A DNA stretch of 64,000 nt from Tunturiibacter empetritectus (lineage in GTDB: Bacteria > Acidobacteriota > Terriglobia > Terriglobales > Acidobacteriaceae). The position numbers and the translations under genes were made by a program. Numbering within the stretch: the first letter of the stretch is position 1; every line of letters begins with the position of its first letter. The notes beneath the pieces were generated by a model. The model ran no database searches, was not told where the DNA came from, and was given only the letters and a program-made list of their open reading frames with translations. Positions 1 to 64,000 of the stretch are shown here, in pieces. The stretch is from contig NZ_JACCCU010000001.1 of NCBI RefSeq assembly GCF_013410875.1, positions 682,001 to 746,000 of the forward strand, given 5' to 3'.

Positions 1-354
1 TAGCAGCTCAATCTCACCCTTCGAAGCCCCTTTGAACGCTGTCTTCTCGATCAGCTTGATGATCACTTCGCCAATCACAGCCGTCAGCAGTGAAGCCCAT
101 ACGACCCGGATCAAAAATCTTTTGAACGCATCGCCGCTGGAAAAATAGGTCTTCTTCCACTGATTCCAGAAGTAGACAATCACGGCGAACATTGTGCCTG
201 TATGCAGCATCACCAGCAGTAGCGTCATCTGCGGCGTCGTCGGGTCCAGCCCCAACAGCTTTTCGGCGACTACAACGTGAGCGGAACTCGAGACAGGCAA
301 TAACTCAGCGAGCCCCTGCACAATGGCAAGGATGATGACATGAAGAATCGACAT
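1..354 (-). CDS. uppP: Undecaprenyl-diphosphatase, N-terminal part (cut by window edge)
   Basis: Membrane enzyme that dephosphorylates undecaprenyl pyrophosphate to recycle the lipid carrier for peptidoglycan synthesis. The 118 visible residues begin at an ATG (complement of 352-354) and run off the left edge with no stop. Residues 13-25 carry the family signature (GLAELLPVSSSAH, compare GLTEFLPISSSGH), and hydrophobic segments match the first membrane helices of UppP/BacA. Full-length members are about 270-290 residues, so more than half lies outside. No neighbour is coupled to it: the next gene starts more than 200 bases away, beyond two repeat copies. The family call is firm because of the signature. 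Confidence 0.9.
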   Translation of the reverse strand, partial: MSILHVIILAIVQGLAELLPVSSSAHVVVAEKLLGLDPTTPQMTLLLVMLHTGTMFAVIVYFWNQWKKTYFSSGDAFKRFLIRVVWASLLTAVIGEVIIKLIEKTAFKGASKGEIELL

Positions 355-405
355 GCTTCTATCCTAAAGTGTCCGCTTGTATAAACGGTAAACAAGATAG
401 GTCCT

Positions 406-478
406 GCCGAACAAGCCTCCTGCGCGGAGCGCGGTCACTTCATGACACGTATACCGCTTCGCAAGGCGCTCCCGATGG
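406..478 (-). repeat. Three-hairpin dispersed repeat, copy 1 (inverted, degenerate)
   Basis: Reverse-orientation copy of the dispersed repeat described at 25817. It keeps the GTCACTTCATGAC arm, the GTATACC block and the CTCCCGATGGTC end, but the GTCC-GGCA-GGAC hairpin is eroded. It faces copy 2 across about 20 bases. Confidence 0.7.
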
Positions 479-500
479 TCGCGAATTATGATTATCCAGA

Positions 501-579
501 CCAACGGGAGCACCACGCGAAGCTCTAAAAAGGCGTGCGAACGCCCGCCCCACGCGTAGTGGGCCCGTCCGGCAGGACA
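501..579 (+). repeat. Three-hairpin dispersed repeat, copy 2
   Basis: Carries the CCAACGGGAG start, a central stem CCCAC-GCGTA-GTGGG and the terminal hairpin GTCCGGCAGGAC. The GTCACGAAGTGAC arm is lost (replaced by an AAGGCGTGCGAACGCC hairpin). It lies directly downstream of the minus-strand gene ending at 586. Confidence 0.75.
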
Positions 580-585
580 TTGCCC

Positions 586-1608
586 CTAATCCCGATCACT
601 CCCATAGATCGCAATCCCCTGCGAAACTCGAAATGCAATACTAGCCCCCCGCGCCGCAAACTCCGACTTCGGATACCGCGCTTTCAAATCCATCGCCAGC
701 GCCTGCGTCCTCTTCGCCGCCTCCTCCGACCGCTTCTTATCCTCCTGCACCAGGTACATCGTCACCACCACGCCCTGCCGATACACCGCGTTGTAGAGCG
801 CCTCCGCAGCCTTAGGCCCATCCCCATACTGCTGCGCATATTTCACATACAGCCCAGTCTCCATCTCCGGACACTTCGGCAACCCTTGCCAGTCCCCGCA
901 CATCTTGTTGTCCAGCAGATCGAACGCAGCCCGCGCCGCAAACTCACTTCCCGGATACGTCTTCATCACCTTCTTCAGCTCGCCCTCGTAGATCTGAGGC
1001 CGCAAATAAGCCTCCTGCTCCTTCGCGCTCGGCAGCGTGCTGATATCGACCTTATCCAACTGCCAGCGAATATCCGCCGCTCGCCAGGCAGCCTCTGCCG
1101 CCAGCGGCGAATCCGGAAAATACTCCGCCACGCGCTTATAAAGCAGATGAGCCTCTTCCGCCGCACCTTTCGGTGCATGCGGCCGCTCCGCCTCATCCTC
1201 AAAGTTCGCCGCCGACCCAAACAGAATCACATCCCCGCCAGCCGTCCCCGGCCCCAGAATCCCCTTATCCCGAATCCACCCCGACGCCGGAGTCACATTC
1301 GCGTCCTCGCCAAACTCAGGCTTGTTACGGTCATCCTCATTTGCATCATCGTTGATATCGGTATTCGCAAACACCTTCACCCAGGGCCCACTCCGCTCGA
1401 CAATCTGTATCTCATGGCCAGGAGTCACCAGCGAGATCTTCTGCGCCTCGGCGTCCGATGCAACATACACATTTGCATCATGCAGCACTGTTGCAATGGC
1501 CGTCCCGTCGTAGTCCTTTCCCTTCTTCTGCCCCATTGCAGCGACGCTCGCTACCAGAAGCATCGCCCCAGCACCAACTGCCGCACATCGCATAGAAGAA
1601 ATCCGCAT
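586..1608 (-). CDS. Exported SH3/tetratricopeptide-type protein of unknown function
   Basis: Predicted secreted or periplasmic protein. The start is placed at the ATG at 1608 because a GAGGT sequence precedes it; ATGs at 1617 and 1593 are alternatives. Residues about 1-26 form a signal peptide (hydrophobic GAGAMLLVASVAAMG core). Residues about 35-75 resemble a bacterial SH3 fold (repeated short strands with GHEIQIVERSGPWVKV). The rest contains TPR-like helices with repeated KxxPxSxxAxxAxxRxA patterns, like BamD/YbgF-type proteins (YFPDSPLAAEAAWRAADI, YPGSEFAARAAFDL, YPKSEFAARGASIAF). A role in the envelope is likely, but the partner is unknown. It stands alone on this strand. Confidence 0.6.
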   Translation of the reverse strand: MRISSMRCAAVGAGAMLLVASVAAMGQKKGKDYDGTAIATVLHDANVYVASDAEAQKISLVTPGHEIQIVERSGPWVKVFANTDINDDANEDDRNKPEFGEDANVTPASGWIRDKGILGPGTAGGDVILFGSAANFEDEAERPHAPKGAAEEAHLLYKRVAEYFPDSPLAAEAAWRAADIRWQLDKVDISTLPSAKEQEAYLRPQIYEGELKKVMKTYPGSEFAARAAFDLLDNKMCGDWQGLPKCPEMETGLYVKYAQQYGDGPKAAEALYNAVYRQGVVVTMYLVQEDKKRSEEAAKRTQALAMDLKARYPKSEFAARGASIAFRVSQGIAIYGSDRD

Positions 1609-1807
1609 AGACCTCATTTAGACGCCACCACAATCCTCTGGAAAGCCAAACAGGGTCCAGTCTAAACTTTTCGCTCCTCAACCAAGTGAACCAATATCGT
1701 CCACGACTCCCCATATGACTCCTCAGACTTCCGCCACTATCTCTAAGCGCATCAAATCCATAGACTAGAGAAAGACCTTGCGGCAAGATAAAAACGCACA
1801 AAATCGC

Positions 1808-2995
1808 ATGATGACCCTGCAAACAGAAGACTATTCGAGCCTCAAGCGGAAGTTGATCCTCCGCGACTCCCTGACCTTTTTCAGTCTGCTGCTCGTCACC
1901 ATCGTCCTGTTCCTCATGACGTTCTTCCTCTTTCGCTCCTTCACCTCCCACCGCGAAGAGCTGGCCCAGCGCTGGTCAGCCCGAGGCCAGGCGGCCATCA
2001 ACGCAGGCCACCCCGACCAGGCCATCGTCGCCCTCCGCACCGCCCTCTCCTACGCCCCCGGCCAGCGCTCCTATGAGCTTCTCCTCGCCCAGGCCCTCGG
2101 CGACGCCGGCCACACCGAAGAGTCTTTCAACTACTTCCTCGGCCTCTGGGAGACCCAACCCGGCGACGGCTTCATCAACCTAAGCCTCGCCCGCCTCGCC
2201 GCAAAGAAGAACGATGTGCAGGCCGCGATCAACTACTACCGCGCCTCCATCTACGGCACTTGGGAAGGAGATGGAACCCTCCGCCGCCGCGAGGTTCGCC
2301 TCGAGCTCTCGCAGTACCTCATCGCGCATCAAGACCTCAGCAGCGCCCGCACCGAACTCCTCATCGCCGGTGGCAACGCACCCGAAGACATTCCCCTCTC
2401 TCTCACCCTCGCGCAGCTTCTCGAGCAGGCCCAGGCCCCTCACGACGCCTTGACCTACTACCGCAAAGTTCTTGCGCACGAGCCAAAAAACCAGCTCGCC
2501 CTCCAATCTGCTGCCCGCCTCGAATACGACTCCGGCCACTTCGACGAAGCCCACCGGCTCATGGAGCAGTCCATACACCAGCAGGAAGCCTCCACCGCCA
2601 CGCACGAGACGATCACGCACAGTGATAAAGAGATGTTCGAAGACTCCGCGCGCATCCTCGAGCTCGCTCCCCTCAAAAAACTCCCGAACAACGAACGCGT
2701 AACCCGCATCCTCGAAGCTCGCACCCTGGCAAAGAAGCGCTTTGACGCCTGCAGCACACAACTCTCCGTCGCCAGTGGCATGTCTTCTCCGCTTCAGGAC
2801 CTTGCCGCTAAATGGTCGACCAAAGACGCAACCAGCAACCGCGCCGCTCTCCTCAACGATCCCGCCCAGCAGGACGCCACCATGCAGCTCGTCTTCGACA
2901 CCGAGACCCAGACCAGCAAGATCTGCGGCCCTCCCACAGGCGACGACGCCCTCCTCCTGCAGCTCGCCAAGTTCCCCAAAGCGATGGAGCCCTAA
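1808..2995 (+). CDS. Membrane-anchored TPR-repeat protein
   Basis: The start is taken at the ATG at 1808 (a second ATG follows at 1811). A TTG at 1778 with a GAGAAAG upstream is an alternative. Residues about 22-45 form one transmembrane helix (repeated L, V, F), followed by tetratricopeptide repeats across about residues 55-250 (for example QAAINAGHPDQAIVALRTAL and the AYAPGQRSYELLLAQALGDA-type helices). This is a scaffold fold, probably on the outside of the inner membrane. The C-terminal 130 residues have no recognised domain. Its stop is only 6 bases from the start of the ClC gene, so the two are probably cotranscribed. Confidence 0.6.
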   Translation: MMTLQTEDYSSLKRKLILRDSLTFFSLLLVTIVLFLMTFFLFRSFTSHREELAQRWSARGQAAINAGHPDQAIVALRTALSYAPGQRSYELLLAQALGDAGHTEESFNYFLGLWETQPGDGFINLSLARLAAKKNDVQAAINYYRASIYGTWEGDGTLRRREVRLELSQYLIAHQDLSSARTELLIAGGNAPEDIPLSLTLAQLLEQAQAPHDALTYYRKVLAHEPKNQLALQSAARLEYDSGHFDEAHRLMEQSIHQQEASTATHETITHSDKEMFEDSARILELAPLKKLPNNERVTRILEARTLAKKRFDACSTQLSVASGMSSPLQDLAAKWSTKDATSNRAALLNDPAQQDATMQLVFDTETQTSKICGPPTGDDALLLQLAKFPKAMEP

Positions 2996-3001
2996 GCCAG
3001 A

Positions 3002-4795
3002 ATGGAAGATCAAACAGCAATGGCGGAGACGGAGCCAGTCGCACCGAGTACACCGAGTACTCTGCGCGACGACATGATCGCCCGCATCGCCCCCGGCCGC
3101 GAAGAGCGCGTCTTTCTTCTCCTCTCCATCTTCATCGGCGTCGTCTCCGGCCTTCTCGTCGTCTCCTTCCGCATGGCGATCGAGTGGCTCAGCGTCCTCC
3201 TCCTCGGCTCCTCGCCAAACCCGCACCAGCCGCGCCTGCTCTACATTCCCGCCGCGGCAGGCTTAGTCATCGCCGTCCTCACCCGCTACGTCTTCCCCAA
3301 GGTCCGCGGCAGCGGAATCAACCAGACCAAAGCCGCCCTCTACATCAGCAACGGCTACATCTCCTTCCGAACCGTCATCGGCAAGTTCCTTCTCTCCGCA
3401 CTCGCCATCGGCAGCGGCCACTCTCTCGGCCCCGAAGACCCATCCCTCCAGATCGGCGCCGGAGTAGCCTCCCTCATCAGCCGCCGCTTCGGCATGTCGA
3501 AGGAAAAACTCCGCATCTTCGCACCCATCGGAGCCGCCGCCGGCCTCGCCGCAGCCTTCAACGCACCCATCTCCGCCATCCTCTTCGTCATCGAAGAGGT
3601 CATCGGCCAATGGAGCGCCGCTGTCCTTGGCTCCATCGTCCTCTCCGCAGTCGCCAGCGTCGTCGTCGCCCGTTCCTTCTGGGGCGCCCAGCCGATGTTC
3701 CGCATCCCGGTCATCGACCTACGCGACTCCCGCGAGCTCCTAGCCTACGCCGCACTCGGAGTCACCGGCGGTTTTGCCTCTCTCGTCTTCGCAAAAGCCC
3801 TCAGCTATCTCCGCCCAAAACTCCGTAGCCAACCCCAGTGGTCGCAACTCCTCCAACCCGCCGCCGCGGGCCTTCTTGTAGGAGCCATCGGCTACTTCGG
3901 CTTTGTACAAGTCATGGGCGCAGGCTACGAAGCCATCGACCAGGCTATGCACGCGCAGTTCGCCTGGAAGATGCTCCTCCTCCTCGCACTCTTCAAGATC
4001 ATCGCCACCACGCTCTCTTTCTCCAGCGGCACTCCCGGCGGAATGTTCGCACCCACGCTCTTCATCGGAGCCATGCTGGGCGCCGCCGTAGGCACCTTCG
4101 AAAAAATCTACTTCCCCCACCTCACCGGCTCCATCGGCTCCTACGCGCTGGTCGGCATGGGTGTGCTCTTCGCCGCGTTCCTCCGCGCCCCCCTCACCTC
4201 CGTCTTCATGGTGCTCGAGGTCAGTGGCAACTACTCCATCGTCCTGCCCGTCATCCTCGCCAACACCATCGCCTACCTCATCTCCCGCATCCTCCAGCCC
4301 GTCCCCATCCTCGAGCAGTTCACCCACCAGGACGGCCTCGACCTCCCCTCCATGGAAGAGCTACGCGAAGAGAGCAACCTCCACCTCGAAGACGCCATGC
4401 AGCCCGTCACCGTCCCCATCCTGCAAGGCAGCGAAACCATCCCCGACACTCTCCGATCCCTAACCCAATACGAAGATTTAAAATCCATCCCAGTCTTCCT
4501 CATCCACTGCAGCGACGGCCTCTGGTACGCTGCAAAAAGAGAAGAGCTGGAAGCCCTCACCGCGAATCAGCCAGAAGAACAAGATGCAGCCACACCCAAG
4601 CCCCCACCCGCGACACTAAGCGAACATCTAGGCCCTGAGCGCACACCCGTCCTCTTCCCCGACCAGCCTCTATCCAGTGCCCTCCCGCACTTCCAGCGCT
4701 GGCCTCTCCTCCCCATCACCAACCGAGCCATGCGAGGTTCCCTGGAAGGCGTAGTCTCCCTCCACGACGTCCTGACCCGCTACCAAAAACACTAG
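3002..4795 (+). CDS. ClC-family chloride channel/proton antiporter with C-terminal CBS-type tail
   Basis: Integral inner membrane anion transporter. Visible ClC signatures are the GSGIN segment (GSGIP motif, about residue 104), GHSLGPEDP near residue 140 in which Glu sits at the gating position of the GREGP motif, and GGMFAPTLFIGAMLGA near residue 345 (GxFxP motif). The gating glutamate favours a Cl-/H+ antiporter over a simple channel. About residues 440-597 form a cytosolic tail with CBS-like sequence, for example the segment ending SLHDVLTRYQKH. At 597 residues it is longer than the E. coli ClcA type and fits the CBS-containing class. It is linked to the upstream TPR gene by a 6-base gap. 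Confidence 0.9.
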   Translation: MEDQTAMAETEPVAPSTPSTLRDDMIARIAPGREERVFLLLSIFIGVVSGLLVVSFRMAIEWLSVLLLGSSPNPHQPRLLYIPAAAGLVIAVLTRYVFPKVRGSGINQTKAALYISNGYISFRTVIGKFLLSALAIGSGHSLGPEDPSLQIGAGVASLISRRFGMSKEKLRIFAPIGAAAGLAAAFNAPISAILFVIEEVIGQWSAAVLGSIVLSAVASVVVARSFWGAQPMFRIPVIDLRDSRELLAYAALGVTGGFASLVFAKALSYLRPKLRSQPQWSQLLQPAAAGLLVGAIGYFGFVQVMGAGYEAIDQAMHAQFAWKMLLLLALFKIIATTLSFSSGTPGGMFAPTLFIGAMLGAAVGTFEKIYFPHLTGSIGSYALVGMGVLFAAFLRAPLTSVFMVLEVSGNYSIVLPVILANTIAYLISRILQPVPILEQFTHQDGLDLPSMEELREESNLHLEDAMQPVTVPILQGSETIPDTLRSLTQYEDLKSIPVFLIHCSDGLWYAAKREELEALTANQPEEQDAATPKPPPATLSEHLGPERTPVLFPDQPLSSALPHFQRWPLLPITNRAMRGSLEGVVSLHDVLTRYQKH

Positions 4796-4840
4796 ACAAG
4801 GCAAGCTTTTTCGTTTTTCCCCCACCAAGATAAGTGACTC

Positions 4841-4915
4841 GTCATTTCGACCGAAGCGGCCCACAGTTTCATCGTGGGCCGCGTAGTGGAGAAACCCCCG
4901 CATTTGTCTTTGCCG
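4841..4915. repeat. Dispersed repeat family 2 (GTCATTTCGACCGAAG...), copy 1
   Basis: Starts with GTCATTTCGACCGAAG, contains a perfect 9-base hairpin GCGGCCCAC / GTGGGCCGC and ends with GTGGAGAAACCCCCGCATTTG. A second copy lies at 10509-10574 with a different hairpin stem. It fills most of the 228-base gap between the ClC and the threonine ammonia-lyase-like genes, which converge here. Confidence 0.7.
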
Positions 4916-5023
4916 TTGCTTGTTCTACCTACTGAGCCACAGATCATCGGGTGCCCCATTCATCGCGTCTTTGTCGTATGCGATGAGTGGGAATGTATAA
5001 ATCTCTAGCCAGTCTTTGTGTTC

Positions 5024-6052
5024 CTACCCGCTACCGCGCAGCCAGCTCCCCTCCAACTGCTCCCGCAGCGCAGGCTCCAGATTTCCCCCACTCAAAATCA
5101 CCGCCACCTTCTTTACCTTCGGCAGCTCCTCAGCATGAAACAACGCCGCCGCCAGCGTCACCGCCCCACTAGGCTCCGGCACCAGCGTCGTTGCGCGCAA
5201 CATCACTCGCATCGCCGCCAGTATCTCCTCCTCCGACACCGTAACAATCCCATCCGCAAACTTCATCACATGAGCAAAGTTCAACACACCCAGACTCTGC
5301 GTCCGCAGTCCATCCCCAATCGTCCGCGTAGTCTTCGCCGCAGACCACTCCACCAGCGTCTTCGAGTAAAAGCTCTCCTTCGCATCCGCCGCCAGCTCCG
5401 GCTCCGCACCCCACACCTGCACCCCAGCACTCACCATCCCAGCCTGAGCCGCCAGTTTCACCGATGTAGCAGTCCCACTCAGCAATCCACCGCCGCTCAC
5501 CGGCGAGATCACCAACTCCACCCCCGGCAGCTGCTCCACAATCTCCAACCCGCAAGTAGCCTGCCCCGCGATAATCTGCGGAGCGTCATAAGGCGGAATC
5601 ATCGCATATCCAAACTCCGCCACCAGCTCCTCCGCCTTCAGTCTCCTCTCCGACGAAGCCGGCCCCACCTCCACAATCTCCGCGCCCAGCGCCCTCGTAG
5701 CCGCCTTCTTCACCTCAGGAGCATTCGAAGGCATCACAATCACCGCCTTCGCCCCCAGCGCCCGCGCCGCGTACGCCACCCCCTGCGCATGATTGCCGCT
5801 CGAGTAAGTAATCACCCCACGCCGCAGCGCCTCAAGCGACAACTGCGCCACCATGTTGTAAGCTCCGCGCAGCTTGAAGCTCCCAATCGGCTGCTCACTC
5901 TCTGCCTTGATGTAGAGATCGAACTCAGGCTCCGGAAACTCCCCCATCCGCAAACGAGCCCGTTCCACTCGATAAAGCGGCGTCCTCACCGCAACCCCGG
6001 CGATCCGCTCCTTCGCCGCCCGAATCTCCTCCAACGTCACAAACTCACTCAT
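5024..6052 (-). CDS. Threonine ammonia-lyase-like PLP enzyme (short, no ACT domain)
   Basis: Fold-type II PLP enzyme of the threonine dehydratase/serine racemase family, expected to deaminate threonine to 2-oxobutanoate. Signatures are the PLP lysine in SFKLRGAYN (about residue 58), the phosphate-proximal SSGNHAQG (about 83) and the glycine loop SGGGLLSG (about 184). About 342 residues with no C-terminal ACT domain fit the catabolic TdcB-like or serine racemase-like class rather than feedback-inhibited IlvA. The ATG at 6052 is preceded by GAGGAGA. Substrate could be threonine or serine; the sequence does not decide. The gene is monocistronic. Confidence 0.8.
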   Translation of the reverse strand: MSEFVTLEEIRAAKERIAGVAVRTPLYRVERARLRMGEFPEPEFDLYIKAESEQPIGSFKLRGAYNMVAQLSLEALRRGVITYSSGNHAQGVAYAARALGAKAVIVMPSNAPEVKKAATRALGAEIVEVGPASSERRLKAEELVAEFGYAMIPPYDAPQIIAGQATCGLEIVEQLPGVELVISPVSGGGLLSGTATSVKLAAQAGMVSAGVQVWGAEPELAADAKESFYSKTLVEWSAAKTTRTIGDGLRTQSLGVLNFAHVMKFADGIVTVSEEEILAAMRVMLRATTLVPEPSGAVTLAAALFHAEELPKVKKVAVILSGGNLEPALREQLEGSWLRGSG

Positions 6053-6108
6053 CAACCCACGTCTCCTCAGCTCATCGCCGCAGAGATAATTCTATCCGCC
6101 CAATTGAA

Positions 6109-8352
6109 CTAGAACACCCGCCCCAACCCAAAGAACCACTTCCGGTGGTCGCTATCCCCAATACTTCCCCCACCATAAAACGGCCCAAAGATAGTCTTCA
6201 CCACCACCGCACCCGAGATATCGTTCGGCAGTGTCGGCGTCCCCGCAGCCGCATTCCACACCTTCCCAATCTCATAAAATCCAGCCGCGTAGATTGAATC
6301 CCCGATCACAGGATTCAGCTTCGTCAGCCGGTAAAGATAACCCACCTGCCCCAGAAAATAATCACTCCCCAGCAGCTCTCCACGATCGTAAGCACTCAAT
6401 CGCAGCGCGCCTCCCAGCGAAAATCCCGCCAGCCCAAGGTTCTTCGCTCCAAAGCTCGTTCCTCCCTCCATCGTGCCGAAGAGTATCCCCTTCCTCCCCG
6501 TAGGAAGAAAGTGCGCCACGCGCGTATCCCACTGCGAATACCCTCCCTGCTCAAACGGGCTCTGCGTCGAATGCGTAAACTTCGTCAGTAGCTCCGAACC
6601 CTTCGTCGGCACCTGTACATTGTCCTGTCCCAGATACTGAAACCGCACATTGCTCACAAACGGCGTCAGGTGAAAGATCTGTTCAATCGGCTGTCCCACG
6701 CGCAGCGTCTCGCCATACCACTGGTAGTCCTCGCCCACTCTCAACTCCGCCTTTGAGCTGAACCGATACCCCAGATCCAACCCAAATCCATTACGCTCCT
6801 CGGTGTACTGCGAGAGCTCCTGACTTCCCGAATAGAACGACGTAATCGTATGCGTGTAGTAAGCTCGCGGCGCAGCAAAATACCGCTTCGCCGCAACCAG
6901 CGGCTGATACAACTCCCCAGTAATCCCAGCTACCTGCCCCACCGAGGCATCGACCCTTACTTCAGACGCCGGCCCCGTCAGCCCAAAGAACGTCACCCGT
7001 CCGCCCAGTCCCAGTTGAATATCGTTCGAATCATTCGAAGCAAGCGTCAGTCCAACATCCAAAAACGGCGGCCCATAGTCTTTGATCTGCGGTCGCACCA
7101 GCAACCCGGTCTTGTCCTTCTCATCGACCAGGTTATAGCCGATGCTCGAGTAAGTTCCCGTGCCCTGTAGATCCGCAATCGTCTCCTCAATCTTCTTCGG
7201 ATCCACCGGCTTACCGACATACTTCGTAAACTCATTCGCAATCTCTGCACGCTGCGCGCCCTTTACTCCACGCACACTCACAAACTGTGGATTTGGAATC
7301 TGTGTCCTTCGCCGCGCATCTCGCTGGGCTACATACGCCTGCCAGTCCGCATCGTTCAAGGCATACTTCATCAGCTCAGCCGAGTGCTCCTCTGCCACCT
7401 TCACGCCCTGCGGAATAATCTCCGCGCTCTTCTCAAACTCGCCGGCGCTGAACTTGCTCACATCCGCCTTCAGCAGAATATTGGCGTTTTTCATGCTCAG
7501 CAGTTCATTCGCCGAAACCATGATCGCAACATTCCTTCCCGCCACGCCCACCAGCGAGTTCAAGCTCATCTTATCCACCGGACCCGTATCCAGGTACACC
7601 GCAATCACAATATCCGCGCCCATCCCCCGCGCCACATCTACCGGCAGATTATTCACCGCACCGCCATCCGAATAGATCTGATCCCCATACACCACCGGCG
7701 CAAAGACACCCGGAATCGACATCGTCGATCGCATCGCCCGGGCCAGCGATCCGTCCTTGAACACATGCTCCTTTCCCGTCGTTATATCGGTCGCCACGCA
7801 ACGGAAGGGAATCGGCAGATCGTCGAAGTTCTTCAAATCGTAGTAAGGAAGCATCTCCCTATCCAGCAGCAACCCCACCGCCGACCCCGAGTTCAACCCA
7901 TTCGGCAGACTCAGCCCATGCTTCAACCCAAACTCCAGCCGATTCGGAAACGCCACCTTGTCTTCCTTCCGGCGATAACTCAACGCAGGAAACGGCACCT
8001 GCCCGCTCAACACCGACGACCAATTAATCCCACCGACAAACTCCTCGATATCCTGCGGGCTGTTCCCAGACGCATACAGCCCGCCGATCAGGCCGCCCAT
8101 GCTCGTCCCGGCTACCTCATCGACTGGAATGTGGTGCTCTTCCATCCACTCAATTACGCCGACGTGCGCAAATCCCAGCGCCCCGCCACCCTCCAGCACC
8201 AACCCAATCCTCTGCCGGGTCGGAGGCGCAATCACCGGCTTCTGGGCGCAAGCCGCCCCCGCCGCCCACACCATCGCGATCGACACCGCCGCAACAGCAC
8301 ATCGAGAAAAAGCGGCTTCCAGCAAAAAAACCGCCGGCCTGAAACTGCGCAT
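6109..8352 (-). CDS. Patatin-like phospholipase fused to a BamA-type outer membrane barrel
   Basis: Two-part protein resembling PlpD (type Vd autotransporter class). The chosen ATG at 8352 gives a signal peptide ending near AGAACAQ. The patatin domain follows: oxyanion loop LEGGGALGFAHVG, nucleophile elbow GTSMGG and the dyad aspartate in YSDGGAVNNLP. The middle part carries a POTRA-like segment (VRGVKGAQRAEIANEFTKYV), and the last 340 residues look like a bacterial surface antigen beta-barrel that ends in aromatic-rich strands (HRKWFFGLGRVF). A longer ORF start at 8406 adds 18 residues that do not improve the signal peptide. Probably a lipid acyl hydrolase displayed or released at the outer membrane. 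Confidence 0.88.
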   Translation of the reverse strand: MRSFRPAVFLLEAAFSRCAVAAVSIAMVWAAGAACAQKPVIAPPTRQRIGLVLEGGGALGFAHVGVIEWMEEHHIPVDEVAGTSMGGLIGGLYASGNSPQDIEEFVGGINWSSVLSGQVPFPALSYRRKEDKVAFPNRLEFGLKHGLSLPNGLNSGSAVGLLLDREMLPYYDLKNFDDLPIPFRCVATDITTGKEHVFKDGSLARAMRSTMSIPGVFAPVVYGDQIYSDGGAVNNLPVDVARGMGADIVIAVYLDTGPVDKMSLNSLVGVAGRNVAIMVSANELLSMKNANILLKADVSKFSAGEFEKSAEIIPQGVKVAEEHSAELMKYALNDADWQAYVAQRDARRRTQIPNPQFVSVRGVKGAQRAEIANEFTKYVGKPVDPKKIEETIADLQGTGTYSSIGYNLVDEKDKTGLLVRPQIKDYGPPFLDVGLTLASNDSNDIQLGLGGRVTFFGLTGPASEVRVDASVGQVAGITGELYQPLVAAKRYFAAPRAYYTHTITSFYSGSQELSQYTEERNGFGLDLGYRFSSKAELRVGEDYQWYGETLRVGQPIEQIFHLTPFVSNVRFQYLGQDNVQVPTKGSELLTKFTHSTQSPFEQGGYSQWDTRVAHFLPTGRKGILFGTMEGGTSFGAKNLGLAGFSLGGALRLSAYDRGELLGSDYFLGQVGYLYRLTKLNPVIGDSIYAAGFYEIGKVWNAAAGTPTLPNDISGAVVVKTIFGPFYGGGSIGDSDHRKWFFGLGRVF

Positions 8353-8530
8353 ACCACTCCCTGAGAGGCTTCGCTCAATCTCCAGCCTACTATCCCACAC
8401 CCTCATCTCGACCGCTAACTCAAAGGGGTAACCACCGCCCTAACCCGCATCAACAGCGCGGAATCAAATCCCTAAAGGTAGTCCCAGGCAGTAGCAGTAG
8501 CTCTTCTGACACCCGCAACTCCAGAGCAAA

Positions 8531-8560
8531 AAAAAGAGCGCCCCATCAGGAGCGCTCTCT
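8531..8560 (-). terminator. Rho-independent terminator of rnj
   Basis: Inverted repeat AGAGCGC (8535-8541) / GCGCTCT (8552-8558) about 20 bases after the rnj stop, followed on the minus strand by a run of T. Position and polarity fit termination of rnj. Confidence 0.85.
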
Positions 8561-8579
8561 TCTTCTTCTCGTTCGTTCG

Positions 8580-10247
8580 TCAAATCTCCAGAATCACCGG
8601 CATGATCAAAGGCCGCCGACTCGTGCTCTTCTGGATATACCGCTTCAGATCGTTGCGAATCTTCTCCTTGATCACGCCGTAGTCGGCCTTCTCTTCCGCC
8701 GAAGATCCCTCAAGAGTCCGCTGCACCACCTGTCGCGCTTCAGTGATCAAACCCTCTTCGGTCGCGATCGCCATACCGCGAATCACAATCTCAGGCGGAT
8801 TCTCGAGCAAGCCCGTCTGCTTGTTGATCGCAATGATCGGCAGCACAATGCCATCCTCACTCAAGTGTTTCCGGTCGCGAATGACGATGTCTTCCACCAC
8901 GTCGGTCGAGGTTCCACCCGAATCGATGCAAACTCGCCCAACCGTAACCTTCCCGGTCTTCGTAGCCGAGCCCTTATCCAGCTCCAGAACGTCGCCGTCC
9001 TCCATCAGAATCGTCTTCTCGACCACGCCCATCGACCCTGCCAACTCTGCATGACGCTTCAGATGGCGATAGTCTCCATGAATCGGAATAAAGAACTTCG
9101 GACGAACGAGATTAATCATCAACCTCAGCTCCTCCTGGCTCCCATGTCCGCTCACGTGGATCAGACCCGACTGCCCATCGTCATGAATCACCTTCGCATC
9201 GCGCCGCTCCAGGTGATCGATCATCCGGTAGATAGACTTCTCATTCCCCGGAATCACCCGCGAACTCAGCAGCACCGTATCACCCGCATCGATATGCGCG
9301 AACTTGTGATTATTCACCGCCGCCCGGCTCAACGCACTCATCGGCTCACCCTGCGTGCCGCTGATCATGATCAGCAACTTATTCGCAGGAAAATCACGAA
9401 TCTGCCCTGGATTGATCACCAGACCCTGCGGCAGATCCAGATACCCAAGATCCTGCGCAATCTCAGTAGAGTTATCCAGCGACCGCCCGATCACCGCAAC
9501 CTTGCGCCCATGCTCATGCGCCAGCTCCATCGCCAGCCGAATCCGATGAATCGAAGACGAAAAGCAGCTGAAGAAAAGCTTCTTCTTCGTCTGCGAAAAA
9601 ATCTCATCCAGCTTCGGCCGCACAGCCCGCTCACTCGGCGTGTACCCATTGCGGTCCACGTTGGTCGAGTCCTGCAACAGCGCCAGCACGCCCTGCTTGC
9701 CCAGCTCGGCAAACGCATGCAGATCGAACGGTTTGTTATCCGGTGGCGAAAGATCAATCTTGAAGTCGCCCGTATGCAGCACCACGCCCACCGGCGTATG
9801 AATCGCCAGTGCCACGCAGTCCACCAGCGAGTGCGTCACCCGGATCGGCATGATCGAAAACGGCCCCAGCGTAATCCGATGCCCGGGAATCATCTCGTTC
9901 AAATCCGCGTCATCCAGCAGCCGGTGCTCTTCCAGCTTGCCCTCAACATACGCCAGCGTAAACTCCGTCCCATATACCGGAACGTTCAACTCAGACAGAA
10001 TCCACGGCAGTCCGCCAATGTGGTCTTCATGCCCATGCGTCAAAAGGATCGCGCGAACCTTCTCGCGGTTTTCAGTCAAATAGCTGATATCAGGGACAAC
10101 AATGTCCACACCCAGCAACTCTTCTTCAGGAAACATCAGACCGGCGTCGATGACAATAATGTCATCCTGCCAGCGGATCGCCATGCAGTTCATACCGAAC
10201 TCACCAAGGCCACCCAGCGGAATCATCTTCAATTTATCTTGTGCCAT
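8580..10247 (-). CDS. rnj: Ribonuclease J
   Basis: Metallo-beta-lactamase/beta-CASP ribonuclease with 5'-3' exonuclease and endonuclease activity, acting in mRNA decay and rRNA maturation in the cytosol. The zinc-binding motif HGHEDHIGG lies near residue 75, and beta-CASP blocks follow (DSTNVDRNGYTPSE, SCFSSSIHR, SGTQGEPMSALSR), then HVSGHGSQEELR and IPIHGDYRHLKRH. The start is the ATG at 10247, one codon inside a TTG-started ORF. About 555 residues is the usual length. It is a single gene with its own terminator. Confidence 0.96.
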   Translation of the reverse strand: MAQDKLKMIPLGGLGEFGMNCMAIRWQDDIIVIDAGLMFPEEELLGVDIVVPDISYLTENREKVRAILLTHGHEDHIGGLPWILSELNVPVYGTEFTLAYVEGKLEEHRLLDDADLNEMIPGHRITLGPFSIMPIRVTHSLVDCVALAIHTPVGVVLHTGDFKIDLSPPDNKPFDLHAFAELGKQGVLALLQDSTNVDRNGYTPSERAVRPKLDEIFSQTKKKLFFSCFSSSIHRIRLAMELAHEHGRKVAVIGRSLDNSTEIAQDLGYLDLPQGLVINPGQIRDFPANKLLIMISGTQGEPMSALSRAAVNNHKFAHIDAGDTVLLSSRVIPGNEKSIYRMIDHLERRDAKVIHDDGQSGLIHVSGHGSQEELRLMINLVRPKFFIPIHGDYRHLKRHAELAGSMGVVEKTILMEDGDVLELDKGSATKTGKVTVGRVCIDSGGTSTDVVEDIVIRDRKHLSEDGIVLPIIAINKQTGLLENPPEIVIRGMAIATEEGLITEARQVVQRTLEGSSAEEKADYGVIKEKIRNDLKRYIQKSTSRRPLIMPVILEI

Positions 10248-10353
10248 CAACTCTTAAGTTTACCATCGCAAGCCCAACTGCCCTTGGAACGAGGCAAACA
10301 CAGCGTCCTCGGCACGAGAATGTCGCTGCGTTGTCGCTGCCTCACCATCTGCC

Positions 10354-10445
10354 GTCATCCACACCCTACTGTCATCCACCCAGGGCTATCGTCATTGCCC
10401 CCCACTGCCATCGTCATTGCCTCCCCACTGCTGTCATCCTGAGCG
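10354..10445. repeat. Short degenerate tandem array of GTCAT-starting units
   Basis: Five units of about 17-22 bases, each beginning GTCAT (for example GTCATTGCCTCCCCACTGCT), ending in GTCATCCTGAGCG. It is related by its last unit to the array at 35737. It lies in the 400-base gap upstream of rnj, which otherwise shows only repeat family 2. Confidence 0.55.
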
Positions 10446-10508
10446 CAGCGAAGGATCCCCCTATTTCGTCGTTGCCTTTACTGTCGTTCGTTCCTCAAGC
10501 CAAAAAAG

Positions 10509-10574
10509 CGTCATCTCGACCGAAGACGGCGCTTTTGCCGCCGCAGCGGAGAGGCCCCCGCATTTGCCTTTGCC
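10509..10574. repeat. Dispersed repeat family 2, copy 2
   Basis: Same layout as the copy at 4841: TCATCTCGACCGAAG, a GC-rich hairpin with a different stem (CGGC-GCTTTT-GCCG), then GCGGAGAGGCCCCCGCATTTG. Confidence 0.65.
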
Positions 10575-10652
10575 TATTCTCATGGCAAACAGCTCTTTCC
10601 ACGAAATGCGACACTCTCCGGCGTCGACTAAGCACAATGTAGACTCTGGCGT

Positions 10653-11036
10653 ATGCGTGACTCGACCAAAGTGATTATAGGTCTCGGCTCTATTTGGGGG
10701 CTTTATGCCCTCGGAGCAACCGTCATCGGTTCGTTCACGATTGGAGCCAATGACACCGCTCCCGAGATCGTAGGGCTCGTTCTGTATGGATTCACTCTTC
10801 TACCCGCGTGCATTTTGGCAATTTGGTATAGAAAGCCGACAGCCATATGGCTTATCGCTTTAGCTTTTATCAGCGTATTTGGATTTATCTACCAAATACT
10901 TGAGGAAGCTGGCCCGGCAAAAGAGTACCGATCGCTGCCGCGAGATTTAGGGTTCGCACTTTTCATGGCTGCAATTCCTGGTCTCTTAGGTATCTTGCTG
11001 CTACGTAGTGTTCGGCGTGAAAAGCGCGAAATTTAG
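10653..11036 (+). CDS. Small integral membrane protein of unknown function
   Basis: 127 residues with four hydrophobic stretches (about residues 5-27, 37-58, 64-87 and 100-120) and a basic C-terminal tail (RSVRREKREI), typical of a four-helix inner membrane protein. No family recognised. Codon use is less C-ended than in the surrounding genes. It converges on rpiA with a 17-base gap and has no close upstream gene. Confidence 0.55.
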   Translation: MRDSTKVIIGLGSIWGLYALGATVIGSFTIGANDTAPEIVGLVLYGFTLLPACILAIWYRKPTAIWLIALAFISVFGFIYQILEEAGPAKEYRSLPRDLGFALFMAAIPGLLGILLLRSVRREKREI

Positions 11037-11053
11037 TTTGACTACCCCGCCGC

Positions 11054-11752
11054 CTACAAAACCTCGATCCCCTCAGGCCTGCCAATCACAACCTTACTCG
11101 TCATCCCCAGAAACAGCCCATGCTCCACCACCCCCACTGTCCCTTTCAACTCCTCCCCCCCCGCAACCGCATCAAACCCAACCTGCGGCAGCTTGCAATG
11201 CACAATATAGTGCTGCCCATCGGTCACATAAGGCTTGCCGTCATCCGTCATCCGCAGCTCCGACTCAAACCCCAGATCCCGCAGCCGCTTCACCGTCGTC
11301 TCAAAGCCAAACGGCACAACCTCCACCGGCAGCGTAAACACCGACCCCAACGTCTTCACCAGCTTCCGTGGGTCCACCGCAATCAGCAGCCTCCCACTCG
11401 CCATCGCCACAATCTTCTCCCGCAGCAGTGCCCCGCCATGCCCCTTGATCAGATAAAGCGTTCCCTCCTGCACCTCATCCGCGCCATCGATCGTCAGATC
11501 CAGGTGCGTCAGATGCGCAAAGTCGCTCATCGGAATCTTCAACTCCAGCGCCAGCTTCTGCGAGGCCTCAGACGTCGCGATCGCCTTGATCCGCAACCCC
11601 TCCGCCACCCTTCGCCCCACCTCTTCAATCACCAGCGCCGAAGTAGACCCCGACCCCAGGCCCACCGCCATCCCATCTTCAATCTGCGCTGCCGCCCACA
11701 CCGCAGCCCGGCGCTTGGCTGCATCGGTTGCATTGCTCTCAGGAGAACTCAT
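11054..11752 (-). CDS. rpiA: Ribose-5-phosphate isomerase A
   Basis: Interconverts ribose 5-phosphate and ribulose 5-phosphate in the non-oxidative pentose phosphate pathway. Family motifs are GLGSGSTSALVIEEVGRR (substrate phosphate loop), DLTIDGADEVQ with catalytic-site aspartates, and IKGHGGALLREKIVA with the conserved lysine and glutamate. The ATG at 11752 gives about 232 residues, the normal length; a GTG at 11788 would add 12 residues. The sequence AAGGAAGG lies just before the ATG, closer than usual. It is a single gene. Confidence 0.94.
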   Translation of the reverse strand: MSSPESNATDAAKRRAAVWAAAQIEDGMAVGLGSGSTSALVIEEVGRRVAEGLRIKAIATSEASQKLALELKIPMSDFAHLTHLDLTIDGADEVQEGTLYLIKGHGGALLREKIVAMASGRLLIAVDPRKLVKTLGSVFTLPVEVVPFGFETTVKRLRDLGFESELRMTDDGKPYVTDGQHYIVHCKLPQVGFDAVAGGEELKGTVGVVEHGLFLGMTSKVVIGRPEGIEVL

Positions 11753-11928
11753 GCCTTCCTTGATATCACGGGAAGCAAAAATCTGCACGACACCGCCACG
11801 CGATCAGGCTTAGGCCAGTTGGACGAGCGCATTGGCCTGTTACCGCTAACTGAGAGCGTGCCAATCACCATCGCCTTACCTCAGGATGTCCTTTCGCCGC
11901 CGCTGCTCGCTCTCCTCTATCATCGCGT

Positions 11929-12579
11929 TCAAATTCGCAGCTTTTCCAGCACAACGTGTGTCGCGTGCTCCGTAGCCTTATGCTCTGCCACAGAGAACCC
12001 CATCGCGGGCAGGTCAAGACCGGCAAGCAATGCCTCACCTTGACCGAGGGCAACAGGTGCAAGTGCAAAGTGGAGGGAATCGATCAACCCAGCCTGCAGA
12101 TACTGCCGCACGGTGGAAACACCGCCTCCAATCTTGACGTCCTTATCACTCGCTGCTTTTTTCGCGAGCCTCAGCGCCTCTTCGATTCCGCCGCTGACAA
12201 AGTAGAAGGTCGTCCCGCCTTCCATCACGAGCGGCTCACGCTCGTAGTGCGTCAGAACGAAGGTCGGAGCATGGTATGGCGGATTGGGACCCCACCATCC
12301 CTTCCACGAGTCGTCCTGCCACGGGCCACGGACCGGACCAAACATGTTGCGGCCAAGGATGAAGGCGCCGAAGTTTTCCATCGCCTGCCGTGCGAACGCG
12401 TCGTCCACATCGATAGATCCGCCCTCTTTACCGTGCATGGCACAGAATGTTTTGGTATGAAAGAACCACTGAAAGAGCTCTGGACCGCGCTTGCCCAGCG
12501 GGTCGTCCAGTCTCTGTTCTATCCCTGCGCTAAAACCGTCCAACGAAATACCAAATCCCGCGACACGAACCTTTGACAT
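11929..12579 (-). CDS. Dihydrofolate reductase-family (RibD C-terminal) protein
   Basis: NADPH-dependent reductase fold of the DHFR/RibD-C superfamily; the substrate is unknown. Residues 1-15 (MSKVRVAGFGISLDGF) match the first strand and SLDG motif of this group, and the later VSGGIEEALRLAKKAA and KIGGGVSTVRQYLQAGLID segments match the NADPH-binding half. The ATG at 12579 is preceded by GAGGAG. It lies 191 bases downstream of the YCII gene on the same strand and may belong to the ECF sigma operon, since such reductases often accompany DGPF proteins. Confidence 0.78.
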   Translation of the reverse strand: MSKVRVAGFGISLDGFSAGIEQRLDDPLGKRGPELFQWFFHTKTFCAMHGKEGGSIDVDDAFARQAMENFGAFILGRNMFGPVRGPWQDDSWKGWWGPNPPYHAPTFVLTHYEREPLVMEGGTTFYFVSGGIEEALRLAKKAASDKDVKIGGGVSTVRQYLQAGLIDSLHFALAPVALGQGEALLAGLDLPAMGFSVAEHKATEHATHVVLEKLRI

Positions 12580-12770
12580 GTATGCTCCTCGCTTTCGAAA
12601 TTCAATTAGCCCCGCGCTCGGTGACGCCATCAGGTTTTGAGCGAACGTTGACCTGACGGAATTATCCATTGACCTCACGGCTGCACCAGCGTGATTTGCC
12701 CAAGCCAGCTGAAAAGCATGATTACCACCACGTCAGCCCCCCACCATCAAGATCATGGCCGGGGCTGACC

Positions 12771-13172
12771 TCATCGCGCGGTGTCCTTTCGCCGTCGCTG
12801 CTCACTTGCCTTGATGATTTCGTTCATGTCTCCGGCTGGCCGAATCTCGAAGATGTTGCCATACGTCATCGCCGGATGCTGCGCCATGAGCTGTGCAGCT
12901 TGATTCATATCCCGCGCCTCAAGGATGAGAATGCCGCCGAGTTGTTCTTTGGTTTCGGCATAGGGGCCGTCGGTCGTTGCTACTTTGCCGTTCTTCCAAT
13001 ATAGGGTCAGGGCGGTCTCCGTACCCTGGAGCGCTTCTCCACCGGCCCAGTGCCCGCTGGCGCGAAGATGGTCGTCATAGTCAAAGCATTTGTCGAACAT
13101 GGCGTTTCGCTCGCTCTCCGGCATCCCAGCGAATTTGCTTTTGTCGTAGTAGCCAAAACAGATGTATTTCAT
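12771..13172 (-). CDS. YCII/DGPF-domain protein linked to the ECF42 sigma factor
   Basis: 133-residue protein of the YCII-related (DGPF) family, small cytosolic proteins of unclear biochemistry. The hallmark TTDGPYAETKEQLGG lies near residues 86-100, with the family's N-terminal strand MKYICFGYYDKSKF. A strong GAGGAG precedes the ATG at 13172. The gene sits 97 bases downstream of the sigma gene, the arrangement known for ECF42 sigma factors and their DGPF targets, so its expression is probably controlled by that sigma. Confidence 0.88.
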   Translation of the reverse strand: MKYICFGYYDKSKFAGMPESERNAMFDKCFDYDDHLRASGHWAGGEALQGTETALTLYWKNGKVATTDGPYAETKEQLGGILILEARDMNQAAQLMAQHPAMTYGNIFEIRPAGDMNEIIKASEQRRRKDTAR

Positions 13173-13269
13173 AAATTTCTCCTCATTTCTGTACTCAAAG
13201 AGCCGTAGCTCATTGTTCTGTTATTAGATAGTCGTTCGAGAGACCGAAAATCGACAGCCACTACAATCT

Positions 13270-14523
13270 TTATTTCAACTGGCGAATCCGCTCCTGTAGG
13301 AAATGCCGTTCCGGTTCCTGTTGGGTCAGCGCAAGGGCTTTCTCATAGGAGGACCGCGCCTCAGATGTCCTGCCGAGCCTGCGGTACATATCCGCTCGGG
13401 CTGAATGCGCCAGGTAATAATCTTCCAATTCGCCATCTTCCAAAACCGCGTCGATATGCGTCAGCCCAACCTCTGGACCATCGCGCATTGCAATTGCTAC
13501 GGCACGATTTAGCTCTACAACTGGCGAAGGTTGAATTCGTACCAGCCGGTTATAAAGCGCAACAATCTGCCGCCAGTCGGTCGCAGCGGCCGATTCCGCC
13601 TCCGCATGAACGGCCGCAATCGCAGCCTGCAGTGTGTAAGACCCAAAGCGGTGAGACTTCAGGGCTCTCTCCACCAAGGCCACTCCCTCCGCGATCTGCT
13701 CTCGGTTCCAGAGCGAGCGGTCTTGATTCTCCAGCAAAACCAGCTCTCCGATCGGCGATGTTCTCGCGGCGTGACGAGATTCCTGAAGCAGCATCAGGGA
13801 AAGCAGCCCAAGGACCTCCGGCTCTGGCAGGAGTTCGCTTAGCAAGCGGCCCAGTCGAATCGCCTCGGCGGTTAGCTCGGCCCGCGTTACCTCCGCCCCT
13901 GCCGCAGCCGAATAACCCTCATTGAAGACGAGATAGATGACCTGAAGCACCGCGTCCAGTCGCTCTGGCAACTCCTGCGGCGACGGCACCTGGTATGGAA
14001 TCCGTGCGTCTCGGATCTTTGCCTTTGCACGCACAATGCGCTGCGCCAGAGAACTCGGAGCGATGAGGAAGGCCTTGGCAATCTCCTCGGTCGTCAGCCC
14101 GCACACCTCACGCAAGGTGAGCGCAACGTGCGCCTCCGACGGCAGAGAAGGATGACAGCAGGTAAAGATCAGGCGTAGACGATCATCCTCAAAGCTATCC
14201 TCTTCATTGGATATTTCCGCCGCGCTCCCTTGTGCTTCGAGATATCGCACGAGCTCGTCTTGAGACGCATCAAATCGTGCCCGTCGACGCAAAGTATCAA
14301 TGGCTTTAAATCGGGCTGTTGAGATCAGCCATGGTCGCGGCTTATCGGGTACTCCGCTGCTCGGCCACCCGCTTAACGCAGCCGCAAAGCCTTCGTGCAT
14401 CGCCTCCTCGGCAAGATCAAAATCACCGAGCAAGCGGATCAGGGTTGCCAGTATCTGTCGCGAATCCGCGCGATAAAGGGAGTCGAGCAGTTCGCGTACT
14501 GGCTCCGAAGAACGCTCAGACAT
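13270..14523 (-). CDS. ECF-family RNA polymerase sigma factor (ECF42 type) with long C-terminal extension
   Basis: Extracytoplasmic-function sigma factor. Region 2 is seen at about residues 10-75 (LLGDFDLAEEAMHEGFAAAL, RPRPWLISTARFKAIDTLRR-type signature), region 4 at about 115-165 (LREVCGLTTEEIAKAFLIAP, then SSLAQRIVRAKAKIR), and a helical, TPR-like extension of about 230 residues (ADMYRRLGRTSEARSSYEKA) that is a feature of ECF42. The start is set at the ATG at 14523; the ORF extends 44 codons further without similarity. No anti-sigma gene adjoins it, as is usual in this group, where the extension is thought to control activity. Confidence 0.9.
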   Translation of the reverse strand: MSERSSEPVRELLDSLYRADSRQILATLIRLLGDFDLAEEAMHEGFAAALSGWPSSGVPDKPRPWLISTARFKAIDTLRRRARFDASQDELVRYLEAQGSAAEISNEEDSFEDDRLRLIFTCCHPSLPSEAHVALTLREVCGLTTEEIAKAFLIAPSSLAQRIVRAKAKIRDARIPYQVPSPQELPERLDAVLQVIYLVFNEGYSAAAGAEVTRAELTAEAIRLGRLLSELLPEPEVLGLLSLMLLQESRHAARTSPIGELVLLENQDRSLWNREQIAEGVALVERALKSHRFGSYTLQAAIAAVHAEAESAAATDWRQIVALYNRLVRIQPSPVVELNRAVAIAMRDGPEVGLTHIDAVLEDGELEDYYLAHSARADMYRRLGRTSEARSSYEKALALTQQEPERHFLQERIRQLK

Positions 14524-14786
14524 GACGACGACTTTAGCAAACCAGCTAGCCCGAATCAATTTGGCAACCAGCGGATCAACGCAAGAACTCGTAACTCTGG
14601 AAATTGGCGCACAAGACCGCTTCCTCGGTTCGCGCAAATTCTCTAAAGCACTCATCGATGTAGATAGGTGCCAACAGTCGGCCTATATAAGCGGCGATAA
14701 CCATGAGCCATCTTTGCCCTTCACGGCATCTGAGACGTGGGCCTTGAAAACCCACTCGCATAGTCCACTCGCCACGGAGAACTCCT

Positions 14787-16187
14787 ATGTCCACCCCCGA
14801 ACAGTACGACGCAATCATCATCGGCAGCGGAGAAGCTGGCAAATACCTCGCCTGGCACCTCGGCACGCAAGGCAAGAAGGTCGCCAACATCGAAGACAAG
14901 CGCATCGGCGGAGCCTGCCCCAACATCGCCTGCCTCCCCAGCAAAAACGTCATCCACTCCGCCAAGGTCGCCTCCTTCTTCCAACGCGGAGCCGAGTTCG
15001 GTATCGTCCACGGCGACTGGCACGTCAACATGGAAGCCGTCAGCGCCCGCCGCCAGCGCATGATCGACGGCCTCCGCGACGTGCACCTCGCTAACTACGC
15101 CAAATCCAAAGCCGAGATCGTCATGGGCTTCGGCCGCTTCGTCGCCCCCCAGACCGTCGAAGTCGCCCTCAACGCCGGTGGCACCCGCACCCTCCGCTCC
15201 GACTACATCTTCCTCGACACCGGCTCCCGCGCCACCATCGACCCCGTCCCCGGCTTGGCCGAATCCGCCCCAATGACCCACATCGAACTCCTCGAGCTCA
15301 CCACCCTTCCCGAGCATCTCCTCATCCTCGGCGGCGGCTTCATCGGTCTCGAGCTAGCCCAGGCCATGCGCCGCTTCGGCTCCAACGTCACCATCATCGA
15401 GCGCAACCCCACCCTCGTCCACCGCGAAGACTCCGACGTCACCGAAGCCCTTCATCAACTCTTCACAGACGAAGGCATCGACATCGTTACGAACGCCAGC
15501 GTCACCTACGTCGAAGGCACGTCCGGAAAATCCGTCATCGTGCACCTGAGCGACGGAGCCAGCCTCGAAGGCACTCATCTCCTCGTCGCCACTGGCCGTA
15601 CCCCCAACACGCAAAATATGGGCCTCGATCTCGCCGGCATCAAGACCACCCCCTCCGGACACTTCCAGGTCAACGATCGCCTCGAAACCACCGCCCCCGG
15701 GGTCTGGGCCATGGGCGACTGCGCCGGCTCCCCCCACTTCACCCACATCTCCTTCGACGACTTCCGCATCATCCGCGACAACCTAGCCGAACCCAACGCG
15801 GCCGGAGCCAGCCGCACCACGACGAACCGACAGATCCCCTCCGTTACCTTCACCGATCCCGAGCTAGCCCACGTAGGCCTCACCGAAAACGACGCGAAGA
15901 AGCAGGGAATCGCCTACCGTCTCGGCAAAATCCCCATGGCCGCCGCGCTCCGCACCCGCACCCTCGATGAAACCCGCGGCTTCATGAAAGTCCTGATCGG
16001 CTCCGGCGATCGCATCCTCGGCTTCACCGCCATCGGCCCTGGCGTTGGCGAACTCCTCCCCGTCATCCAGCTAGCCATGTCCGCCAACCTGCCCTACACC
16101 GCTGTCCACAACCTCATCCTCACCCACCCCACCCTCTCCGAGGGCTTCATCAACCTCTTCAACACCATCCCAAAGCAGCAAGCATAA
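14787..16187 (+). CDS. FAD-dependent pyridine nucleotide-disulfide oxidoreductase (dihydrolipoamide dehydrogenase/MerA-like)
   Basis: Flavoprotein with an N-terminal FAD site (IIIGSGEAGKYLAWHL, about residue 10), redox-active cysteine pair in GGACPNIACLPSK (C-x4-C, about 43-48), an NAD(P) site (ILGGGFIGLELAQAMRRFG, about 175), a second FAD motif (WAMGDCAG, about 308) and the C-terminal His-Glu dyad in HPTLSEGF. There is no heavy-metal-binding N-terminal domain and no C-terminal CC pair, so mercuric reductase activity is not supported. It is not next to 2-oxoacid dehydrogenase genes. The substrate is open. Confidence 0.85.
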   Translation: MSTPEQYDAIIIGSGEAGKYLAWHLGTQGKKVANIEDKRIGGACPNIACLPSKNVIHSAKVASFFQRGAEFGIVHGDWHVNMEAVSARRQRMIDGLRDVHLANYAKSKAEIVMGFGRFVAPQTVEVALNAGGTRTLRSDYIFLDTGSRATIDPVPGLAESAPMTHIELLELTTLPEHLLILGGGFIGLELAQAMRRFGSNVTIIERNPTLVHREDSDVTEALHQLFTDEGIDIVTNASVTYVEGTSGKSVIVHLSDGASLEGTHLLVATGRTPNTQNMGLDLAGIKTTPSGHFQVNDRLETTAPGVWAMGDCAGSPHFTHISFDDFRIIRDNLAEPNAAGASRTTTNRQIPSVTFTDPELAHVGLTENDAKKQGIAYRLGKIPMAAALRTRTLDETRGFMKVLIGSGDRILGFTAIGPGVGELLPVIQLAMSANLPYTAVHNLILTHPTLSEGFINLFNTIPKQQA

Positions 16188-16213
16188 ACACGAAGCCGCA
16201 GTCGTAGCCCATC

Positions 16214-16311
16214 CCAACCAACGGGAGGGCCTCCGCAGAAAGTTGTCACGAAAAAAGGTATACAAGTCACGAAGTGACCGCCCCACGCGCAGTGGGCCCG
16301 TCCGGCAGGAC
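16214..16311 (+). repeat. Three-hairpin dispersed repeat, copy 3 (complete)
   Basis: Complete copy: CCAACGGGAG, then AAAGGTATAC, arm GTCACGAAGTGAC, central stem CCCAC-GCGCA-GTGGG, terminal hairpin GTCCGGCAGGAC. Length and spacing match copy 4 at 25817. It lies between two convergent genes; the remaining 120 bases to dapD are A-rich with no recognised signal. Confidence 0.85.
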
Positions 16312-16432
16312 AAGGCCCTCAAAAATAAACTTCAAAATCGTGGCGTATTTTTAGACACCCAAAAAGCAGCATCTAAAACACCACATCAGCCACACAACTA
16401 ACCACAAACTCACCACGATCTACCACCACAAA

Positions 16433-17278
16433 TCAGCGCAAAATCTCCTCTAACACCAAAGAAAGCTCAGTTTTCTCGTCCCGATATTTAACGATCACCG
16501 GAGCCGCCAAACTTAGCCCCCACTCCGCGCCCTTGCCTTTGGAAACCGCCCGAGACCCCGGCACCACCACCGCACCCTCAGGAATCACCAGTGGCATCTC
16601 CGCCGTAGCTTTGTAGATCTCGCCTTTCACCAGGTCGTACACCGGTGTCCCCCGCGTCAACACGGTTCCAGCCGCCAGCACCGCGCGCCTTCGCACTACG
16701 GTCCCCTCATAAACTCCAGTGTTTCCGCCAATTAAACAGTCATCCTCAATAATCACAGGCGAAGCATTCACCGGCTCCAGCACCCCGCCAATCTGCGCTG
16801 CCGCACTCAGATGCACCCGCTTCCCCACCTGCGCGCAACTCCCCACCAGCGCATGCGAGTCCACCATCGTCCCCTCCTCCACATAGGCCCCAACATTCAC
16901 ATAAGAAGGCGGAATCAACGCAACTCCCTTAGCCACATACGCCCCACTCCGCGCACTCACCCCACCCGGCACCACGCGCACCCCATCGGCAACCACAAAT
17001 CGCCGCACCGGATAAGTATGTTTATCAATAAACCGCAGCGTCTCCCCACCCATCTCCATCATCGTTCCAATGCGAAACCCCAGCAGAATCCCGCGTTTCA
17101 CCCACCCATTCACCCGCCAGCCCAGCGGCACCGAAGCATCCGGCTCCGCAGCCCGCAACTCCCCCGCCTCCAGCTTGCCGCGCAGTTCAACAAAACAAGC
17201 CTCCGCCTCAGCGTTCCCAACCGCCGCCGCACCCTGCGCAAACCAATGCTCAATCCGCTCCTGCAAATCTCCGTTCAA
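16433..17278 (-). CDS. dapD: Tetrahydrodipicolinate N-succinyltransferase
   Basis: Succinylase of the DAP/lysine pathway: transfers succinyl from succinyl-CoA to tetrahydrodipicolinate. Left-handed beta-helix hexapeptide repeats cover about residues 110-235 (VRVVPGGVSARSGAYVAKGV, IPPSYVNVGAYVEEGTMVDS, CLIGGNTGVYEGTVV). 281 residues is normal. The start appears to be TTG (complement 17276-17278) with GAGGA about 8 bases upstream. It lies 48 bases downstream of dapA on the same strand and is probably cotranscribed with it. Its presence implies the succinylated branch of lysine synthesis. Confidence 0.95.
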   Translation of the reverse strand: MNGDLQERIEHWFAQGAAAVGNAEAEACFVELRGKLEAGELRAAEPDASVPLGWRVNGWVKRGILLGFRIGTMMEMGGETLRFIDKHTYPVRRFVVADGVRVVPGGVSARSGAYVAKGVALIPPSYVNVGAYVEEGTMVDSHALVGSCAQVGKRVHLSAAAQIGGVLEPVNASPVIIEDDCLIGGNTGVYEGTVVRRRAVLAAGTVLTRGTPVYDLVKGEIYKATAEMPLVIPEGAVVVPGSRAVSKGKGAEWGLSLAAPVIVKYRDEKTELSLVLEEILR

Positions 17279-17326
17279 AACTCAGTCCTCATCTCTTCCC
17301 TTGTCATAAATAGAATCGAAGCACAA

Positions 17327-18247
17327 CTAAAACATCCGTAGATCGTCGCCATTAGGCGGAACCCCCACCAGCATCCCCAACTCCCCAACCATCCGCTCCA
17401 GCCGCCTCCGCGTCGCATCCGACACCGGCACCATCGGCAGCCGCAGCACGTCCTCGCCCCTCCCCAGCATATGCAGCACCGCCTTCACCGGAGCAGGACT
17501 AGCCTCCCAGAAGTGCGCCTGCATCAGCCGGAAGAACTGCCGGTTGATCCGCCTCGCATGCACCCAGTCGTTCTCGAGCGCAGCCCCCACCATCCGCGCC
17601 ATCTGCCCCGGAATCACATTCGAAGCCACCGAAACCAACCCAGCCCCACCCAACGCCAGCACCGGCAACGCCAGCCCGTCGTCTCCGGCAAACACCTTAA
17701 AGCTCCGCGGCGCCGTCGTCAGCAACTCCGTGATCTGCGCAATATTTCCACTCGACTCCTTCACCCCAATTACGTTCCTCAGCTCCGCCAGCCGAAGCAC
17801 CGTCGCCGGCTCCAGGTTCGCACCCGTCCGCGAAGGAATGTTGTACAGCAGCACAGGCAGCTCCGTTGCCTCGGCGATTGCGCGAAAGTGCTGGTACTGC
17901 CCCTCCTGCCCCGGCCGATTGTAGTAAGGATTCGCCGACAAAACACCCGTCAACCCATGCACCTGAGACAGCTTCTGCACCCGCGCCACAGCCTCATGCG
18001 TCGAGTTATGCGTGCACCCCGCAAACACCGGCACCCGTCCCGAAGCAGCAGCAACCACCACCTCAATCGCCCGCAACCACTCGACTTCCGTCAAAGTCGA
18101 AGCCTCGCCAGTAGTCCCGCAAGGCACAAGAAAATCGATCCCGCTCTCGATCTGCCACAACACCAGCGCACGCAGCGCCGGCTCGTCAACGCTGCCGTCC
18201 CTGCGAAAGGGAGTCACCAGCGCCGTTCCACAACCCATCAATTCCAT
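17327..18247 (-). CDS. dapA: 4-hydroxy-tetrahydrodipicolinate synthase
   Basis: Class I aldolase that condenses pyruvate with aspartate semialdehyde, the first committed step to lysine/DAP. Seen motifs are GTTGEASTLTEVE (pyruvate-binding TT pair, about residue 42), YYNRPGQEG (about 107), LYNIPSRTG with the catalytic-relay tyrosine (about 133), and the Schiff-base lysine in VIGVKESSGN (about 160). 306 residues, with a clean ATG at 18247. Upstream of dapD in a likely two-gene unit. Confidence 0.96.
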   Translation of the reverse strand: MELMGCGTALVTPFRRDGSVDEPALRALVLWQIESGIDFLVPCGTTGEASTLTEVEWLRAIEVVVAAASGRVPVFAGCTHNSTHEAVARVQKLSQVHGLTGVLSANPYYNRPGQEGQYQHFRAIAEATELPVLLYNIPSRTGANLEPATVLRLAELRNVIGVKESSGNIAQITELLTTAPRSFKVFAGDDGLALPVLALGGAGLVSVASNVIPGQMARMVGAALENDWVHARRINRQFFRLMQAHFWEASPAPVKAVLHMLGRGEDVLRLPMVPVSDATRRRLERMVGELGMLVGVPPNGDDLRMF

Positions 18248-18313
18248 AGTGTCTGCAAGTTTACCGCGCCGGCGGCCTTGATTTCAGAACAACCGTCCCC
18301 GCAACTCCGCAAA

Positions 18314-18348
18314 ACAAAAAAAGCCCCAGCGATCTCTCGCCAGGGCCT
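18314..18348 (-). terminator. Probable terminator after the Tat-exported aminotransferase
   Basis: On the minus strand a stem of about 12 pairs with three or four G-U pairs (AGGCCCTGGCGA / TCGCTGGGGCTT) is followed by TTTTTTTG. It lies 19 bases after the stop of the gene ending at 18367, and separates it from dapA. Confidence 0.7.
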
Positions 18349-18366
18349 CAAAAGCACTCTGAATAA

Positions 18367-19617
18367 CTAGCCTCGATAGAGCTCCGACGGCACGTGAAAC
18401 TCCGGCATATGCAGCTCCGCCGCCCCATTCGCTGCGCCAGCCGGCATATCCATGCACTTCACAAAGGCCGTCTGGAACTTCTCCATCTCTCCCTTCGTCC
18501 CCACCGTCACGCGCACATAGTTCGGCATCGCCGACCACGTCCGGCCAATCGCAACGTTCTCCTTCAGCATGGCGTTCTGAAACTCCTTCCCAGGCCGCTT
18601 CACATCCACCATGAACATATTGCCCTGCGATCCCGGAATGACCTTGTAGCCATTCTTAGTCAGAAACTCCACAGTCTCCGTCCGAATATCTGCATTGATC
18701 TTCTTGCGCAGAGGCACCAGATCCTTATCCTGTAGACTCGCACGAGCAGCAGCAGCGCTCGTAATCGAGATGCTCGCCAGGCTCTGACTAGGGCCACCGA
18801 CATTGTTGAACCGCTCAATCAGATCCGGCCGCGCCACAGCGAATCCAGCACGCAACCCAGCCATCCCATAGATCTTCGAGAACGTCCGCATCACAATCAC
18901 ATCTTTATCCTGGTTCACCAGATCGATGCACGACTCATTGTCGGAAAAATGGGTGTACGCCTCATCGATGATCACAACCGAACCCGCGGGCTTGTTCTTT
19001 ACCAGCCAGACAATGTCTTCCTTGGGAGTAATCGTCCCCGTAGGGTTATTCGGATTCACAATGTAGTAAGCCCCCGGCGAAGGATGCGCCTTCAACATAG
19101 CCTTCACATCATGCGCATAGGTCGCAGTCAGCGGCACAGGATACTTCGGAGCCTTCATCACCTCCGCCGCGCGAGGCCCCTGTTCATAGCTAGGGTCGCC
19201 ATACACCAGCGGCTTATCCGGGCCAAGGTTCGACATCAGCGCCAGATCCAGCGGCCCGCTCGACCCAGGGAATAAAGCCGAGTAGTCCTTCTTCAACCCA
19301 AACTCCCCATTGAAGACATCGATCGTCTTCACATACTCATCCCAGTGATACCGGCCGCCCTGCACGCCCATGCTACATATCGCCGTCAGTGCAGACTGCG
19401 CCGGCCCCAGCGGATTCTCATTCGAGCTGATCACCACCGTGTCAGCCGACAGCGGATGCATCGTACGCGTTCCGCTTCGTCGTCCAGCCTGTCCAGCAGG
19501 AGCAGCAGCTGGTGTCATCGCAGCCAACGCCGGAAACGTGGTGGCTGCCGCCGAGGCCGCGCCAACAATGCGCAGAAACGATCTGCGGGAAACGCTTTGC
19601 GTCATATCGGAATTCAT
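18367..19617 (-). CDS. Tat-exported histidinol-phosphate-type aminotransferase
   Basis: Class I/II PLP aminotransferase with a twin-arginine signal. The ATG at 19617 follows GAGGAG; residues 10-40 contain VSRRSFLRIVGAASAAA and an alanine-rich cleavage region. Catalytic fold motifs are NPNNPTGTITP (about 190), VVIIDEAYTHFSD (about 215), and the PLP lysine in FSKIYGMAGLRAGFA (about 245), the usual HisC pattern. The leader implies a folded, cofactor-loaded aminotransferase sent to the periplasm, so a role in cytosolic histidine synthesis is unlikely. Substrate unknown. It is a single gene between dapA and a membrane protein gene. Confidence 0.85.
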   Translation of the reverse strand: MNSDMTQSVSRRSFLRIVGAASAAATTFPALAAMTPAAAPAGQAGRRSGTRTMHPLSADTVVISSNENPLGPAQSALTAICSMGVQGGRYHWDEYVKTIDVFNGEFGLKKDYSALFPGSSGPLDLALMSNLGPDKPLVYGDPSYEQGPRAAEVMKAPKYPVPLTATYAHDVKAMLKAHPSPGAYYIVNPNNPTGTITPKEDIVWLVKNKPAGSVVIIDEAYTHFSDNESCIDLVNQDKDVIVMRTFSKIYGMAGLRAGFAVARPDLIERFNNVGGPSQSLASISITSAAAARASLQDKDLVPLRKKINADIRTETVEFLTKNGYKVIPGSQGNMFMVDVKRPGKEFQNAMLKENVAIGRTWSAMPNYVRVTVGTKGEMEKFQTAFVKCMDMPAGAANGAAELHMPEFHVPSELYRG

Positions 19618-19946
19618 AGAAGTTCTCCTCGAAAGTCGATTAGTAGAGATGCAACGCCGCGGCAACAGAAGGAATAAGCCCACTGAGGGAAGGGAAGATC
19701 AGCTAAAGGTTTCCTGCAAAACCAGATCGCCTTGCTGGAACTACTCTTGAGAACTTGGATGTTTGAACGAACCGCAGTACGGTTGAACATCAATCTACAG
19801 CGAATTTCCTGCAAATGCGAGGAAAATTTCCGAGATCGATACAAAAAAACTGTGAGGAACTTCTCCACTGTCTCCTTCGTAATCCTGCACGACCAACAGT
19901 CGAGCTGCGCCCTTCGAAGGTTCGTAAATTGAAATTTGGAGTTTAG

Positions 19947-20360
19947 ATGCCAGACATCGCCCGGTTCTTTATCTTCATGATTGCGGCATTTCTTCTCTTT
20001 ATCGCCGTCCTGCTGTTCGTCACGCGCAAACGAACGGCAATCCCTAACCCTGCATTACTTCTGGTCCTTGCGACCATCGTCGTAATAGTAGGAATGATCT
20101 TCGCGAGATACTCCCACCTCTGGATTCCCACACTTCCCTGGCAGATCTACTACGGCCTCCCAGCCCTGCTCACACTCACTCTGGCGCCGCTCGTCTTACG
20201 AATGTCCCGCACCGAGCTTGCCCAATACATACCCATGGCATTCCTCATGGCGCCGGCAATTCACATCGTCTTCTCGCTGCTCGTCGGATGGCACGACTAC
20301 ATGCCATTCCCCTTCTACATACCGTCTCTAGCGGAGTTTCTAATTGGCAAAAACCACTAG
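19947..20360 (+). CDS. Small membrane protein of unknown function (four helices)
   Basis: 137 residues, ATG at 19947 after GGAGTTTAG. Four hydrophobic segments: about 4-26, 36-52, 60-80 and 95-117. No family recognised. The next membrane protein gene starts 39 bases after its stop, suggesting a pair. The 263 bases before it, back to the divergent aminotransferase gene, are AT-richer than the surroundings and probably hold both promoters, but I could not pin them down. Confidence 0.55.
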   Translation: MPDIARFFIFMIAAFLLFIAVLLFVTRKRTAIPNPALLLVLATIVVIVGMIFARYSHLWIPTLPWQIYYGLPALLTLTLAPLVLRMSRTELAQYIPMAFLMAPAIHIVFSLLVGWHDYMPFPFYIPSLAEFLIGKNH

Positions 20361-20398
20361 CCCAACCTCCAGCTCGTCTCCAAAATGAGAAAAATTCT

Positions 20399-20839
20399 AT
20401 GAAGAGAATCATGTGGATGGTCGGAACTTTCGCGGCGATGTATCTCTTAGCGACCATAGTGGGCTTCGCCACCTATTTCCTTCTGAGCGTTCGCGCTATG
20501 TGGATCTGTGTCTTCACGCTCATGCCGATCGTTAGTGCTGGCTTGATCTACGCCTATTTACAGAGGCTGAAAGTCAGCCGCGACGCCACGTTCCGCGAGG
20601 CCTCTATTCTCGTTGCAGTGTGGATCGTCCTCTCCTTCTCCCTCGATGCCATAACCTACATCGTGGTGATTCCGATGACGAGCCACAGAGCTTTGAACTG
20701 GACCTTCTTTCTAGACCAGTCGCCATGGATCTGGCTATCGTATGCGGTTCTATCGCTTTCAGCCTATGCAGGACGCGGCGCCTACCTTATGCGGCTCGAT
20801 ACGAAAGCAGTGCAATCAGGCCGCCGAGTAGCCCGCTGA
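20399..20839 (+). CDS. Small membrane protein of unknown function
   Basis: The ATG at 20399 gives 146 residues; the longer ORF from 20288 overlaps the previous gene and adds no plausible sequence. Four hydrophobic stretches (about 4-26, 35-56, 70-95 and 108-130) and a basic tail. No conserved motif seen. Paired with the gene ending at 20360. Confidence 0.55.
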   Translation: MKRIMWMVGTFAAMYLLATIVGFATYFLLSVRAMWICVFTLMPIVSAGLIYAYLQRLKVSRDATFREASILVAVWIVLSFSLDAITYIVVIPMTSHRALNWTFFLDQSPWIWLSYAVLSLSAYAGRGAYLMRLDTKAVQSGRRVAR

Positions 20840-20868
20840 GCCATCGAGCCGATCACCGGACAATACCC

Positions 20869-22143
20869 CTAAACCCACTCGCCCTTGCGCATCAACGGCT
20901 CAGCCGTCCCATCTGCCGTCACACCATCCACATCCATCTCGCCCGACCCAATCATCCAGTCCACATGGATCAAACTCGCATTCGCACCCAACGCCGCCAG
21001 CTGCTCCGCATCCATCTTTTCGCCGCCAATCAGACACGTCGAATAAGCCTGCCCCAGCGCAATATGGCTCGCCGCATTCTCATCGAACAGCGTACTCCAG
21101 AACAGCACCCCACTCTGCGCAATCGGCGACGAGTGCGGCACCAGCGCCACCTCTCCCAACCGCCGCGCCCCATCATCCGTGCTGATCAACCGATTCAGCA
21201 CATCCTCTCCAGCCGTCGCCGTAGCCTCAACGATCTTCCCGCCTTCAAATCGCACCGCAATATTCTCAATCAGAGTCCCCTGGTGCGACAGCGGCTTCGA
21301 CGCCCTCACCGTCCCATCCACGCGGTCCTTATGCGGAGTCGTAAAGCACTCCTCAGTAGGAATATTCGGCTGGCAATACACTCCATTCCCCGCAGTAGTC
21401 CCACCACCGGCCCACAGATGATCATCCGCCAATCCCACCTTCAAATCTGTAGCCCCATCCTGCGATTTGAAGTGCAGCGCCGAAAACCGCTTCGCATTCA
21501 ACATGTCCACTCGCTTCTTCAGCCGCGCTCCATGCTCCTGCCACTCGACCACCGGATCGTCCACCGCAACCCGCGACGCCACAAAGATCGCCTCCCAGAG
21601 CTTCGCTACCGCGATCTCCACCGGCTCTCCCGGGAACACCAGCTTCGCCCACTCCGGCGTCGCGCACGCCACAATCGTCCAGTTGATCTCGTGCCGCGTA
21701 ATCAACTCCATCGCCGGCTTGCCCGCCTTCGACGCTGCAACATTGGCCCGCGCCACCTTCGCCGGATCCTGCTTCGCCAGTAGCGCAGGGTTAGTCCCCG
21801 CAATCGCCAGTCGCGCGGCCCCGCTCCGAAAGCCCTCGGCAATCCCATCCTGCAGCCACTTCGGCGCATAGTCAAAGCTCGCATCCGCCCCATGCTCAAA
21901 TCGCGCCAGCACACTCGGATCATCCGCGTAGAACGTAGTCACCAGCAGCGCCCCCGCTTTATACGCGTGCTCGGTAATCCGCCGCACCAGCGGCAGCGCC
22001 TCCATCGGAGCGGACATGATCAGCTCCTGCCCCGCACGCAGCCCCAGCCCAACCTTCACCGCAACCTCAGCCAGTCGGTCCAGCTTCTCCTCAAACGTAA
22101 GATCCGCAAACTTTGTCTTCGCTACTGCTTCCATCACGCTCAT
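20869..22143 (-). CDS. Metallo-aminopeptidase of family M29
   Basis: Cytosolic dinuclear-metal aminopeptidase (thermophilic aminopeptidase II/AmpS family). Metal-ligand and active-site segments typical of M29 are visible: TEECFTTPHKDRVDG (about residue 265), LGEVALVPHSSPI (about 328) and LFDENAASHIALGQAYS (about 350), plus the terminal HVDWMIGSGEMDVDG. 424 residues is near the family's usual 410. ATG at 22143. The upstream broken gene at 22153 ends 9 bases before it, so the two may share a transcript from the dapB side. Confidence 0.9.
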   Translation of the reverse strand: MSVMEAVAKTKFADLTFEEKLDRLAEVAVKVGLGLRAGQELIMSAPMEALPLVRRITEHAYKAGALLVTTFYADDPSVLARFEHGADASFDYAPKWLQDGIAEGFRSGAARLAIAGTNPALLAKQDPAKVARANVAASKAGKPAMELITRHEINWTIVACATPEWAKLVFPGEPVEIAVAKLWEAIFVASRVAVDDPVVEWQEHGARLKKRVDMLNAKRFSALHFKSQDGATDLKVGLADDHLWAGGGTTAGNGVYCQPNIPTEECFTTPHKDRVDGTVRASKPLSHQGTLIENIAVRFEGGKIVEATATAGEDVLNRLISTDDGARRLGEVALVPHSSPIAQSGVLFWSTLFDENAASHIALGQAYSTCLIGGEKMDAEQLAALGANASLIHVDWMIGSGEMDVDGVTADGTAEPLMRKGEWV

Positions 22144-22152
22144 ATCGACTCC

Positions 22153-22462
22153 CTAATCAGACTCTGTGACCATTTCAAAAAAGATGTCTTTCCCCAATCG
22201 TTCCTCTATGAAGCGCTCTGCTATGTCAATTCCTTCAAATGGAGTGCAATGTAAAAACGGTTCGGCAGTCAGATTTAGGGAATCGGCCATTATTGGCTGT
22301 CTTTGTCCCTCTGGTAAGAGCCGAAACCCATCGAATCCTAAAAGTTCAATTTCTATCCGAGCACTCCCGGACAAATTCTAAGGCAGCCCATGGAGGCAAC
22401 AGCAAAACGCCATGAAACATGATGCCCTTTGACACAAATTGGGCATCTATATCGATGCTCAT
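22153..22462 (-). pseudogene. Frameshifted small gene of unknown function
   Basis: An ATG at 22462 behind GAGGTAGAG opens a frame reading MSIDIDAQFVSKGIMFHGVL and so on, which ends at a TGA at about 22364. The next frame (+1) continues at once with protein-like sequence (IEIELLGFDGFRLLPEGQ ... DIFFEMVTESD) to a stop at 22153, but that frame has only a TTG start. Joined, they give about 102 residues of coherent sequence, so a single-base change near 22365-22390 is likely. No family recognised. It could be a real pseudogene, a sequencing error or, less likely, recoding, since no slippery heptamer is seen. It lies between dapB and the M29 peptidase. Confidence 0.6.
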
Positions 22463-22474
22463 GTCTCTACCTCA

Positions 22475-23161
22475 CTAAATCTCGCTGTAAACACTCTGAA
22501 AGTCGTAGCATCCAGTCCGCGATGACAGCCACTCCGCCGCCCTCACCGCGCCCTCGGCAAATCCGCGTCGCGAAAACGCCTCATGCGTCAGCACCAGCCG
22601 GTCCGCGTCGCTCGCAGCAGTCAGCGAATGCAGCCCCATCACATCCCCCTCGCGCTTCGCCTCTACCGGAACGGCAGTCACACCAGCCGCAGCCTCAACC
22701 ACCTTCGCCAAACTTATCGCGGTGCCGGAGGGCGAATCCAGCTTGCTCGCATGATGCGTCTCCGCAATCGAAAACGTATACCCTGCCTTCTTCAACTCAC
22801 TGCCCATCGCCGCAGCCAGCTTCAACATCACCTGCACGCTGACAGAAAAGTTCGTCCCATACAATAACCCTGCCTGCTTCCGCTCAGCCAGCGCCCGCAT
22901 AGCCTGCAGCCTGTCATACCAACCCGTCGTTCCAACCACCATCTTCGCGCCCGTCGCCAGGCACGCCCGCATATTCTGAACCGCCGCCTCAGGCGTAGTG
23001 AAATCAATCACCACATCGAACCCCGAAACAAACGGCGGCGTCAGCGCCGAAGCCCCCGCATTCTCCTTTGCATCCAGCACATGAACGCTATGCCCATGCT
23101 CCGCTGCAACCGATGCCACCAGCTTGCCCGTCTTCCCCATCCCCAAAACCAGAACCCGCAT
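22475..23161 (-). CDS. dapB: 4-hydroxy-tetrahydrodipicolinate reductase
   Basis: Reduces dihydrodipicolinate with NAD(P)H in the lysine/DAP pathway. N-terminal nucleotide site VLVLGMGKTGKLVASVA; VVIDFTTPEAAVQNM; VGTTGW; and the catalytic/substrate segment TFSIAETHHASKLDSPSGTA containing HH and K-x-D-x-P-S-G-T-A. 228 residues is slightly short for the family. ATG at 23161 behind AAGGGAG, 21 bases after lysC, so probably translated from the asd-lysC-dapB transcript. Confidence 0.94.
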   Translation of the reverse strand: MRVLVLGMGKTGKLVASVAAEHGHSVHVLDAKENAGASALTPPFVSGFDVVIDFTTPEAAVQNMRACLATGAKMVVGTTGWYDRLQAMRALAERKQAGLLYGTNFSVSVQVMLKLAAAMGSELKKAGYTFSIAETHHASKLDSPSGTAISLAKVVEAAAGVTAVPVEAKREGDVMGLHSLTAASDADRLVLTHEAFSRRGFAEGAVRAAEWLSSRTGCYDFQSVYSEI

Positions 23162-23182
23162 GTCTCCCTTTCTCCGCCTCTA

Positions 23183-24619
23183 CTATCCAGCCTTGCTCTC
23201 GAGCTGAACCCGGTTCGCAACATCGAACACCGTCTCATCCGGGTTCGCAAAGAAGTGGTTGTGCAGACTCCGCACCGCCTCCTCTACATCCTCTTCATCA
23301 ATCATGAAGCTCATGTTGATCTCGCTCGCCCCCTGCGAGATCATCCGCACATTCACATGGCTGATCGCCGAGAATACCTGACCCGCAATGCCGTTGTGCC
23401 CGCGAATATCCTCGCCAACCAGGCACACCAGAGCCTTATGCCCCTCCATCTTTACGTCCGCAATCTTCGCCAACTCTGCACAGATCTCCGGCAGCTGCTG
23501 ATTGCTGTCCACCGTCAGCGAGATACTCACCTCGCTCGTCGAAACCATATCAATGGCGCACTTCCACTTATCGAAGACATCGAACACCGCCTTCAGATAC
23601 CCATGCGACATCAGCATCCGGCTTGCAACCACGTCAATAATCGTCAGCCGCTTCTTCGCCGCAATGCTCTTGAACGGGCTCGCGCACTTCGCCGCCATCG
23701 CGGTAATCTTCGTACCCTCATTCTCCGCATTGCGCGAGTTCAGCACCCACACCGGAATGCTCTTTTGCACTGCAGGCAATATCGTTGCCGGATGCAGCAC
23801 CTTCGCGCCGAAGTAAGCCAACTCCGCCGCCTCTTCAAAGCTGATCGTCTTCACCCGCAAAGCATCCGGGCATATCCGCGGATCGGTCGTCATAATCCCA
23901 TTCACGTCCGTCCAGATCTCAATCGCGCCGGCGTGCATCCCGCCGCCGACCAGAGCGGCAGTGAAGTCGCTGCCCCCGCGCCCTAGCGTCGTCGTCACAC
24001 CCTCCACCGTCGATCCAATAAACCCGCCCATCACCGGCGTCTTCCCGACCTCAATGAGCGGCAGCACAATCGCGGCCAGCTTTTCCTCGATCGCAGCATC
24101 CTGTGGCACCGCCTTGCCGTAGCTCGCATCGGTAATGATGCAGCTTCGAGCATCCACATGCGCACCCTGCAAGCCATGCTGCTCCAGCGCCTCAGCCATC
24201 ATCTTGCTCGACAGCCTCTCGCCAAAGCTCACCACCAGATCATTTGTACGCGGAGTCAACTCGCCCACAGCCGCAATCCCGCGCAGCAGATCATCCAGCG
24301 CATCGAACTCCTGATGCAACACCTGCTGAACTCGAACGCACCGCTCCCCCTCAAGCAACGCGGTCGATGTATCGATATGCCGATGTCTCAGCCGAGCACC
24401 AATCGCCAGCGACCCAGCCTTATCCCCGCGCCCAGCCGCAGCCGCAGCCGACAACAACAGATCCGTCACCTTCGCCATCGCCGACACCACAACGACAGCC
24501 TCCAGACCCTTCTCTCGTCGTCCCCGAACGATCGACGCAGTCCGCTTCATCGCCGGCGCATCCTCCACCGACGTGCCGCCAAACTTCATCACCACCAGCT
24601 TCTCTCGCGCTACACTCAA
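23183..24619 (-). CDS. lysC: Aspartate kinase (monofunctional, ACT-regulated)
   Basis: Phosphorylates aspartate, the first step of the lysine/threonine/methionine family. Kinase motifs: VVMKFGGTSVEDA at the start, SFGERLSSKMMAEAL, GGFIGSTVEGVTTTLGRGGSDFTAAL. The C-terminal 160 residues hold two ACT domains, the likely site of lysine feedback inhibition (class III-like: 478 residues and no homoserine dehydrogenase domain). Its start overlaps the asd stop by four bases (ATGA), giving translational coupling. dapB follows after 21 bases. Confidence 0.95.
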   Translation of the reverse strand: MSVAREKLVVMKFGGTSVEDAPAMKRTASIVRGRREKGLEAVVVVSAMAKVTDLLLSAAAAAGRGDKAGSLAIGARLRHRHIDTSTALLEGERCVRVQQVLHQEFDALDDLLRGIAAVGELTPRTNDLVVSFGERLSSKMMAEALEQHGLQGAHVDARSCIITDASYGKAVPQDAAIEEKLAAIVLPLIEVGKTPVMGGFIGSTVEGVTTTLGRGGSDFTAALVGGGMHAGAIEIWTDVNGIMTTDPRICPDALRVKTISFEEAAELAYFGAKVLHPATILPAVQKSIPVWVLNSRNAENEGTKITAMAAKCASPFKSIAAKKRLTIIDVVASRMLMSHGYLKAVFDVFDKWKCAIDMVSTSEVSISLTVDSNQQLPEICAELAKIADVKMEGHKALVCLVGEDIRGHNGIAGQVFSAISHVNVRMISQGASEINMSFMIDEEDVEEAVRSLHNHFFANPDETVFDVANRVQLESKAG

Positions 24620-25737
24620 GCCGTCACCGCCACAGCCCTGGCCGAAAACTTCTCCAGCGGCACACCCAGCTTATCGAGCTTGCCCAGCAGCGCCAGCACC
24701 TCCGCATTCAACACCGCCGCTCCAGCCGCGCCGCGAATCGTATTGTGCGATAGCACTACAAACTTCCAGTCCAGCAGCGCGCACTCGCGCAGCCGACCCA
24801 CCGTCGCAGCCATTCCATGCCCGCGCATCCTGTCCAGCCGGGGCTGTGGCCGATCCACTCCCTCGTCATACTCGACAGGCTGCTCGGGAGCCGTCGGCAG
24901 ATGCTGTCCCTCCAACGGGAGAAACTCTCTCCAAGCCGCCAGAATCTCTTCCCGCGTAGCCTTCTTCTTCAGCTTGATGCTCACGCATTCGGTATGCCCA
25001 TCCTCCACCGCAACCCGGTTGCAATGCGCACTCACCTTCGCGTCTAAAATCTCGACCTTCGCGCCGCTAAGGCGGCCGAGCAGCTTGCCGACCTCCTCCT
25101 GCAGCTTCTCCTCTTCATTCTTGATGAACGGCACCACATTCCCCAGAATGTCCAGCGAAGCCACCCCCGGATACCCCGCGCCGCTCACCGCCTGCATCGT
25201 CGACACAAACAGACTCTCAATCCCGAACCTCTCTTCCAGAGGCTTCAGCGCCAGCACCAGTCCAATGGCGCTGCAATTCGGATTCGTAACGATATACCCA
25301 CCACGCCCACCGTGCTCCTTCCTCGAGCTCTGCGTCTCCAACAGCGCAAGATGATCCGCATTCACCTCCGGCACTACCAGCGGGACATCCGCCGTCATCC
25401 GGAACGCACTCGAGTTCGAAATCACCGCGCATCCCATCGCCGCAAACTTCGGCTCCAGTTCCCGCGCAATATCCGCCTCAAGTGCCGCAAAGATAATCTT
25501 CGGCAACTCGATCGCCGATCCCTCAGGAACATTCGGCTGCAGCGTCATCGCCGCGATCCGCGCGGGCAGCGGAGTCTCCAGCTTCCACCTGCAAGCCTCG
25601 GCGTACGTCTTCCCGGCGCTGCGATCGCTCGCCGCCAGCCACGCAATCTCGAACCACGGATGATTGCTCAAAAGTTGAATGAATCGCTGCCCGACCATCC
25701 CGGTCGCGCCAAGAATGCCAACCCTGCGTCGTTCCAT
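24616..25737 (-). CDS. asd: Aspartate-semialdehyde dehydrogenase
   Basis: NADPH-dependent reduction of aspartyl phosphate to the semialdehyde, the branch-point metabolite for DapA. GILGATGMVGQRFIQLL at the N-terminus binds NADPH; the catalytic cysteine is in TNPNCSAIGLVLAL (about residue 160), and substrate residues lie in HCNRVAVEDGHTECV (about 240). 373 residues matches the archaeal/fungal-like branch of the family. First gene of the minus-strand asd-lysC-dapB unit; lysC overlaps its end by four bases. Confidence 0.95.
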   Translation of the reverse strand: MERRRVGILGATGMVGQRFIQLLSNHPWFEIAWLAASDRSAGKTYAEACRWKLETPLPARIAAMTLQPNVPEGSAIELPKIIFAALEADIARELEPKFAAMGCAVISNSSAFRMTADVPLVVPEVNADHLALLETQSSRKEHGGRGGYIVTNPNCSAIGLVLALKPLEERFGIESLFVSTMQAVSGAGYPGVASLDILGNVVPFIKNEEEKLQEEVGKLLGRLSGAKVEILDAKVSAHCNRVAVEDGHTECVSIKLKKKATREEILAAWREFLPLEGQHLPTAPEQPVEYDEGVDRPQPRLDRMRGHGMAATVGRLRECALLDWKFVVLSHNTIRGAAGAAVLNAEVLALLGKLDKLGVPLEKFSARAVAVTA

Positions 25738-25816
25738 CCCCTAAGAATAACGCGCCGGCCCAACACCCGCACCTCCAGACAAACGAGAAGTGCCGAAAAG
25801 GCGACCCCTAGATGCC

Positions 25817-25911
25817 GACCAACGGGAGGATCACGATAAATTGCAGCTGCAAGAAAGGTATACGCGTCATGAAGTGACCGCCCTCCGCGCAGGAGGCCCG
25901 TCCGGCAGGAC
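25817..25911 (+). repeat. Three-hairpin dispersed repeat, copy 4 (complete, type copy)
   Basis: Taken as the type copy. Order: GACCAACGGGAG, spacer of about 25 bases, AAAGGTATAC, hairpin 1 GTCATGAAGTGAC (GTCACGAAGTGAC elsewhere), hairpin 2 CCTCC-GCGCA-GGAGG, hairpin 3 GTCCGGCAGGAC. It lies just downstream of the minus-strand gene ending at 25917 and upstream of asd. Confidence 0.88.
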
Positions 25912-25916
25912 GCTAT

Positions 25917-26285
25917 CTAGTTATCCCGCCGCCGTGACCTTGTCATCCGGTGCCCACCACCGGCCCACACCAGCAGCGCCACCAGCAGATGAAGCAAAAA
26001 CCAGAAGTGAATCCCCTGATCCTGATAGATCAGATACAGCACCAGCGCCCGCGGCAGCAGCAGCCAGAAGAGCAGCGGAAGCACACCCTGAAAGTGCGGC
26101 GGCGTCAGATCGAAGTGAAACGGCCCTAGCAAACCCTGAAACCACGCCACCAGCATCGCTATTCGCGGCAGAAACAGAGCAAACACCAGAAACCAAAGCG
26201 GCAGCGCATGAACCACAAACGCCAAGTCCACCGTGAACTGCGCCGTATGCTGCATCGCTGCCAACAATACCAATCCTGCAATCAT
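25917..26285 (-). CDS. Small hydrophobic membrane protein of unknown function
   Basis: 122 residues, strongly hydrophobic, with about four helices (residues 1-12, 18-48, 62-84, 90-108) and a very basic tail (GGGHRMTRSRRRDN). ATG at 26285 with a GGAGGCGGG immediately upstream. No family recognised. It lies 40 bases downstream of the lipoprotein gene at 26326, so it is probably its operon partner. Confidence 0.55.
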   Translation of the reverse strand: MIAGLVLLAAMQHTAQFTVDLAFVVHALPLWFLVFALFLPRIAMLVAWFQGLLGPFHFDLTPPHFQGVLPLLFWLLLPRALVLYLIYQDQGIHFWFLLHLLVALLVWAGGGHRMTRSRRRDN

Positions 26286-26325
26286 CCCGCCTCCGTGGCT
26301 GCCCTGTATTTGTCTCGCGACGAAT

Positions 26326-27138
26326 CTACTTCACGCTGAAGCTGAAGTCCACCTTCGACGTTCCCTTCGGCTCAACCGTCACCGTCATCGTCTGCTCGCC
26401 AAGCTTCTCGTGCACTGCCGCCAAAGTATACGTCCCCGCCGGCAATCCGCTAATCCCAAAGTGTCCATCCGCATCCGTCACCGCAAAAAACGGCGTAGCC
26501 GACACGTTAATAAACGCATTCATCCACGGATGGTTGTTACATCGCACCGGAATCATCACCTCCGACTGATTGAACTGCTTCACCTGTGCCATACCCTTCG
26601 GCCCCTGCGAGATATCGATCGGCTGGCTTCCCGCTACCGTCGGCATCGTATGAATGTTGTGCATCGTCGAGTCCGAGTTCCTGAACTCCACCGACCCGCC
26701 CCGTACCAGCGCAATCACATGCGGCACATACTTGCATCCCACCTGGTCCAGCACCACCGGGGCAGGCGTAGACCCACCTGACAGCATCGCCGCCGGCGGC
26801 CCGCTCTTGATATACACATACACGTTCCCAAGCTTGCCGTCCTTCACCGTATACTGCTCGGCAAAGTTGTCCCCAGCCGTCATCGAGCAGACCGGATCCA
26901 TCGACATATCGATCTTCACCGGCTCCGGCGTCTTCCCCACAAAACGGATCGTCCCCGTCACCATCCCCAGCATCGCCTTATCCAGCTGCACCGTCGAAGC
27001 CGGAGGAGCCGCCGGCACCGTCGCCGTACTCGCATCGCCGCTATGCTTCACCGCATCGCTCGGCTTACATCCGATCAGCCCGCTCAACCCCGCACTGACA
27101 ATCGCCGCCGCCATCAACCAACCACAAATCCGCCTCAT
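26326..27138 (-). CDS. Lipoprotein with cupredoxin-like domain and carboxypeptidase-regulatory-like domain
   Basis: A lipoprotein signal ends in GLIGC at about residue 24. The middle region has a cupredoxin-type arrangement of possible copper ligands: histidines in STMHNIHTMP (about residue 160), a cysteine in VRCNNHPWM (about 200) and the nearby histidine. The last 80 residues (ADGHFGISGLPAGTYTLAAV) match the carboxypeptidase regulatory-like fold. Similar proteins are often labelled methylamine utilization or plastocyanin-like, without proven function. A periplasmic electron-transfer or copper-related role is possible. Confidence 0.75.
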   Translation of the reverse strand: MRRICGWLMAAAIVSAGLSGLIGCKPSDAVKHSGDASTATVPAAPPASTVQLDKAMLGMVTGTIRFVGKTPEPVKIDMSMDPVCSMTAGDNFAEQYTVKDGKLGNVYVYIKSGPPAAMLSGGSTPAPVVLDQVGCKYVPHVIALVRGGSVEFRNSDSTMHNIHTMPTVAGSQPIDISQGPKGMAQVKQFNQSEVMIPVRCNNHPWMNAFINVSATPFFAVTDADGHFGISGLPAGTYTLAAVHEKLGEQTMTVTVEPKGTSKVDFSFSVK

Positions 27139-27197
27139 ACCACCTCACACAACGAACCATCGACTGAGAACTTCAGCATTGCACAAAACATTCAGGC

Positions 27198-28244
27198 CTA
27201 AGCCGCTGCCAACGGAGCTTCCATCGCCGCCACCACCGCATCCGCAAACGCCTTCGTTCCGCTCGTACCGCCAACATCCTTCGTCAGCGTCTTACCCTCG
27301 CGATAGACCTGCTCCAGCCCGGCCTGCACCCGCTCCGCCGTAGCCGGTTCATCAATGTGATGCAGCATCAGCACCGCACTCTGCAGAAGGGCAGTAGGAT
27401 TCGCCATATCCTTCCCGGCGATATCAGGAGCCGATCCATGCACGGCCTCAAAGATCGCGCACTCGGTCCCAAGGTTCGCCCCCGGCACCAATCCCAGCCC
27501 ACCCACAAACGCACTGCAAAGGTCGCTCAGAATATCCCCATACAAATTCTCAGTCAGCAAAATATCGTACTGATAAGGATTCATCACCAGCTGCATGCAG
27601 GTGTTATCCACGATGTGCTCGTGATACGCGACCTCCGGAAAATCCTTCCCCACCGTCTGGCAACACCGCAGAAACAGACCATCCGACAGCTTCATGATGT
27701 TCGCTTTATGGATCGCATGAATCTTCTTCCGCCCATGCTTCCGCGCATAGTCAAACGCAAACTTCGCAATCCGTGTCGAACCCTTCTCAGTAATAATCTT
27801 CAGTGCCTGCACCACCCCCGGCACCACCTCATGCTCCAGCCCGGCGTACAGATCCTCCATGTTCTCGCGCACAATCACAAGATCGAGCCCCGGATACTTC
27901 GTCTTCAAACCCGGCAGATTCTTCACCGGCCGAAAGTTTGCAAACAGCTCAAACTTCTTCCGCAGCGTCACATTGATCGAAGCGAACCCTCCTCCAACCG
28001 GCGTTGTTACCGGACCCTTCAACGCCACACGATTCTTCTCGATCGAGTCATACAGCGCCTTCGGAATGTACTCGCCCGTCTTCTCGAACGCATTCGCCCC
28101 CGCATCATACGGATGCCATTCAAACGCCACGCCCGTCGCCGCACCCGCGGCCTCAAGAATCTTCACCACCGCGCCAGATACCTCCGGCCCAATCCCATCC
28201 CCCGGAATCAAAGTAATCCTGTGTGTCTTCTTCGCTGCCGTCAT
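27198..28244 (-). CDS. Isocitrate/isopropylmalate dehydrogenase family enzyme, probably NAD-isocitrate dehydrogenase
   Basis: Oxidative decarboxylase of the beta-decarboxylating dehydrogenase family. Motifs: ITLIPGDGIGPEV at the start, substrate serine/arginine segment SINVTLRKKFELFANFRPVK, catalytic tyrosine in VRENMEDLYAG, lysine in IHKANIMKLSDGLF, and the signature NLYGDILSDLCSAFVGGLGL. The SxNxxLRK form and the ANFRP segment fit NAD-dependent isocitrate dehydrogenase rather than LeuB, and no leu genes adjoin. Homoisocitrate or isopropylmalate activity is not excluded. 348 residues; single gene. Confidence 0.85.
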   Translation of the reverse strand: MTAAKKTHRITLIPGDGIGPEVSGAVVKILEAAGAATGVAFEWHPYDAGANAFEKTGEYIPKALYDSIEKNRVALKGPVTTPVGGGFASINVTLRKKFELFANFRPVKNLPGLKTKYPGLDLVIVRENMEDLYAGLEHEVVPGVVQALKIITEKGSTRIAKFAFDYARKHGRKKIHAIHKANIMKLSDGLFLRCCQTVGKDFPEVAYHEHIVDNTCMQLVMNPYQYDILLTENLYGDILSDLCSAFVGGLGLVPGANLGTECAIFEAVHGSAPDIAGKDMANPTALLQSAVLMLHHIDEPATAERVQAGLEQVYREGKTLTKDVGGTSGTKAFADAVVAAMEAPLAAA

Positions 28245-28404
28245 CCACTACCGCCTTTTCTGGAGTAACTCAAAGACCGTCATTAAAAGACTGTCTTCAG
28301 ATTGGTTTGTTTTGGTTGTCATCCTGAACGCAGTGAAGAATCCCCATATTCGTCGTTGTCTGTTCTGCAAAGATCCGTCCTATCCGCGAAGATCCGCGGT
28401 CATC

Positions 28405-28884
28405 TCAGCGCTTCGACACTCTCCTCGCATCTTTTCCATTCAACAACTCTTCCAGCTCTTCTTTGAACTCCCGCACATCCTTGAAGTCCCGATACACACT
28501 AGCAAACCGAATATATGCAACCGTATCGATATCTTTCAGCCGCGACATAATCAGCTCGCCAACCTCGTTGGTCGTCCGTTCGCGCTCTGGCGAGTCGACC
28601 ACATACGCCTCGGTCTCATCCACAATCTTTTCCAGATTCACCGCGGCAACAGGCCTCTTCTCGCACGCATGCAGCAGCCCGCTCAGCACTTTCTGCCGGT
28701 CGAACTTCTCCCGTCGTCCATCTTTTTTCACCACCATGTAGGGGATCTCGTCGATCCGCTCATACGTCGTAAATCGCTTGTTACAGCCTTCGCACTCCCG
28801 TCGCCGGCGTATCGAGTCTGCGTCTTTGCTCTCGCGTGAATCGACAACTCGGTCTTGGGCAAAACCACAGTAGGGGCACTTCAT
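28405..28884 (-). CDS. nrdR: Transcriptional repressor NrdR
   Basis: ATP/dATP-sensing repressor of ribonucleotide reductase genes. It has the N-terminal zinc ribbon CPYCG ... CEGCNKRFTTYE (about residues 3-38) and a following ATP-cone domain (VVKKDGRREKFDRQKVLSG). 159 residues is the family norm. ATG at 28884. No nrd gene lies nearby, so its targets are elsewhere. Confidence 0.97.
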   Translation of the reverse strand: MKCPYCGFAQDRVVDSRESKDADSIRRRRECEGCNKRFTTYERIDEIPYMVVKKDGRREKFDRQKVLSGLLHACEKRPVAAVNLEKIVDETEAYVVDSPERERTTNEVGELIMSRLKDIDTVAYIRFASVYRDFKDVREFKEELEELLNGKDARRVSKR

Positions 28885-28911
28885 CGGAATACATCGATTC
28901 TAGCAGCGCGT

Positions 28912-29008
28912 GTCCTGCCGGACGGGCCTCCTACGCGGAGGGCGGTCACTTCGTGACGCGTCTACCGGTCGTGGCATCGTCATCAACCAAGGTCCTCCCG
29001 CTGGTCGG
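28912..29008 (-). repeat. Three-hairpin dispersed repeat, copy 5 (inverted)
   Basis: Reverse-orientation complete copy directly upstream of nrdR: GTCCTGCCGGAC, central stem CCTCC-TACGC-GGAGG, GTCACTTCGTGAC, TCTACC and CTCCCGCTGGTCGG. It points towards copy 6, so together they form a long inverted repeat. Confidence 0.85.
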
Positions 29009-29049
29009 CCCGAGCATCGCGAGGACCCATACCCTCTCTCTCGCCGAAA

Positions 29050-29107
29050 CAAGGTACACAAGTCACGAAGTGACCGCCCTCCGCGTAGGAGGCCCGTCCG
29101 GCAGGAC
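29050..29107 (+). repeat. Three-hairpin dispersed repeat, copy 6
   Basis: AAGGTACACA, GTCACGAAGTGAC, CCTCC-GCGTA-GGAGG, GTCCGGCAGGAC. The CCAACGGGAG start is missing or degenerate. It ends 8 bases from the stop of the membrane protein gene at 29116. Confidence 0.85.
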
Positions 29108-29115
29108 ATCCATCC

Positions 29116-30159
29116 TTACCCCAAATCCACCGCCGCCCCAGCCGCCTCGCTCTCCTCGGCGACCTTCTTCAAGCTAACATGCTCTACCCGCGAGTAGATC
29201 AATCCAGCAGGAATGATGCAGAGAAAAGTCACCACCAGCAACAAAGCCCCGCAAGCCGTAGCAGCCTCAAGCGGCGCACCATAAAACGTATGCATCGCCG
29301 CAGCCGTAATCGCAATCTGCGTAAACCATCCAATAATCGGAAGCTGCAGCAACGACCCGCCAATACTAGCCGCCATCAGCAGCATCGTCCTGGAGAAGGT
29401 CACCCCGGCCAACTCAGGCGTATGCACAAACGCATGCGCCGTCTCCAGATACGCAAACCCGATCATCACCCACATCGTCAGCGAAAGCACCGTCACCACA
29501 CCAAAGTCCCGTGCAGATGACAACGCATTCAACCCATCGCGAAACCCAAGAATCTTCGTCGCAATGCTCTCGCCAGCGGCCTTCGAAACCAGCCCCACCG
29601 TCCCTCGCGCAAACGAGGCCACCGTACCACCCGCCGCCCGCACCACACCAGCAAAGATCGCAATCGCCAGCGTAGCTCCCATACTCAAAACGCCCGCCTT
29701 CACAAACACCTCGTGGTGAGGAAGCCCCCTTGGAGTAAACGCCAGCGCACTGGAAAAGATCAGCGCTGCCGCTCCCAGATCGAACATCCGTTCAATCGTC
29801 CACACCGCTATCTGGGAGCTCAACGACAGGTTGACTCGCCGCGAGATCAGGTAAGGCCGTGTGAAGTCGGCCAGCCGCCCAAATAATGCCACCGCGGTAA
29901 ACCCGATGAACTGCGAACCCAGCAGGGAAGTGGCCGCAACCTTCTTCGTTGGCGACAGAAATACCGCCCACCGCACCGACCGCAGATAGAACGTAACGTA
30001 GATCAGCACAATTCCCGCAGCAATATGCCCCAGGCTCACATACCGAAGCTGTTGCCAGAAGTTGGCCCAGTCAAATTGCACCTTCGTCCGAAACAACCAG
30101 ACCAGCAACACCAGCGCAACCGCGCCCACTCCCCACACCACTCCATTACGCTTGGTCAT
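29116..30159 (-). CDS. LPG-synthase-type multispanning membrane protein (UPF0104/flippase-like)
   Basis: 347-residue polytopic inner membrane protein of the lysylphosphatidylglycerol synthase transmembrane family, without the soluble aminoacyl-transferase domain. Family features are the paired helices around YVTFYLRSVRWAVFL and the conserved loop RLADFTRPYLISRR, followed by QIAVWTIERMFDLGAAA. Members are linked to lipid or glycolipid handling and flipping; the substrate is unknown here. ATG at 30159. The transglycosylase gene lies 30 bases upstream on the same strand, suggesting an envelope operon. Confidence 0.8.
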   Translation of the reverse strand: MTKRNGVVWGVGAVALVLLVWLFRTKVQFDWANFWQQLRYVSLGHIAAGIVLIYVTFYLRSVRWAVFLSPTKKVAATSLLGSQFIGFTAVALFGRLADFTRPYLISRRVNLSLSSQIAVWTIERMFDLGAAALIFSSALAFTPRGLPHHEVFVKAGVLSMGATLAIAIFAGVVRAAGGTVASFARGTVGLVSKAAGESIATKILGFRDGLNALSSARDFGVVTVLSLTMWVMIGFAYLETAHAFVHTPELAGVTFSRTMLLMAASIGGSLLQLPIIGWFTQIAITAAAMHTFYGAPLEAATACGALLLVVTFLCIIPAGLIYSRVEHVSLKKVAEESEAAGAAVDLG

Positions 30160-30189
30160 TCATCTCTCTCTTGGTCTGTAGATCGTGCT

Positions 30190-30915
30190 CTATCGGGCCT
30201 GCGCGACCATTGCTATCTGCTTCCGCCGATTGAACTCTCGAATCACCCGCGCCACATACGCCCGGGTCTCGCGATACGGAGGCACCCCATGATACCGATC
30301 CACCGCGCCAGGTCCAGCGTTGTAGGCCGCCAACGCCAGCGCCACATTGTCGTGGTATCGCGTCAGCAGCATATCCAGGTAAGCCGTCCCGCCCGAGATG
30401 TTCTGCTCCGGACGAAACGAATCCTCAACTCCCATCGCGCTCGCAGTGCCCGGCATCAGCTGCATCAGCCCCTGCGCGCCCGTCCGCGAAACTGCTCGCA
30501 CCTGCCCACCGCTCTCCGCCCGCACCACGCTCGCCAGCAGATCCTCATCGATATTGTGCGCTGTACCCGCATGCGCCAACATCTCATGCATCTCTTCCTT
30601 CGTCGGCGCAGTCATCAGGGTGACTACAGTCGGTGCCTTCACATCCGGCACCTTCACCTCGGCAACCGGCTCCGGCACATCGGCCACAGTCTCAACCCGA
30701 ACCACCGCGTCCGCCGCAACCTCCATATAGTTCGCTTCGGAATCAGGCTTACCCTTTTCAACGAAGTAGAGACGTACCTTATCCCCAACCGCCTCACGTC
30801 GAACGCAGTCCACCTCAAACCCGTTCTTCAGCGTCACATGCTCGGCCGCACGCGCCAGCGGACACACCGCCACCACCGCCAGCCCAAACGCAAACGCTTT
30901 AAGACAGAATGCCAC
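30190..30915 (-). CDS. Lytic transglycosylase (SLT family)
   Basis: Cleaves the glycan strands of peptidoglycan in the periplasm. The GTG start at 30915 gives a signal peptide ending near ARAAE. The SLT domain covers about residues 110-220: catalytic glutamate in SVVRAESGG, then GAQGLMQLMPGTA, the AYLDMLLTRYHDNVALAL repeat-like helix and AAYNAGPGAVDRYHGVPPYRET. Between them is a short SH3-like or unstructured part. It is followed 30 bases later by the LPG-synthase-type gene. Confidence 0.9.
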   Translation of the reverse strand: MAFCLKAFAFGLAVVAVCPLARAAEHVTLKNGFEVDCVRREAVGDKVRLYFVEKGKPDSEANYMEVAADAVVRVETVADVPEPVAEVKVPDVKAPTVVTLMTAPTKEEMHEMLAHAGTAHNIDEDLLASVVRAESGGQVRAVSRTGAQGLMQLMPGTASAMGVEDSFRPEQNISGGTAYLDMLLTRYHDNVALALAAYNAGPGAVDRYHGVPPYRETRAYVARVIREFNRRKQIAMVAQAR

Positions 30916-30965
30916 CCCTAAAGCCTACCATCCCCAGTCCACCGCCCGCTCACTCAAAACTCCCA

Positions 30966-31949
30966 CTATCGTGTCACTGGCAGACCGTTCAACACCGCTT
31001 CAATCGCCTCCGCCACCCCCTCCTCGTCATGCCGCCGCCCCATCACCCACCCTCTCTCCGCAGCCATCGCCTTCAAATCCTCCGGAGCGTTCCCCATCAA
31101 CACCGCCTGCCCCGCAACCTCCAGCATCGAAACATCATTCCAGTTATCCCCGATCGCCAGAATCTCCTCCGTCTTCACCCCATGCCTCTCCGCCAGCCGC
31201 AGCAGCGCCGACCCCTTGCTGCACCCCGCCGGCAAAATATCGACAATACTCAAATCACGCTCCGGATACTCCGTCCGATGCAGCGCCGCCTCCGCCCCAG
31301 CGGCCCTCTCCTGAAGCGCAATCCCGCCCTTCGTCAATCCAATATTCTCCAGCCGCTGCACCTCATCCCTCCGCAGCGGCGTCATCCCCACAGCCGACAC
31401 CCCCGGATGCTCCAGCAGCCGCGCCTCTGCCCTCCGCATCCTCTCCACCGTCCCGCACAGCATCATCTGGATCGGCGCGTCTCCTTCCAGTGCCTTCTCA
31501 ATCGGCACCACGCACTCGATATAGGGCTCATTCGCCACCACCCACCTGCCGATACTCGCGTTCAGCTCCGCCAGATGCTCCACCACCAGCGCCCCGCGCA
31601 CATCCTCCCCATCCTCCCCCACCTTATCGAAGGTCACCACCAGCGCATCGCGAAACTCCGCCACATGACCACAAAGCCACCGCGCCGTCTCCACCGGAAG
31701 CAACGTCCTCTCCAGCAACTGCGCCCCAATCGTCCGTGTCACCGTCCCATTCGAGCTGATCAGCGCATCCTCCTCCCGCAGCCCTAACCCCCGCAACACC
31801 TTCATCGCATACGAGTGCCGCCGCCCCGTCGCCACCACCACCGTCAACCCGGCCGCCTCAGCCGACTTCATCGCAGCCAGATTCCGTGAACTCACCCGCC
31901 CATCCGGCCCCACCAGCGTCCCGTCCATATCCACCGCAATCAAACGCAT
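30966..31949 (-). CDS. Cof-type HAD-IIB phosphatase
   Basis: Haloacid dehalogenase-superfamily phosphatase with a type IIB cap, probably acting on sugar phosphates or cofactor phosphates. Nucleophile motif VDMDGTLVGPDG (residues 4-15), motif II VVVATGRRH, motif III lysine in GCSKGSALLRLAERHG (about 250) and motif IV AIGDNWNDVSML (about 275). The ATG at 31949 (MRLIAVDMDG) is preferred to the 18-codon longer ORF. 327 residues. It precedes the transglycosylase gene by 50 bases. Confidence 0.88.
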   Translation of the reverse strand: MRLIAVDMDGTLVGPDGRVSSRNLAAMKSAEAAGLTVVVATGRRHSYAMKVLRGLGLREEDALISSNGTVTRTIGAQLLERTLLPVETARWLCGHVAEFRDALVVTFDKVGEDGEDVRGALVVEHLAELNASIGRWVVANEPYIECVVPIEKALEGDAPIQMMLCGTVERMRRAEARLLEHPGVSAVGMTPLRRDEVQRLENIGLTKGGIALQERAAGAEAALHRTEYPERDLSIVDILPAGCSKGSALLRLAERHGVKTEEILAIGDNWNDVSMLEVAGQAVLMGNAPEDLKAMAAERGWVMGRRHDEEGVAEAIEAVLNGLPVTR

Positions 31950-32096
31950 TCCAAACCTCGATTTACCTGCATATTCTCTCACCTGCAGCGCAGACATATC
32001 CATAAAGCATCTATTTTCTTTGATTTACCGGATATTCACGTGACATTAACGCACCTCCCGGGAGACACTTGAAGTAGGCACCACAAAGGCTTGTTT

Positions 32097-32450
32097 ATGT
32101 TTCACAAAAATGTACTAACTCCCTTCGGGAGCATCTCACCGCAGCAAATTCCAGCTTCTAGTCCTCAGTCCACCCACCGAATCGCGCTGGTTCCACCCGG
32201 AGGCGAAGCTCCACCCCACAAGAGACCCTCCCCGATCCTCGACCTGATCGCCATCGCCGCACCGCGCTGTTCCTCGTTCTTCGCAGAGGCGGCGGTCCTC
32301 GTCCTGGTTCTGGCCCTGCTCGACAGGTTCATGCTCAAGGGCCGGATGGAGCTCAACTGGGTCATCAGCGCCTTCGCCATCAGCATCGCGCTTCTGGTCG
32401 CCAGCATCGTCACGGAGTTCACCTCCCGCCGCTGGCTCCAGCGCCATTGA
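32097..32450 (+). CDS. Small membrane protein of unknown function
   Basis: 117 residues from the ATG at 32097; a TTG two codons earlier is possible. A proline-rich N-terminal 50 residues is followed by two hydrophobic helices (about 58-77 and 86-106). No family recognised. It diverges from the HAD gene; the roughly 150 bases between them should hold both promoters. Confidence 0.5.
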   Translation: MFHKNVLTPFGSISPQQIPASSPQSTHRIALVPPGGEAPPHKRPSPILDLIAIAAPRCSSFFAEAAVLVLVLALLDRFMLKGRMELNWVISAFAISIALLVASIVTEFTSRRWLQRH

Positions 32451-32465
32451 CGCTTAACTGCCTCA

Positions 32466-32533
32466 GGCTCGCCCTACGCGGGCAGCGGTCACTTCGTGAC
32501 ATACCGGCTTCGCCAAAGCCTCCCGAGGGTCGG
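32466..32533 (-). repeat. Three-hairpin dispersed repeat, copy 7 (inverted, partial)
   Basis: Reverse orientation: GCTCGCCCTACGCGGGCAGC central stem, GTCACTTCGTGAC arm, CTCCCGAGGGTCGG end. The GTCC-GGCA-GGAC hairpin is missing. It faces copy 8. Confidence 0.75.
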
Positions 32534-32551
32534 AGCAAAGATATTCCTCGC

Positions 32552-32632
32552 GACCAACGGGAGCGCCACCCAAAGGGGTATACCCGTCACGAAGTGACCG
32601 CGCCGCGCGTAGCGGTCCCGGCCGGAAGGCCA
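32552..32632 (+). repeat. Three-hairpin dispersed repeat, copy 8
   Basis: GACCAACGGGAG, AAGGGGTATAC, GTCACGAAGTGAC, central stem CCGC-GCGTA-GCGG, and a changed third hairpin GGCCGGAAGGCC. The final CATCTAGCCGGAAGGC part is duplicated just downstream. It lies about 50 bases before thrC. Confidence 0.8.
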
Positions 32633-32683
32633 TCTAGCCGGAAGGCCATCTATTTGTAACCAAAATCCGTTAGCATCTAATAT

Positions 32684-33952
32684 ATGGCCGTCATTGCGTC
32701 GCTCGAGTGTTCCCGCTGCCACCACCACGTCTCTGCCGAAACGCCGCAAACTCTATGCCCCCTCTGCGCCGGCTCTCTCTACGTCCGCTACGACATGGAC
32801 AAGCTCCGCCAGACCGTCAGCCGCGATGACATCGCCGCCCGCGCGGCAGCCTCCCCAGCCAGCCTCGGCATGTGGCGCTACTCCAGCGTGCTGCCCGACG
32901 TAACCCCCGTCACCCTCGGCGAGGGCTGGACCCCAATGCTCCACAGCAAGCGCTACCCCGGCCTCTACCTCAAAGAAGAGGGAGCAAATCCCACCGGCAC
33001 CTTCAAAGCCCGTGGCCTCTCGCTCGCCGTCACCATGGCCAAACACTACGGCCTCCAGCACCTCGCCGTCCCCTCGGCAGGCAACGCCGCCGGAGCACTC
33101 GCAGCCTACGCCGCCGCCGCCGACATCGCCTCGCACATCTTCATGCCTCAGGACGTCCCCTTCGCCAACTACCTCGAAGGCATTCTCTACGGAGCCGACG
33201 TCACCATGGTCGACGGCCTCATCTCCGACTGCGCCCGCATGGTTGCCGAAAACATCAAGGCTCAGCGCGAAGCCAACACCCCCGCCCACCAGGTCTGGTT
33301 CGACATCTCCACCCTCAAGGAGCCCTTCCGCGTCGAAGGCAAAAAAACCATGGGCTACGAACTGGTTGAGCAGCTAGGCTGGCAGTATCCCGACGCCGTC
33401 TTCTATCCCACGGGCGGCGGCGTAGGCCTCATCGGCATGTGGAAGGCCTTCGAAGAGATGGAAGCCCTGGGGTGGGTGTCAGGAAAAAGACCAAAGATGT
33501 ACGCCCTCCAGGCCTCCGGCTGCGCCCCCGTAGCTAAAGCTTTCGCAGAGAACAAGCCCGCCAGCGAGTTCTTTCAGAACGCCGCCACCTTCGCCGCCGG
33601 CCTCCGCGTTCCCAAGCCCTACGGCGACGCCATCATCCTCGACATCGTCCGCCAATCCGGAGGCAAAGCCTTGGCTTTTTCAGACGAGGAGATATTAAGC
33701 AGCATTTTAGACTGGGCCAAACACGAAGGGATCTTCCTCTCGCCCGAAGGCGCCGCCGCCACCGCAGCCTACGACGCGCTTCTCGCCACCGGCGAGCTCA
33801 AGCCAACCGACAAGGTCGTCCTCTTCAACACCGGCGCCGGCCTAAAGTACACCGACATGACCGCCGAAGCCATGCATCTGAAGCGACCAAACGAGAAGAA
33901 AGCCGCTCTCCCAAAGAGCATGCCAGTAGGAGGCATCATCACGCCACAATAA
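32684..33952 (+). CDS. thrC: Threonine synthase
   Basis: PLP enzyme converting O-phosphohomoserine to threonine. An N-terminal zinc-ribbon-like segment (CSRCHHH ... CPLCAG, residues 8-31) is common in the archaeal/acidobacterial form. PLP lysine in NPTGTFKARGLS (about residue 107), phosphate-binding SAGNAAGALAAYAAAA (about 132), and YPTGGGVGLIGMWK (about 245). 422 residues. ATG at 32684. Single gene, 96 bases upstream of repeat copy 9 territory. Confidence 0.93.
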   Translation: MAVIASLECSRCHHHVSAETPQTLCPLCAGSLYVRYDMDKLRQTVSRDDIAARAAASPASLGMWRYSSVLPDVTPVTLGEGWTPMLHSKRYPGLYLKEEGANPTGTFKARGLSLAVTMAKHYGLQHLAVPSAGNAAGALAAYAAAADIASHIFMPQDVPFANYLEGILYGADVTMVDGLISDCARMVAENIKAQREANTPAHQVWFDISTLKEPFRVEGKKTMGYELVEQLGWQYPDAVFYPTGGGVGLIGMWKAFEEMEALGWVSGKRPKMYALQASGCAPVAKAFAENKPASEFFQNAATFAAGLRVPKPYGDAIILDIVRQSGGKALAFSDEEILSSILDWAKHEGIFLSPEGAAATAAYDALLATGELKPTDKVVLFNTGAGLKYTDMTAEAMHLKRPNEKKAALPKSMPVGGIITPQ

Positions 33953-33962
33953 GCCCACACGC

Positions 33963-34058
33963 CGACCGAAGGGAGGCCCCAGGCATCTGACCAACCAAGA
34001 CAAGGTATACAAGTCACGAAGTGACCGCCTCCCGCGCAGGGAGCCCGTCCGGCAGGAC
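33963..34058 (+). repeat. Three-hairpin dispersed repeat, copy 9 (complete, rightmost)
   Basis: GACCGAAGGGAG, CAAGGTATAC, GTCACGAAGTGAC, central stem CTCCC-GCGCA-GGGAG, GTCCGGCAGGAC. It lies between two convergent genes (thrC and the STAS gene). This is the last copy found before the mobile island. Confidence 0.87.
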
Positions 34059-34096
34059 AGTTGTTTGTTAGCCTTTCACGAGCAGCGAAGCGGAGT

Positions 34097-34441
34097 TTAC
34101 AAACTAGCCTCAGCCGCATCCACAGCAGGAAAGTTCTTCAAGATCTTATCGACCTTGGTCATCTGCATCACCGCCGTAATCCGTTCATTCGCACCCGCCA
34201 GCAGCAGCTTCCGCCCATGGCTCTCCGCCGACACGTAGTAGTTCATCAGCAGCCCCAGCCCGGCAGAATCCATATACGGCGACTCGCTCAGATCCACGAT
34301 CATCACCTGCGGCGTCTTCGCGCGAAACTCATTCTGAAACCCGAACATCGTAGATAAAGTCAGCGGCCCAACGAGCTTCAGGATCGTCGTTCCCGCGCTC
34401 TTTCCATCCGTAAAGCTATGAGTCAAAGGTTGCTCGAGCAT
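34097..34441 (-). CDS. STAS-domain anti-sigma factor antagonist
   Basis: SpoIIAA-like single STAS domain protein, about 114 residues from the ATG at 34441. The phosphorylatable serine lies in SPYMDSAGLGLLMNYY (DSxGL motif, about residue 60), and the N-terminal strand pattern is typical. Such proteins bind anti-sigma kinases and release sigma factors or act in stress partner switching. No partner kinase is adjacent. A start 19 codons upstream (34498) is possible but lacks support. Confidence 0.86.
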   Translation of the reverse strand: MLEQPLTHSFTDGKSAGTTILKLVGPLTLSTMFGFQNEFRAKTPQVMIVDLSESPYMDSAGLGLLMNYYVSAESHGRKLLLAGANERITAVMQMTKVDKILKNFPAVDAAEASL

Positions 34442-34659
34442 ATTTGAAAGTGTAGCAAGCCCCCAACGCTGAAGATTACAAGCATGTAAATCCTGCATCC
34501 CTCCTGCCGATCCTCACCTGCCCAAATGCACCCACGGCGCGACGCCAGAAGAAACTAAAGCAAAAGAGCAGTTGGCGTAGAGTCTGCGTGTCCTTTTGGT
34601 TGTCATTCCCGAAGGGAATCTGCGGTTTGCCTTTCACCACACCAGCAGCAAATACTGCA

Positions 34660-35637
34660 CTAAAGCTCCACCACCACCTTGCCCACAGCACCAGACTCCA
34701 CCAGCGCATACGCAGCATCTAGATCTGCCCCACTAAAGCGCCGTTCATTCATCAACGGCCGCAGCTTGCCGCTATCCACCAGCGCCGCCGCCTCGCGAAG
34801 AATCTCCCCATGATGCGCCTGTCCTCGCCCGGTCAGCAGAGGCATCAGCGTAAACACACCAGAGTACGTCGCCCCGCGAAACGAGAGCGGAGCCAGTGAG
34901 TGCGTACTCCACCCCAGGCAACTCACCACATGGCCGGTATACCGCTTCACCGCAACGAAAGATGCGTCAATCGTCGCTCCTCCCACCGTGTCATACACCA
35001 CATCGAAGCCCTCCCCATCGGAGTACTGCGCGACATACTGCTCAGTTGAAAGCGTGCGGTAGTCGATAGGCACTGCACCAAACTCCTCCACGTAGTGTTG
35101 CTTCTCAGCCGAGACCGTAGCGAAGGCCTCCGCCCCAAACGCCTTTGCCAGCTGCACTGCAATATGCCCCACTCCGCCCGCCCCGGCGTGCACCAGCACC
35201 CTCTGGCCCTCATGCACCTTCGCGCGATCGACCATCCCCTCCCACGCCGTGATCGTTATCAGCGGAAGCGCCGCAGCCTCGCGCATCGAGAGCAACTTCG
35301 GCTTCAGTGCGACCAGATCCGCGCTGGCGACCACAAACTCCGCCAGTGTCCCCTGCAATCCCCCCACGCCGCCCACCATGCCATACACCTCATCGCCGGA
35401 CCGCAGCGTCGTCACGCCCTCACCGGCCTCTTCCACCACGCCAGCCATATCAAGTCCCAGCACCGCAGGCAGCGGCTGCTTCGCATGAGCCGCCTTCCCA
35501 GCCCGAACCTTGGTATCCAGCGGATTCACCCCGCTCGCATGCACCCGAACCAACACCTGGCCTGCCAACGGAACAGGGCGGGGAAGCTCGCCCTACGTAA
35601 ACCCTGCATCGGGACCTTCCACAACATAAGCGCGCAT
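34660..35637 (-). pseudogene. Zinc-independent quinone oxidoreductase-type alcohol dehydrogenase with in-frame TAG at codon 15
   Basis: MDR-superfamily NADPH:quinone oxidoreductase-like enzyme. The natural start appears to be ATG at 35637 (MRAYVVEGPDAGFT), but codon 15 is TAG (complement of 35593-35595). The same frame then continues GELPRPVPLAGQVLVRVHAS. The rest is intact: substrate domain GDEVYGMVGG and NADPH-binding HAGAGGVGHIAVQLAKAFGA (about residue 155). Either this is a nonsense pseudogene or translation restarts at TTG 35568, giving about 302 residues without the first strand. No zinc-binding cysteine cluster is seen. It is the last core-like gene before the island. Confidence 0.75.
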
Positions 35638-35736
35638 TCAGTTCCCTATCCTGTAAGCAATTTTGCAGCTGACCTGTCCCAACCATCGGAAGCTCACAAA
35701 CGTTTGATTCCCCGCTTCCAAAATGCGTCCACCAAC

Positions 35737-35879
35737 GTCATCCCGAGCTTTCAATCCTTTGCCGTCATGTCTAGTCTCAAGCCATCGCCATTATCCCGAG
35801 CGCTCAAGCTTTGCCGTCATCCTGAGCCTCAAGCCTGCCATCACCCTAAACGCTCAAGCCTCTGCCGTCATCCTGAGCG
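35737..35879. repeat. Degenerate 26-base tandem array at the core/island boundary
   Basis: About 5.5 units of a unit near GTCATCCTGAGCGCTCAAGC plus CTTTGCC, spaced 24-27 bases, with several substitutions per unit. The last unit stops at GTCATCCTGAGCG, after which base composition turns AT-rich. A GTCATCCTGAGCG element elsewhere (10433) continues as CAGCGAAGGATCC, so the repeat seems cut here. Confidence 0.65.
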
Positions 35880-36159
35880 GGTGAGAAAACTTTTAGAAGC
35901 TGCTGATTTTATTTGACATAATTCTGTAGATTTTGGCTGTGTAGGAACTGTGCAGAGCGAATGTGCAGAATTCAGTCTGAATGACAGTTTTCTCGTTGCG
36001 GAAGAGGGCCGGGAGAAACCCGCAGGGTGTCTCCCGCGCCGCTGAAAATGGCAGACGGGAGCCTACGCATCCCGTCTGTCGGTCTCTCGTTTGTCGTCCG
36101 ATTGTTACATGGTTGAGGGCTCGATTTTCATGCCGCAACTGCCTCCAGCTCCTCGCTGG
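35880..36159. other. AT-rich leader of the island with two adjacent hairpins
   Basis: No gene seen. The first 70 bases are AT-rich, unlike the core. Two perfect stems follow: CGGGAGA (36010-36016) / TCTCCCG (36030-36036), and CAGACGGGA (36052-36060) / TCCCGTCTG (36070-36078). Neither is followed by a T-run on the ardC strand, so they could be element-end or recombination structures rather than a terminator. Confidence 0.45.
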
Positions 36160-37011
36160 TTACGTCCTCGGAGAGGGCGGCTCCAGTGCGGCAAGGATGA
36201 CGCTGGCGGTCTGCTGAATGACTTCGAGCGATTCGGCCAACAGTGAGGCGTTGCCCTTATAAAGCTGGATATACGACGCGCTGGCTTCTTCGTTGACCAA
36301 CCCAACGGCTTTGCCGACAACAAACGCCACGGCCTCGGCTTCTGTTTCACGCACTGTCTTCGTAGTGACCGTGCGGCGTTCGCTGCGATGCAGGAGTTCG
36401 TGAGCCGTTTCATGGACAAGCGTGGCAAATGTTTCCGCCTTCGACTGTCCAGGCAGGATGGCAATGCGTCCGCCGTAACTCATGCCGAGGGCTGGCGCAA
36501 TGTTCGCGCTATAGCTGACAGAAATGCCCCTGCTGTTGAGGAAGGCGGTCAACCGCTCGATGTTCTCGCCGGGGTCGCCGGTGACTTGCCGCAAGCAAGG
36601 CAGTTCTACGCCTTCGGTCTGCGAGATATCGAAGACGTAAGCGTTGCGGAAGCCAAGCAAGACGCGCTCGTTCTGCGTGTTGATGTCCTTCTGCGCTACC
36701 TCGTCCTTCTTGCGGCGAACGCCAACGATGGGAGCAAGGATACGGATGCCTTTCTGTCCGGCCTTCACAAAACGGCCAAGGCTCTTCCATGTCCAGAACC
36801 CCGCTACTCTGGTCGCCGAGGGCATTTGCCGCGCGATCTCCAGCACGTTCCCAAAGGAATAGTTATGGAATCGGCTCATGGCGGTGAGGTAGTTGGTAAG
36901 GGCTTCGGAGTGTCCGGCCTCCAGTTGCTCAATTAGCAGCTTGATGTTGGCGGCAATGACTTCCTGTTTGGTGTTGGGCTTCTTGCTTTCGTTGATGGCG
37001 ATGGTCTTCAT
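36160..37011 (-). CDS. ArdC-type antirestriction protein (ssDNA-binding domain plus zincin metallopeptidase)
   Basis: 283 residues from the ATG at 37011, which follows GGGAGCAAACACC. Residues about 10-130 match the ArdC N-terminal ssDNA-binding domain (NYSFGNVLEIARQMPSAT, GFWTWKSLGRFVKAGQKGIR). Residues about 190-260 hold the zincin site HETAHELLH with a downstream conserved ETEAEAVAFVV. ArdC proteins of conjugative elements protect incoming single-stranded DNA from restriction. The ORF extends 84 codons upstream, but that stretch has unrelated composition. First gene of the island on this strand; similar leader sequence to the relaxase gene. Confidence 0.88.
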   Translation of the reverse strand: MKTIAINESKKPNTKQEVIAANIKLLIEQLEAGHSEALTNYLTAMSRFHNYSFGNVLEIARQMPSATRVAGFWTWKSLGRFVKAGQKGIRILAPIVGVRRKKDEVAQKDINTQNERVLLGFRNAYVFDISQTEGVELPCLRQVTGDPGENIERLTAFLNSRGISVSYSANIAPALGMSYGGRIAILPGQSKAETFATLVHETAHELLHRSERRTVTTKTVRETEAEAVAFVVGKAVGLVNEEASASYIQLYKGNASLLAESLEVIQQTASVILAALEPPSPRT

Positions 37012-37388
37012 GGTGTTTGCTCCCTGGTTTGGCTTTTGCACTTCCGCGTAGAAACGCGGCATGTACATGCCGAACGCCACCTGGCGAAGGCGGGGGTAGC
37101 AAGGTGCAAGGGAGGGGTCTCCCCACCCGGAGCAAAGCGGAGGGCGAGCGCAGCGAAGGTCTGCACAAGCGAAGCGCGGAAGATTGGGGAAGCCCTTGTC
37201 GCCGCGCGGGGGGCGGAGCCCACTAGGGAGGCTTGGTTTCCTTATACGTGCGCCTAAGCGCACCCAACTTATAGGGTGGGCGTTGCGGGCGGGAAAGGCC
37301 CGCAGAGGTGGGAAGGGGAGAACGCGTAGCGGTCGTAGCGCGGGAGGAAGCCTCCTCCCACGAAAGAAGGATAGATCTCCATCACGCG

Positions 37389-37574
37389 GACCTCAATCGC
37401 TTGCTCCCTGCCCTTGCCGCGTATATGGAACAGACGGGTGTCGGCTCAACGGACAGAAATTTATCGCTTACGCCGGAACGATGTAGGACACAACTGAACA
37501 AGCTGAGCCCGATGCGCGGACGGAGGAGATGGCGTGACGATATGGCATTAATGAAGTCTCTGGCGAGACTGTAG
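37389..37574 (+). pseudogene. Dead C-terminal fragment of a B-type tyrosine recombinase
   Basis: About 60 residues starting DLNRLLPALAAYM and ending RRRWRDDMALMKSLARL align with the end of the recombinase at 60842 (about 35 of 58 residues identical by eye). The catalytic tyrosine of STEKYLAF is asparagine here (STDRNLSL) and the rest of the gene is gone. The upstream 120 bases hold only short GC-rich hairpins, for example GGGAGGA (37342-37348) / TCCTCCC (37353-37359). Confidence 0.8.
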
Positions 37575-37624
37575 GTCGGACAAATTCTTCGCCTAGAAGA
37601 AATTGCGCCTTGTTCAAGACAGCG

Positions 37625-38008
37625 TCACTGCAACGGGCCGTCCATCTTCAATACGAAGCCTGCGGAGGCGAGAGCTTCTTCTGTCGTTTCGCCAGTAGCG
37701 ATGAGTGCGTGGCCCTGTTGAGCCTCCAGGCTTACTGGCTCGGAGTCAGGGTAGACGAGTTCGGCTAAAGTGACGAAATCCGAAAACGGAATCGTTTTGA
37801 TGCCTGGCTGAGGCGTGATGGTGGTACTAGCTTCCGTAAGCAGCGCAGCAGCTTTGGAATCCAAAAAGCCAAGGGAAATCAGGATGTCTGCAACCTGTTG
37901 GATGACCATTACCTGCATTTCCCATGCCTGCGTCTGTTGCTCCGATTGCACGATGGCGACTAAGCGGAATCTCACGAATACATCCATGACCATAATCGTG
38001 GTTTTCAT
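37625..38008 (-). CDS. Hypothetical protein
   Basis: 127 residues from the ATG at 38008 (MKTTIMVMDVFVRFRLVAIV), with AAGG about 7 bases upstream. The longer ORF from 38176 reads as non-coding. A hydrophobic N-terminus is followed by a mixed region ending EEALASAGFVLKMDGPLQ. No family recognised. It lies downstream of the relaxase on the same strand. Confidence 0.5.
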   Translation of the reverse strand: MKTTIMVMDVFVRFRLVAIVQSEQQTQAWEMQVMVIQQVADILISLGFLDSKAAALLTEASTTITPQPGIKTIPFSDFVTLAELVYPDSEPVSLEAQQGHALIATGETTEEALASAGFVLKMDGPLQ

Positions 38009-38194
38009 AAGGACCTTGTTACGCGAGGGAGTTCTATCACTAGTCTCCAAGATAGGATAGCCCGATCTCCCATCCGAAACCCTGCCTCGGTTCGAACCCG
38101 GCGAATGCGCTGATCGCTGGCATGAATTTATCTCAGACGGTCGTGAGGTCGGCGGTGACGACAATCGCAGACTCAATATATCTGGGCAGGCAGG

Positions 38195-40966
38195 CTACAG
38201 ACTGATTCCATGCTCGTATTGCTGTTTATGTTTCGATGCGATCTCCTGTTGAATCGACTTGGAGGTAGTGATCTCTGTTGCATGGGCGCTTTGGTGCGAT
38301 ACATCGCGTCCGAGAGCAGAGGAGAGTTTCTCCCGGTCGTTGGTGAAGAGCTGCGCGTCTTGCGCTCCGCGCGAGACGGCCACGTAGGCCATGCGATTGT
38401 TGAGCAGGTCCTTGGCCCCCAGCTCGGTATCGACATGGATCAACACGCGATCGGCGGTCTGACCCTGACTGGAATGACTGGTCACCGCATAGCCATGATC
38501 GAGATGCGGGTGCTTCTCCGGATCAAGCTCGACGGCACGGCCCCCATCCATCTTGAGGGATAGCCTCCCATCCTCGCCGATACCCTCCACCGTCCCCAGC
38601 TCCCGATTGGCAACCTTCAGCTCATGGGAAGGCGCGGTTAGCTGCACCCGATCTCCGATGGAGAAGGCTCGCTCCTCTTCGCGATAAACGGAGACACCCT
38701 GTTGACGGCGCGGGTCGTAAGTCTTCTCCATGCCGTCCTTCATCTTGACGGAAAGCCGGTTGCTGGCTGGGTCGGTCTCCGTCACCTTTGCGTACTCGCC
38801 TTTGTGGATGCCAGTTTCTTTGGAGTCGCGCGAGTAGCGCAGCACGTCGCCGACGTTGTACCGCTGGGCCCATGTACGATCTGCGCCGGTGAGATCCTGC
38901 CGGGGAACGAGGACGTGCATGCGATGCTCTTCCCGACCGACAACGCCTTTAGACTGCATCTCCGCATGAATCGCTTGATTGATCTCCACGCGGGAGCGGT
39001 TGTCGGGTGAAACAACCAGCGTGCTCTCCGGCGACCTCGCATACTCCTTTGCGATGGCTGCTATGCGTTCGTCATGGCCTTGTACCTCATGGATGCGGCC
39101 CTGCTGTTCTAACCCTGCCAGCGCCGCTCGGACATCGCCTGTCGCGAGTTGCTCGACCGTCTGTTTCAACTCCGGGTCGCGCTGCCGCACGATCTCATCG
39201 AGCTTGACTGTCTTCATACCCGCCTCCTGAAGCTGGGCGAAGATCCGTCCCGCCTCGACGGACTCATGCTGCCGGGTATCGCCCACTAAGAGAACGCGGT
39301 CGTTCGGATGCAGGCGGGACACGAACTCGTGCATCTGTTTGGTGGATGCGAGCGAACTCTCGTCCACTACATAGAGCCGGTGCTCGCCGGTGTCTACCCT
39401 CCGGCCCTGGGCAAGATGTGACTGCAAGGTCCTGGTCTCAATCCCGGCCTCACCGAGCTTCTGCGCGGCCCTCGATGTGGGCGCAAAACCCTCCACGGTA
39501 TATCCAGCACTCTCCGCACCCTCGCGCACGACTGCCAGGGTCGTTGTCTTGCCCCCGCCCGCGACTCCATCCAAACCGACGATTTTCTCGCGCGAAAGAA
39601 AGATTTCATCGACGGCGCGGAGCTGACCGGAGTTCAGCTCCCGGTGGCGATCCTCCGTCGCAATTCGAATGTCTGGAGAAACCAGCATCGGGTCCTCGAA
39701 GCCGAGCCGGTTGCCCGCTTGCATGTGGGCGATGGTCTCGCGTTCCATACGCAGCATCGCGGCGGTCGTGTACTGAGGGCCCGTCCCCACATTCTCAACA
39801 TGGCGAAACTCCCCAGCCTGCGCCATACGCTCGAATTCCTCCCGCACTTGGCTGGAAGTCGCTTGGCCCATGCCACGGTCAAGGGCCGCTGCGAGGATGT
39901 CTTTCCGGGCGTGGACCGCACCCCGCTCGAAAAGATGATCGCGGGCGTAGGTCACGGCTTGTTGCGCTTGGCTCACGCCCCGTTCCGGTTCCCGGGTCTG
40001 CTGCTGGCCTTGCTCCCTGGCTTGGGCAACGATGCGATCCGCTTGATGGCCATACTGCGCGGCAAGATCCCGGTGCCGCTGCAATACCTCTTCGGGCGAA
40101 AGCAGCTCCTTGCGATCGCGCGTCCGGTGCGCGGCGATCTGCGCCGCCGAGGAGCCGTCCAAGCCCTGCTCTCGCTTGTAATCCTGGATCTGTTCCCGGC
40201 GCAGACTGGAGGCTTCGAGATACTCCTTCGTATAGCCCTTGATCTCGGGCTGCCCGTAGTCCCCACGCTCCAACTGATACCCCAGACCCTGCAACCGTGT
40301 CGCCAGCTCAGATCGGTAGACAGCCGTCACGTATTTCTGGGCGGCGTACAGCTCATGCGACTGCACGGAGCGGGTCAGCTTGCCGGGACCGGCGTCGCGT
40401 TCGGTGACGTTGAAAATAACGGCATGGGTGTGGAGTTGAGGCGCGGCATAGCCATCGACGGGCCGCGCGGTGTCGTGCTCGAAGGTCGCGGCAACGAACT
40501 TCCCCGTCGTCTCCGGCTTATGGACGTTGCCGATCCGCGCCTGGGTGAACTGTTCTAACTCCCCTAGGGCTACACGGACGCTCTCACGGTGTGCCTCTCT
40601 TACGCGATCGTCGCCGCCCACAAGCGCGGTGATCGAAACCGACTTCGGCGCGGAGATGGTTCCATCCCATCCAGCACGGTGCTCCACGCTGGTGACTTCC
40701 TTGCCGATCTGGTTTTCGTAGGTCTTCTGTGGCTGATGGCGAACGAGCTGTTCGCCAGTCAAAGGATGTTGGCCTTCTGTCAGCCGGGCGAACTCTTCAT
40801 TGCCGACCGGACCTTGCAGGCCCCACCTCTCGGCCAGTTTGCCCTGCCACTCGCTGTAGCCCTGCCGGTCCCGGCTCCAGTAGTTTTGCCCCTGGGACGC
40901 GAACTCTCGCTCGTGGTACGTCCGTGCCTGGCCTGCCGATAACGGTTTGGGAGACATCGAGAGCAT
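38195..40966 (-). CDS. MobF-family conjugative relaxase-helicase (TrwC/TraI type)
   Basis: Nicks oriT and unwinds the transferred strand. N-terminal relaxase domain: tyrosines at 17 and 29 (RTYHEREF, QNYWSRD), SEWQGK, SAPKSVSI and the metal-binding histidines in PQLHTHAVIFN (about 178). The helicase part is RecD-like: Walker A DGVAGGGKTTTL (about 465), VVDESSLAST, GDTRQHESVEAG, and the C-terminal YAVTSHSSQGQTADRV. 923 residues is typical. ATG at 40966 after GGAG. Coupling protein and accessory gene are nearby on the same strand. A truncated paralogue lies at 45639-46103. Confidence 0.95.
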   Translation of the reverse strand: MLSMSPKPLSAGQARTYHEREFASQGQNYWSRDRQGYSEWQGKLAERWGLQGPVGNEEFARLTEGQHPLTGEQLVRHQPQKTYENQIGKEVTSVEHRAGWDGTISAPKSVSITALVGGDDRVREAHRESVRVALGELEQFTQARIGNVHKPETTGKFVAATFEHDTARPVDGYAAPQLHTHAVIFNVTERDAGPGKLTRSVQSHELYAAQKYVTAVYRSELATRLQGLGYQLERGDYGQPEIKGYTKEYLEASSLRREQIQDYKREQGLDGSSAAQIAAHRTRDRKELLSPEEVLQRHRDLAAQYGHQADRIVAQAREQGQQQTREPERGVSQAQQAVTYARDHLFERGAVHARKDILAAALDRGMGQATSSQVREEFERMAQAGEFRHVENVGTGPQYTTAAMLRMERETIAHMQAGNRLGFEDPMLVSPDIRIATEDRHRELNSGQLRAVDEIFLSREKIVGLDGVAGGGKTTTLAVVREGAESAGYTVEGFAPTSRAAQKLGEAGIETRTLQSHLAQGRRVDTGEHRLYVVDESSLASTKQMHEFVSRLHPNDRVLLVGDTRQHESVEAGRIFAQLQEAGMKTVKLDEIVRQRDPELKQTVEQLATGDVRAALAGLEQQGRIHEVQGHDERIAAIAKEYARSPESTLVVSPDNRSRVEINQAIHAEMQSKGVVGREEHRMHVLVPRQDLTGADRTWAQRYNVGDVLRYSRDSKETGIHKGEYAKVTETDPASNRLSVKMKDGMEKTYDPRRQQGVSVYREEERAFSIGDRVQLTAPSHELKVANRELGTVEGIGEDGRLSLKMDGGRAVELDPEKHPHLDHGYAVTSHSSQGQTADRVLIHVDTELGAKDLLNNRMAYVAVSRGAQDAQLFTNDREKLSSALGRDVSHQSAHATEITTSKSIQQEIASKHKQQYEHGISL

Positions 40967-41083
40967 GGGGTTTGCTCCAAACGACTAGATGGGCCACAGC
41001 AAAATTTTATGCCACGTTGGTAAACACAATGCGACTTATCATTACCAAACCCGATTCGGAACCCTTGGCCTCTGATAACGACG

Positions 41084-42046
41084 CTACTCGTTCTGGTAGT
41101 CCGCTCCCATGTCTTCGCCATAACGGCGCACAACATCCTCGACGTCGATGTAGTCCTCTGGTTCGATACCAAAGAACTCTATGGGATCTTCCTCCTCTGC
41201 AGTTGTGTAAATTCCTCCAAGGTCAGCCTCTTTCAATTCCTGGTAACTGACGAGAGAAAGGTCGCAGTAGGCGCATCGTAGCCTATTCGGTAGAACGCGA
41301 ACTTCACGGCGGATAACATTGTCATCCTCATCGATCTTCACAGGGCTTCGACTAACTGTCTCCCCGCCCATGACAGCGACGTTCTTACACGCCGGACACG
41401 GACACTCGCGACGTAGTTTGGTTCCGTGCATCCACGATGCTATAGCTGCGGGGGCCCTACCGTCCCGTGCAACTTTGTCTTCAGGACTAAGAGCTTCATA
41501 GGCCTTCTTCGCGGCTGAGAGTTTGTCTTGAACTTCCTTCTTGAGTGTGTCGCGTCGATCTTTGATCGCTTCTAGCGCGACTTCACCGTGATCTCCAAGA
41601 AAGTCTCTAAAGTCCCTGCCAAGATGTGCGAGTAGAACCTGAATGACTTCGTAACTCGCTGGAAGCCACTTGGCATTGTCAATGCCTTCGAATGCTGCCG
41701 CTCCCGTATGGAGTTCCGAGTTTCTCCTGTCTGCAACAATCAGACAGTGGCCAGACATTTTGTCGGTGAAGTCCTTGACGAATATGCTGCATCTCGCAAA
41801 GAGGGCTTTAGCTGCGATTGACTTCGGTATTCCCTTTGGGACTATGCCGAAGGCATACTGAAGATTGTCCGGCTCCTTGGGGTCCGCAAGCAGTACGGGG
41901 TGGACGTGGGAGAGGGCGGAACGGGCCAGAAGCTCAAGGGACAAGCTCATCCAGAAAGCAAAAAGCGCTGAGTTAACTGGTTCGTTATGCGCCCGCTGCG
42001 CGAATAACTTCGCTTTGTTGTAAAGGGAGTCAGATGCCCAATCCAT
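41084..42046 (-). CDS. Unknown protein with a C-terminal CxxC/zinc-ribbon-like segment
   Basis: 320 residues from ATG 42046, overlapping the stop of the oxygenase gene by 17 bases. The N-terminal 130 residues are helical with LLARSALSHVHPVLLADP. The C-terminal third has two cysteine pairs, CPCPACKNV and LRCAYCDLSLVS, spaced about 37 residues apart, consistent with a zinc site, then a very acidic tail. No function assigned. It is coupled to the oxygenase and lies between coupling protein and relaxase, so it may be cargo. Confidence 0.65.
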   Translation of the reverse strand: MDWASDSLYNKAKLFAQRAHNEPVNSALFAFWMSLSLELLARSALSHVHPVLLADPKEPDNLQYAFGIVPKGIPKSIAAKALFARCSIFVKDFTDKMSGHCLIVADRRNSELHTGAAAFEGIDNAKWLPASYEVIQVLLAHLGRDFRDFLGDHGEVALEAIKDRRDTLKKEVQDKLSAAKKAYEALSPEDKVARDGRAPAAIASWMHGTKLRRECPCPACKNVAVMGGETVSRSPVKIDEDDNVIRREVRVLPNRLRCAYCDLSLVSYQELKEADLGGIYTTAEEEDPIEFFGIEPEDYIDVEDVVRRYGEDMGADYQNE

Positions 42047-42897
42047 TTTTCGCTCCAAGATACCAACGACGCAGCCGACGCGATGGAGCGGATTCTCCTC
42101 CGACACCACGTGCGTGCATGCAGCGCCAGTTGTCGATTATTAAAAATGCTCCCTGGGTCCATTCGAAAGATACCTGCCGAGTATAGCTAGCAAGAAGCCC
42201 AGAAACGTCGTTTAGCGTTGTTTTGTTTTCACCAGCCGCCGACATGCAGTACGGATCGTAACGAATCCTTGCGATTCCAAGTACTGTATCCAACACGGGA
42301 GAATAGAATCTTGACCGCCCGCCCCCTAAAAACACCCATCTGGGGTTCGTCAGAAGGTGGGGCCTCTCCTCTAACAATTTTGCCTGGTTCGTCACCCACG
42401 CTTCCGTTTTGCAAGATACCTCGCCCGGATCAACACATTCGAAAACAAGGTAACGTGGAGGGCTTGCTAAGTAGGCGGCATCCGTGTGCATGGGTTGCGC
42501 AGCCGCGCCTGTAAAGGAGGACAGTGAGCCTGGCCGAGCAGCTGCTCGACCAATAGGAATGAGTTCCTCAAATCCACGTTCGAACGGATTGCCTGTCCAC
42601 CTCTGGTCTAACCCGGCAAAAAAGTTACCCAAAGCGGAGGCACTCGGATTTGTGAATGCCGTTAGCCCGCGTTCGTCTAGTTCTCTGTCAGCCGCCTCGT
42701 GTATGAAGTTCTTCACAGATATGGCGCTCGGCTCAAGGGACAAGTTTTCCTCGTGGATATATGGCAGTCGATTGTTGTCAGAAAGTATCTTAGGCTCTTC
42801 TCACAGGTTGTCGCCAATTGAAGTTTTCAGCCGATACCGACAGCGCAACACATTTTCGAGCAAGGGTGCCCTGTCGATAGCAGATATTAGTCCTCAT
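42030..42897 (-). pseudogene. TauD/TfdA-like Fe(II)/2-oxoglutarate oxygenase, probably frameshifted
   Basis: Conserved iron-binding motif HTDAAYLASP (HxD, about residue 105 of the joined frame) and a distal IDNWRCMHARG...RRLRRWYLG block (His and 2-oxoglutarate Arg) show the clavaminate synthase/TauD fold. The main frame has only a TTG start (42743) but reads as protein further upstream, back to about 42805 (KILSDNNRLPYIHEE). Another frame begins at ATG 42897, 14 bases after the coupling protein stop, and runs MRTNICYRQG...NFNWRQPV up to that point. A single-base shift near 42805 would join them into about 288 residues. Substrate unknown; small-molecule or amino acid hydroxylation is typical of the family. 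Confidence 0.65.
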
Positions 42898-42911
42898 AAA
42901 CACGCATCTCG

Positions 42912-44888
42912 TCACTCAATCCCTTTGCGTTCATCCCACACAAACCCTTCCCTGGGTCTTCCGTTAGTGGACGGCGGATCGGCGAGAGGTAGCGAAGCCT
43001 GGACTGCCGCCGTCGGCTTGGCGTGTTTCGGAGGCGACGTGTGTGCCGACGGCGCTGGCACCGAGGAAGTCGGCCCAGGCACGGCCTGCGGAGTCTTCCG
43101 CTCTATAAAATCAGGTTCTTTCGAGCGTTTCTTTGCCAATCGGAAGACGACCGGCACAACGCGATTCTCTTGCTTGATGAAACCGTGCAGCGGCCTAAGC
43201 CCAGATATTTCCGAAGGCATGATGAGCGCTTTGGTGGCAATCTCCATCGCATAGGACTTCTTGCTGCCGAGCAGCCCCATGCTGCGTGACTCCTTCAATC
43301 GCTCGACCTCGATCTCGCCGATAGCGTCGGAAATCCACTTGGCCGCGCGCGGCTCAGAGGTCTTGAAAAATACCTTCGTAGCGGGCTGGGAGAGCATGAC
43401 TTCGGCGTCATGGCCGTAGCGTTTTTCGAGTTGGCTGCGCCCCTGGAAGCCGAGCACGACGGGATTGCCGTACTTGCGATTTTCAGTCACCGCAGTGTGA
43501 AGCTGGGGCAGCTTGTTCAAGCTGGCCAGCTCATCAATGACGAACCATACCGGGTTGGCGGCGGGATCATCGCAGGGGCCTTGCATCCGCAGGATGAAGA
43601 GATCGAGCCACACCGAATGGAGCGGCAAGACCTTTTCCCGATAGTCGGGGCCGGAGGTCAGAAACACCCAGCGCTTGCGCTCCTTCCTCCAATCAGCTGT
43701 GGCGAAACTCGCACGTCCGCCGCCTCCCTCGGGCAGTAGCTCGAAGCAATCCGCTACCAAGTTGAGACTCGACAGTACCCCGGCACGCTGCGCCGGAGCT
43801 GCTGGATCAATTAACGCAGCCAAAGGTGTTCCTTCCACGATGGAAGCCAACGCCTCCGGGTCGCTCATCCATTGCAAAAGGAAGTGCGTCGGCATCCGAC
43901 GCCGTAGCATCGCGGCAAGCAAACGGCGCGGGGCGTCTGTGAAGAATGCCTTCTCGTACTCCTTCTCTGGAAGAAAAGCTGCGGCAATCGTAGCGGCGGT
44001 CTCATCGCGCACGATCTCCTGATCAAGACTCCAGTAGGGACACCGGGCGTCGAGAGGATTCAGGATCAGGTCGCCGCGACTGGGGTCATAGAACTCCCCC
44101 ACGAAATCCATCGCCGGGTCATAGACGATGGCCGTCTCACCGCGCTGCTGTACTTGACGCAGGATCTGCCGGATGGCCGTCGATTTACCCGAACCGGTGT
44201 CACCGATCAGCTCGATATGGCTGGACTCCAAACGGCGCGGAATCCGGAAACTCGGCCCGAACGGAAGCCAACTCCAAGGAGCTTTTTCAAAGCGCAAGTG
44301 GAAAGAAATCCCATCCGTTCCGAGTCGGCGACGCCAGCTGCCCGACAGCAATTCGGGGCCTTTGGTGCGCCGTCCGTGCCGCTCCTCATGCTGCCCACTG
44401 CGTCCTCGTCTAAGCTGAAGCCGGAGCGCGTACAGCAACAAAATCCCAGCCAAGCCGTAGATCATGGGCCGTGCGAAGAGCCACAAAACGCTCTCGCCGT
44501 CGTAGATCGTAGCCTGTAGATACGGAACCAGCTCGGAGGAGCGAACCTTCTCCGGAGGGGTCTGAACCACTTCGCGCCAACCCTCCTCGATGGCTTTGGG
44601 CGAGAGGCTGACTGGCAGTTTTGGACTCGGCCCAGAGACCGCATCCTCTGGCAAAAGCATTTCGGGTTTTCGTCCGGGAGCGGCCTTCATCACCCACCGG
44701 ATGGTCATCAGATTGCCGGGCAGGCGAGTACCTACAGTGCTCGCAGAGTATACCGGGAGATAGATTTTCTGGAGCGGCGGGAGTGTCCAAGCGAGCCAGG
44801 CGGAGACCGAAACAATGAGCGCGAGCGGCCCCAGGGTGATCCAGACAAGTAGCCAGAAGAGCCTCCCTGTCCGGCTCGGAAACTGCAT
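42912..44888 (-). CDS. Type IV coupling protein (TraD/TrwB-like ATPase)
   Basis: Inner membrane DNA pump connecting the relaxosome to a secretion channel. Two N-terminal transmembrane helices (about 8-32 and 140-160), Walker A GDTGSGKSTAIRQIL (about 228), Walker B VWFVIDELASLNKLP (about 450) and the PVVLGFQGRSQLEKRYG segment of the TraD N-terminal-domain family. 658 residues. ATG at 44888. The RHH accessory gene ends 9 bases upstream, so they are cotranscribed. The proline-rich C-terminus (about 590-658) may contact relaxosome proteins. Confidence 0.93.
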   Translation of the reverse strand: MQFPSRTGRLFWLLVWITLGPLALIVSVSAWLAWTLPPLQKIYLPVYSASTVGTRLPGNLMTIRWVMKAAPGRKPEMLLPEDAVSGPSPKLPVSLSPKAIEEGWREVVQTPPEKVRSSELVPYLQATIYDGESVLWLFARPMIYGLAGILLLYALRLQLRRGRSGQHEERHGRRTKGPELLSGSWRRRLGTDGISFHLRFEKAPWSWLPFGPSFRIPRRLESSHIELIGDTGSGKSTAIRQILRQVQQRGETAIVYDPAMDFVGEFYDPSRGDLILNPLDARCPYWSLDQEIVRDETAATIAAAFLPEKEYEKAFFTDAPRRLLAAMLRRRMPTHFLLQWMSDPEALASIVEGTPLAALIDPAAPAQRAGVLSSLNLVADCFELLPEGGGGRASFATADWRKERKRWVFLTSGPDYREKVLPLHSVWLDLFILRMQGPCDDPAANPVWFVIDELASLNKLPQLHTAVTENRKYGNPVVLGFQGRSQLEKRYGHDAEVMLSQPATKVFFKTSEPRAAKWISDAIGEIEVERLKESRSMGLLGSKKSYAMEIATKALIMPSEISGLRPLHGFIKQENRVVPVVFRLAKKRSKEPDFIERKTPQAVPGPTSSVPAPSAHTSPPKHAKPTAAVQASLPLADPPSTNGRPREGFVWDERKGIE

Positions 44889-44896
44889 CGGGCGGC

Positions 44897-45334
44897 TCAG
44901 GGCTTGCCCCCGTTCTGACTCCCGTCCTGCCCTCCCTGGGCGAGAAAATCCGCCATCAACTTCCGCGCGCTTTCGAGCTTCCGCACGTCGGCTTGGTCAC
45001 GGATTTTTAGCACGGAATCAGGGAGCAGATGCTTGCCTTCAGCGTTCGCCTGGGCGGTCGCGTGGAAGAGATTCAGGAGCAGATATCGGGTCGCCGAGAC
45101 CTCCGAAAGCAGCAGCTCCATCGGGTCCGCTGGACGTTGCCGCGCCGTCTTCAGGGCCAACTCGCGCAGCCATTCCGCAAGCGACTTCCCGTCGCGCCCA
45201 GCGGCGGCTTCGACCTCGCGCAGCTCTTCCGGAGTAAGTCTGGTTGCTACCGTCTTGGCGCGGAGGCCAGGGCGAACTTCATCGTCGGGTGGCGATGGAG
45301 GATGCGCCGGGGCCGGGATGCGAGGAGTGGTCAT
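44897..45334 (-). CDS. Ribbon-helix-helix relaxosome accessory protein (MobC/TrwA-like)
   Basis: 145 residues from ATG 45334. A disordered proline-rich start is followed by an RHH/MobC-type segment: KTVATRLTPEELREVEAAAGRDGKSLAEWLRELAL (in pieces KTVATRLTPEEL and KSLAEWLREL, residues about 28-65), which probably binds oriT DNA as a dimer. It is the first gene of the accessory-coupling protein unit, with the probable oriT directly upstream. Confidence 0.75.
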   Translation of the reverse strand: MTTPRIPAPAHPPSPPDDEVRPGLRAKTVATRLTPEELREVEAAAGRDGKSLAEWLRELALKTARQRPADPMELLLSEVSATRYLLLNLFHATAQANAEGKHLLPDSVLKIRDQADVRKLESARKLMADFLAQGGQDGSQNGGKP

Positions 45335-45427
45335 GGGGAGGGCCACCTCAAAAACAGAGTGCATCCGACGACGGCAATAGTCAACCCATGAAACCGCACT
45401 TGCCAGTCAAGTGCTTTAGTATTCAAT

Positions 45428-45600
45428 GCGTTTACGCGAAAGCGACAAAGTGAGTCCAGGCGGCAACTGGCGTTTACGGACGTAAACGCGGAACGGCTAA
45501 GTAGCTGATGGTAATCGCGTTTACCGCCGGGAACTTCCGGTTTACTTACATCTCCCATTTGGGGGTGATGTGTCAGCTCTACAACCGCTGCGTAGCAGCG
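45428..45600. other. Probable oriT/relaxosome-binding region with iterated GCGTTTAC motifs and hairpins
   Basis: Three copies of GCGTTTAC (45428, 45470, 45517), the second forming a perfect palindrome GCGTTTACG-GA-CGTAAACGC (45470-45489). A further hairpin CGCTGC (45586-45591) / GCAGCG (45595-45600) extends by outer pairs ACAAC/GTTGT. It lies between the accessory gene and a truncated relaxase gene, the usual position of oriT. It could also be an iteron origin. Confidence 0.6.
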
Positions 45601-45638
45601 TCGGGTTGTTGGCCTCCACGCATCCACGGCGACAGCCT

Positions 45639-46103
45639 TTAGGTCTGCAACAGAACCGCAACCGGGCATTCGTGGACGCGCACGGTAGGCTCGCGTGCGA
45701 CAAATCGCTCCCCGAGTGGAAACTGGCGGAAGGGGAATGAGCGGGGCATCACCCCCACCAATACCGTCACCGAGACCGACTTCGGCGCGGAAAACGTCGC
45801 ATCCCACCCGGCCCGGTGCTCGACTGAAGCCACCTCCCTACCGTTCTTGCCTTCGTAGGTCTTCGATACGGAGTGCCGGACGAGCTGCGCCTCTGTCTGA
45901 GGATGCTGACCTTCGCTCAACCGAGCGAAATGCTCGGAGCCGACCGCACCCTGTAGGCCCCATTGGCTGGCCAGCTTGCCTTGCCACTCCGAGTGACCCT
46001 GCTGGTCGCGGCTCCAGTAATTCTGCTTTTCGGACGCGAACTCGCGTGCGTGATACGTCCGCGCATGGTCGGCTGAGAGCGGTTTGGAGGAGATGGAAAG
46101 CAT
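45639..46103 (-). pseudogene. Truncated second MobF relaxase (N-terminal fragment)
   Basis: Residues 1-116 align with the start of the complete relaxase at 38195-40966 (about three quarters identical by eye: ARTYHAREFASEKQNYWSRD, EHRAGWDATFSAPKSVSV). Identity stops at about 45756; the remaining 38 codons are unrelated. The nicking tyrosines are kept, but the metal-binding histidines and the helicase are missing, so it should be inactive. The divergence suggests it came from a related element rather than from a recent duplication. Confidence 0.85.
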
Positions 46104-46108
46104 AAATC

Positions 46109-47701
46109 CTAGGCCTTTGTACTATGCAACGCGTTCTTCAGACGTTCCCGTAAGTCCTTGTTTGGTTCAGCTTGGAGAGCTGTCCCGAGCAACCACTCAG
46201 CCCCCTCAGGCCAAGTTGATCGAGGCCACTCAAGAAGAGCATTAAGAGCCATATTCCGATTCCGGGTAACCGGACTTTGAATGCCAGCCTTGAGAAATTT
46301 CCAGCCATGCTCTGGGAACCTCTTCAAATCCTGCAATACCCAATCGAGCGCTCGATGCGCCTCATACTTCTCTCCAAAACCAAGCGAGTCTGTCGGCCCG
46401 GTTGCGATCTGCTCTAACGGAAAAACTCCGTCTGCAAACCGCAGTACCTCTTCGATCTGCGCTTCGTCTGTCTGTTCAAGAAGCCGATACCAGGAGGACG
46501 ATTTCAATGGCGCAGCTTTGACCTTTGCGAAATGAACATTCCGTGTGCTGATGCCGAGCTGTTGGGCTGCTGCATCAGCTTGATAGAAGGCTCGGTCTTC
46601 CTCTGACAGGAGACCTTGATCCACTTTGTTTCGCCATTCTGGGCGTCCTATCTGATCGTCGCACTGGGCTTGTAGTCGAACGCGCAGTCCATCATCCCAT
46701 CCATTCGACAATCGCTCTCTCCACCCGTCATCGTTGAAAAGGAAGTTCTTCAAACAAGCGAGGCAGAGCAAGTGCTCAAGGTCGAGATCCGCAGTGCCGG
46801 TCACATGTCTTAGATACTCTCGAACTGATTCTGGAGCCTGAGGATAGTCATCGATGGAGTCTGCTGGCCCTCCATAGACAAGTGCTTTGAGGATAGCGGC
46901 GGCTCCATCCAAAAGCTCTGTATCAATGTGCGTTGGCCTGAGGGCTTCATGCAGTCTGCCAGTCTTCGCACAGACACCAGCAAGGTACTCATACATCACA
47001 TTATTTCGAAAACCTTCGCGCAGCATCCATGCCTGAATGTCGCGGTTTTGGGTGCCGCTAAGCCTCTCGACCACCTGAACTCGGCCCCATCCGTGAACTC
47101 GTTTAGCGATGTTCCACAATTTCTGTTCAGGATCGGTTGAAAGGCGGGCGACAGCTTTAGCCGCATACAAGGTGAACTCATCGTGAGTCGCTAGCAACTC
47201 CAAAACGGGCAGGTCGCTTTCATTGCCCGCTAGCTCAATCAGCATGAGCCCCAGCTTTACGTTCTCCTTTTCATCGGCTTCATTTGCTAGGTAGCGGCCG
47301 GTTTCAGTAACTCGGGATTTATAACGCCGTAGAAGACCTGCGCCGATCGCTTGCTCAAGGCCATCTGCTTCGGAAAGCAATGGTTCCCTTCGCACAGAGG
47401 AGTACAACGCCGAAAGGTTTTCGGCAGTGGCGCGATTCAGGAATCTCTCCAGCGCGCTGAGGAGTTCGGTCCTCCTTTGCTCTGGGCCGACGGCTTCTGG
47501 GTCGAATAGATGGTGACTTGTTACACCGTCCAAAGCACCTGCGGTCCAGCCAATCTTGTTTTCGTCCCTGTCTGTTTTATCCGGAAGGTCAGCGTCTCCT
47601 CCTTGAGCCTGAACGTAGGCAAAGAGAGATTGGCCGGTCCACGGCGGCGTGATCCCTTTGAGAGACCAAGGTCGGAAATTTAGGAGATTCATCATTGGCA
47701 T
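46109..47701 (-). CDS. Large unknown protein, helical repeat-like
   Basis: 530 residues from the ATG at 47701 (MPMMNLLNFRPWSLKGITPPW). A leading W/P-rich motif is followed by a mostly helical sequence with ARM/HEAT-like repeats in the middle (LGLMLIELAGNESDLPVLEL, HDEFTLYAAKAVARL). No catalytic motif recognised; similar proteins are sometimes labelled limonene hydroxylase without basis. It is the last gene of the likely defence operon: 110 bases separate it from the previous gene on the same strand. Confidence 0.6.
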   Translation of the reverse strand: MPMMNLLNFRPWSLKGITPPWTGQSLFAYVQAQGGDADLPDKTDRDENKIGWTAGALDGVTSHHLFDPEAVGPEQRRTELLSALERFLNRATAENLSALYSSVRREPLLSEADGLEQAIGAGLLRRYKSRVTETGRYLANEADEKENVKLGLMLIELAGNESDLPVLELLATHDEFTLYAAKAVARLSTDPEQKLWNIAKRVHGWGRVQVVERLSGTQNRDIQAWMLREGFRNNVMYEYLAGVCAKTGRLHEALRPTHIDTELLDGAAAILKALVYGGPADSIDDYPQAPESVREYLRHVTGTADLDLEHLLCLACLKNFLFNDDGWRERLSNGWDDGLRVRLQAQCDDQIGRPEWRNKVDQGLLSEEDRAFYQADAAAQQLGISTRNVHFAKVKAAPLKSSSWYRLLEQTDEAQIEEVLRFADGVFPLEQIATGPTDSLGFGEKYEAHRALDWVLQDLKRFPEHGWKFLKAGIQSPVTRNRNMALNALLEWPRSTWPEGAEWLLGTALQAEPNKDLRERLKNALHSTKA

Positions 47702-47811
47702 GTTCAACAAACTCTATATGCAAGGAGCACTGAAACCTCTAATCGATCCCTTGCGATCCCTACCGCGACATCCTAACCGAAGGTGGGCACCGAACCGACC
47801 TAAAGCCAAAT

Positions 47812-48621
47812 CTAAAATAGACTCTCTTGTGTCAAGTGCGGGGGATAGAATGTGCCGATGATGACGAAGGGATTTTTTGCCTTACGGACGTGCCATTCGT
47901 ACGTCGTGCCAAGGAATAGGTACAGGTCTTTGGTTTTGACAAAGTCATCCATGTACTTCTGGCGTACCTTCTGGACGGCCTGATCCTTGCCGTAGTATTT
48001 TTCGCAGTTCCAATATAGCTGGCCGATTTCCCAATCCTCGATCATCAGCTTGCTCTCGACACCGGCATCGTCCTTGAAGCGGTACGAGAATTTGTATGGG
48101 AGCTTTGGCATGATCTTGAAATCTTCGAGGTTCTGATCCTCGAAAAGATGACCTTGTTTCATGCTGTTGAGAATTCCGTTGATTTTGTCGTGCGGCCATT
48201 CGGGCTCGGCGACCTCTGCGACAAACTCAAAGACCTCGGCGGGCCTGAACACAACAAGCGAGATTTTGTTGTGGTGCGCAAGACCAATGATCTCTTTCAG
48301 GTTGGTGTAGATTTTCTTGTTGCCGAGAACTAGCTTTCGGCGATCCGCCCATTGACGCTCGGTGCCGATTTCATCAAGGAGTTTGATGTCGCTCGTGCTG
48401 AGAACACGGTAACTTTCGGGTCGCTGGTCCCCTTTGTTACGAGCGATATCTACCTCGACCCATTGGTATTTCTTGTATTGCTGCCCCTCGTCGAGCAGCC
48501 GGAAGGGAATGGGATAGAGGCGAATCCACGAGCCATCCTCACGAAAACCCGCCGTGCAGGCCAGTTCCTTATATTTTTCCGAGATGGTCGGATAGGTTTT
48601 GACGGTGATTAGGACTTTCAC
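47812..48621 (-). CDS. Unknown protein linked to the DUF488 gene
   Basis: 269 residues; the start appears to be GTG at 48621 (MKVLITVKTYPTISEKYKEL). A compact mixed alpha/beta start (TAGFREDGSWIRLYPIPFR) and a C-terminal LYLFLGTTYEWHVRKAKNPF segment. I do not recognise a named family. It lies 22 bases after the DUF488 gene on the same strand; the close spacing suggests they act together. Confidence 0.65.
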   Translation of the reverse strand: MKVLITVKTYPTISEKYKELACTAGFREDGSWIRLYPIPFRLLDEGQQYKKYQWVEVDIARNKGDQRPESYRVLSTSDIKLLDEIGTERQWADRRKLVLGNKKIYTNLKEIIGLAHHNKISLVVFRPAEVFEFVAEVAEPEWPHDKINGILNSMKQGHLFEDQNLEDFKIMPKLPYKFSYRFKDDAGVESKLMIEDWEIGQLYWNCEKYYGKDQAVQKVRQKYMDDFVKTKDLYLFLGTTYEWHVRKAKNPFVIIGTFYPPHLTQESLF

Positions 48622-48643
48622 TTTGGCATTCTCTTAGAGAACT

Positions 48644-49519
48644 TCAGATGTGATGGATGTCGTGTTTCCAGCCTGGGAGCGCGGACATTGCTTTTGCAAC
48701 GCGCCCCCGATGGCACATGCAGACATCTGCCTCAAAACAGGTAATCGCAATCCGCTTGTTTTTCAGGAAGATGTCGAACAGATCTTGTAGCGCCTTTCCG
48801 TTCTGCTTCAATTCCTCTTTTTCGTAGGAATTGAACAGGCGGTCGTAATCGGCTTGGGTATTCAGCTCTTGCCGTCTGTCCGACGCAATCCCAAGCTCCG
48901 GGATATGCACATAGCCAATTCCGAGCTTCTTGACAGTATCGGAGAGCGCTTTTTTGGAGAAACCATATTTGCGGCTTAGGGGATTGCGGCGCACGTCTAC
49001 GAGCGTCTTGACGCTGTTTTTGATGAGGCGATTCAAATAGCCTTCAAGGGAAGATCCCTCGTAGCCGATGGTAAAAAAGCAAGCGGCAGCGGCGGCGGGG
49101 CGCGCAGCCGTAATTGCGCTGACCTCTTGATTGTTCATGATCTTCGCGGCACGTTCGCTGTTGATGGCGTAATAAGGATAGCGGCGGTAAACGTCCTGCA
49201 ACAGCTTCGTACCCTTCAGGTGCGAGTATTTGGCGTAGCAGCGGTCAAACGCTGCCCCGTCGACTAACCCTTCCGTCGAAAACCCTTCCTGTAATTGCCA
49301 GTCATCGGTATCGGCCAAAGCGCCAATCTCGACGAGGCGGCGCTTGTCAGCATAGGACTGGAACGAAAAACTGCCGAATCTGTAAGGCACGAATTCAAAG
49401 GACGGCTCTTGCTGGAATTCCCGCGTAAACAGGAATAAATATTTTTGGAAGTCCGTGCTAAGCAAATGGCCGCCGAAGGCGCTGAGCAGTCCAATTAGCG
49501 TTTTCTGGCGGTAATTCAT
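48644..49519 (-). CDS. DUF488-domain protein with an N-terminal helical domain
   Basis: 291 residues. The C-terminal half is DUF488: FFTIGYEGSSLEGYLNRLI, TLVDVRRNPLSRKYGFSKKAL and the closing CFEADVCMCHRGRVA with its cysteine/histidine cluster. The N-terminal 140 residues (LIGLLSAFGGHLLSTDFQKYLFLF) form a separate helical domain like that of proteins in toxin/defence contexts. Biochemical role unknown. ATG at 49519, 92 bases downstream of the GIY-YIG nuclease. Confidence 0.75.
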   Translation of the reverse strand: MNYRQKTLIGLLSAFGGHLLSTDFQKYLFLFTREFQQEPSFEFVPYRFGSFSFQSYADKRRLVEIGALADTDDWQLQEGFSTEGLVDGAAFDRCYAKYSHLKGTKLLQDVYRRYPYYAINSERAAKIMNNQEVSAITAARPAAAAACFFTIGYEGSSLEGYLNRLIKNSVKTLVDVRRNPLSRKYGFSKKALSDTVKKLGIGYVHIPELGIASDRRQELNTQADYDRLFNSYEKEELKQNGKALQDLFDIFLKNKRIAITCFEADVCMCHRGRVAKAMSALPGWKHDIHHI

Positions 49520-49611
49520 GGTGAACCTTCATTTCGGAGTACAAACTCAATGGTACAGATTAGCTGCTGAAGCGACCCAAAGGAAGAGGTTTGCGCGAAA
49601 GCCGTACCCGA

Positions 49612-50826
49612 CTAGACATTCGCTAGGCCTGTCTTTACCAGACGCGCCGCCATCGGGTCATAAACGAATTGGGTAATGCTTCCGTCCTTGATGCGCTTGA
49701 CCGCCTCGTCCACCACAAACAGCGGGACCAGGAACCACTCGCGAGGTTTGATTGGATTGCCGAAGCGGTCCTTAATTTCGATGTCCAACTGCGCGGGATC
49801 GAAGACTCGATGAATCAGGTTTTCGAGCTTGACGCGGTTGACGTTGTAAAGAACGTAAGTAGCGACAACCTCCACTTCGGCCATCAGGAAGGTGGGGTCC
49901 AGGCTTGCGTTTGCGACGCGCGTTCCAATCTTTCCTCCGGTGACGCCGATTTTATGCAATACCTCACGATGGGCTGCAACGATTGGATTGTCTGACTTGC
50001 TTCTCAGAACATAAATGGTCCCGCTAGCAAGATCGTCCGCGTCGTGTTCATCCGCGAACAAAGGCCCCGCGTCAGGGTTTGTAATGATGCGGCCCGCCTG
50101 CTCTTTATCGGGATAAAGAGACCGTTGGAACGAGCGCATGAGTATATTGCTTTCGGTCCCGTTGTCATAGATGATGCGCAAGCGGCTGTCCCTGCGGTCG
50201 TACCCAGTTCTAAAGCCCTCTCCGACCTCAGCAACGTAGGCAACCTGGCCGCCAACGATGAAGTATTGGCCTTTCTGAATCTCGGCCATCTTGATCTGAT
50301 CCATCGTCTGAACAGGGATCGACTCACGAACGCCGGACTGCAACTCTCTTTGAACCTTCTCGATGAGCGGCTTGAATACTTCAAAATCCTCACAGACGGC
50401 ACGGTTGGCAATCTCTTCGGCAGCACGTTTGTCTGCGCTCTTACGAACGTGGTGCAGCTCAGTGATGCTTCCCGCGTCTGGAATGTCTTTCAGCTCGGCT
50501 AGCAACTCTTCGTCATCAATCGCCTCATGCGAAACGTCCACAATAATCTCCCCACCAGCGAGCAACCCTTGATGGTCGAGCGCCGCAAGCAACGAGCGGA
50601 ACTCCGGCAGCGTGCGCAGCCGGTCGAGACGCACAGCATACAACCTCTCGAAGATATCGAGATCTTCGCCGTGTTTGGGTAAGCGGCCATGCTTCTCGAC
50701 AAACCGCTGAATCTCTTCGAAACCAGCGATGACGCGCTCGTCTCGCGGCGAGCGGCCACCTTTCTTCTCCGACTCTGCAAAATCGCTGAGTTCCGCGCGC
50801 AGTTCATCGAGATCAATTTCGCTCAT
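49612..50826 (-). CDS. GIY-YIG nuclease-domain protein of the helicase/methyltransferase operon
   Basis: 404 residues from ATG 50826, which follows GAGGG and overlaps the helicase stop by 14 bases; the ORF can extend 32 codons further inside the helicase gene. The C-terminal part carries a T5orf172/MUG113-type GIY-YIG domain: TIYVLRSKSD (about 270), LHKIGVTGGKIGTRVA (about 290) and the helix with the metal glutamate VKLENLIHRVF (about 335). The N-terminal 200 residues are helical and charged, of unknown fold. It probably supplies the DNA cleavage step of the module. Confidence 0.82.
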   Translation of the reverse strand: MSEIDLDELRAELSDFAESEKKGGRSPRDERVIAGFEEIQRFVEKHGRLPKHGEDLDIFERLYAVRLDRLRTLPEFRSLLAALDHQGLLAGGEIIVDVSHEAIDDEELLAELKDIPDAGSITELHHVRKSADKRAAEEIANRAVCEDFEVFKPLIEKVQRELQSGVRESIPVQTMDQIKMAEIQKGQYFIVGGQVAYVAEVGEGFRTGYDRRDSRLRIIYDNGTESNILMRSFQRSLYPDKEQAGRIITNPDAGPLFADEHDADDLASGTIYVLRSKSDNPIVAAHREVLHKIGVTGGKIGTRVANASLDPTFLMAEVEVVATYVLYNVNRVKLENLIHRVFDPAQLDIEIKDRFGNPIKPREWFLVPLFVVDEAVKRIKDGSITQFVYDPMAARLVKTGLANV

Positions 50827-53254
50827 AACGGCCCTCATCTTTGTAGCGTACAAAGGCGGCAGCACCTTCCGCCATCCGCCTTTCCCAGGCATCCTGCGAA
50901 TCAATCGATGGAATCCGGCCACGTTCCTTCTTGAACTTCACAGCGCGAATTGCTAGCTCCTTTGCCTCTTCCGGTGTCAACTTCGTCTTCTTCGCAGAAA
51001 TGGCAGCGGCAACCTGTCTTAGATTGTCCTCGTTCATGGTCTTACCGAGGATTGCCCGGGCCTCACCAAACGGATTGATGCGGTCTATCAGGTCAATATC
51101 CAATTCCCGCACATCCATCACATACCTGCGAACGCCGTCGATCAATGCAGTATTAGCCGACGGTTCCGTGCCCCCACCACCAAGAACTTCCTTCTTCGCC
51201 TGTTGCGTCAGAGCGAGCGCAGCAATCGCGTGCTGGCGCACCGCTTCCTGATCCTCGGTATCGAGTTCCGGGTATTTATCCTTGATGATCTTGCCCAGGC
51301 GAACCTGTGTCAGTTCTTCAGGCACCAAATCTTCATTGAATAGCCCTTGCTCCACAGCAGTCTTGTCCTGAACGAAAGCAGCAATCACCTCGTTCAAATC
51401 TTCTTGGCAGATACGCGCGGCTTCTACACTTTTCGGCGGAGTGAGTCCCTTGATTTCAATCTGGAAGCGCCCCGTCTGCTCATTGAAGCCGACGTTACAC
51501 TTATCAGGGTCGTATCCACCTTCGCCATAATCGTAGCCGTCCGCAGGCCGATTCTCCGAGTTCTTCTGCCTGAACTCGAAGCGCGGCGCAAGCACCTGTT
51601 CCATAAGCAAGCTGGCGGCAATGGCCTTCAAGGTGTCGTTCACCGCTTCGTTGACAGCCTCATCGGAGGCATCTGGAGCTGCAATCAAGTTCGAGAACCG
51701 AGTACGTATTTTGCCGGGAGCATCACGTGTAGCGCGTCCAATAATCTGCACGATCTCCGTCAGACTTGAACGATATCCGATTGTCAGCGCGTGGTCGCAC
51801 CAAATCCAGTCGAAGCCCTCCTTCGCCATGCCGAGGGCAATAATAATGTCCACGTTGTCGCGATTGTTCTTCTGCGAAGCATCCTTCAGGGAAGCCAGCA
51901 CCTTGGCGTGCCTATCCGGCCCATCATCAACAAGATCAGCTATCTTCAGGATGCAGCCATCCGCCAACCGCACCAAGTCAAAGCCTGTCGCAGGGTCTTT
52001 GCCCTCCCAGCTTCCCAGTGCTCCCATGATCTCGCTTACTTCCGTCGTCTTACCGCGTTTCGTACTTTCACGCGAGTTGACATTGGGGATGTGGATGATG
52101 GTTTTCTCAGAAACATCCAGGACTTTCGGGATGTCCTCGATATACGACCCGCTGTAGAAGAAGTAGCCTATGTCGAGCTGCTTCAGATACTCGTATCCAT
52201 TGAGCTGTTCGTAATAGGTATAAGTGATGGTGTCAAATTTTTCTTCATCTTGCGGAGATAATACGGCCTCTGCATCGCCGCGGAAATACGATCCTGTCAT
52301 GGCGACGATATGGACGCGCTCGCGTGCAATGAACTGGCCGAGATGTGCGCCGAGCTTGTTGTCCGGGTTAGCGGAGACATGATGGAACTCGTCGACTGCG
52401 ATCAGCCGGTCGTCAAACTTCTCCACACCGTACTGATCGACCGCAAAGCGGAAGGTCGCATGCGTACAAACCAGCACCTTATCACTGCTCTCAAGGAATG
52501 CCCCAACAGCCTGCACTTTACTTCCGTTGTCGCCACCTGGAGCATTGCAGAGGTTCCACCTCGGCTCAACATGCCAATCCGACCGGAAGCCAAACTTGGT
52601 CAACGGTTCATCGTTGAAGCTCGCTCCGATGGACCGCTCGGGGACTACGATGATTGCTTGCTTCAAGCCTTGATGTTCGAGTTTGTCGAGGGCAATAAAC
52701 ATGAGCGCGCGGCTCTTGCCAGAGGCTGGAGGTGATTTGATGAGAAGGAACTGCTCACCGCGCTTTTCGTAAGCGCGTTCCTGCATAGGTCGCATGCCAA
52801 GAGCATTCGCCCTGGTCGAACTTCCATTTCGGGCATAGGAAACAGACACCATCGGAATTTCGGTTCGAGATTCGATGAATGGCATCGGTAGCGTCGCTTT
52901 GACCAACTCTCCTTGAAAAGGTAGTAGCGCTTTTTCGATCTGCTCCCCGGTTATATAGGCAGTTTTTTCTTTGCCGGATTGTCGAGATACTTCCAGAAGA
53001 ATCAAGCCGCCATTTTCGCCACCAAGGAACACGTCTCGCAGGCTCACTTGCCCGTTACGCAGTTTCTGGAAGAGCTGAAGCGACATGGTCTGCACATAGT
53101 ATTCATCGACGGCCTCGATAGATCTGATCCATAACACAAGGAATACTGAGCCAAGTTGATTTGAGGATGCAAATAGGCGTGGGCCATCGTAGTACTCGTA
53201 GATCTCGAGTACCTTCAAACGTCCGAGGATTGTTCCATTAGCGAATGTTTCCAT
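50813..53254 (-). CDS. Superfamily 2 DEAD/DEAH-type helicase (restriction-subunit-like)
   Basis: 813 residues. Helicase motifs: I SPPASGKSRALMF (about 176), II DEFHH (about 290, DEAH variant), III MTGSYFRGD, V ALGMAKEGFDW (about 470), VI QIIGRATRD (about 507). The layout is like the R-subunit ATPases of type I/III systems, without a visible nuclease domain of its own; the GIY-YIG gene downstream could provide it. Start ATG 53252-53254 shares one base with the stop of the small gene upstream (TGATG), a tight coupling. Confidence 0.88.
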   Translation of the reverse strand: METFANGTILGRLKVLEIYEYYDGPRLFASSNQLGSVFLVLWIRSIEAVDEYYVQTMSLQLFQKLRNGQVSLRDVFLGGENGGLILLEVSRQSGKEKTAYITGEQIEKALLPFQGELVKATLPMPFIESRTEIPMVSVSYARNGSSTRANALGMRPMQERAYEKRGEQFLLIKSPPASGKSRALMFIALDKLEHQGLKQAIIVVPERSIGASFNDEPLTKFGFRSDWHVEPRWNLCNAPGGDNGSKVQAVGAFLESSDKVLVCTHATFRFAVDQYGVEKFDDRLIAVDEFHHVSANPDNKLGAHLGQFIARERVHIVAMTGSYFRGDAEAVLSPQDEEKFDTITYTYYEQLNGYEYLKQLDIGYFFYSGSYIEDIPKVLDVSEKTIIHIPNVNSRESTKRGKTTEVSEIMGALGSWEGKDPATGFDLVRLADGCILKIADLVDDGPDRHAKVLASLKDASQKNNRDNVDIIIALGMAKEGFDWIWCDHALTIGYRSSLTEIVQIIGRATRDAPGKIRTRFSNLIAAPDASDEAVNEAVNDTLKAIAASLLMEQVLAPRFEFRQKNSENRPADGYDYGEGGYDPDKCNVGFNEQTGRFQIEIKGLTPPKSVEAARICQEDLNEVIAAFVQDKTAVEQGLFNEDLVPEELTQVRLGKIIKDKYPELDTEDQEAVRQHAIAALALTQQAKKEVLGGGGTEPSANTALIDGVRRYVMDVRELDIDLIDRINPFGEARAILGKTMNEDNLRQVAAAISAKKTKLTPEEAKELAIRAVKFKKERGRIPSIDSQDAWERRMAEGAAAFVRYKDEGRYERN

Positions 53255-53637
53255 CAGGCCAACACCTTGAACACTGAAGCGTGATTGAAGCCATCAGGTG
53301 CCCACCACGTATGGTGCGAGTTGCCGTTTCTAGGCGTGTGCATGAGCTTACCAGCTTCAGGTGTAAGAATTGCACTTGCGAGCAAGCTTCCGGGAGGACG
53401 CATACCTGGAACCCGTCTAAGCAAACGCGCTGCATCGTCCTTATCAGTGAACACAGATAGCCCTGACGCTTTGCAGTTGCCCATCCACTTTTCGGGGCAC
53501 CGTTCCGCGTGAGACTCAAAGTCGCTTGCCGATGGCGGCTCGAACGCGACAAGTCGAAATACCTCTGTAGAAGCCTCTGAAGCGTCTGGGGGAGGGCAGG
53601 CCTTCGGGAAAAAAGATGGCCAGTGCAATGTGGTCAT
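53254..53637 (-). CDS. Small unknown protein between methyltransferase and helicase
   Basis: 127 residues, rich in proline, histidine and tryptophan (LHWPSFFPKACPPP at the start, SHHTWWAPDGFNHA at the end), with one C-x7-C pair (ERCPEKWMGNCKASG). No family recognised. It overlaps the methyltransferase stop by four bases (ATGA at 53634-53637) and its own stop overlaps the helicase start, so it is an integral part of the operon. It may be a specificity or assembly factor, or an inhibitor; nothing in the sequence decides. Confidence 0.7.
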   Translation of the reverse strand: MTTLHWPSFFPKACPPPDASEASTEVFRLVAFEPPSASDFESHAERCPEKWMGNCKASGLSVFTDKDDAARLLRRVPGMRPPGSLLASAILTPEAGKLMHTPRNGNSHHTWWAPDGFNHASVFKVLA

Positions 53638-56396
53638 TCTCCGGTCTTCCTTTTTTGTCTTCCGATTGGTGAGCCTGAAGCCGTCGTCTTTGCGTAGAGA
53701 TCGAACAGTTTCTCCAGCCGTTCCGTGTCGTTCTTGAAGCGACGACCGATGTAGATGCGCTCTAGCACCTCGTCATTACGCTCATGAGCCTGGCGTAAGT
53801 CTTGGGGCATCTCATTCGGCGCGTAGAGGTCGGCTATTGTTGCCGGAAAGTGATGCTCCCGTACCAACAATATCTCTTCGGCGCAGCGCGTTAGATCGGC
53901 CCTATTTTTTTCCGTCAATGTTGGCACGGGAAAAGTATTCCACCCTAGAGTCGATGAATATCGAAGGCGACTCTCTAGCTTGCCGCATACAGTTGTAATC
54001 CAAACGAGATGTAGCTTCGATAACAGCAATGCGAGTTCCCATAATGACGGCGCATATATCGCAAATGCTGCGTCCGAAATGATCATGCTCTCATCGCATA
54101 GGTTCGCCGGAAGATACTCCCGCGTCTCGGATGACGTTTTAGCAATCGCAATGGATAGGGTCTCTCTGTGAGCACGCTGAGCAAATTTATGAGGAATGCT
54201 GGAGTAGCCCTTGGTTGTCTTTGCTGAAGACGCGTCCCGGAAGGATCTGACCCTCTCAATCCTCTCATTGATCTCTGGAACCGACTTGGCAAGCTCCAGA
54301 TGGTCATCTTCTATCCAGAGACACCTTCGATCTTGAAAGTGGATTAGCTCCTGCGATCCAAGAAAGACGCGAAGTAGTCGCCGCGACAAGGGTTCCTTCC
54401 TGAGTAAATCCATTGATTCGGCGTAGGTCATGATGAGATTGCCGCCATCACGTGCCATGCTGCCGGACACCATAGTGCCGAATTCAGAGCAGAGAGTTGA
54501 ATCGCGAGTTTCGACGTACAGTTCCTCTCCAGCAATCAAATAAGGGGAGATTGAATCTACTTCTCGTTTGACATCTCCATCGAACAAGATGCATCGGGCT
54601 GGCTTACTTCGACCAACCCCTACAATGACACACTGGACCACAGCGTTATTCGACGCATTGTTTCGCCATCTGAATCCCTGGTGTGCAAAGTTGATGTGGC
54701 AACCAGCCTCGTAGAGGCGTGACCAAAGATGTGCGACTTGCTCACCCTCGCTAATTGAGCTCGTTGAAACAAATGCAAACGTTGCATTGCAACTCTGTAA
54801 AAGTTCAGAGGCCTTCAGATACCATGCTGTTACGTAATCACAATCTTTGAAATCGTTATGGCCTTTGAAGATGAACGCCATATCTTCCTTCTGCGCCCTT
54901 GATTGTTTCCTGGCACCCTTGAATTGTGGGTTTCCGCAGATGTATATCTCTCCGCCATCATGCACGAAGTTGATTTCAGCCTGGTTCAAGGGCGTGCTGA
55001 AGAGATCATCGGCGACCAATCTAACACCTGTCCCTCCAACGTCCATCAAGCTTGACCAGTCAAGACGGAGCGCATTGCCGCACGTGATCCAATTTTCAGA
55101 ACGCAGAGGTAAGAACTCGGCCAATGCTAGCTTTGGACCACGATATAGGACATCGGCTTGGTATTCGGCAATGACAAGAGCGAGGCGAGCAATTTCTACA
55201 GGAAAATCTCTCAACTCGATACCACGAAAATTCTCAACCGGAATGTCACTCTTCAGTTCGGATTCGCCGCGCCGCCGATTTATCTCTGCCTCAATTTCGC
55301 GCATCTGCTTGTACGCGATTACAAGGAAGTTGCCAGAGCCGCAAGCCGGATCGAACACCCGAATTTTCGCCATGCGCTTGCGCAGGTTGAACAGCGCGCG
55401 AGGATTATCGCCTGCCTCCTGAAGCTTTGCTCGCAGGTCGTCGAGGAAGAGCGGATTGAGAACCTTCAGGATATTGGGCACGCTGGTGTAGTGCATTCCA
55501 AGCTCGCCGCGTTCCTCATCTTCTGTGACCGCCTGAATCATGGAGCCGAAGATGTCGGGATTGATCTTCGTCCAGTCGAGGCCGCCAATGTGCAGCAGGT
55601 AGGAGCGCGCGATCTTGCTAAAGCGCGGTACGTCCATATTGCCGGAGAACAGGCCTCCGTTGACGTAAGGAAACGAATCAGCCCAGTTGGGGAGTCCGGC
55701 GCTCTTTCGTTCTCCAACCATCGTGCTCATGGCCCGGAAGAGCGCGCCGATGACTTCGTGCGTGTTCGAGGAGTCACGCTCACTCATCTGGGCGATGGTG
55801 TTGGTGAACAGCCCTTTGCCGATGAAGATGTCCGTATCCTCAGCAAAGAAGCAGAAGATGAGCCGTGCCATGAAGTGGTTCATGTCATGGCGGCGCTCGG
55901 ACTTGCCCCATTCCGGGTTGTCCTTCAGGAGTTCAACATAGAGCCGGTTCATGCGGCTCGTTGCCCGAATATCGAACGAATTCTCTTTGATCTGCTGAAC
56001 CGTGGTGATACCGGCCAACTGCAGGAAGAAGCCGAAGTGGTTTGGGAAGTCGGGGTAAGCGCAAGCTACGGTTTCGCCGCTTGCGATGTCCTCTGCCTCG
56101 AAGTCGACGCCGTCGGTTACCAGAACAAACTTCGCCTTTGCCTTGGCTGTCGCGGGACTCTCCTTCACCGCCCGGAGAGCTTCCGTGATGCCGCCCTGGT
56201 CGCAGGTGGCGATGTGGATATTGCCGGTCTGGAGAACGCCACCGAGGTCGGACTTGTTCGTCGCACCGGCCCGCAGCCGCTTGATCGTCGCCTCCTTGTT
56301 GCCAAAGGCTTCAAGGAAGGCATACGGGAAGTTCGCAGCATCGAAAGGCTGTTCTGCGAGCTGCGATATAGCTTCCTCAATTTCAACGGCGTTCAA
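53634..56396 (-). CDS. MmeI-like class I DNA (adenine) methyltransferase
   Basis: 920 residues, with the start at a TTG (complement 56394-56396) behind GAGGAAGG. N-terminal 340 residues are helical as in MmeI-family proteins; no clear PD-ExK nuclease motif is visible there. Motif I is FDPACGSGNFLV (about 350), and motif IV is GNPQFKG (about 489) where NPPY/F is usual. A target-recognition part follows at about 600-850 (SSTLGWNTFPVP). It probably methylates the host's copies of the recognition site for the helicase-nuclease encoded downstream. First gene of the coupled operon. Confidence 0.87.
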   Translation of the reverse strand: MNAVEIEEAISQLAEQPFDAANFPYAFLEAFGNKEATIKRLRAGATNKSDLGGVLQTGNIHIATCDQGGITEALRAVKESPATAKAKAKFVLVTDGVDFEAEDIASGETVACAYPDFPNHFGFFLQLAGITTVQQIKENSFDIRATSRMNRLYVELLKDNPEWGKSERRHDMNHFMARLIFCFFAEDTDIFIGKGLFTNTIAQMSERDSSNTHEVIGALFRAMSTMVGERKSAGLPNWADSFPYVNGGLFSGNMDVPRFSKIARSYLLHIGGLDWTKINPDIFGSMIQAVTEDEERGELGMHYTSVPNILKVLNPLFLDDLRAKLQEAGDNPRALFNLRKRMAKIRVFDPACGSGNFLVIAYKQMREIEAEINRRRGESELKSDIPVENFRGIELRDFPVEIARLALVIAEYQADVLYRGPKLALAEFLPLRSENWITCGNALRLDWSSLMDVGGTGVRLVADDLFSTPLNQAEINFVHDGGEIYICGNPQFKGARKQSRAQKEDMAFIFKGHNDFKDCDYVTAWYLKASELLQSCNATFAFVSTSSISEGEQVAHLWSRLYEAGCHINFAHQGFRWRNNASNNAVVQCVIVGVGRSKPARCILFDGDVKREVDSISPYLIAGEELYVETRDSTLCSEFGTMVSGSMARDGGNLIMTYAESMDLLRKEPLSRRLLRVFLGSQELIHFQDRRCLWIEDDHLELAKSVPEINERIERVRSFRDASSAKTTKGYSSIPHKFAQRAHRETLSIAIAKTSSETREYLPANLCDESMIISDAAFAIYAPSLWELALLLSKLHLVWITTVCGKLESRLRYSSTLGWNTFPVPTLTEKNRADLTRCAEEILLVREHHFPATIADLYAPNEMPQDLRQAHERNDEVLERIYIGRRFKNDTERLEKLFDLYAKTTASGSPIGRQKRKTGE

Positions 56397-56636
56397 TGGG
56401 GCAAACCTTCCTCGGATTTACTCTTCTGTTTGGGTTGGCCCAACATGGAAGCAAAACACTTTCACATATAAGGATACTGACCACTGAGCTACCCTGTCGA
56501 AACTTCAGAGCCTTTACTTTGCACAGGGACTCCGCATACGTTCCTATGCAGAGACAACAGCAGATCAATACGGGCCAGAGCGCCCTCTGATCCGCTAAGT
56601 GCTAGGCCGAACGGGTGTGACGGATCAAGCGAAACT
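56397..56636. other. Intergenic region upstream of the methyltransferase operon
   Basis: 240 bases between the methyltransferase start and the stop of the XRE gene, on the same strand. It should hold the operon promoter. I see no repeat of known type; a short stretch on the minus strand looks like a tRNA D-arm, but no tRNA can be folded. Confidence 0.3.
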
Positions 56637-56876
56637 CTACAGAGGTTGCCGTTTCAACCGGACGCCCGGCTGTCCGTCGTTGAGAAATTCGACTCCAGCC
56701 TTTTCCAATGCCTTCTGCACTTGAGAGAGCGTTGACGTGCGCGCGCCAACCTCTTCATCAAAGGACTCCATCCTTCGGATGGTTCCTACCGCCACGCGCG
56801 AGCGCTTTGCCAGCTCAATCTGCTCCATGCCAAGCAGAGCGCGTGCAGCCCGTAATTGTCTTCCCGTGATAATCAA
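56637..56876 (-). CDS. Small XRE-family transcriptional regulator
   Basis: 79 residues, nearly all one HTH_XRE domain: QLRAARALLGMEQIELAKRS, VAVGTIRRMES. The start appears to be TTG at 56876 (TTGATTATCACGGG). A C-terminal FLNDGQPGVRLKRQPL is typical of small phage/island repressors. It diverges from the four-gene cassette across a 64-base region with a palindrome and probably represses one or both promoters. Confidence 0.88.
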   Translation of the reverse strand: MIITGRQLRAARALLGMEQIELAKRSRVAVGTIRRMESFDEEVGARTSTLSQVQKALEKAGVEFLNDGQPGVRLKRQPL

Positions 56877-56937
56877 AACAAGGGAAAGCTAACATGCGCA
56901 GCCGCATAAGCCCAAGTATATAAATAATATATACAAG

Positions 56938-56960
56938 TAGTTGATTATGATAATCAACTA
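56938..56960. promoter_or_regulatory. Perfect palindromic operator candidate between divergent genes
   Basis: TAGTTGATTA-TGA-TAATCAACTA, arms 10 bases, spacer 3. A further half-site TTGATTAT is part of the start of the XRE gene (56869-56876). The surroundings are AT-rich (TATATAAATAATATATAC) and suit a promoter. Binding by the adjacent XRE protein is inferred. Confidence 0.7.
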
Positions 56961-56976
56961 TGAGATTATTCTGCCC

Positions 56977-57738
56977 ATGCTAGGTTCTCAACATTCTCCG
57001 CGCACCCGAGGCGATTTCAGCGTTCATTTGCTCACGCAGATTGAAATGTTGCGTGGCGACATTTCCCACGAACAGCTAAGCAAGAAGCTGGGAGATGTAA
57101 CGGAACGTTATCTCGCCCGATATGTTGCTGGCAAGATTCATTTGCTGGAACGCGACTTCTATCAGCTTGCCAAAGCCCTCAGCATTTGTCCGCGAGTTCT
57201 GGCCGAACAATGGGCTGTTGCGTGTGGCTTGCGAGTGCCGCCACGCCTGTCTGACAAAGACGCGGTGGAGTGGATCAGGCAACGAGCGTACCGCCACTGG
57301 CGGCAACATTCTCGGATTGCGCGGCTTCCAGCCAATCGAGTTCCCCCTGACCCCTCTCCTATGACCATCATCCGTGAGAAATATGCAGACATACTCCCTC
57401 GCAAAACTCCACGCCTCAGTTTTGGTTCTCACAGCAGCTCGAAGTCTACGCCGGAGGGAAGACAGCAATTCGCGCGGGCTTACAGGATGCTGGTGCAGTT
57501 CGTTCATGACGGCGAATCGCAAAGAACCATCGGAGCCATGCACGGCATCAGTGGGGAGCGCGCGAGGCAGTTGATGGTATCGGCGGCCTACACCTGGGCT
57601 AGAAGAGCAGGTATTGAGCTGGTTGGTGACAGGTCTGTCCCATTCAAGAATGATGCCAAGCTGGTGAAGAACCTCTACGCTGGCCTGAAGTTTTATGCGG
57701 AACGACAGTTCGCCGAGCTGGAAACCGAGGGAATATGA
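56977..57738 (+). CDS. HTH protein of unknown function, first gene of the coupled regulator cassette
   Basis: The ATG at 56977 is chosen, giving about 253 residues; ATG and TTG codons further upstream lie within the palindrome. An N-terminal HTH-like part (GDISHEQLSKKLGDVTERYL) and a C-terminal second HTH like sigma region 4 (SQRTIGAMHGISGERARQLM) suggest a two-site DNA-binding protein. No family name is secure. Its stop overlaps the next start by four bases (ATGA). Confidence 0.65.
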   Translation: MLGSQHSPRTRGDFSVHLLTQIEMLRGDISHEQLSKKLGDVTERYLARYVAGKIHLLERDFYQLAKALSICPRVLAEQWAVACGLRVPPRLSDKDAVEWIRQRAYRHWRQHSRIARLPANRVPPDPSPMTIIREKYADILPRKTPRLSFGSHSSSKSTPEGRQQFARAYRMLVQFVHDGESQRTIGAMHGISGERARQLMVSAAYTWARRAGIELVGDRSVPFKNDAKLVKNLYAGLKFYAERQFAELETEGI

Positions 57739-58154
57739 GAATCAGCCGTGAGGAGTTCAACCAAGCCATAGGGGCAGCTCTGAGTGCTTTGCGGGTAGAA
57801 CGTGGTTTCTCGCAAGCAGAGGTCGCGGAGGGCATCAACGCGATTCCCGAAGTTGACAGGCAAGAGCGGAGCACACGCGCTGTTGCTGCTTACGCGGCTC
57901 TCTCTATCATTTTGCGGAACGAGCAGGGTCTGACGCAGGAAGAACTGGCAAAGCATAGCCAGGTGCCGGTTGAATTCGTGTGCGGTCTCGAAGCTGGAAA
58001 AGACCCCAATCCGGACTTCTATTTTCTCTACTGCCTCAGCATCGGTTTCGATCTTTCCTTTACAGAATTTGCGCACCGGGCTGAAGAGCTATCGGACATT
58101 CCCGATGAAGTGCTTCTGGAGAACGAAGCCAACGAAGAGGGGGAGCAACCATGA
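57735..58154 (+). CDS. XRE-type HTH protein, second gene of the cassette
   Basis: 139 residues. The XRE domain lies at about 50-110: LRNEQGLTQEELAKHSQVPV, EFVCGLEAGKDPNPDFYFLY. An N-terminal part (LRVERGFSQAEVAEGINAIP) looks like another degenerate HTH. Coupled by ATGA overlaps to both neighbours. Confidence 0.8.
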   Translation: MRISREEFNQAIGAALSALRVERGFSQAEVAEGINAIPEVDRQERSTRAVAAYAALSIILRNEQGLTQEELAKHSQVPVEFVCGLEAGKDPNPDFYFLYCLSIGFDLSFTEFAHRAEELSDIPDEVLLENEANEEGEQP

Positions 58155-58495
58155 GCAGAGCGCGGGTGAAGACGATTCGCCTAGAGCATAAGCACGGCAC
58201 GCTCTTCGATTACAGCGTGAAGGGGAAGGAAGTCGATCACATAAGGTTTTCTCAAGCGGAGCGCAGCGTAGTCTATGTGACCGTGCTGTTTGCTGATCGC
58301 ACCGAGTGGTCCATCTCCATCGAGCCATTTTCCCTGCCTACAGCAAGGGTTTCGCACTTTGTCTCCACCGAAGAAGACCCCATCGCCGACAGCGGACAGA
58401 TGTTCTTACCGGATCATCCAGACTATTGCCCCCGGTACGACCAGATTAAGCAACCACCGAAACAGCAAAAGCCTGGGAAGAGGTCTAGGAAATGA
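58151..58495 (+). CDS. Unknown protein, third gene of the cassette
   Basis: 114 residues; mainly beta in the first two thirds (TIRLEHKHGTLFDYSVKGKE, VYVTVLFADRTEWSISIEP), with a basic lysine/proline-rich tail (KQPPKQQKPGKRSRK). No family recognised. Start and stop overlap neighbours by four bases each, so it is obligately cotranslated with the HTH genes. Confidence 0.65.
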   Translation: MSRARVKTIRLEHKHGTLFDYSVKGKEVDHIRFSQAERSVVYVTVLFADRTEWSISIEPFSLPTARVSHFVSTEEDPIADSGQMFLPDHPDYCPRYDQIKQPPKQQKPGKRSRK

Positions 58496-58854
58496 GGCCA
58501 CGGAACAATGCCGCGATGCAACGGTACAGAGAGGAGTACCACCGTTGTTGCGGTGATCTGGTTCGTCAGCTCCGCACCGAAAAGGGCTGGAGCCTTGCAG
58601 ACTTTTCAAGGGAGACAGGAATTTCCGTTCCCTGGCTCCGGAAGTTTGAGGAGAACCGGCTAACAACGAACTATTCCATGCGCCTTCAAATGCAAATGGT
58701 TCAGGCTTTGGGTTTCGGCGTCATGGAGATTCATCAGTTCTACAAACGCGTGGACGAGATGACCGAGACAAGCGTAGGTCCGCCCCCTTGGCTCATAAAC
58801 AACAAGAAAGAGAGGACCTCCAAGATGGGCGGTTCCGATAGGGGATCGTCCTAG
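58492..58854 (+). CDS. XRE-type HTH protein, fourth gene of the cassette
   Basis: 120 residues with an HTH domain at about 20-75 (LVRQLRTEKGWSLADFSRET, GISVPWLRKFEENR). ATG within the previous stop. A hydrophilic tail follows. Its role is probably regulatory. Confidence 0.78.
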   Translation: MRPRNNAAMQRYREEYHRCCGDLVRQLRTEKGWSLADFSRETGISVPWLRKFEENRLTTNYSMRLQMQMVQALGFGVMEIHQFYKRVDEMTETSVGPPPWLINNKKERTSKMGGSDRGSS

Positions 58855-59264
58855 GGCACTGGCAGTTTGTGACTTCCCAGGTCTGTGTTGGCGAGACTGC
58901 CGGTGCCCGCCATAAAATGGCTTCCTCCCATCAAACAGCAAGTCATAAATACCTCCACGACTGCTGCCAGGTTACGGCCAACTGAATGCTGCGGTCTCAG
59001 CAAGCCGTTACAAACGGCATTGCTGCATCTTCCGCTGTCTCCCTCTCTTCCTCAAAGGTGTTGCCAAGGATGCAATCCCCGGCTCTCTGCGCGTTGGCAG
59101 CGGCATCAACGATGAGTCGGCTAACCGCTTACCTCGCCTGAATTGCCCTGATCCAGCTCCCGAAGAGTAAGTTTGGCCAAACTCGCATCTTTGTATTGAT
59201 TCCAAATACCCTGAAAGGCAATTTTGTAAGAGAGGTTGGGGTAACCAGATAGAGGAGGCGAACT
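58855..59264. other. 410-base gap between the regulator cassette and the zinc-finger gene
   Basis: No credible gene (two overlapping short open frames read as low-complexity), no repeat and no tRNA. The last 40 bases hold the AGAGGAGGCG ribosome site of the next gene. It may contain a promoter for the recombinase operon. Confidence 0.3.
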
Positions 59265-59462
59265 ATGACCGCAACATTGCACGAGGAGTTGGCTGCGCTA
59301 TGCTCCCGCTTTTTCTCAGGAGAGCTTTCAGATGAGGAGTGGGCTTTGCTGCAAATCCATTTGGCCTACTGCGATCCCTGCCATCAAGATTTCATCAAGA
59401 GAAACCACATCAAAGCGGCAGAAGAAACGAGCCAAGGCTGGAGTATCCAAAGCTGGGATTGA
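59265..59462 (+). CDS. Small zf-HC2-like zinc-binding protein
   Basis: 65 residues; HLAYCDPCHQDF (residues 31-42) gives the H-x3-C-x2-C pattern of anti-sigma zf-HC2 domains, preceded by a helix LCSRFFSGELSDEEWALL. ATG at 59265 after AGAGGAGGCGAACT. There is no transmembrane part or adjoining sigma gene, so it may be a free-standing regulator of the recombinases 138 bases downstream. Confidence 0.68.
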   Translation: MTATLHEELAALCSRFFSGELSDEEWALLQIHLAYCDPCHQDFIKRNHIKAAEETSQGWSIQSWD

Positions 59463-59600
59463 AGCAGTAAGATGACAGGCTGCTATGCGGCGGCTCTCTG
59501 ACTTGAGATGACCGTTCACGCGCTACAACGCATTGCACCGGGCTCAGCGTACTTTCTGTGGGACCAACTGGAACTCCAATGACCTCAAGGAGATGGCCAG

Positions 59601-60845
59601 ATGATCGAGAATCTCTCTAGCAGGTTAAGCACTCAGCGACGGCATCGCGCAGCGCCGCTCCTGAAAGAGCGAGAGCAATATCTCGCCCATCTACTCCAAA
59701 TCGGCTGGAGTGCGCATCGTGTCCTAGAAGTTGCAACATACCTCGTTCACATCGTCCGTATGATGGAACTTGTCAGTTTGCGGTGCGTTGAAACTGCCGA
59801 AATCGAACAAGCTGGAGTGCGCTGGGCCAATGATGAGGGAGCTGAACGAGTAGGCAAACGCCCTGAGACCTCTCCTGTACATTTTGCTAAATTTGCCCGC
59901 CAGTGGCTGCGCTTCCTTGGTGTTTTGAACTTACCTTGTCGGCCAACCGGATGTTTCGATGTTCAGGTTGCCGAATTCAAGGACGCCTTGGAAGTGCGAC
60001 GGCTCGCGTCCACCACCATAAATACCTACGTCACCCGAACAGAGAACTTCTTGCGATGGCTATCTGCGCGTCGCAGTGACCTATCCCTCGTTTCGGTCTA
60101 TGACGTGGACGATTTTCTAGCCTCTAAGCGTGACGCTCGGGTCCACCTTCTGACGATTTCTGGTCACTGTATCGCACTTCGTGCATTCTTCCGCTTTGCG
60201 GAAGAGCAAGGCTGGTCTCCACCTGGTATCTGGCGCGGTATCGTCGGTCCACGTATCCCCATGTACACGGAACCTCCCGCCGGACCGAGTTGGGTCGACG
60301 TGCGGCGCCTGATCCGTTCGACGCAGGGCAAGACCTCTAGGGATTTGCGTACTCGCGCCCTGCTTCTCCTCTGTGCGATCTACGGTCTACGGGTCAGCGA
60401 AGTAGCGCGCCTTCGTTTGGAGGATTTCAATTGGCGAAGCGAGACGTTTTCCGTCCTGCGCTCCAAACGCGGTGGAGTCCAACAGTTCCCTATTCAGTAT
60501 GAAGTGGGTGAAGCCATCCTTGACTATCTACGCTATGGACGTCCACGCTGCGCCTGCCGGCACCTTTTTTTAACTGCGCAGCTTCCATATCGGCCACTCT
60601 CCAAGGGAGCAATATGCAGTGTCGTCCAAAGACAGTTCAATAGACTGGGAATTCAATCAAAGCATCGTGGTCCCCATTCTCTACGCCACGCATGCGCTAC
60701 CCGTCTGTTAACAAAGGGCAGCTCATTGAAGGAGATCGCGGACTTTCTTGGACATCGAAGCACTCAATGCGTTGCCATTTATGCGAGATACGACCGAAGA
60801 TCTTTACGAAAGGTGGCGGCCTTCAGTTTGGCGGAGATACTGTGA
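59601..60845 (+). CDS. Tyrosine recombinase A1 (XerD-like), first of four
   Basis: 414 residues. SAM-like N-terminal domain (about 85-200) and catalytic domain with all usual residues: Arg I in AIYGLRVSEVARL (about 262), Lys in RSKRGGVQQFPI, HxLR in PHSLRHACATRLL (about 358), GH in FLGHRSTQCVAIYAR and nucleophile Tyr (about 394). ATG at 59601 behind AAGGAG. It overlaps recombinase B1 by four bases (GTGA). Close relative of A2 at 61920. Probably forms a heteromeric integrase with B1. Confidence 0.92.
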   Translation: MIENLSSRLSTQRRHRAAPLLKEREQYLAHLLQIGWSAHRVLEVATYLVHIVRMMELVSLRCVETAEIEQAGVRWANDEGAERVGKRPETSPVHFAKFARQWLRFLGVLNLPCRPTGCFDVQVAEFKDALEVRRLASTTINTYVTRTENFLRWLSARRSDLSLVSVYDVDDFLASKRDARVHLLTISGHCIALRAFFRFAEEQGWSPPGIWRGIVGPRIPMYTEPPAGPSWVDVRRLIRSTQGKTSRDLRTRALLLLCAIYGLRVSEVARLRLEDFNWRSETFSVLRSKRGGVQQFPIQYEVGEAILDYLRYGRPRCACRHLFLTAQLPYRPLSKGAICSVVQRQFNRLGIQSKHRGPHSLRHACATRLLTKGSSLKEIADFLGHRSTQCVAIYARYDRRSLRKVAAFSLAEIL

Positions 60846-61930
60846 AGCTCAATGTAGCAGCAGATATTTATGTCAGAAGAAAACGAGACGAGGGCCTTGT
60901 CTATAGCTGGCCCGCAGGCTATCTTGCGGCTCTATGCAGGCAGGTAGGAGATGTCTCACTCGACCAGATCACCAGTCGCGAGATCGCGACATTTCTCGAA
61001 GGACCCAAAACTTCTCCGAGCACTTGGCTCGAAAAATATCACATGCTCAGGGGCTTCTTTGATTTCTGGTTAGCACGCGGCGAGATCGGCGTTCTGCCGA
61101 TGCCGGTGAAGCGAAAAGTCAGTGATCGTCCCTTTCTTCCTTACATCTTCACTCATGCGGAAATCCGCCTTTTGTTGAATGGAGCGCGAAATACTCGGAA
61201 GGTGAAACGTAGCAAGATAGACCACACAACTCTGCGCACTATTCTGATCTTTTTGTACGGAACAGGTCTGCGAGTGGGGGAAGCTCTTCGATTACAGGAA
61301 GAGGATGTGGATCTCAAAAAAGGCGCAATCAGTGTCCATGGAAATCGCTTCAATCGTTCAAGGATCATTCCGATCGGCCCAGACCTGAGGAAGGTGCTAG
61401 AGGCGTACGCGATTTCGAGACGGAAAGAAATGAATGATCCTTACTTTTTTCAGGACAAGGCTGGAGAACGTCTGAGCTATACGAAGCTTGAACAAATGTT
61501 CCGGAGACTACGCCACAAATCTGAGATTCGACGACGTGACGATGGTGGCTGCTATCAGCCTCGCATGTATGATCTGCGGCACACATTCGCGACGCACCGA
61601 ATTGCTGCATGGATTAAACACGGCGCGAACCTGAACCGTATGTTGCCTGCGCTGGCGATCTATATGGGCTTGACTGATTTTAGGTCGACCGAAAAGTACC
61701 TCGCCTTCGCGCCGGAGCGCTTTCGCGCTCAACTCGTCAAGCTGAGTCCCCAGCGCGGAAAGAAAAGGTGGCGTGACGATCCTGAACTCATGAAGTTTCT
61801 GTCTGCATTGTCGGACGACAGCGGCAAAAGTCGTCGCCTGAATGGAAGCACTTCTATTCGAGTCGACCCAAAGAGTGTGGCTCCAACGCTCCCAAGACAT
61901 CTCCAATTAAGGCAGAGAAATGATCTTTGA
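60842..61930 (+). CDS. Tyrosine recombinase B1, second of four
   Basis: 362 residues; start at GTG 60842 inside the A1 stop (GTGA), preferred to an upstream ATG that would overlap A1 by 150 bases. Catalytic residues: Arg I in YGTGLRVGEALRL (about 143), YDLRHTFATHR (about 244, with Tyr in place of the first His of HxLR), and Tyr in RSTEKYLAFAPERF (about 285). The C-terminal 70 residues (LSPQRGKKRWRDDPELMKFL) are shared with the fragment at 37389. Stop overlaps the start of A2 by 11 bases. Confidence 0.9.
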   Translation: MKLNVAADIYVRRKRDEGLVYSWPAGYLAALCRQVGDVSLDQITSREIATFLEGPKTSPSTWLEKYHMLRGFFDFWLARGEIGVLPMPVKRKVSDRPFLPYIFTHAEIRLLLNGARNTRKVKRSKIDHTTLRTILIFLYGTGLRVGEALRLQEEDVDLKKGAISVHGNRFNRSRIIPIGPDLRKVLEAYAISRRKEMNDPYFFQDKAGERLSYTKLEQMFRRLRHKSEIRRRDDGGCYQPRMYDLRHTFATHRIAAWIKHGANLNRMLPALAIYMGLTDFRSTEKYLAFAPERFRAQLVKLSPQRGKKRWRDDPELMKFLSALSDDSGKSRRLNGSTSIRVDPKSVAPTLPRHLQLRQRNDL

Positions 61931-63167
61931 ACAGGTCTATAAATCGTCAAAAGTAATTGAAAGACATCGCCTCGCACCTCTGTGTGCGGAGCGCGAGCAG
62001 TATCTGAGACACATGCTCGAAGAGGGCTACAGCCACCGCACATTGACCAATGCGGCCAGTTATATGCTCCACGCCATTCAAATCCTCGGCTTGTGTGAGC
62101 TTCGTGTCGTTCACGAGGAGGAGATCGAAAAAGCGGCGGAATTCTGGGCGGAGTATCGGGGCCCATTTCGAGATCCCGGTCACAGCCAATATGGATCGCC
62201 AAGATCCTTTATCAAGTATGTCTGCGCATGGTTTCGGTTTAATGGCAAATTGGCGCTGTCACCAGATCCTCCTTTCCACGAACAGACGCACGCATTCTCC
62301 GATGCCCTACGATCTACCTATGGCCTCGCCGCAGTGACGGCTCGCGGCTATTCGAACCGTGCCCAAGGCTTCTTGACTTGGCTGGCGGCTCAAGGTGGAA
62401 ATATGGAAACCGTTTCCTTGGCCGACATTGACAAGTTCGTTGTCGCGAAGCGTGCAGAAGGATGCAGGCCCCGCGGCATTGCTAACCAATGCAAGGCCTT
62501 GCGCAGTTTCTTCCGTTTTGCTGAAATGCGCGGATGGTGTGTGCCGAATCTCGCACTCACCATCCGAATCCCCCGTATTCCCAAAAACGAGCCGCGCCCC
62601 ACGGGACCAACGTGGACGCAGGTCCGCCAACTGCTAAAACTGACCGAAGGGAATGACCCTGAGCATATTCGCGCCCGGGCCCTCCTGCTTCTGTTTACGA
62701 TCTATGGACTGCGCGCGAGTGAGGTCATCAACCTGCGTCTGGAGGATCTTGATTGGCAGAGTGAAGTCTTCACCATTCGGCGCGCCAAGCATGGCGGCAC
62801 TCAGCAATATCCGATCCAATACGAAGTGGGGGAGGCGATTCTCAAATATCTTCGATATGTCCGACCGCGTGTCGATGATCGGCACGTCTTCCTTGGAGAA
62901 CGACGCCCCTGGGGACCACTCCAACACACCACTATGTGGAGGACCGTATCGAGGCGGTTGGAAGCACTTGGAATAGAGCTCCGTCATCAGGGACCTCACG
63001 CTTTACGTCACGCATGTGCAACCCGGTTGCTCCAGAAAGGGTCATCCATTAAGGAAATCGCCGACTTCCTGGGACACCGCAACACGAAATCTGTTGGTAT
63101 CTATGCAAAGTGCGACATCGCCGCTCTTCGCAAGGTTGCCGCCTTTCGTCTGGGCGGGTTGCGATGA
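61920..63167 (+). CDS. Tyrosine recombinase A2, third of four
   Basis: 415 residues, homologous along its length to A1 (for example RHACATRLLQKGSSIKEIAD against RHACATRLLTKGSSLKEIAD). Catalytic residues complete: Arg I in IYGLRASEVINL, Lys in RRAKHGGTQQYPI, PHALRHACATR, FLGHRNTKSVGIYAK with the nucleophile Tyr. ATG at 61920 overlaps B1. Followed by B2 with an ATGA overlap. Confidence 0.92.
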   Translation: MIFEQVYKSSKVIERHRLAPLCAEREQYLRHMLEEGYSHRTLTNAASYMLHAIQILGLCELRVVHEEEIEKAAEFWAEYRGPFRDPGHSQYGSPRSFIKYVCAWFRFNGKLALSPDPPFHEQTHAFSDALRSTYGLAAVTARGYSNRAQGFLTWLAAQGGNMETVSLADIDKFVVAKRAEGCRPRGIANQCKALRSFFRFAEMRGWCVPNLALTIRIPRIPKNEPRPTGPTWTQVRQLLKLTEGNDPEHIRARALLLLFTIYGLRASEVINLRLEDLDWQSEVFTIRRAKHGGTQQYPIQYEVGEAILKYLRYVRPRVDDRHVFLGERRPWGPLQHTTMWRTVSRRLEALGIELRHQGPHALRHACATRLLQKGSSIKEIADFLGHRNTKSVGIYAKCDIAALRKVAAFRLGGLR

Positions 63168-64000
63168 AGCTACAGGAAGGAATTGACGTTTATATCGAGG
63201 CGAGACAATCCGAAGGCGCGCCCTGGATGAAAGGTGCGCAAAGCCTGCGTTCCCTTTGCCGAAGCCTCGGGAATATGCCCTTGAATCGAATCCGAGTCAA
63301 CCAGATTGCCCCCTTTCTGGATGGTCCTCACACCTCTGCTGCAACTTGGTACAACAAATACTGTGTCCTGCGCCAGTTCTTTTGCTACTGGAAGGCCCGT
63401 AATGAGATATACGGGTTGCCTCTGCCTCCCCCACGGCGCTTTCCCGCACAGACATTTGTCCCCTACGTTTATTCGCGAACTGAACTCCGGCGGCTGCTGG
63501 TAGCAGCCGGAATCACTCAACGAGACTTGAACTCTGTGATTGGCCCTCGCACCTTTCGCACCTTGCTTCTGTTTCTTTATGGAACCGGCGCGGGCCTCAG
63601 CGAAGCTGTTCAACTGGAGCGCGGTGACGTGGACTTTCGCAGGAGACGAATTACCCTTCGCAGTAGTGTCGCTCGCTGTACGCGCGAGATTCCGATAGGT
63701 TCTGATCTTTACGAGATATTGCTGCAGTATCACCGAGCACATCATCAACAAGAGGCAATAAGAGACCCACAATTCTTCCTAACCAAGGATGGGGCACAGA
63801 TAAAAGCAAGCACGGCGAGCAAGACTTTCCAGAAGGTGCGCAAGAAAGCAGGCGTTGCTCGCTATGACGGAGCCCGCTACCAGCCGAGGATGCAAGATCT
63901 GCGATATACCTTCGCTGTCCACCGATTAACTGCATGGTTCAAGAACGGCGCAGACATGGGGCGAATGATTCCGGCGCTTTCGGCCTACATGGGACAGCAT
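63164..64000 (+). CDS. Tyrosine recombinase B2, fourth of four, lacking catalytic Arg I; cut by window edge
   Basis: 279 residues are visible, matching B1 in layout (FVPYVYSRTELRRLLVAAG, LFLYGTG, DVDFRRRRITLR, YQPRMQDLRYTFAVHRL, MIPALSAYMGQ). At residue 144 the first catalytic arginine is glycine (GTGAGLSEA against GTGLRVGEA in B1). Arg II in QDLRYTF is kept; the nucleophile tyrosine lies beyond the window. It may need its partner A2 for catalysis, or be a structural subunit. Confidence 0.87.
   Translation, partial: MKLQEGIDVYIEARQSEGAPWMKGAQSLRSLCRSLGNMPLNRIRVNQIAPFLDGPHTSAATWYNKYCVLRQFFCYWKARNEIYGLPLPPPRRFPAQTFVPYVYSRTELRRLLVAAGITQRDLNSVIGPRTFRTLLLFLYGTGAGLSEAVQLERGDVDFRRRRITLRSSVARCTREIPIGSDLYEILLQYHRAHHQQEAIRDPQFFLTKDGAQIKASTASKTFQKVRKKAGVARYDGARYQPRMQDLRYTFAVHRLTAWFKNGADMGRMIPALSAYMGQH

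Follow-up and report, generated by a model that had tools for sequence, protein, structure and literature searches.

A DnmA-YeeB-YeeC-type operon with an inserted antitoxin-like gene and a DUF6575 domain fused to its helicase

Introduction

On its minus strand, at 49612-56396, the 64,000-nucleotide stretch of Tunturiibacter empetritectus DNA analysed here (the window) carries an operon of four ORFs that together resemble a restriction system. The question raised by this locus is whether it represents a defence system of its own kind, as an earlier note on this DNA had proposed, or a variant of a known one, and what the small gene within it might do. The features are as follows.

53634-56396, minus strand: DnmA/MmeI-like adenine methyltransferase that includes a target recognition domain of its own (TTG start, 920 aa; Pfam MmeI_N, MmeI_hel, MmeI_Mtase, MmeI_TRD and MmeI_C)
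53254-53637, minus strand: PD-T4-10A-like small protein, a relative of a known antitoxin (127 aa; PADLOC PD-T4-10_A, E 9.8e-8)
50813-53254, minus strand: helicase ORF (813 aa), made up of the next two features
52877-53254, minus strand: DUF6575 N-terminal domain, fused in frame to the helicase (residues 1 to ~126; Pfam DUF6575, E 2.2e-20, residues 2-122)
50813-52876, minus strand: YeeB-type SF2 helicase/translocase (residues ~127-813; DEAD/ResIII)
49612-50826, minus strand: YeeC-type GIY-YIG (T5orf172/MUG113) protein, candidate nuclease (404 aa from the ATG at 50826; Pfam MUG113, E 5.3e-12; T5orf172, E 1.2e-11)

Operon layout and core genes

The ORF coordinates confirm the gene overlaps reported in the earlier note: 4 bases between the methyltransferase and the small ORF, 1 base between the small ORF and the helicase, and 14 bases between the helicase and the GIY-YIG ORF, given the ATG start at 50826 (the longest version of that ORF has a GTG start at 50922). 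These overlaps suggest that the four genes are translationally coupled. They had also been read as a stoichiometric linkage; coupling is what they suggest, but they are no proof of fixed stoichiometry. The first reading of the family content held, with the five MmeI domains, DEAD/ResIII (together with DUF6575) and MUG113/T5orf172 all recovered, and so did the view that the parts of a restriction system are split here in an unusual way. An XRE-like ORF of 79 residues at 56637-56876 was also considered as a control gene. It is not counted as part of the operon because it had no tblastn match in 80 loci and sits in a flank that is present in a genome of the same species (G060) without the operon.

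The methyltransferase, helicase and GIY-YIG genes make up an already described set, DnmA-YeeB-YeeC. According to excerpts of PMC9973331, this set consists in B. subtilis of DnmA (MmeI-like, without a nuclease motif), YeeB (an SF2 helicase) and YeeC (T5orf172/GIY-YIG), and in other species the YeeB and YeeC families are the commonest ones at the next two positions after DnmA. An excerpt of PMC7261158 also describes DnmA as having no nuclease motif. The window has the same three families in the same order and direction, so the claim that its set matches no named system does not hold for these three genes. It differs from yeeABC in having a PD-T4-10A-like gene between methyltransferase and helicase and an extra DUF6575 domain on the helicase. 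As a check for a known system, the proteins were compared with the PADLOC models: the methyltransferase matched REase_MTase_IIG (925 bits), the small protein matched one model with a modest score, and the GIY-YIG protein matched none. The full four-gene set is nameless among the PADLOC models, and the literature searched contained no account of it. Nevertheless, a wholly undescribed defence system is now highly improbable: the idea is largely refuted by the three DnmA-YeeB-YeeC genes and by the resemblance of the fourth gene and the extra domain to PD-T4-10. The core was already known; the unusual part is the addition to it, in which a small antitoxin-like gene sits within the operon and the helicase carries a piece resembling part of the cognate toxin.

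Like MmeI/type IIL enzymes, the methyltransferase has all five MmeI Pfam domains, and its alignment to MmeI spans nearly everything but the first ~87 residues; against MmeI 5hr4, the family profile begins to align only at MmeI residue 108. In contrast to those enzymes, its chain has no E-x-K motif (absent from window residues 45-72 in 67/67 aligned rows, window included), and nuclease function would sit in a separate protein. A single-chain MmeI/type IIL restriction enzyme was ruled out because this motif, and with it the N-terminal PD-ExK nuclease, is missing from the chain. Motif I reads DPACGSGNF. Motif IV of the window is NPQF, whereas 62 of the 67 rows have NPPY (NPQF 3, NPPF 2), and methyltransferase activity is therefore not certain.

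In the candidate nuclease, Y272, G294, R303 and E335 are invariant in 83/83 rows, and Lys292 stands at the usual first-Tyr position of the YIG part in all of them. The catalytic positions are assigned here from the general pattern of the GIY-YIG family. The helicase carries Walker A at position 175, DEFHH at 288 and motif VI at 503, the first two being identical in 86/86 rows. These motifs bear on the possibility of a relic, in which restriction is no longer active and the methyltransferase alone still acts, as was concluded for B. subtilis DnmA. In excerpts of PMC9973331 and PMC7261158, the B. subtilis set restricted neither phage nor plasmid, in that deletions had no effect on three phages and loss of dnmA had none on plasmid uptake. 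We consider such a relic distinctly unlikely, since the window retains undamaged helicase and GIY-YIG motifs, which its relatives conserve as well, and since a Vibrio crassostreae study cited in PMC9973331 reportedly found higher sensitivity to some phages upon deletion of dnmA and yeeB.

The junction between methyltransferase and helicase

Among 80 YeeB loci, a methyltransferase match was present in 75 and a GIY-YIG match in 79, with the gene order of the described set. The co-occurrence that had been proposed as a check of the four-gene set is thus borne out for the three core families, but all four genes together turned up in just two genomes. The helicase-nuclease junction was tight in 79/79 loci. 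The methyltransferase-helicase junction, in contrast, is a variable slot: because more than 60 bases separate these genes in 43 of 75 relatives, and 42 have an accessory ORF there, direct adjacency is not strict, and in the window the small gene intervenes. Counted over 83 rows, of which 73 had a slot state, the slot states require a minimum of 36 multi-state changes, six single-locus states included, and 22 changes between empty and filled. Some of the genes in the slot of other such operons are toxin-like (BrnT, Zeta, Fic and PIN), and four slot families searched had no match in Pfam (E 0.01) or PADLOC (E 0.001).

A DUF6575 domain fused to the helicase

The helicase, first described as a plain SF2 ATPase, really has two parts, a DUF6575 domain (residues ~1-125) and a YeeB-type helicase (~127-813). 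Ordinary YeeB begins after the DUF6575 part, and the boundary is clean in the alignment. In genome loci the helicase match begins at residue 120 or later in 79/80 and at residue 1 only in L026; among the 40 listed of 266 plasmid records, the alignment starts at residue 111-142. The helicase core is 75-82% identical to the 80 genome loci (82% to L027). The loci came from a second genome-contig scan, with helicase alignment A1 (L014 and L015 removed, having stops in their stretches); a scan with the DUF6575 domain alone gave 104 pattern matches, none confirmed. Phage records searched with the helicase gave three matches, none reaching 80% coverage.

Among the sampled genomes, a YeeB-borne DUF6575 was found in the window and in G257 only (L013/L026), which has the same four genes with 4- and 1-base overlaps likewise. 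An assembly error as the cause of the fusion was ruled out because this other genome shows the same structure. On the core-gene tree, the AU test rejected the window and G257 as sisters; this pair was defined by its shared fusion, and a tree of 38 rows hand-picked from the 83 with both genes had been inspected beforehand. The DUF6575 domain itself occurred in 4/399 genomes of the class sample, 3/396 of the phylum, 5/395 of the phylum of G768 and 4/298 of the order, samples that overlap.

Judged by sequence, the DUF6575 part appears to resemble the N-terminal domain of the toxin PD-T4-10B. PADLOC PD-T4-10_B matched the window's domain alone weakly (E 0.0056) and did not match the whole helicase at E 0.01. 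A fold search with the domain returned nothing usable, and no fold is proposed for it because the best Z was only 3.6. In excerpts of PMC9519451, PD-T4-10 works by abortive infection, with PD-T4-10A neutralising the toxic PD-T4-10B; there, neither protein has a predicted function and DUF6575 is not assigned to the system. In 60/62 loci, many of them near copies (the first 58 loci collapse to 22 groups at 80% identity), the gene immediately upstream of DUF6575-N is A-like; in 49 of the first 56 the two overlap by 4 bases. What follows the domain varies, from toxin-type tails to YeeB and an SNF2 helicase. The window resembles PD-T4-10 in that an antitoxin-like gene directly precedes a PD-T4-10B-like N-terminal domain with overlapping reading frames; it differs in that a restriction helicase replaces the rest of the toxin.

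The small protein

The 127-residue protein, rightly singled out earlier as the odd piece, is a PD-T4-10A relative. R28, S61, G96, T101, H108 and W112 are invariant in it and eight relatives (alignment A3, from which L018 was removed for stops in its stretch). Its AlphaFold model (pLDDT 89.2) suggests that it may have an ADP-ribosyltransferase-like fold. The alignments made for AlphaFold, A5 and A6, comprised 16 and 18 rows, drawn from the window and a restricted set of the loci. Foldseek matched it to such folds with a probability of 0.90-0.92 but an E of only 0.03-0.04, and the best VIA-align Z was 7.3, below 8; most of the 50 VIA-align rows shown are presumably ART-fold proteins. A catalytic glutamate is typical, though not universal, in the ADP-ribosyltransferase superfamily, and no Glu stands at the invariant columns of alignments A3 or A5. 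A profile search against PDB sequences gave chance-level matches only and no ADP-ribosyltransferase, and a viral structure library gave no match at E 0.001.

Compared with L026, the window's small gene differs by 0.33/0.20/0.54 at the first, second and third codon positions and its DUF6575 part by 0.33/0.23/0.60, with an amino acid difference of 42-48% in these parts. Judged by this divergence, both are under selection as proteins. This argues against the view that they are functionless leftovers of a toxin-antitoxin insertion whose effector part has been lost, in an otherwise ordinary DnmA-YeeB-YeeC operon. Decaying remnants would be expected at a junction that so often receives insertions (an ORF in 42/75 loci), and just two fused copies were found. 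However, both parts retain the invariant residues of their families, and a similar graft occurs on an unrelated SNF2 helicase (L025), making leftovers rather improbable.

Proposed control of the helicase

The core families are present, DUF6575 has been added N-terminally to YeeB, a PD-T4-10A relative lies just upstream, and the pair recurs on other C-terminal parts. We propose, with a probability of about one half, that the operon is a DnmA-YeeB-YeeC restriction-modification set onto which a PD-T4-10-type control pair has been grafted that gates the motor. The methyltransferase would mark host DNA and supply target recognition, and on unmarked DNA the YeeB motor would act with the YeeC GIY-YIG nuclease in a type I-like manner. 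By analogy with PD-T4-10A acting on PD-T4-10B, the small protein, which is produced immediately ahead of YeeB, would bind or modify the DUF6575 domain and keep the motor off. Its loss or inactivation during infection would then release restriction, so that a toxin-antitoxin pair would have turned regulator, with a restriction motor in place of the toxin's C-terminal part. Several observations weigh against this proposal: the fusion was found in two genomes only, the B. subtilis set does not restrict, motif IV of the window is atypical, the PD-T4-10_B match is weak, the excerpts of PMC9519451 do not tie DUF6575 to PD-T4-10, and sequence profiles of the small protein retrieve no ADP-ribosyltransferase from the PDB.

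Alternatively, the fused helicase could be toxic without the small protein, as PD-T4-10B is without its antidote, and the operon an abortive-infection device in which restriction is secondary or lost. The abortive action of PD-T4-10 and the partly toxin-like genes in other slots favour this idea. It is nonetheless unlikely, since the rest of PD-T4-10B is missing, and none of the 49 PD-T4-10B-like tails compared (L023, with a tail of 4 residues, and four later genomes were omitted) resembled the YeeB tail of the window. The conserved helicase and nuclease motifs also speak against it, being what one would expect if restriction is kept. More tentatively, PD-T4-10A and DUF6575-N might form a portable two-part switch, in which an ART-like-fold protein binds or modifies a receptor domain grafted on toxin tails, YeeB and the SNF2 helicase; restriction would then be conditional on the state of the antitoxin.

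If the proposal is true, the control half of a toxin-antitoxin pair has found a new use in gating a restriction motor, and switch and weapon would thus be separable modules. This would offer a direct route to the triggers of PD-T4-10-type systems and might account for the apparent inactivity of some DnmA-YeeB-YeeC sets in tests. It would also single out the methyltransferase-helicase junction as a site where undescribed defence genes could be sought.

A comparable arrangement is known from type I restriction operons. Excerpts of PMC12255303 place DarTG2 between hsdS and hsdR, and PrrC and RloC appear, in the literature excerpts available, as defence genes embedded in such operons. As in the window, accessory toxin-like genes lie there beside or between recognition and motor genes; the toxin, however, is a separate gene, whereas the window fuses a toxin N-terminal domain to the motor. 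In L017, a PD-T4-10-like pair lies exactly between hsdS and hsdR. The SNF2 helicase with the DUF6575 graft adjoins a type III-like methyltransferase.

Operon genes and their known core

The operon in the window consists of four minus-strand genes whose ends overlap each other:

Genes of the operon
49612-50826, minus, GIY-YIG protein (Pfam MUG113/T5orf172)
50813-53254, minus, helicase (Pfam DUF6575 and DEAD/ResIII)
53254-53637, minus, 127-residue small protein (PADLOC PD-T4-10_A, E 9.8e-8)
53634-56396, minus, methyltransferase (five MmeI Pfam domains)

The end of the GIY-YIG gene at 50826 reflects a choice of ATG, which gives a 14-base overlap with the helicase. PADLOC recognized the methyltransferase as a type IIG enzyme (925 bits, nearly full length covered), matched the helicase only weakly and had no model matching the GIY-YIG protein. 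A Pfam search with the small protein gave no match at E 0.1. Alignment of the methyltransferase family profile with MmeI (5hr4) starts only at MmeI residue 108, and none of 67 near-complete methyltransferases has E-x-K in the stretch of window residues 45-72, where the nuclease motif presumably belongs; one row has E-x-K elsewhere within residues 1-87.

The core of the operon is already known, and corresponds to the DnmA-YeeB-YeeC families. Excerpts of PMC9973331 describe B. subtilis DnmA as an MmeI-like m6A methyltransferase without a nuclease motif, YeeB as an SF2 helicase and YeeC as a T5orf172/GIY-YIG protein; downstream of DnmA, the commonest families were the helicase at position 1 and the GIY-YIG protein at position 2. 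No restriction by the B. subtilis set is reported in the excerpts of PMC9973331 and PMC7261158. In Vibrio crassostreae, deletions resulted in higher sensitivity to some phages (study cited in PMC9973331). Among the best 80 of 550 confirmed genome matches to our helicase alignment, a GIY-YIG match was present in 79 and a methyltransferase match in 75. Three of the five loci lacking the latter (L037, L061, L065) have at most ~1.1 kb of upstream sequence; the other two (L044, L064) have 6 kb and still show no methyltransferase match. A rival explanation, that the operon is an inactive relic, must be set beside the conservation of its motifs: every one of 86 helicase rows has identical Walker A and DExH motifs, and the GIY-YIG protein keeps Y272, G294, R303 and E335 in 83/83 rows, where the first YIG position is always lysine.

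A variable slot between methyltransferase and helicase

Our studies have also shown that the methyltransferase-helicase junction is a slot. In the 75 loci with a methyltransferase match, no more than 60 bases lie between methyltransferase and helicase core in 32, 311 bases in one and more than 400 in 42. Nearly all of the wider gaps (42/43) contain an ORF with 60 or more residues, and 30 of the 43 show a 4-base overlap between the methyltransferase stop and the first ORF. The junction between helicase and GIY-YIG genes served as an internal control in these loci, and it exceeds 60 bases in 0/79. The 51 slot ORFs with 90 or more residues form 21 clusters, a few small ones possibly spurious, and nine clusters have at least three members. 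Representatives match DUF1016/YhcG, RhuM, SLFN_AlbA_2, BrnT, Zeta, Fic and PIN. Four others, which had no match in Pfam (E 0.01) or PADLOC (E 0.001), are candidate undescribed defence genes:

Slot ORFs without a match (cluster sizes 3 to 5 loci)
L036:5198-5980
L048:5150-5983
L076:5138-5986
L097:4929-5948 (PLD-like by eye)

We found no account of such a slot in the excerpted literature on DnmA-YeeB-YeeC operons, aside from a remark in PMC9973331 that an uncharacterized family may be an additional member in some bacteria.

A domain grafted onto the helicase

In the window, the slot holds the small protein gene, and the helicase carries an added N-terminal domain that matches positions 1-123 (of 218) of Pfam DUF6575. 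By alignment, an ordinary YeeB would start at about residue 126 of the window helicase. In the 40 plasmid relatives listed (266 records in all), similarity to the window helicase begins at residue 111-142. Among the best 80 of 550 genome loci, a match that begins at residue 1 was seen in L026 alone; in the remaining 79 it begins at residue 120 or later. L026 (contig G257:C16) comes from a genome of the window's family, different genus. All four genes recur there, again with overlaps of 4 bases and 1 base, and the L026 small protein and added domain are 57% and 52% identical to those of the window.

DUF6575 is listed among domains new to phage defence in excerpts of PMC9519451, which describe PD-T4-10 as two genes whose second protein is toxic and is neutralized by the first. 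PADLOC PD-T4-10_B matched six of eight DUF6575 queries (window, L013, L017, L022, L106, L107; E 1.1e-7 to 0.0056); L020 had no match at E 0.1, and L025 had none among the matches listed. Because neither PD-T4-10 protein had a predicted function according to the excerpts of PMC9519451, the link between DUF6575 and PD-T4-10B rests on PADLOC, and it is supported by the constancy of the neighboring gene related to the antitoxin PD-T4-10A (A-like gene).

A portable gene pair

Outside the window, we collected 62 loci that encode the DUF6575 N-terminal domain: 47 from viral contigs, four from further genomes and 11 from elsewhere, L026 among them. All but two (L023 and L109) have an A-like gene immediately upstream of the domain, in the same orientation (60/62), and 49 of the first 56 show a 4-base overlap between the two genes. 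These are not independent samples: clustering at 80% identity leaves 22 groups among the first 58 loci, and nine members of this collection supplied the A profile. The A-like gene of L018 (5933-6307) is interrupted by an in-frame stop, and its DUF6575 partner is open.

Parts following the DUF6575 N-terminal domain, six BLAST groups (57 loci plus the window)
1, PD-T4-10B-like: 49 loci
2, second kind: 4 (L017, L020, L022, L108)
3, YeeB helicase: window, L026
4: L018
5, SNF2 helicase: L025
6, 36-residue tail, too short to be judged a separate kind: L109

The highest profile-profile probability between groups was 3.7%. The tails of the first two groups may have their first part in common, since the Pfam DUF6575 model extends beyond the N-terminal domain, to position 214 in L107 and 178 in L020. 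On sequence comparison, the clearly distinct tails are thus the toxin-type, YeeB and SNF2. In viral contig L109 (3116-3613), the domain is followed by a putative membrane helix (by eye), with no A-like gene upstream.

Judged from sequence, the pair is portable. In L017 (4253-7004), a PD-T4-10-like pair sits exactly between type I hsdS and hsdR, overlapping hsdS by 4 bases; toxin-antitoxin DarTG2 lies between the same genes (excerpt of PMC12255303), so type I operons are known hosts. The L020 pair follows a Druantia DruE gene. In L025 (5976-10030), the domain is fused to the SNF2 helicase with a small A-like gene directly upstream, and DUF4391 and then a type III methyltransferase downstream. 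Annotated type I genes lie ~3.4 kb downstream in L108. The pair lies amid phage genes in L021, L106 and L107, and presumably in most of the 47 viral contigs. No telling neighbors were seen around L018, L022, L023, L165 or L166.

Structure of the small protein and proposed mechanism

The AlphaFold model of the small protein is confident (pLDDT 89.2). Its top three Foldseek matches in the PDB are chains of a Pseudomonas putida Xre-RES complex (probability 0.90-0.92, E 0.03-0.04), which we take to be the RES toxin. VIA-align gave Z 4.2-7.3, the rows presumably being mostly of ADP-ribosyltransferase fold (KptA/Tpt1, RES, ParT, MbcT, Arr and others). The model is suggestive of an ADP-ribosyltransferase-like fold rather than proof of one, since every Z is under 8 and sequence-profile searches found no such relative among PDB sequences. 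Arg28 and Ser61, in the first and second listed strands, are invariant, and no glutamate is invariant in the alignments. In R-S-E ADP-ribosyltransferases, comparable positions hold Arg, Ser and Glu; the small protein may therefore act by binding or be an altered enzyme. In contrast, the match lists of the DUF6575 domain model (pLDDT 76.7) are not dominated by this fold, and its fold search matched nothing convincing.

Architecture, families, recurrence and selection are established for the operon. With PD-T4-10 and type I-like enzymes as models, we infer that the small protein would act on the DUF6575 domain and thereby restrain the YeeB motor; its failure would release restriction by YeeB and YeeC. 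By this analogy, we give restraint through the DUF6575 domain a probability of roughly one half. One rival is that the fused helicase has a toxin-like role, as the second protein of PD-T4-10 is toxic. Another is that the small gene and the DUF6575 domain are a functionless remnant.

Origin of the fusion

A tree combining helicase core and GIY-YIG protein, and covering 38 of the 83 rows available, places the window with two Bryobacterales copies whose slot is empty (support 82) and L026 as sister of L097 (support 100). A tree constrained to unite window and L026 is 161 log-likelihood units worse (p-AU 0.0009). Since they stand apart, the history of the pair involves two gains, an exchange, or a single gain followed by loss or replacement. 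The window operon itself is a mosaic, because the nearest near-complete relatives of its methyltransferase are two Rhizobiales copies (L066, L091; 73%). These three share NPQF at motif IV (residue 489; 3/67 rows), and 62/67 have NPPY. A methyltransferase fragment in L059 is 78% identical to the window copy over about 450 residues.

Genomic setting

In same-species genome G060 (L176), flanks 44000-45608 and 56603-58810 of the window match at 93%, and window 45609-56602 had no blastn or tblastn match to the place between them. Instead, G060 has ~14 kb at this place that encode, among others, a DrmD-like helicase and a type III methyltransferase. With flanks kept and the intervening stretch replaced, the operon lies in a variable island, and this island is a defence hotspot. 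Just downstream of the operon is a PADLOC candidate pair, PDC-M19B (47812-48621) and PDC-M19A (DUF488; 48644-49519); an M19B-like ORF was also seen by eye near the operon of L013. Upstream, a 79-residue XRE-like ORF (56637-56876, minus; by eye) sits in the flank that G060 retains without the operon. A relaxase-like ORF (45639-46103; by eye) is seemingly cut short at the island's edge.
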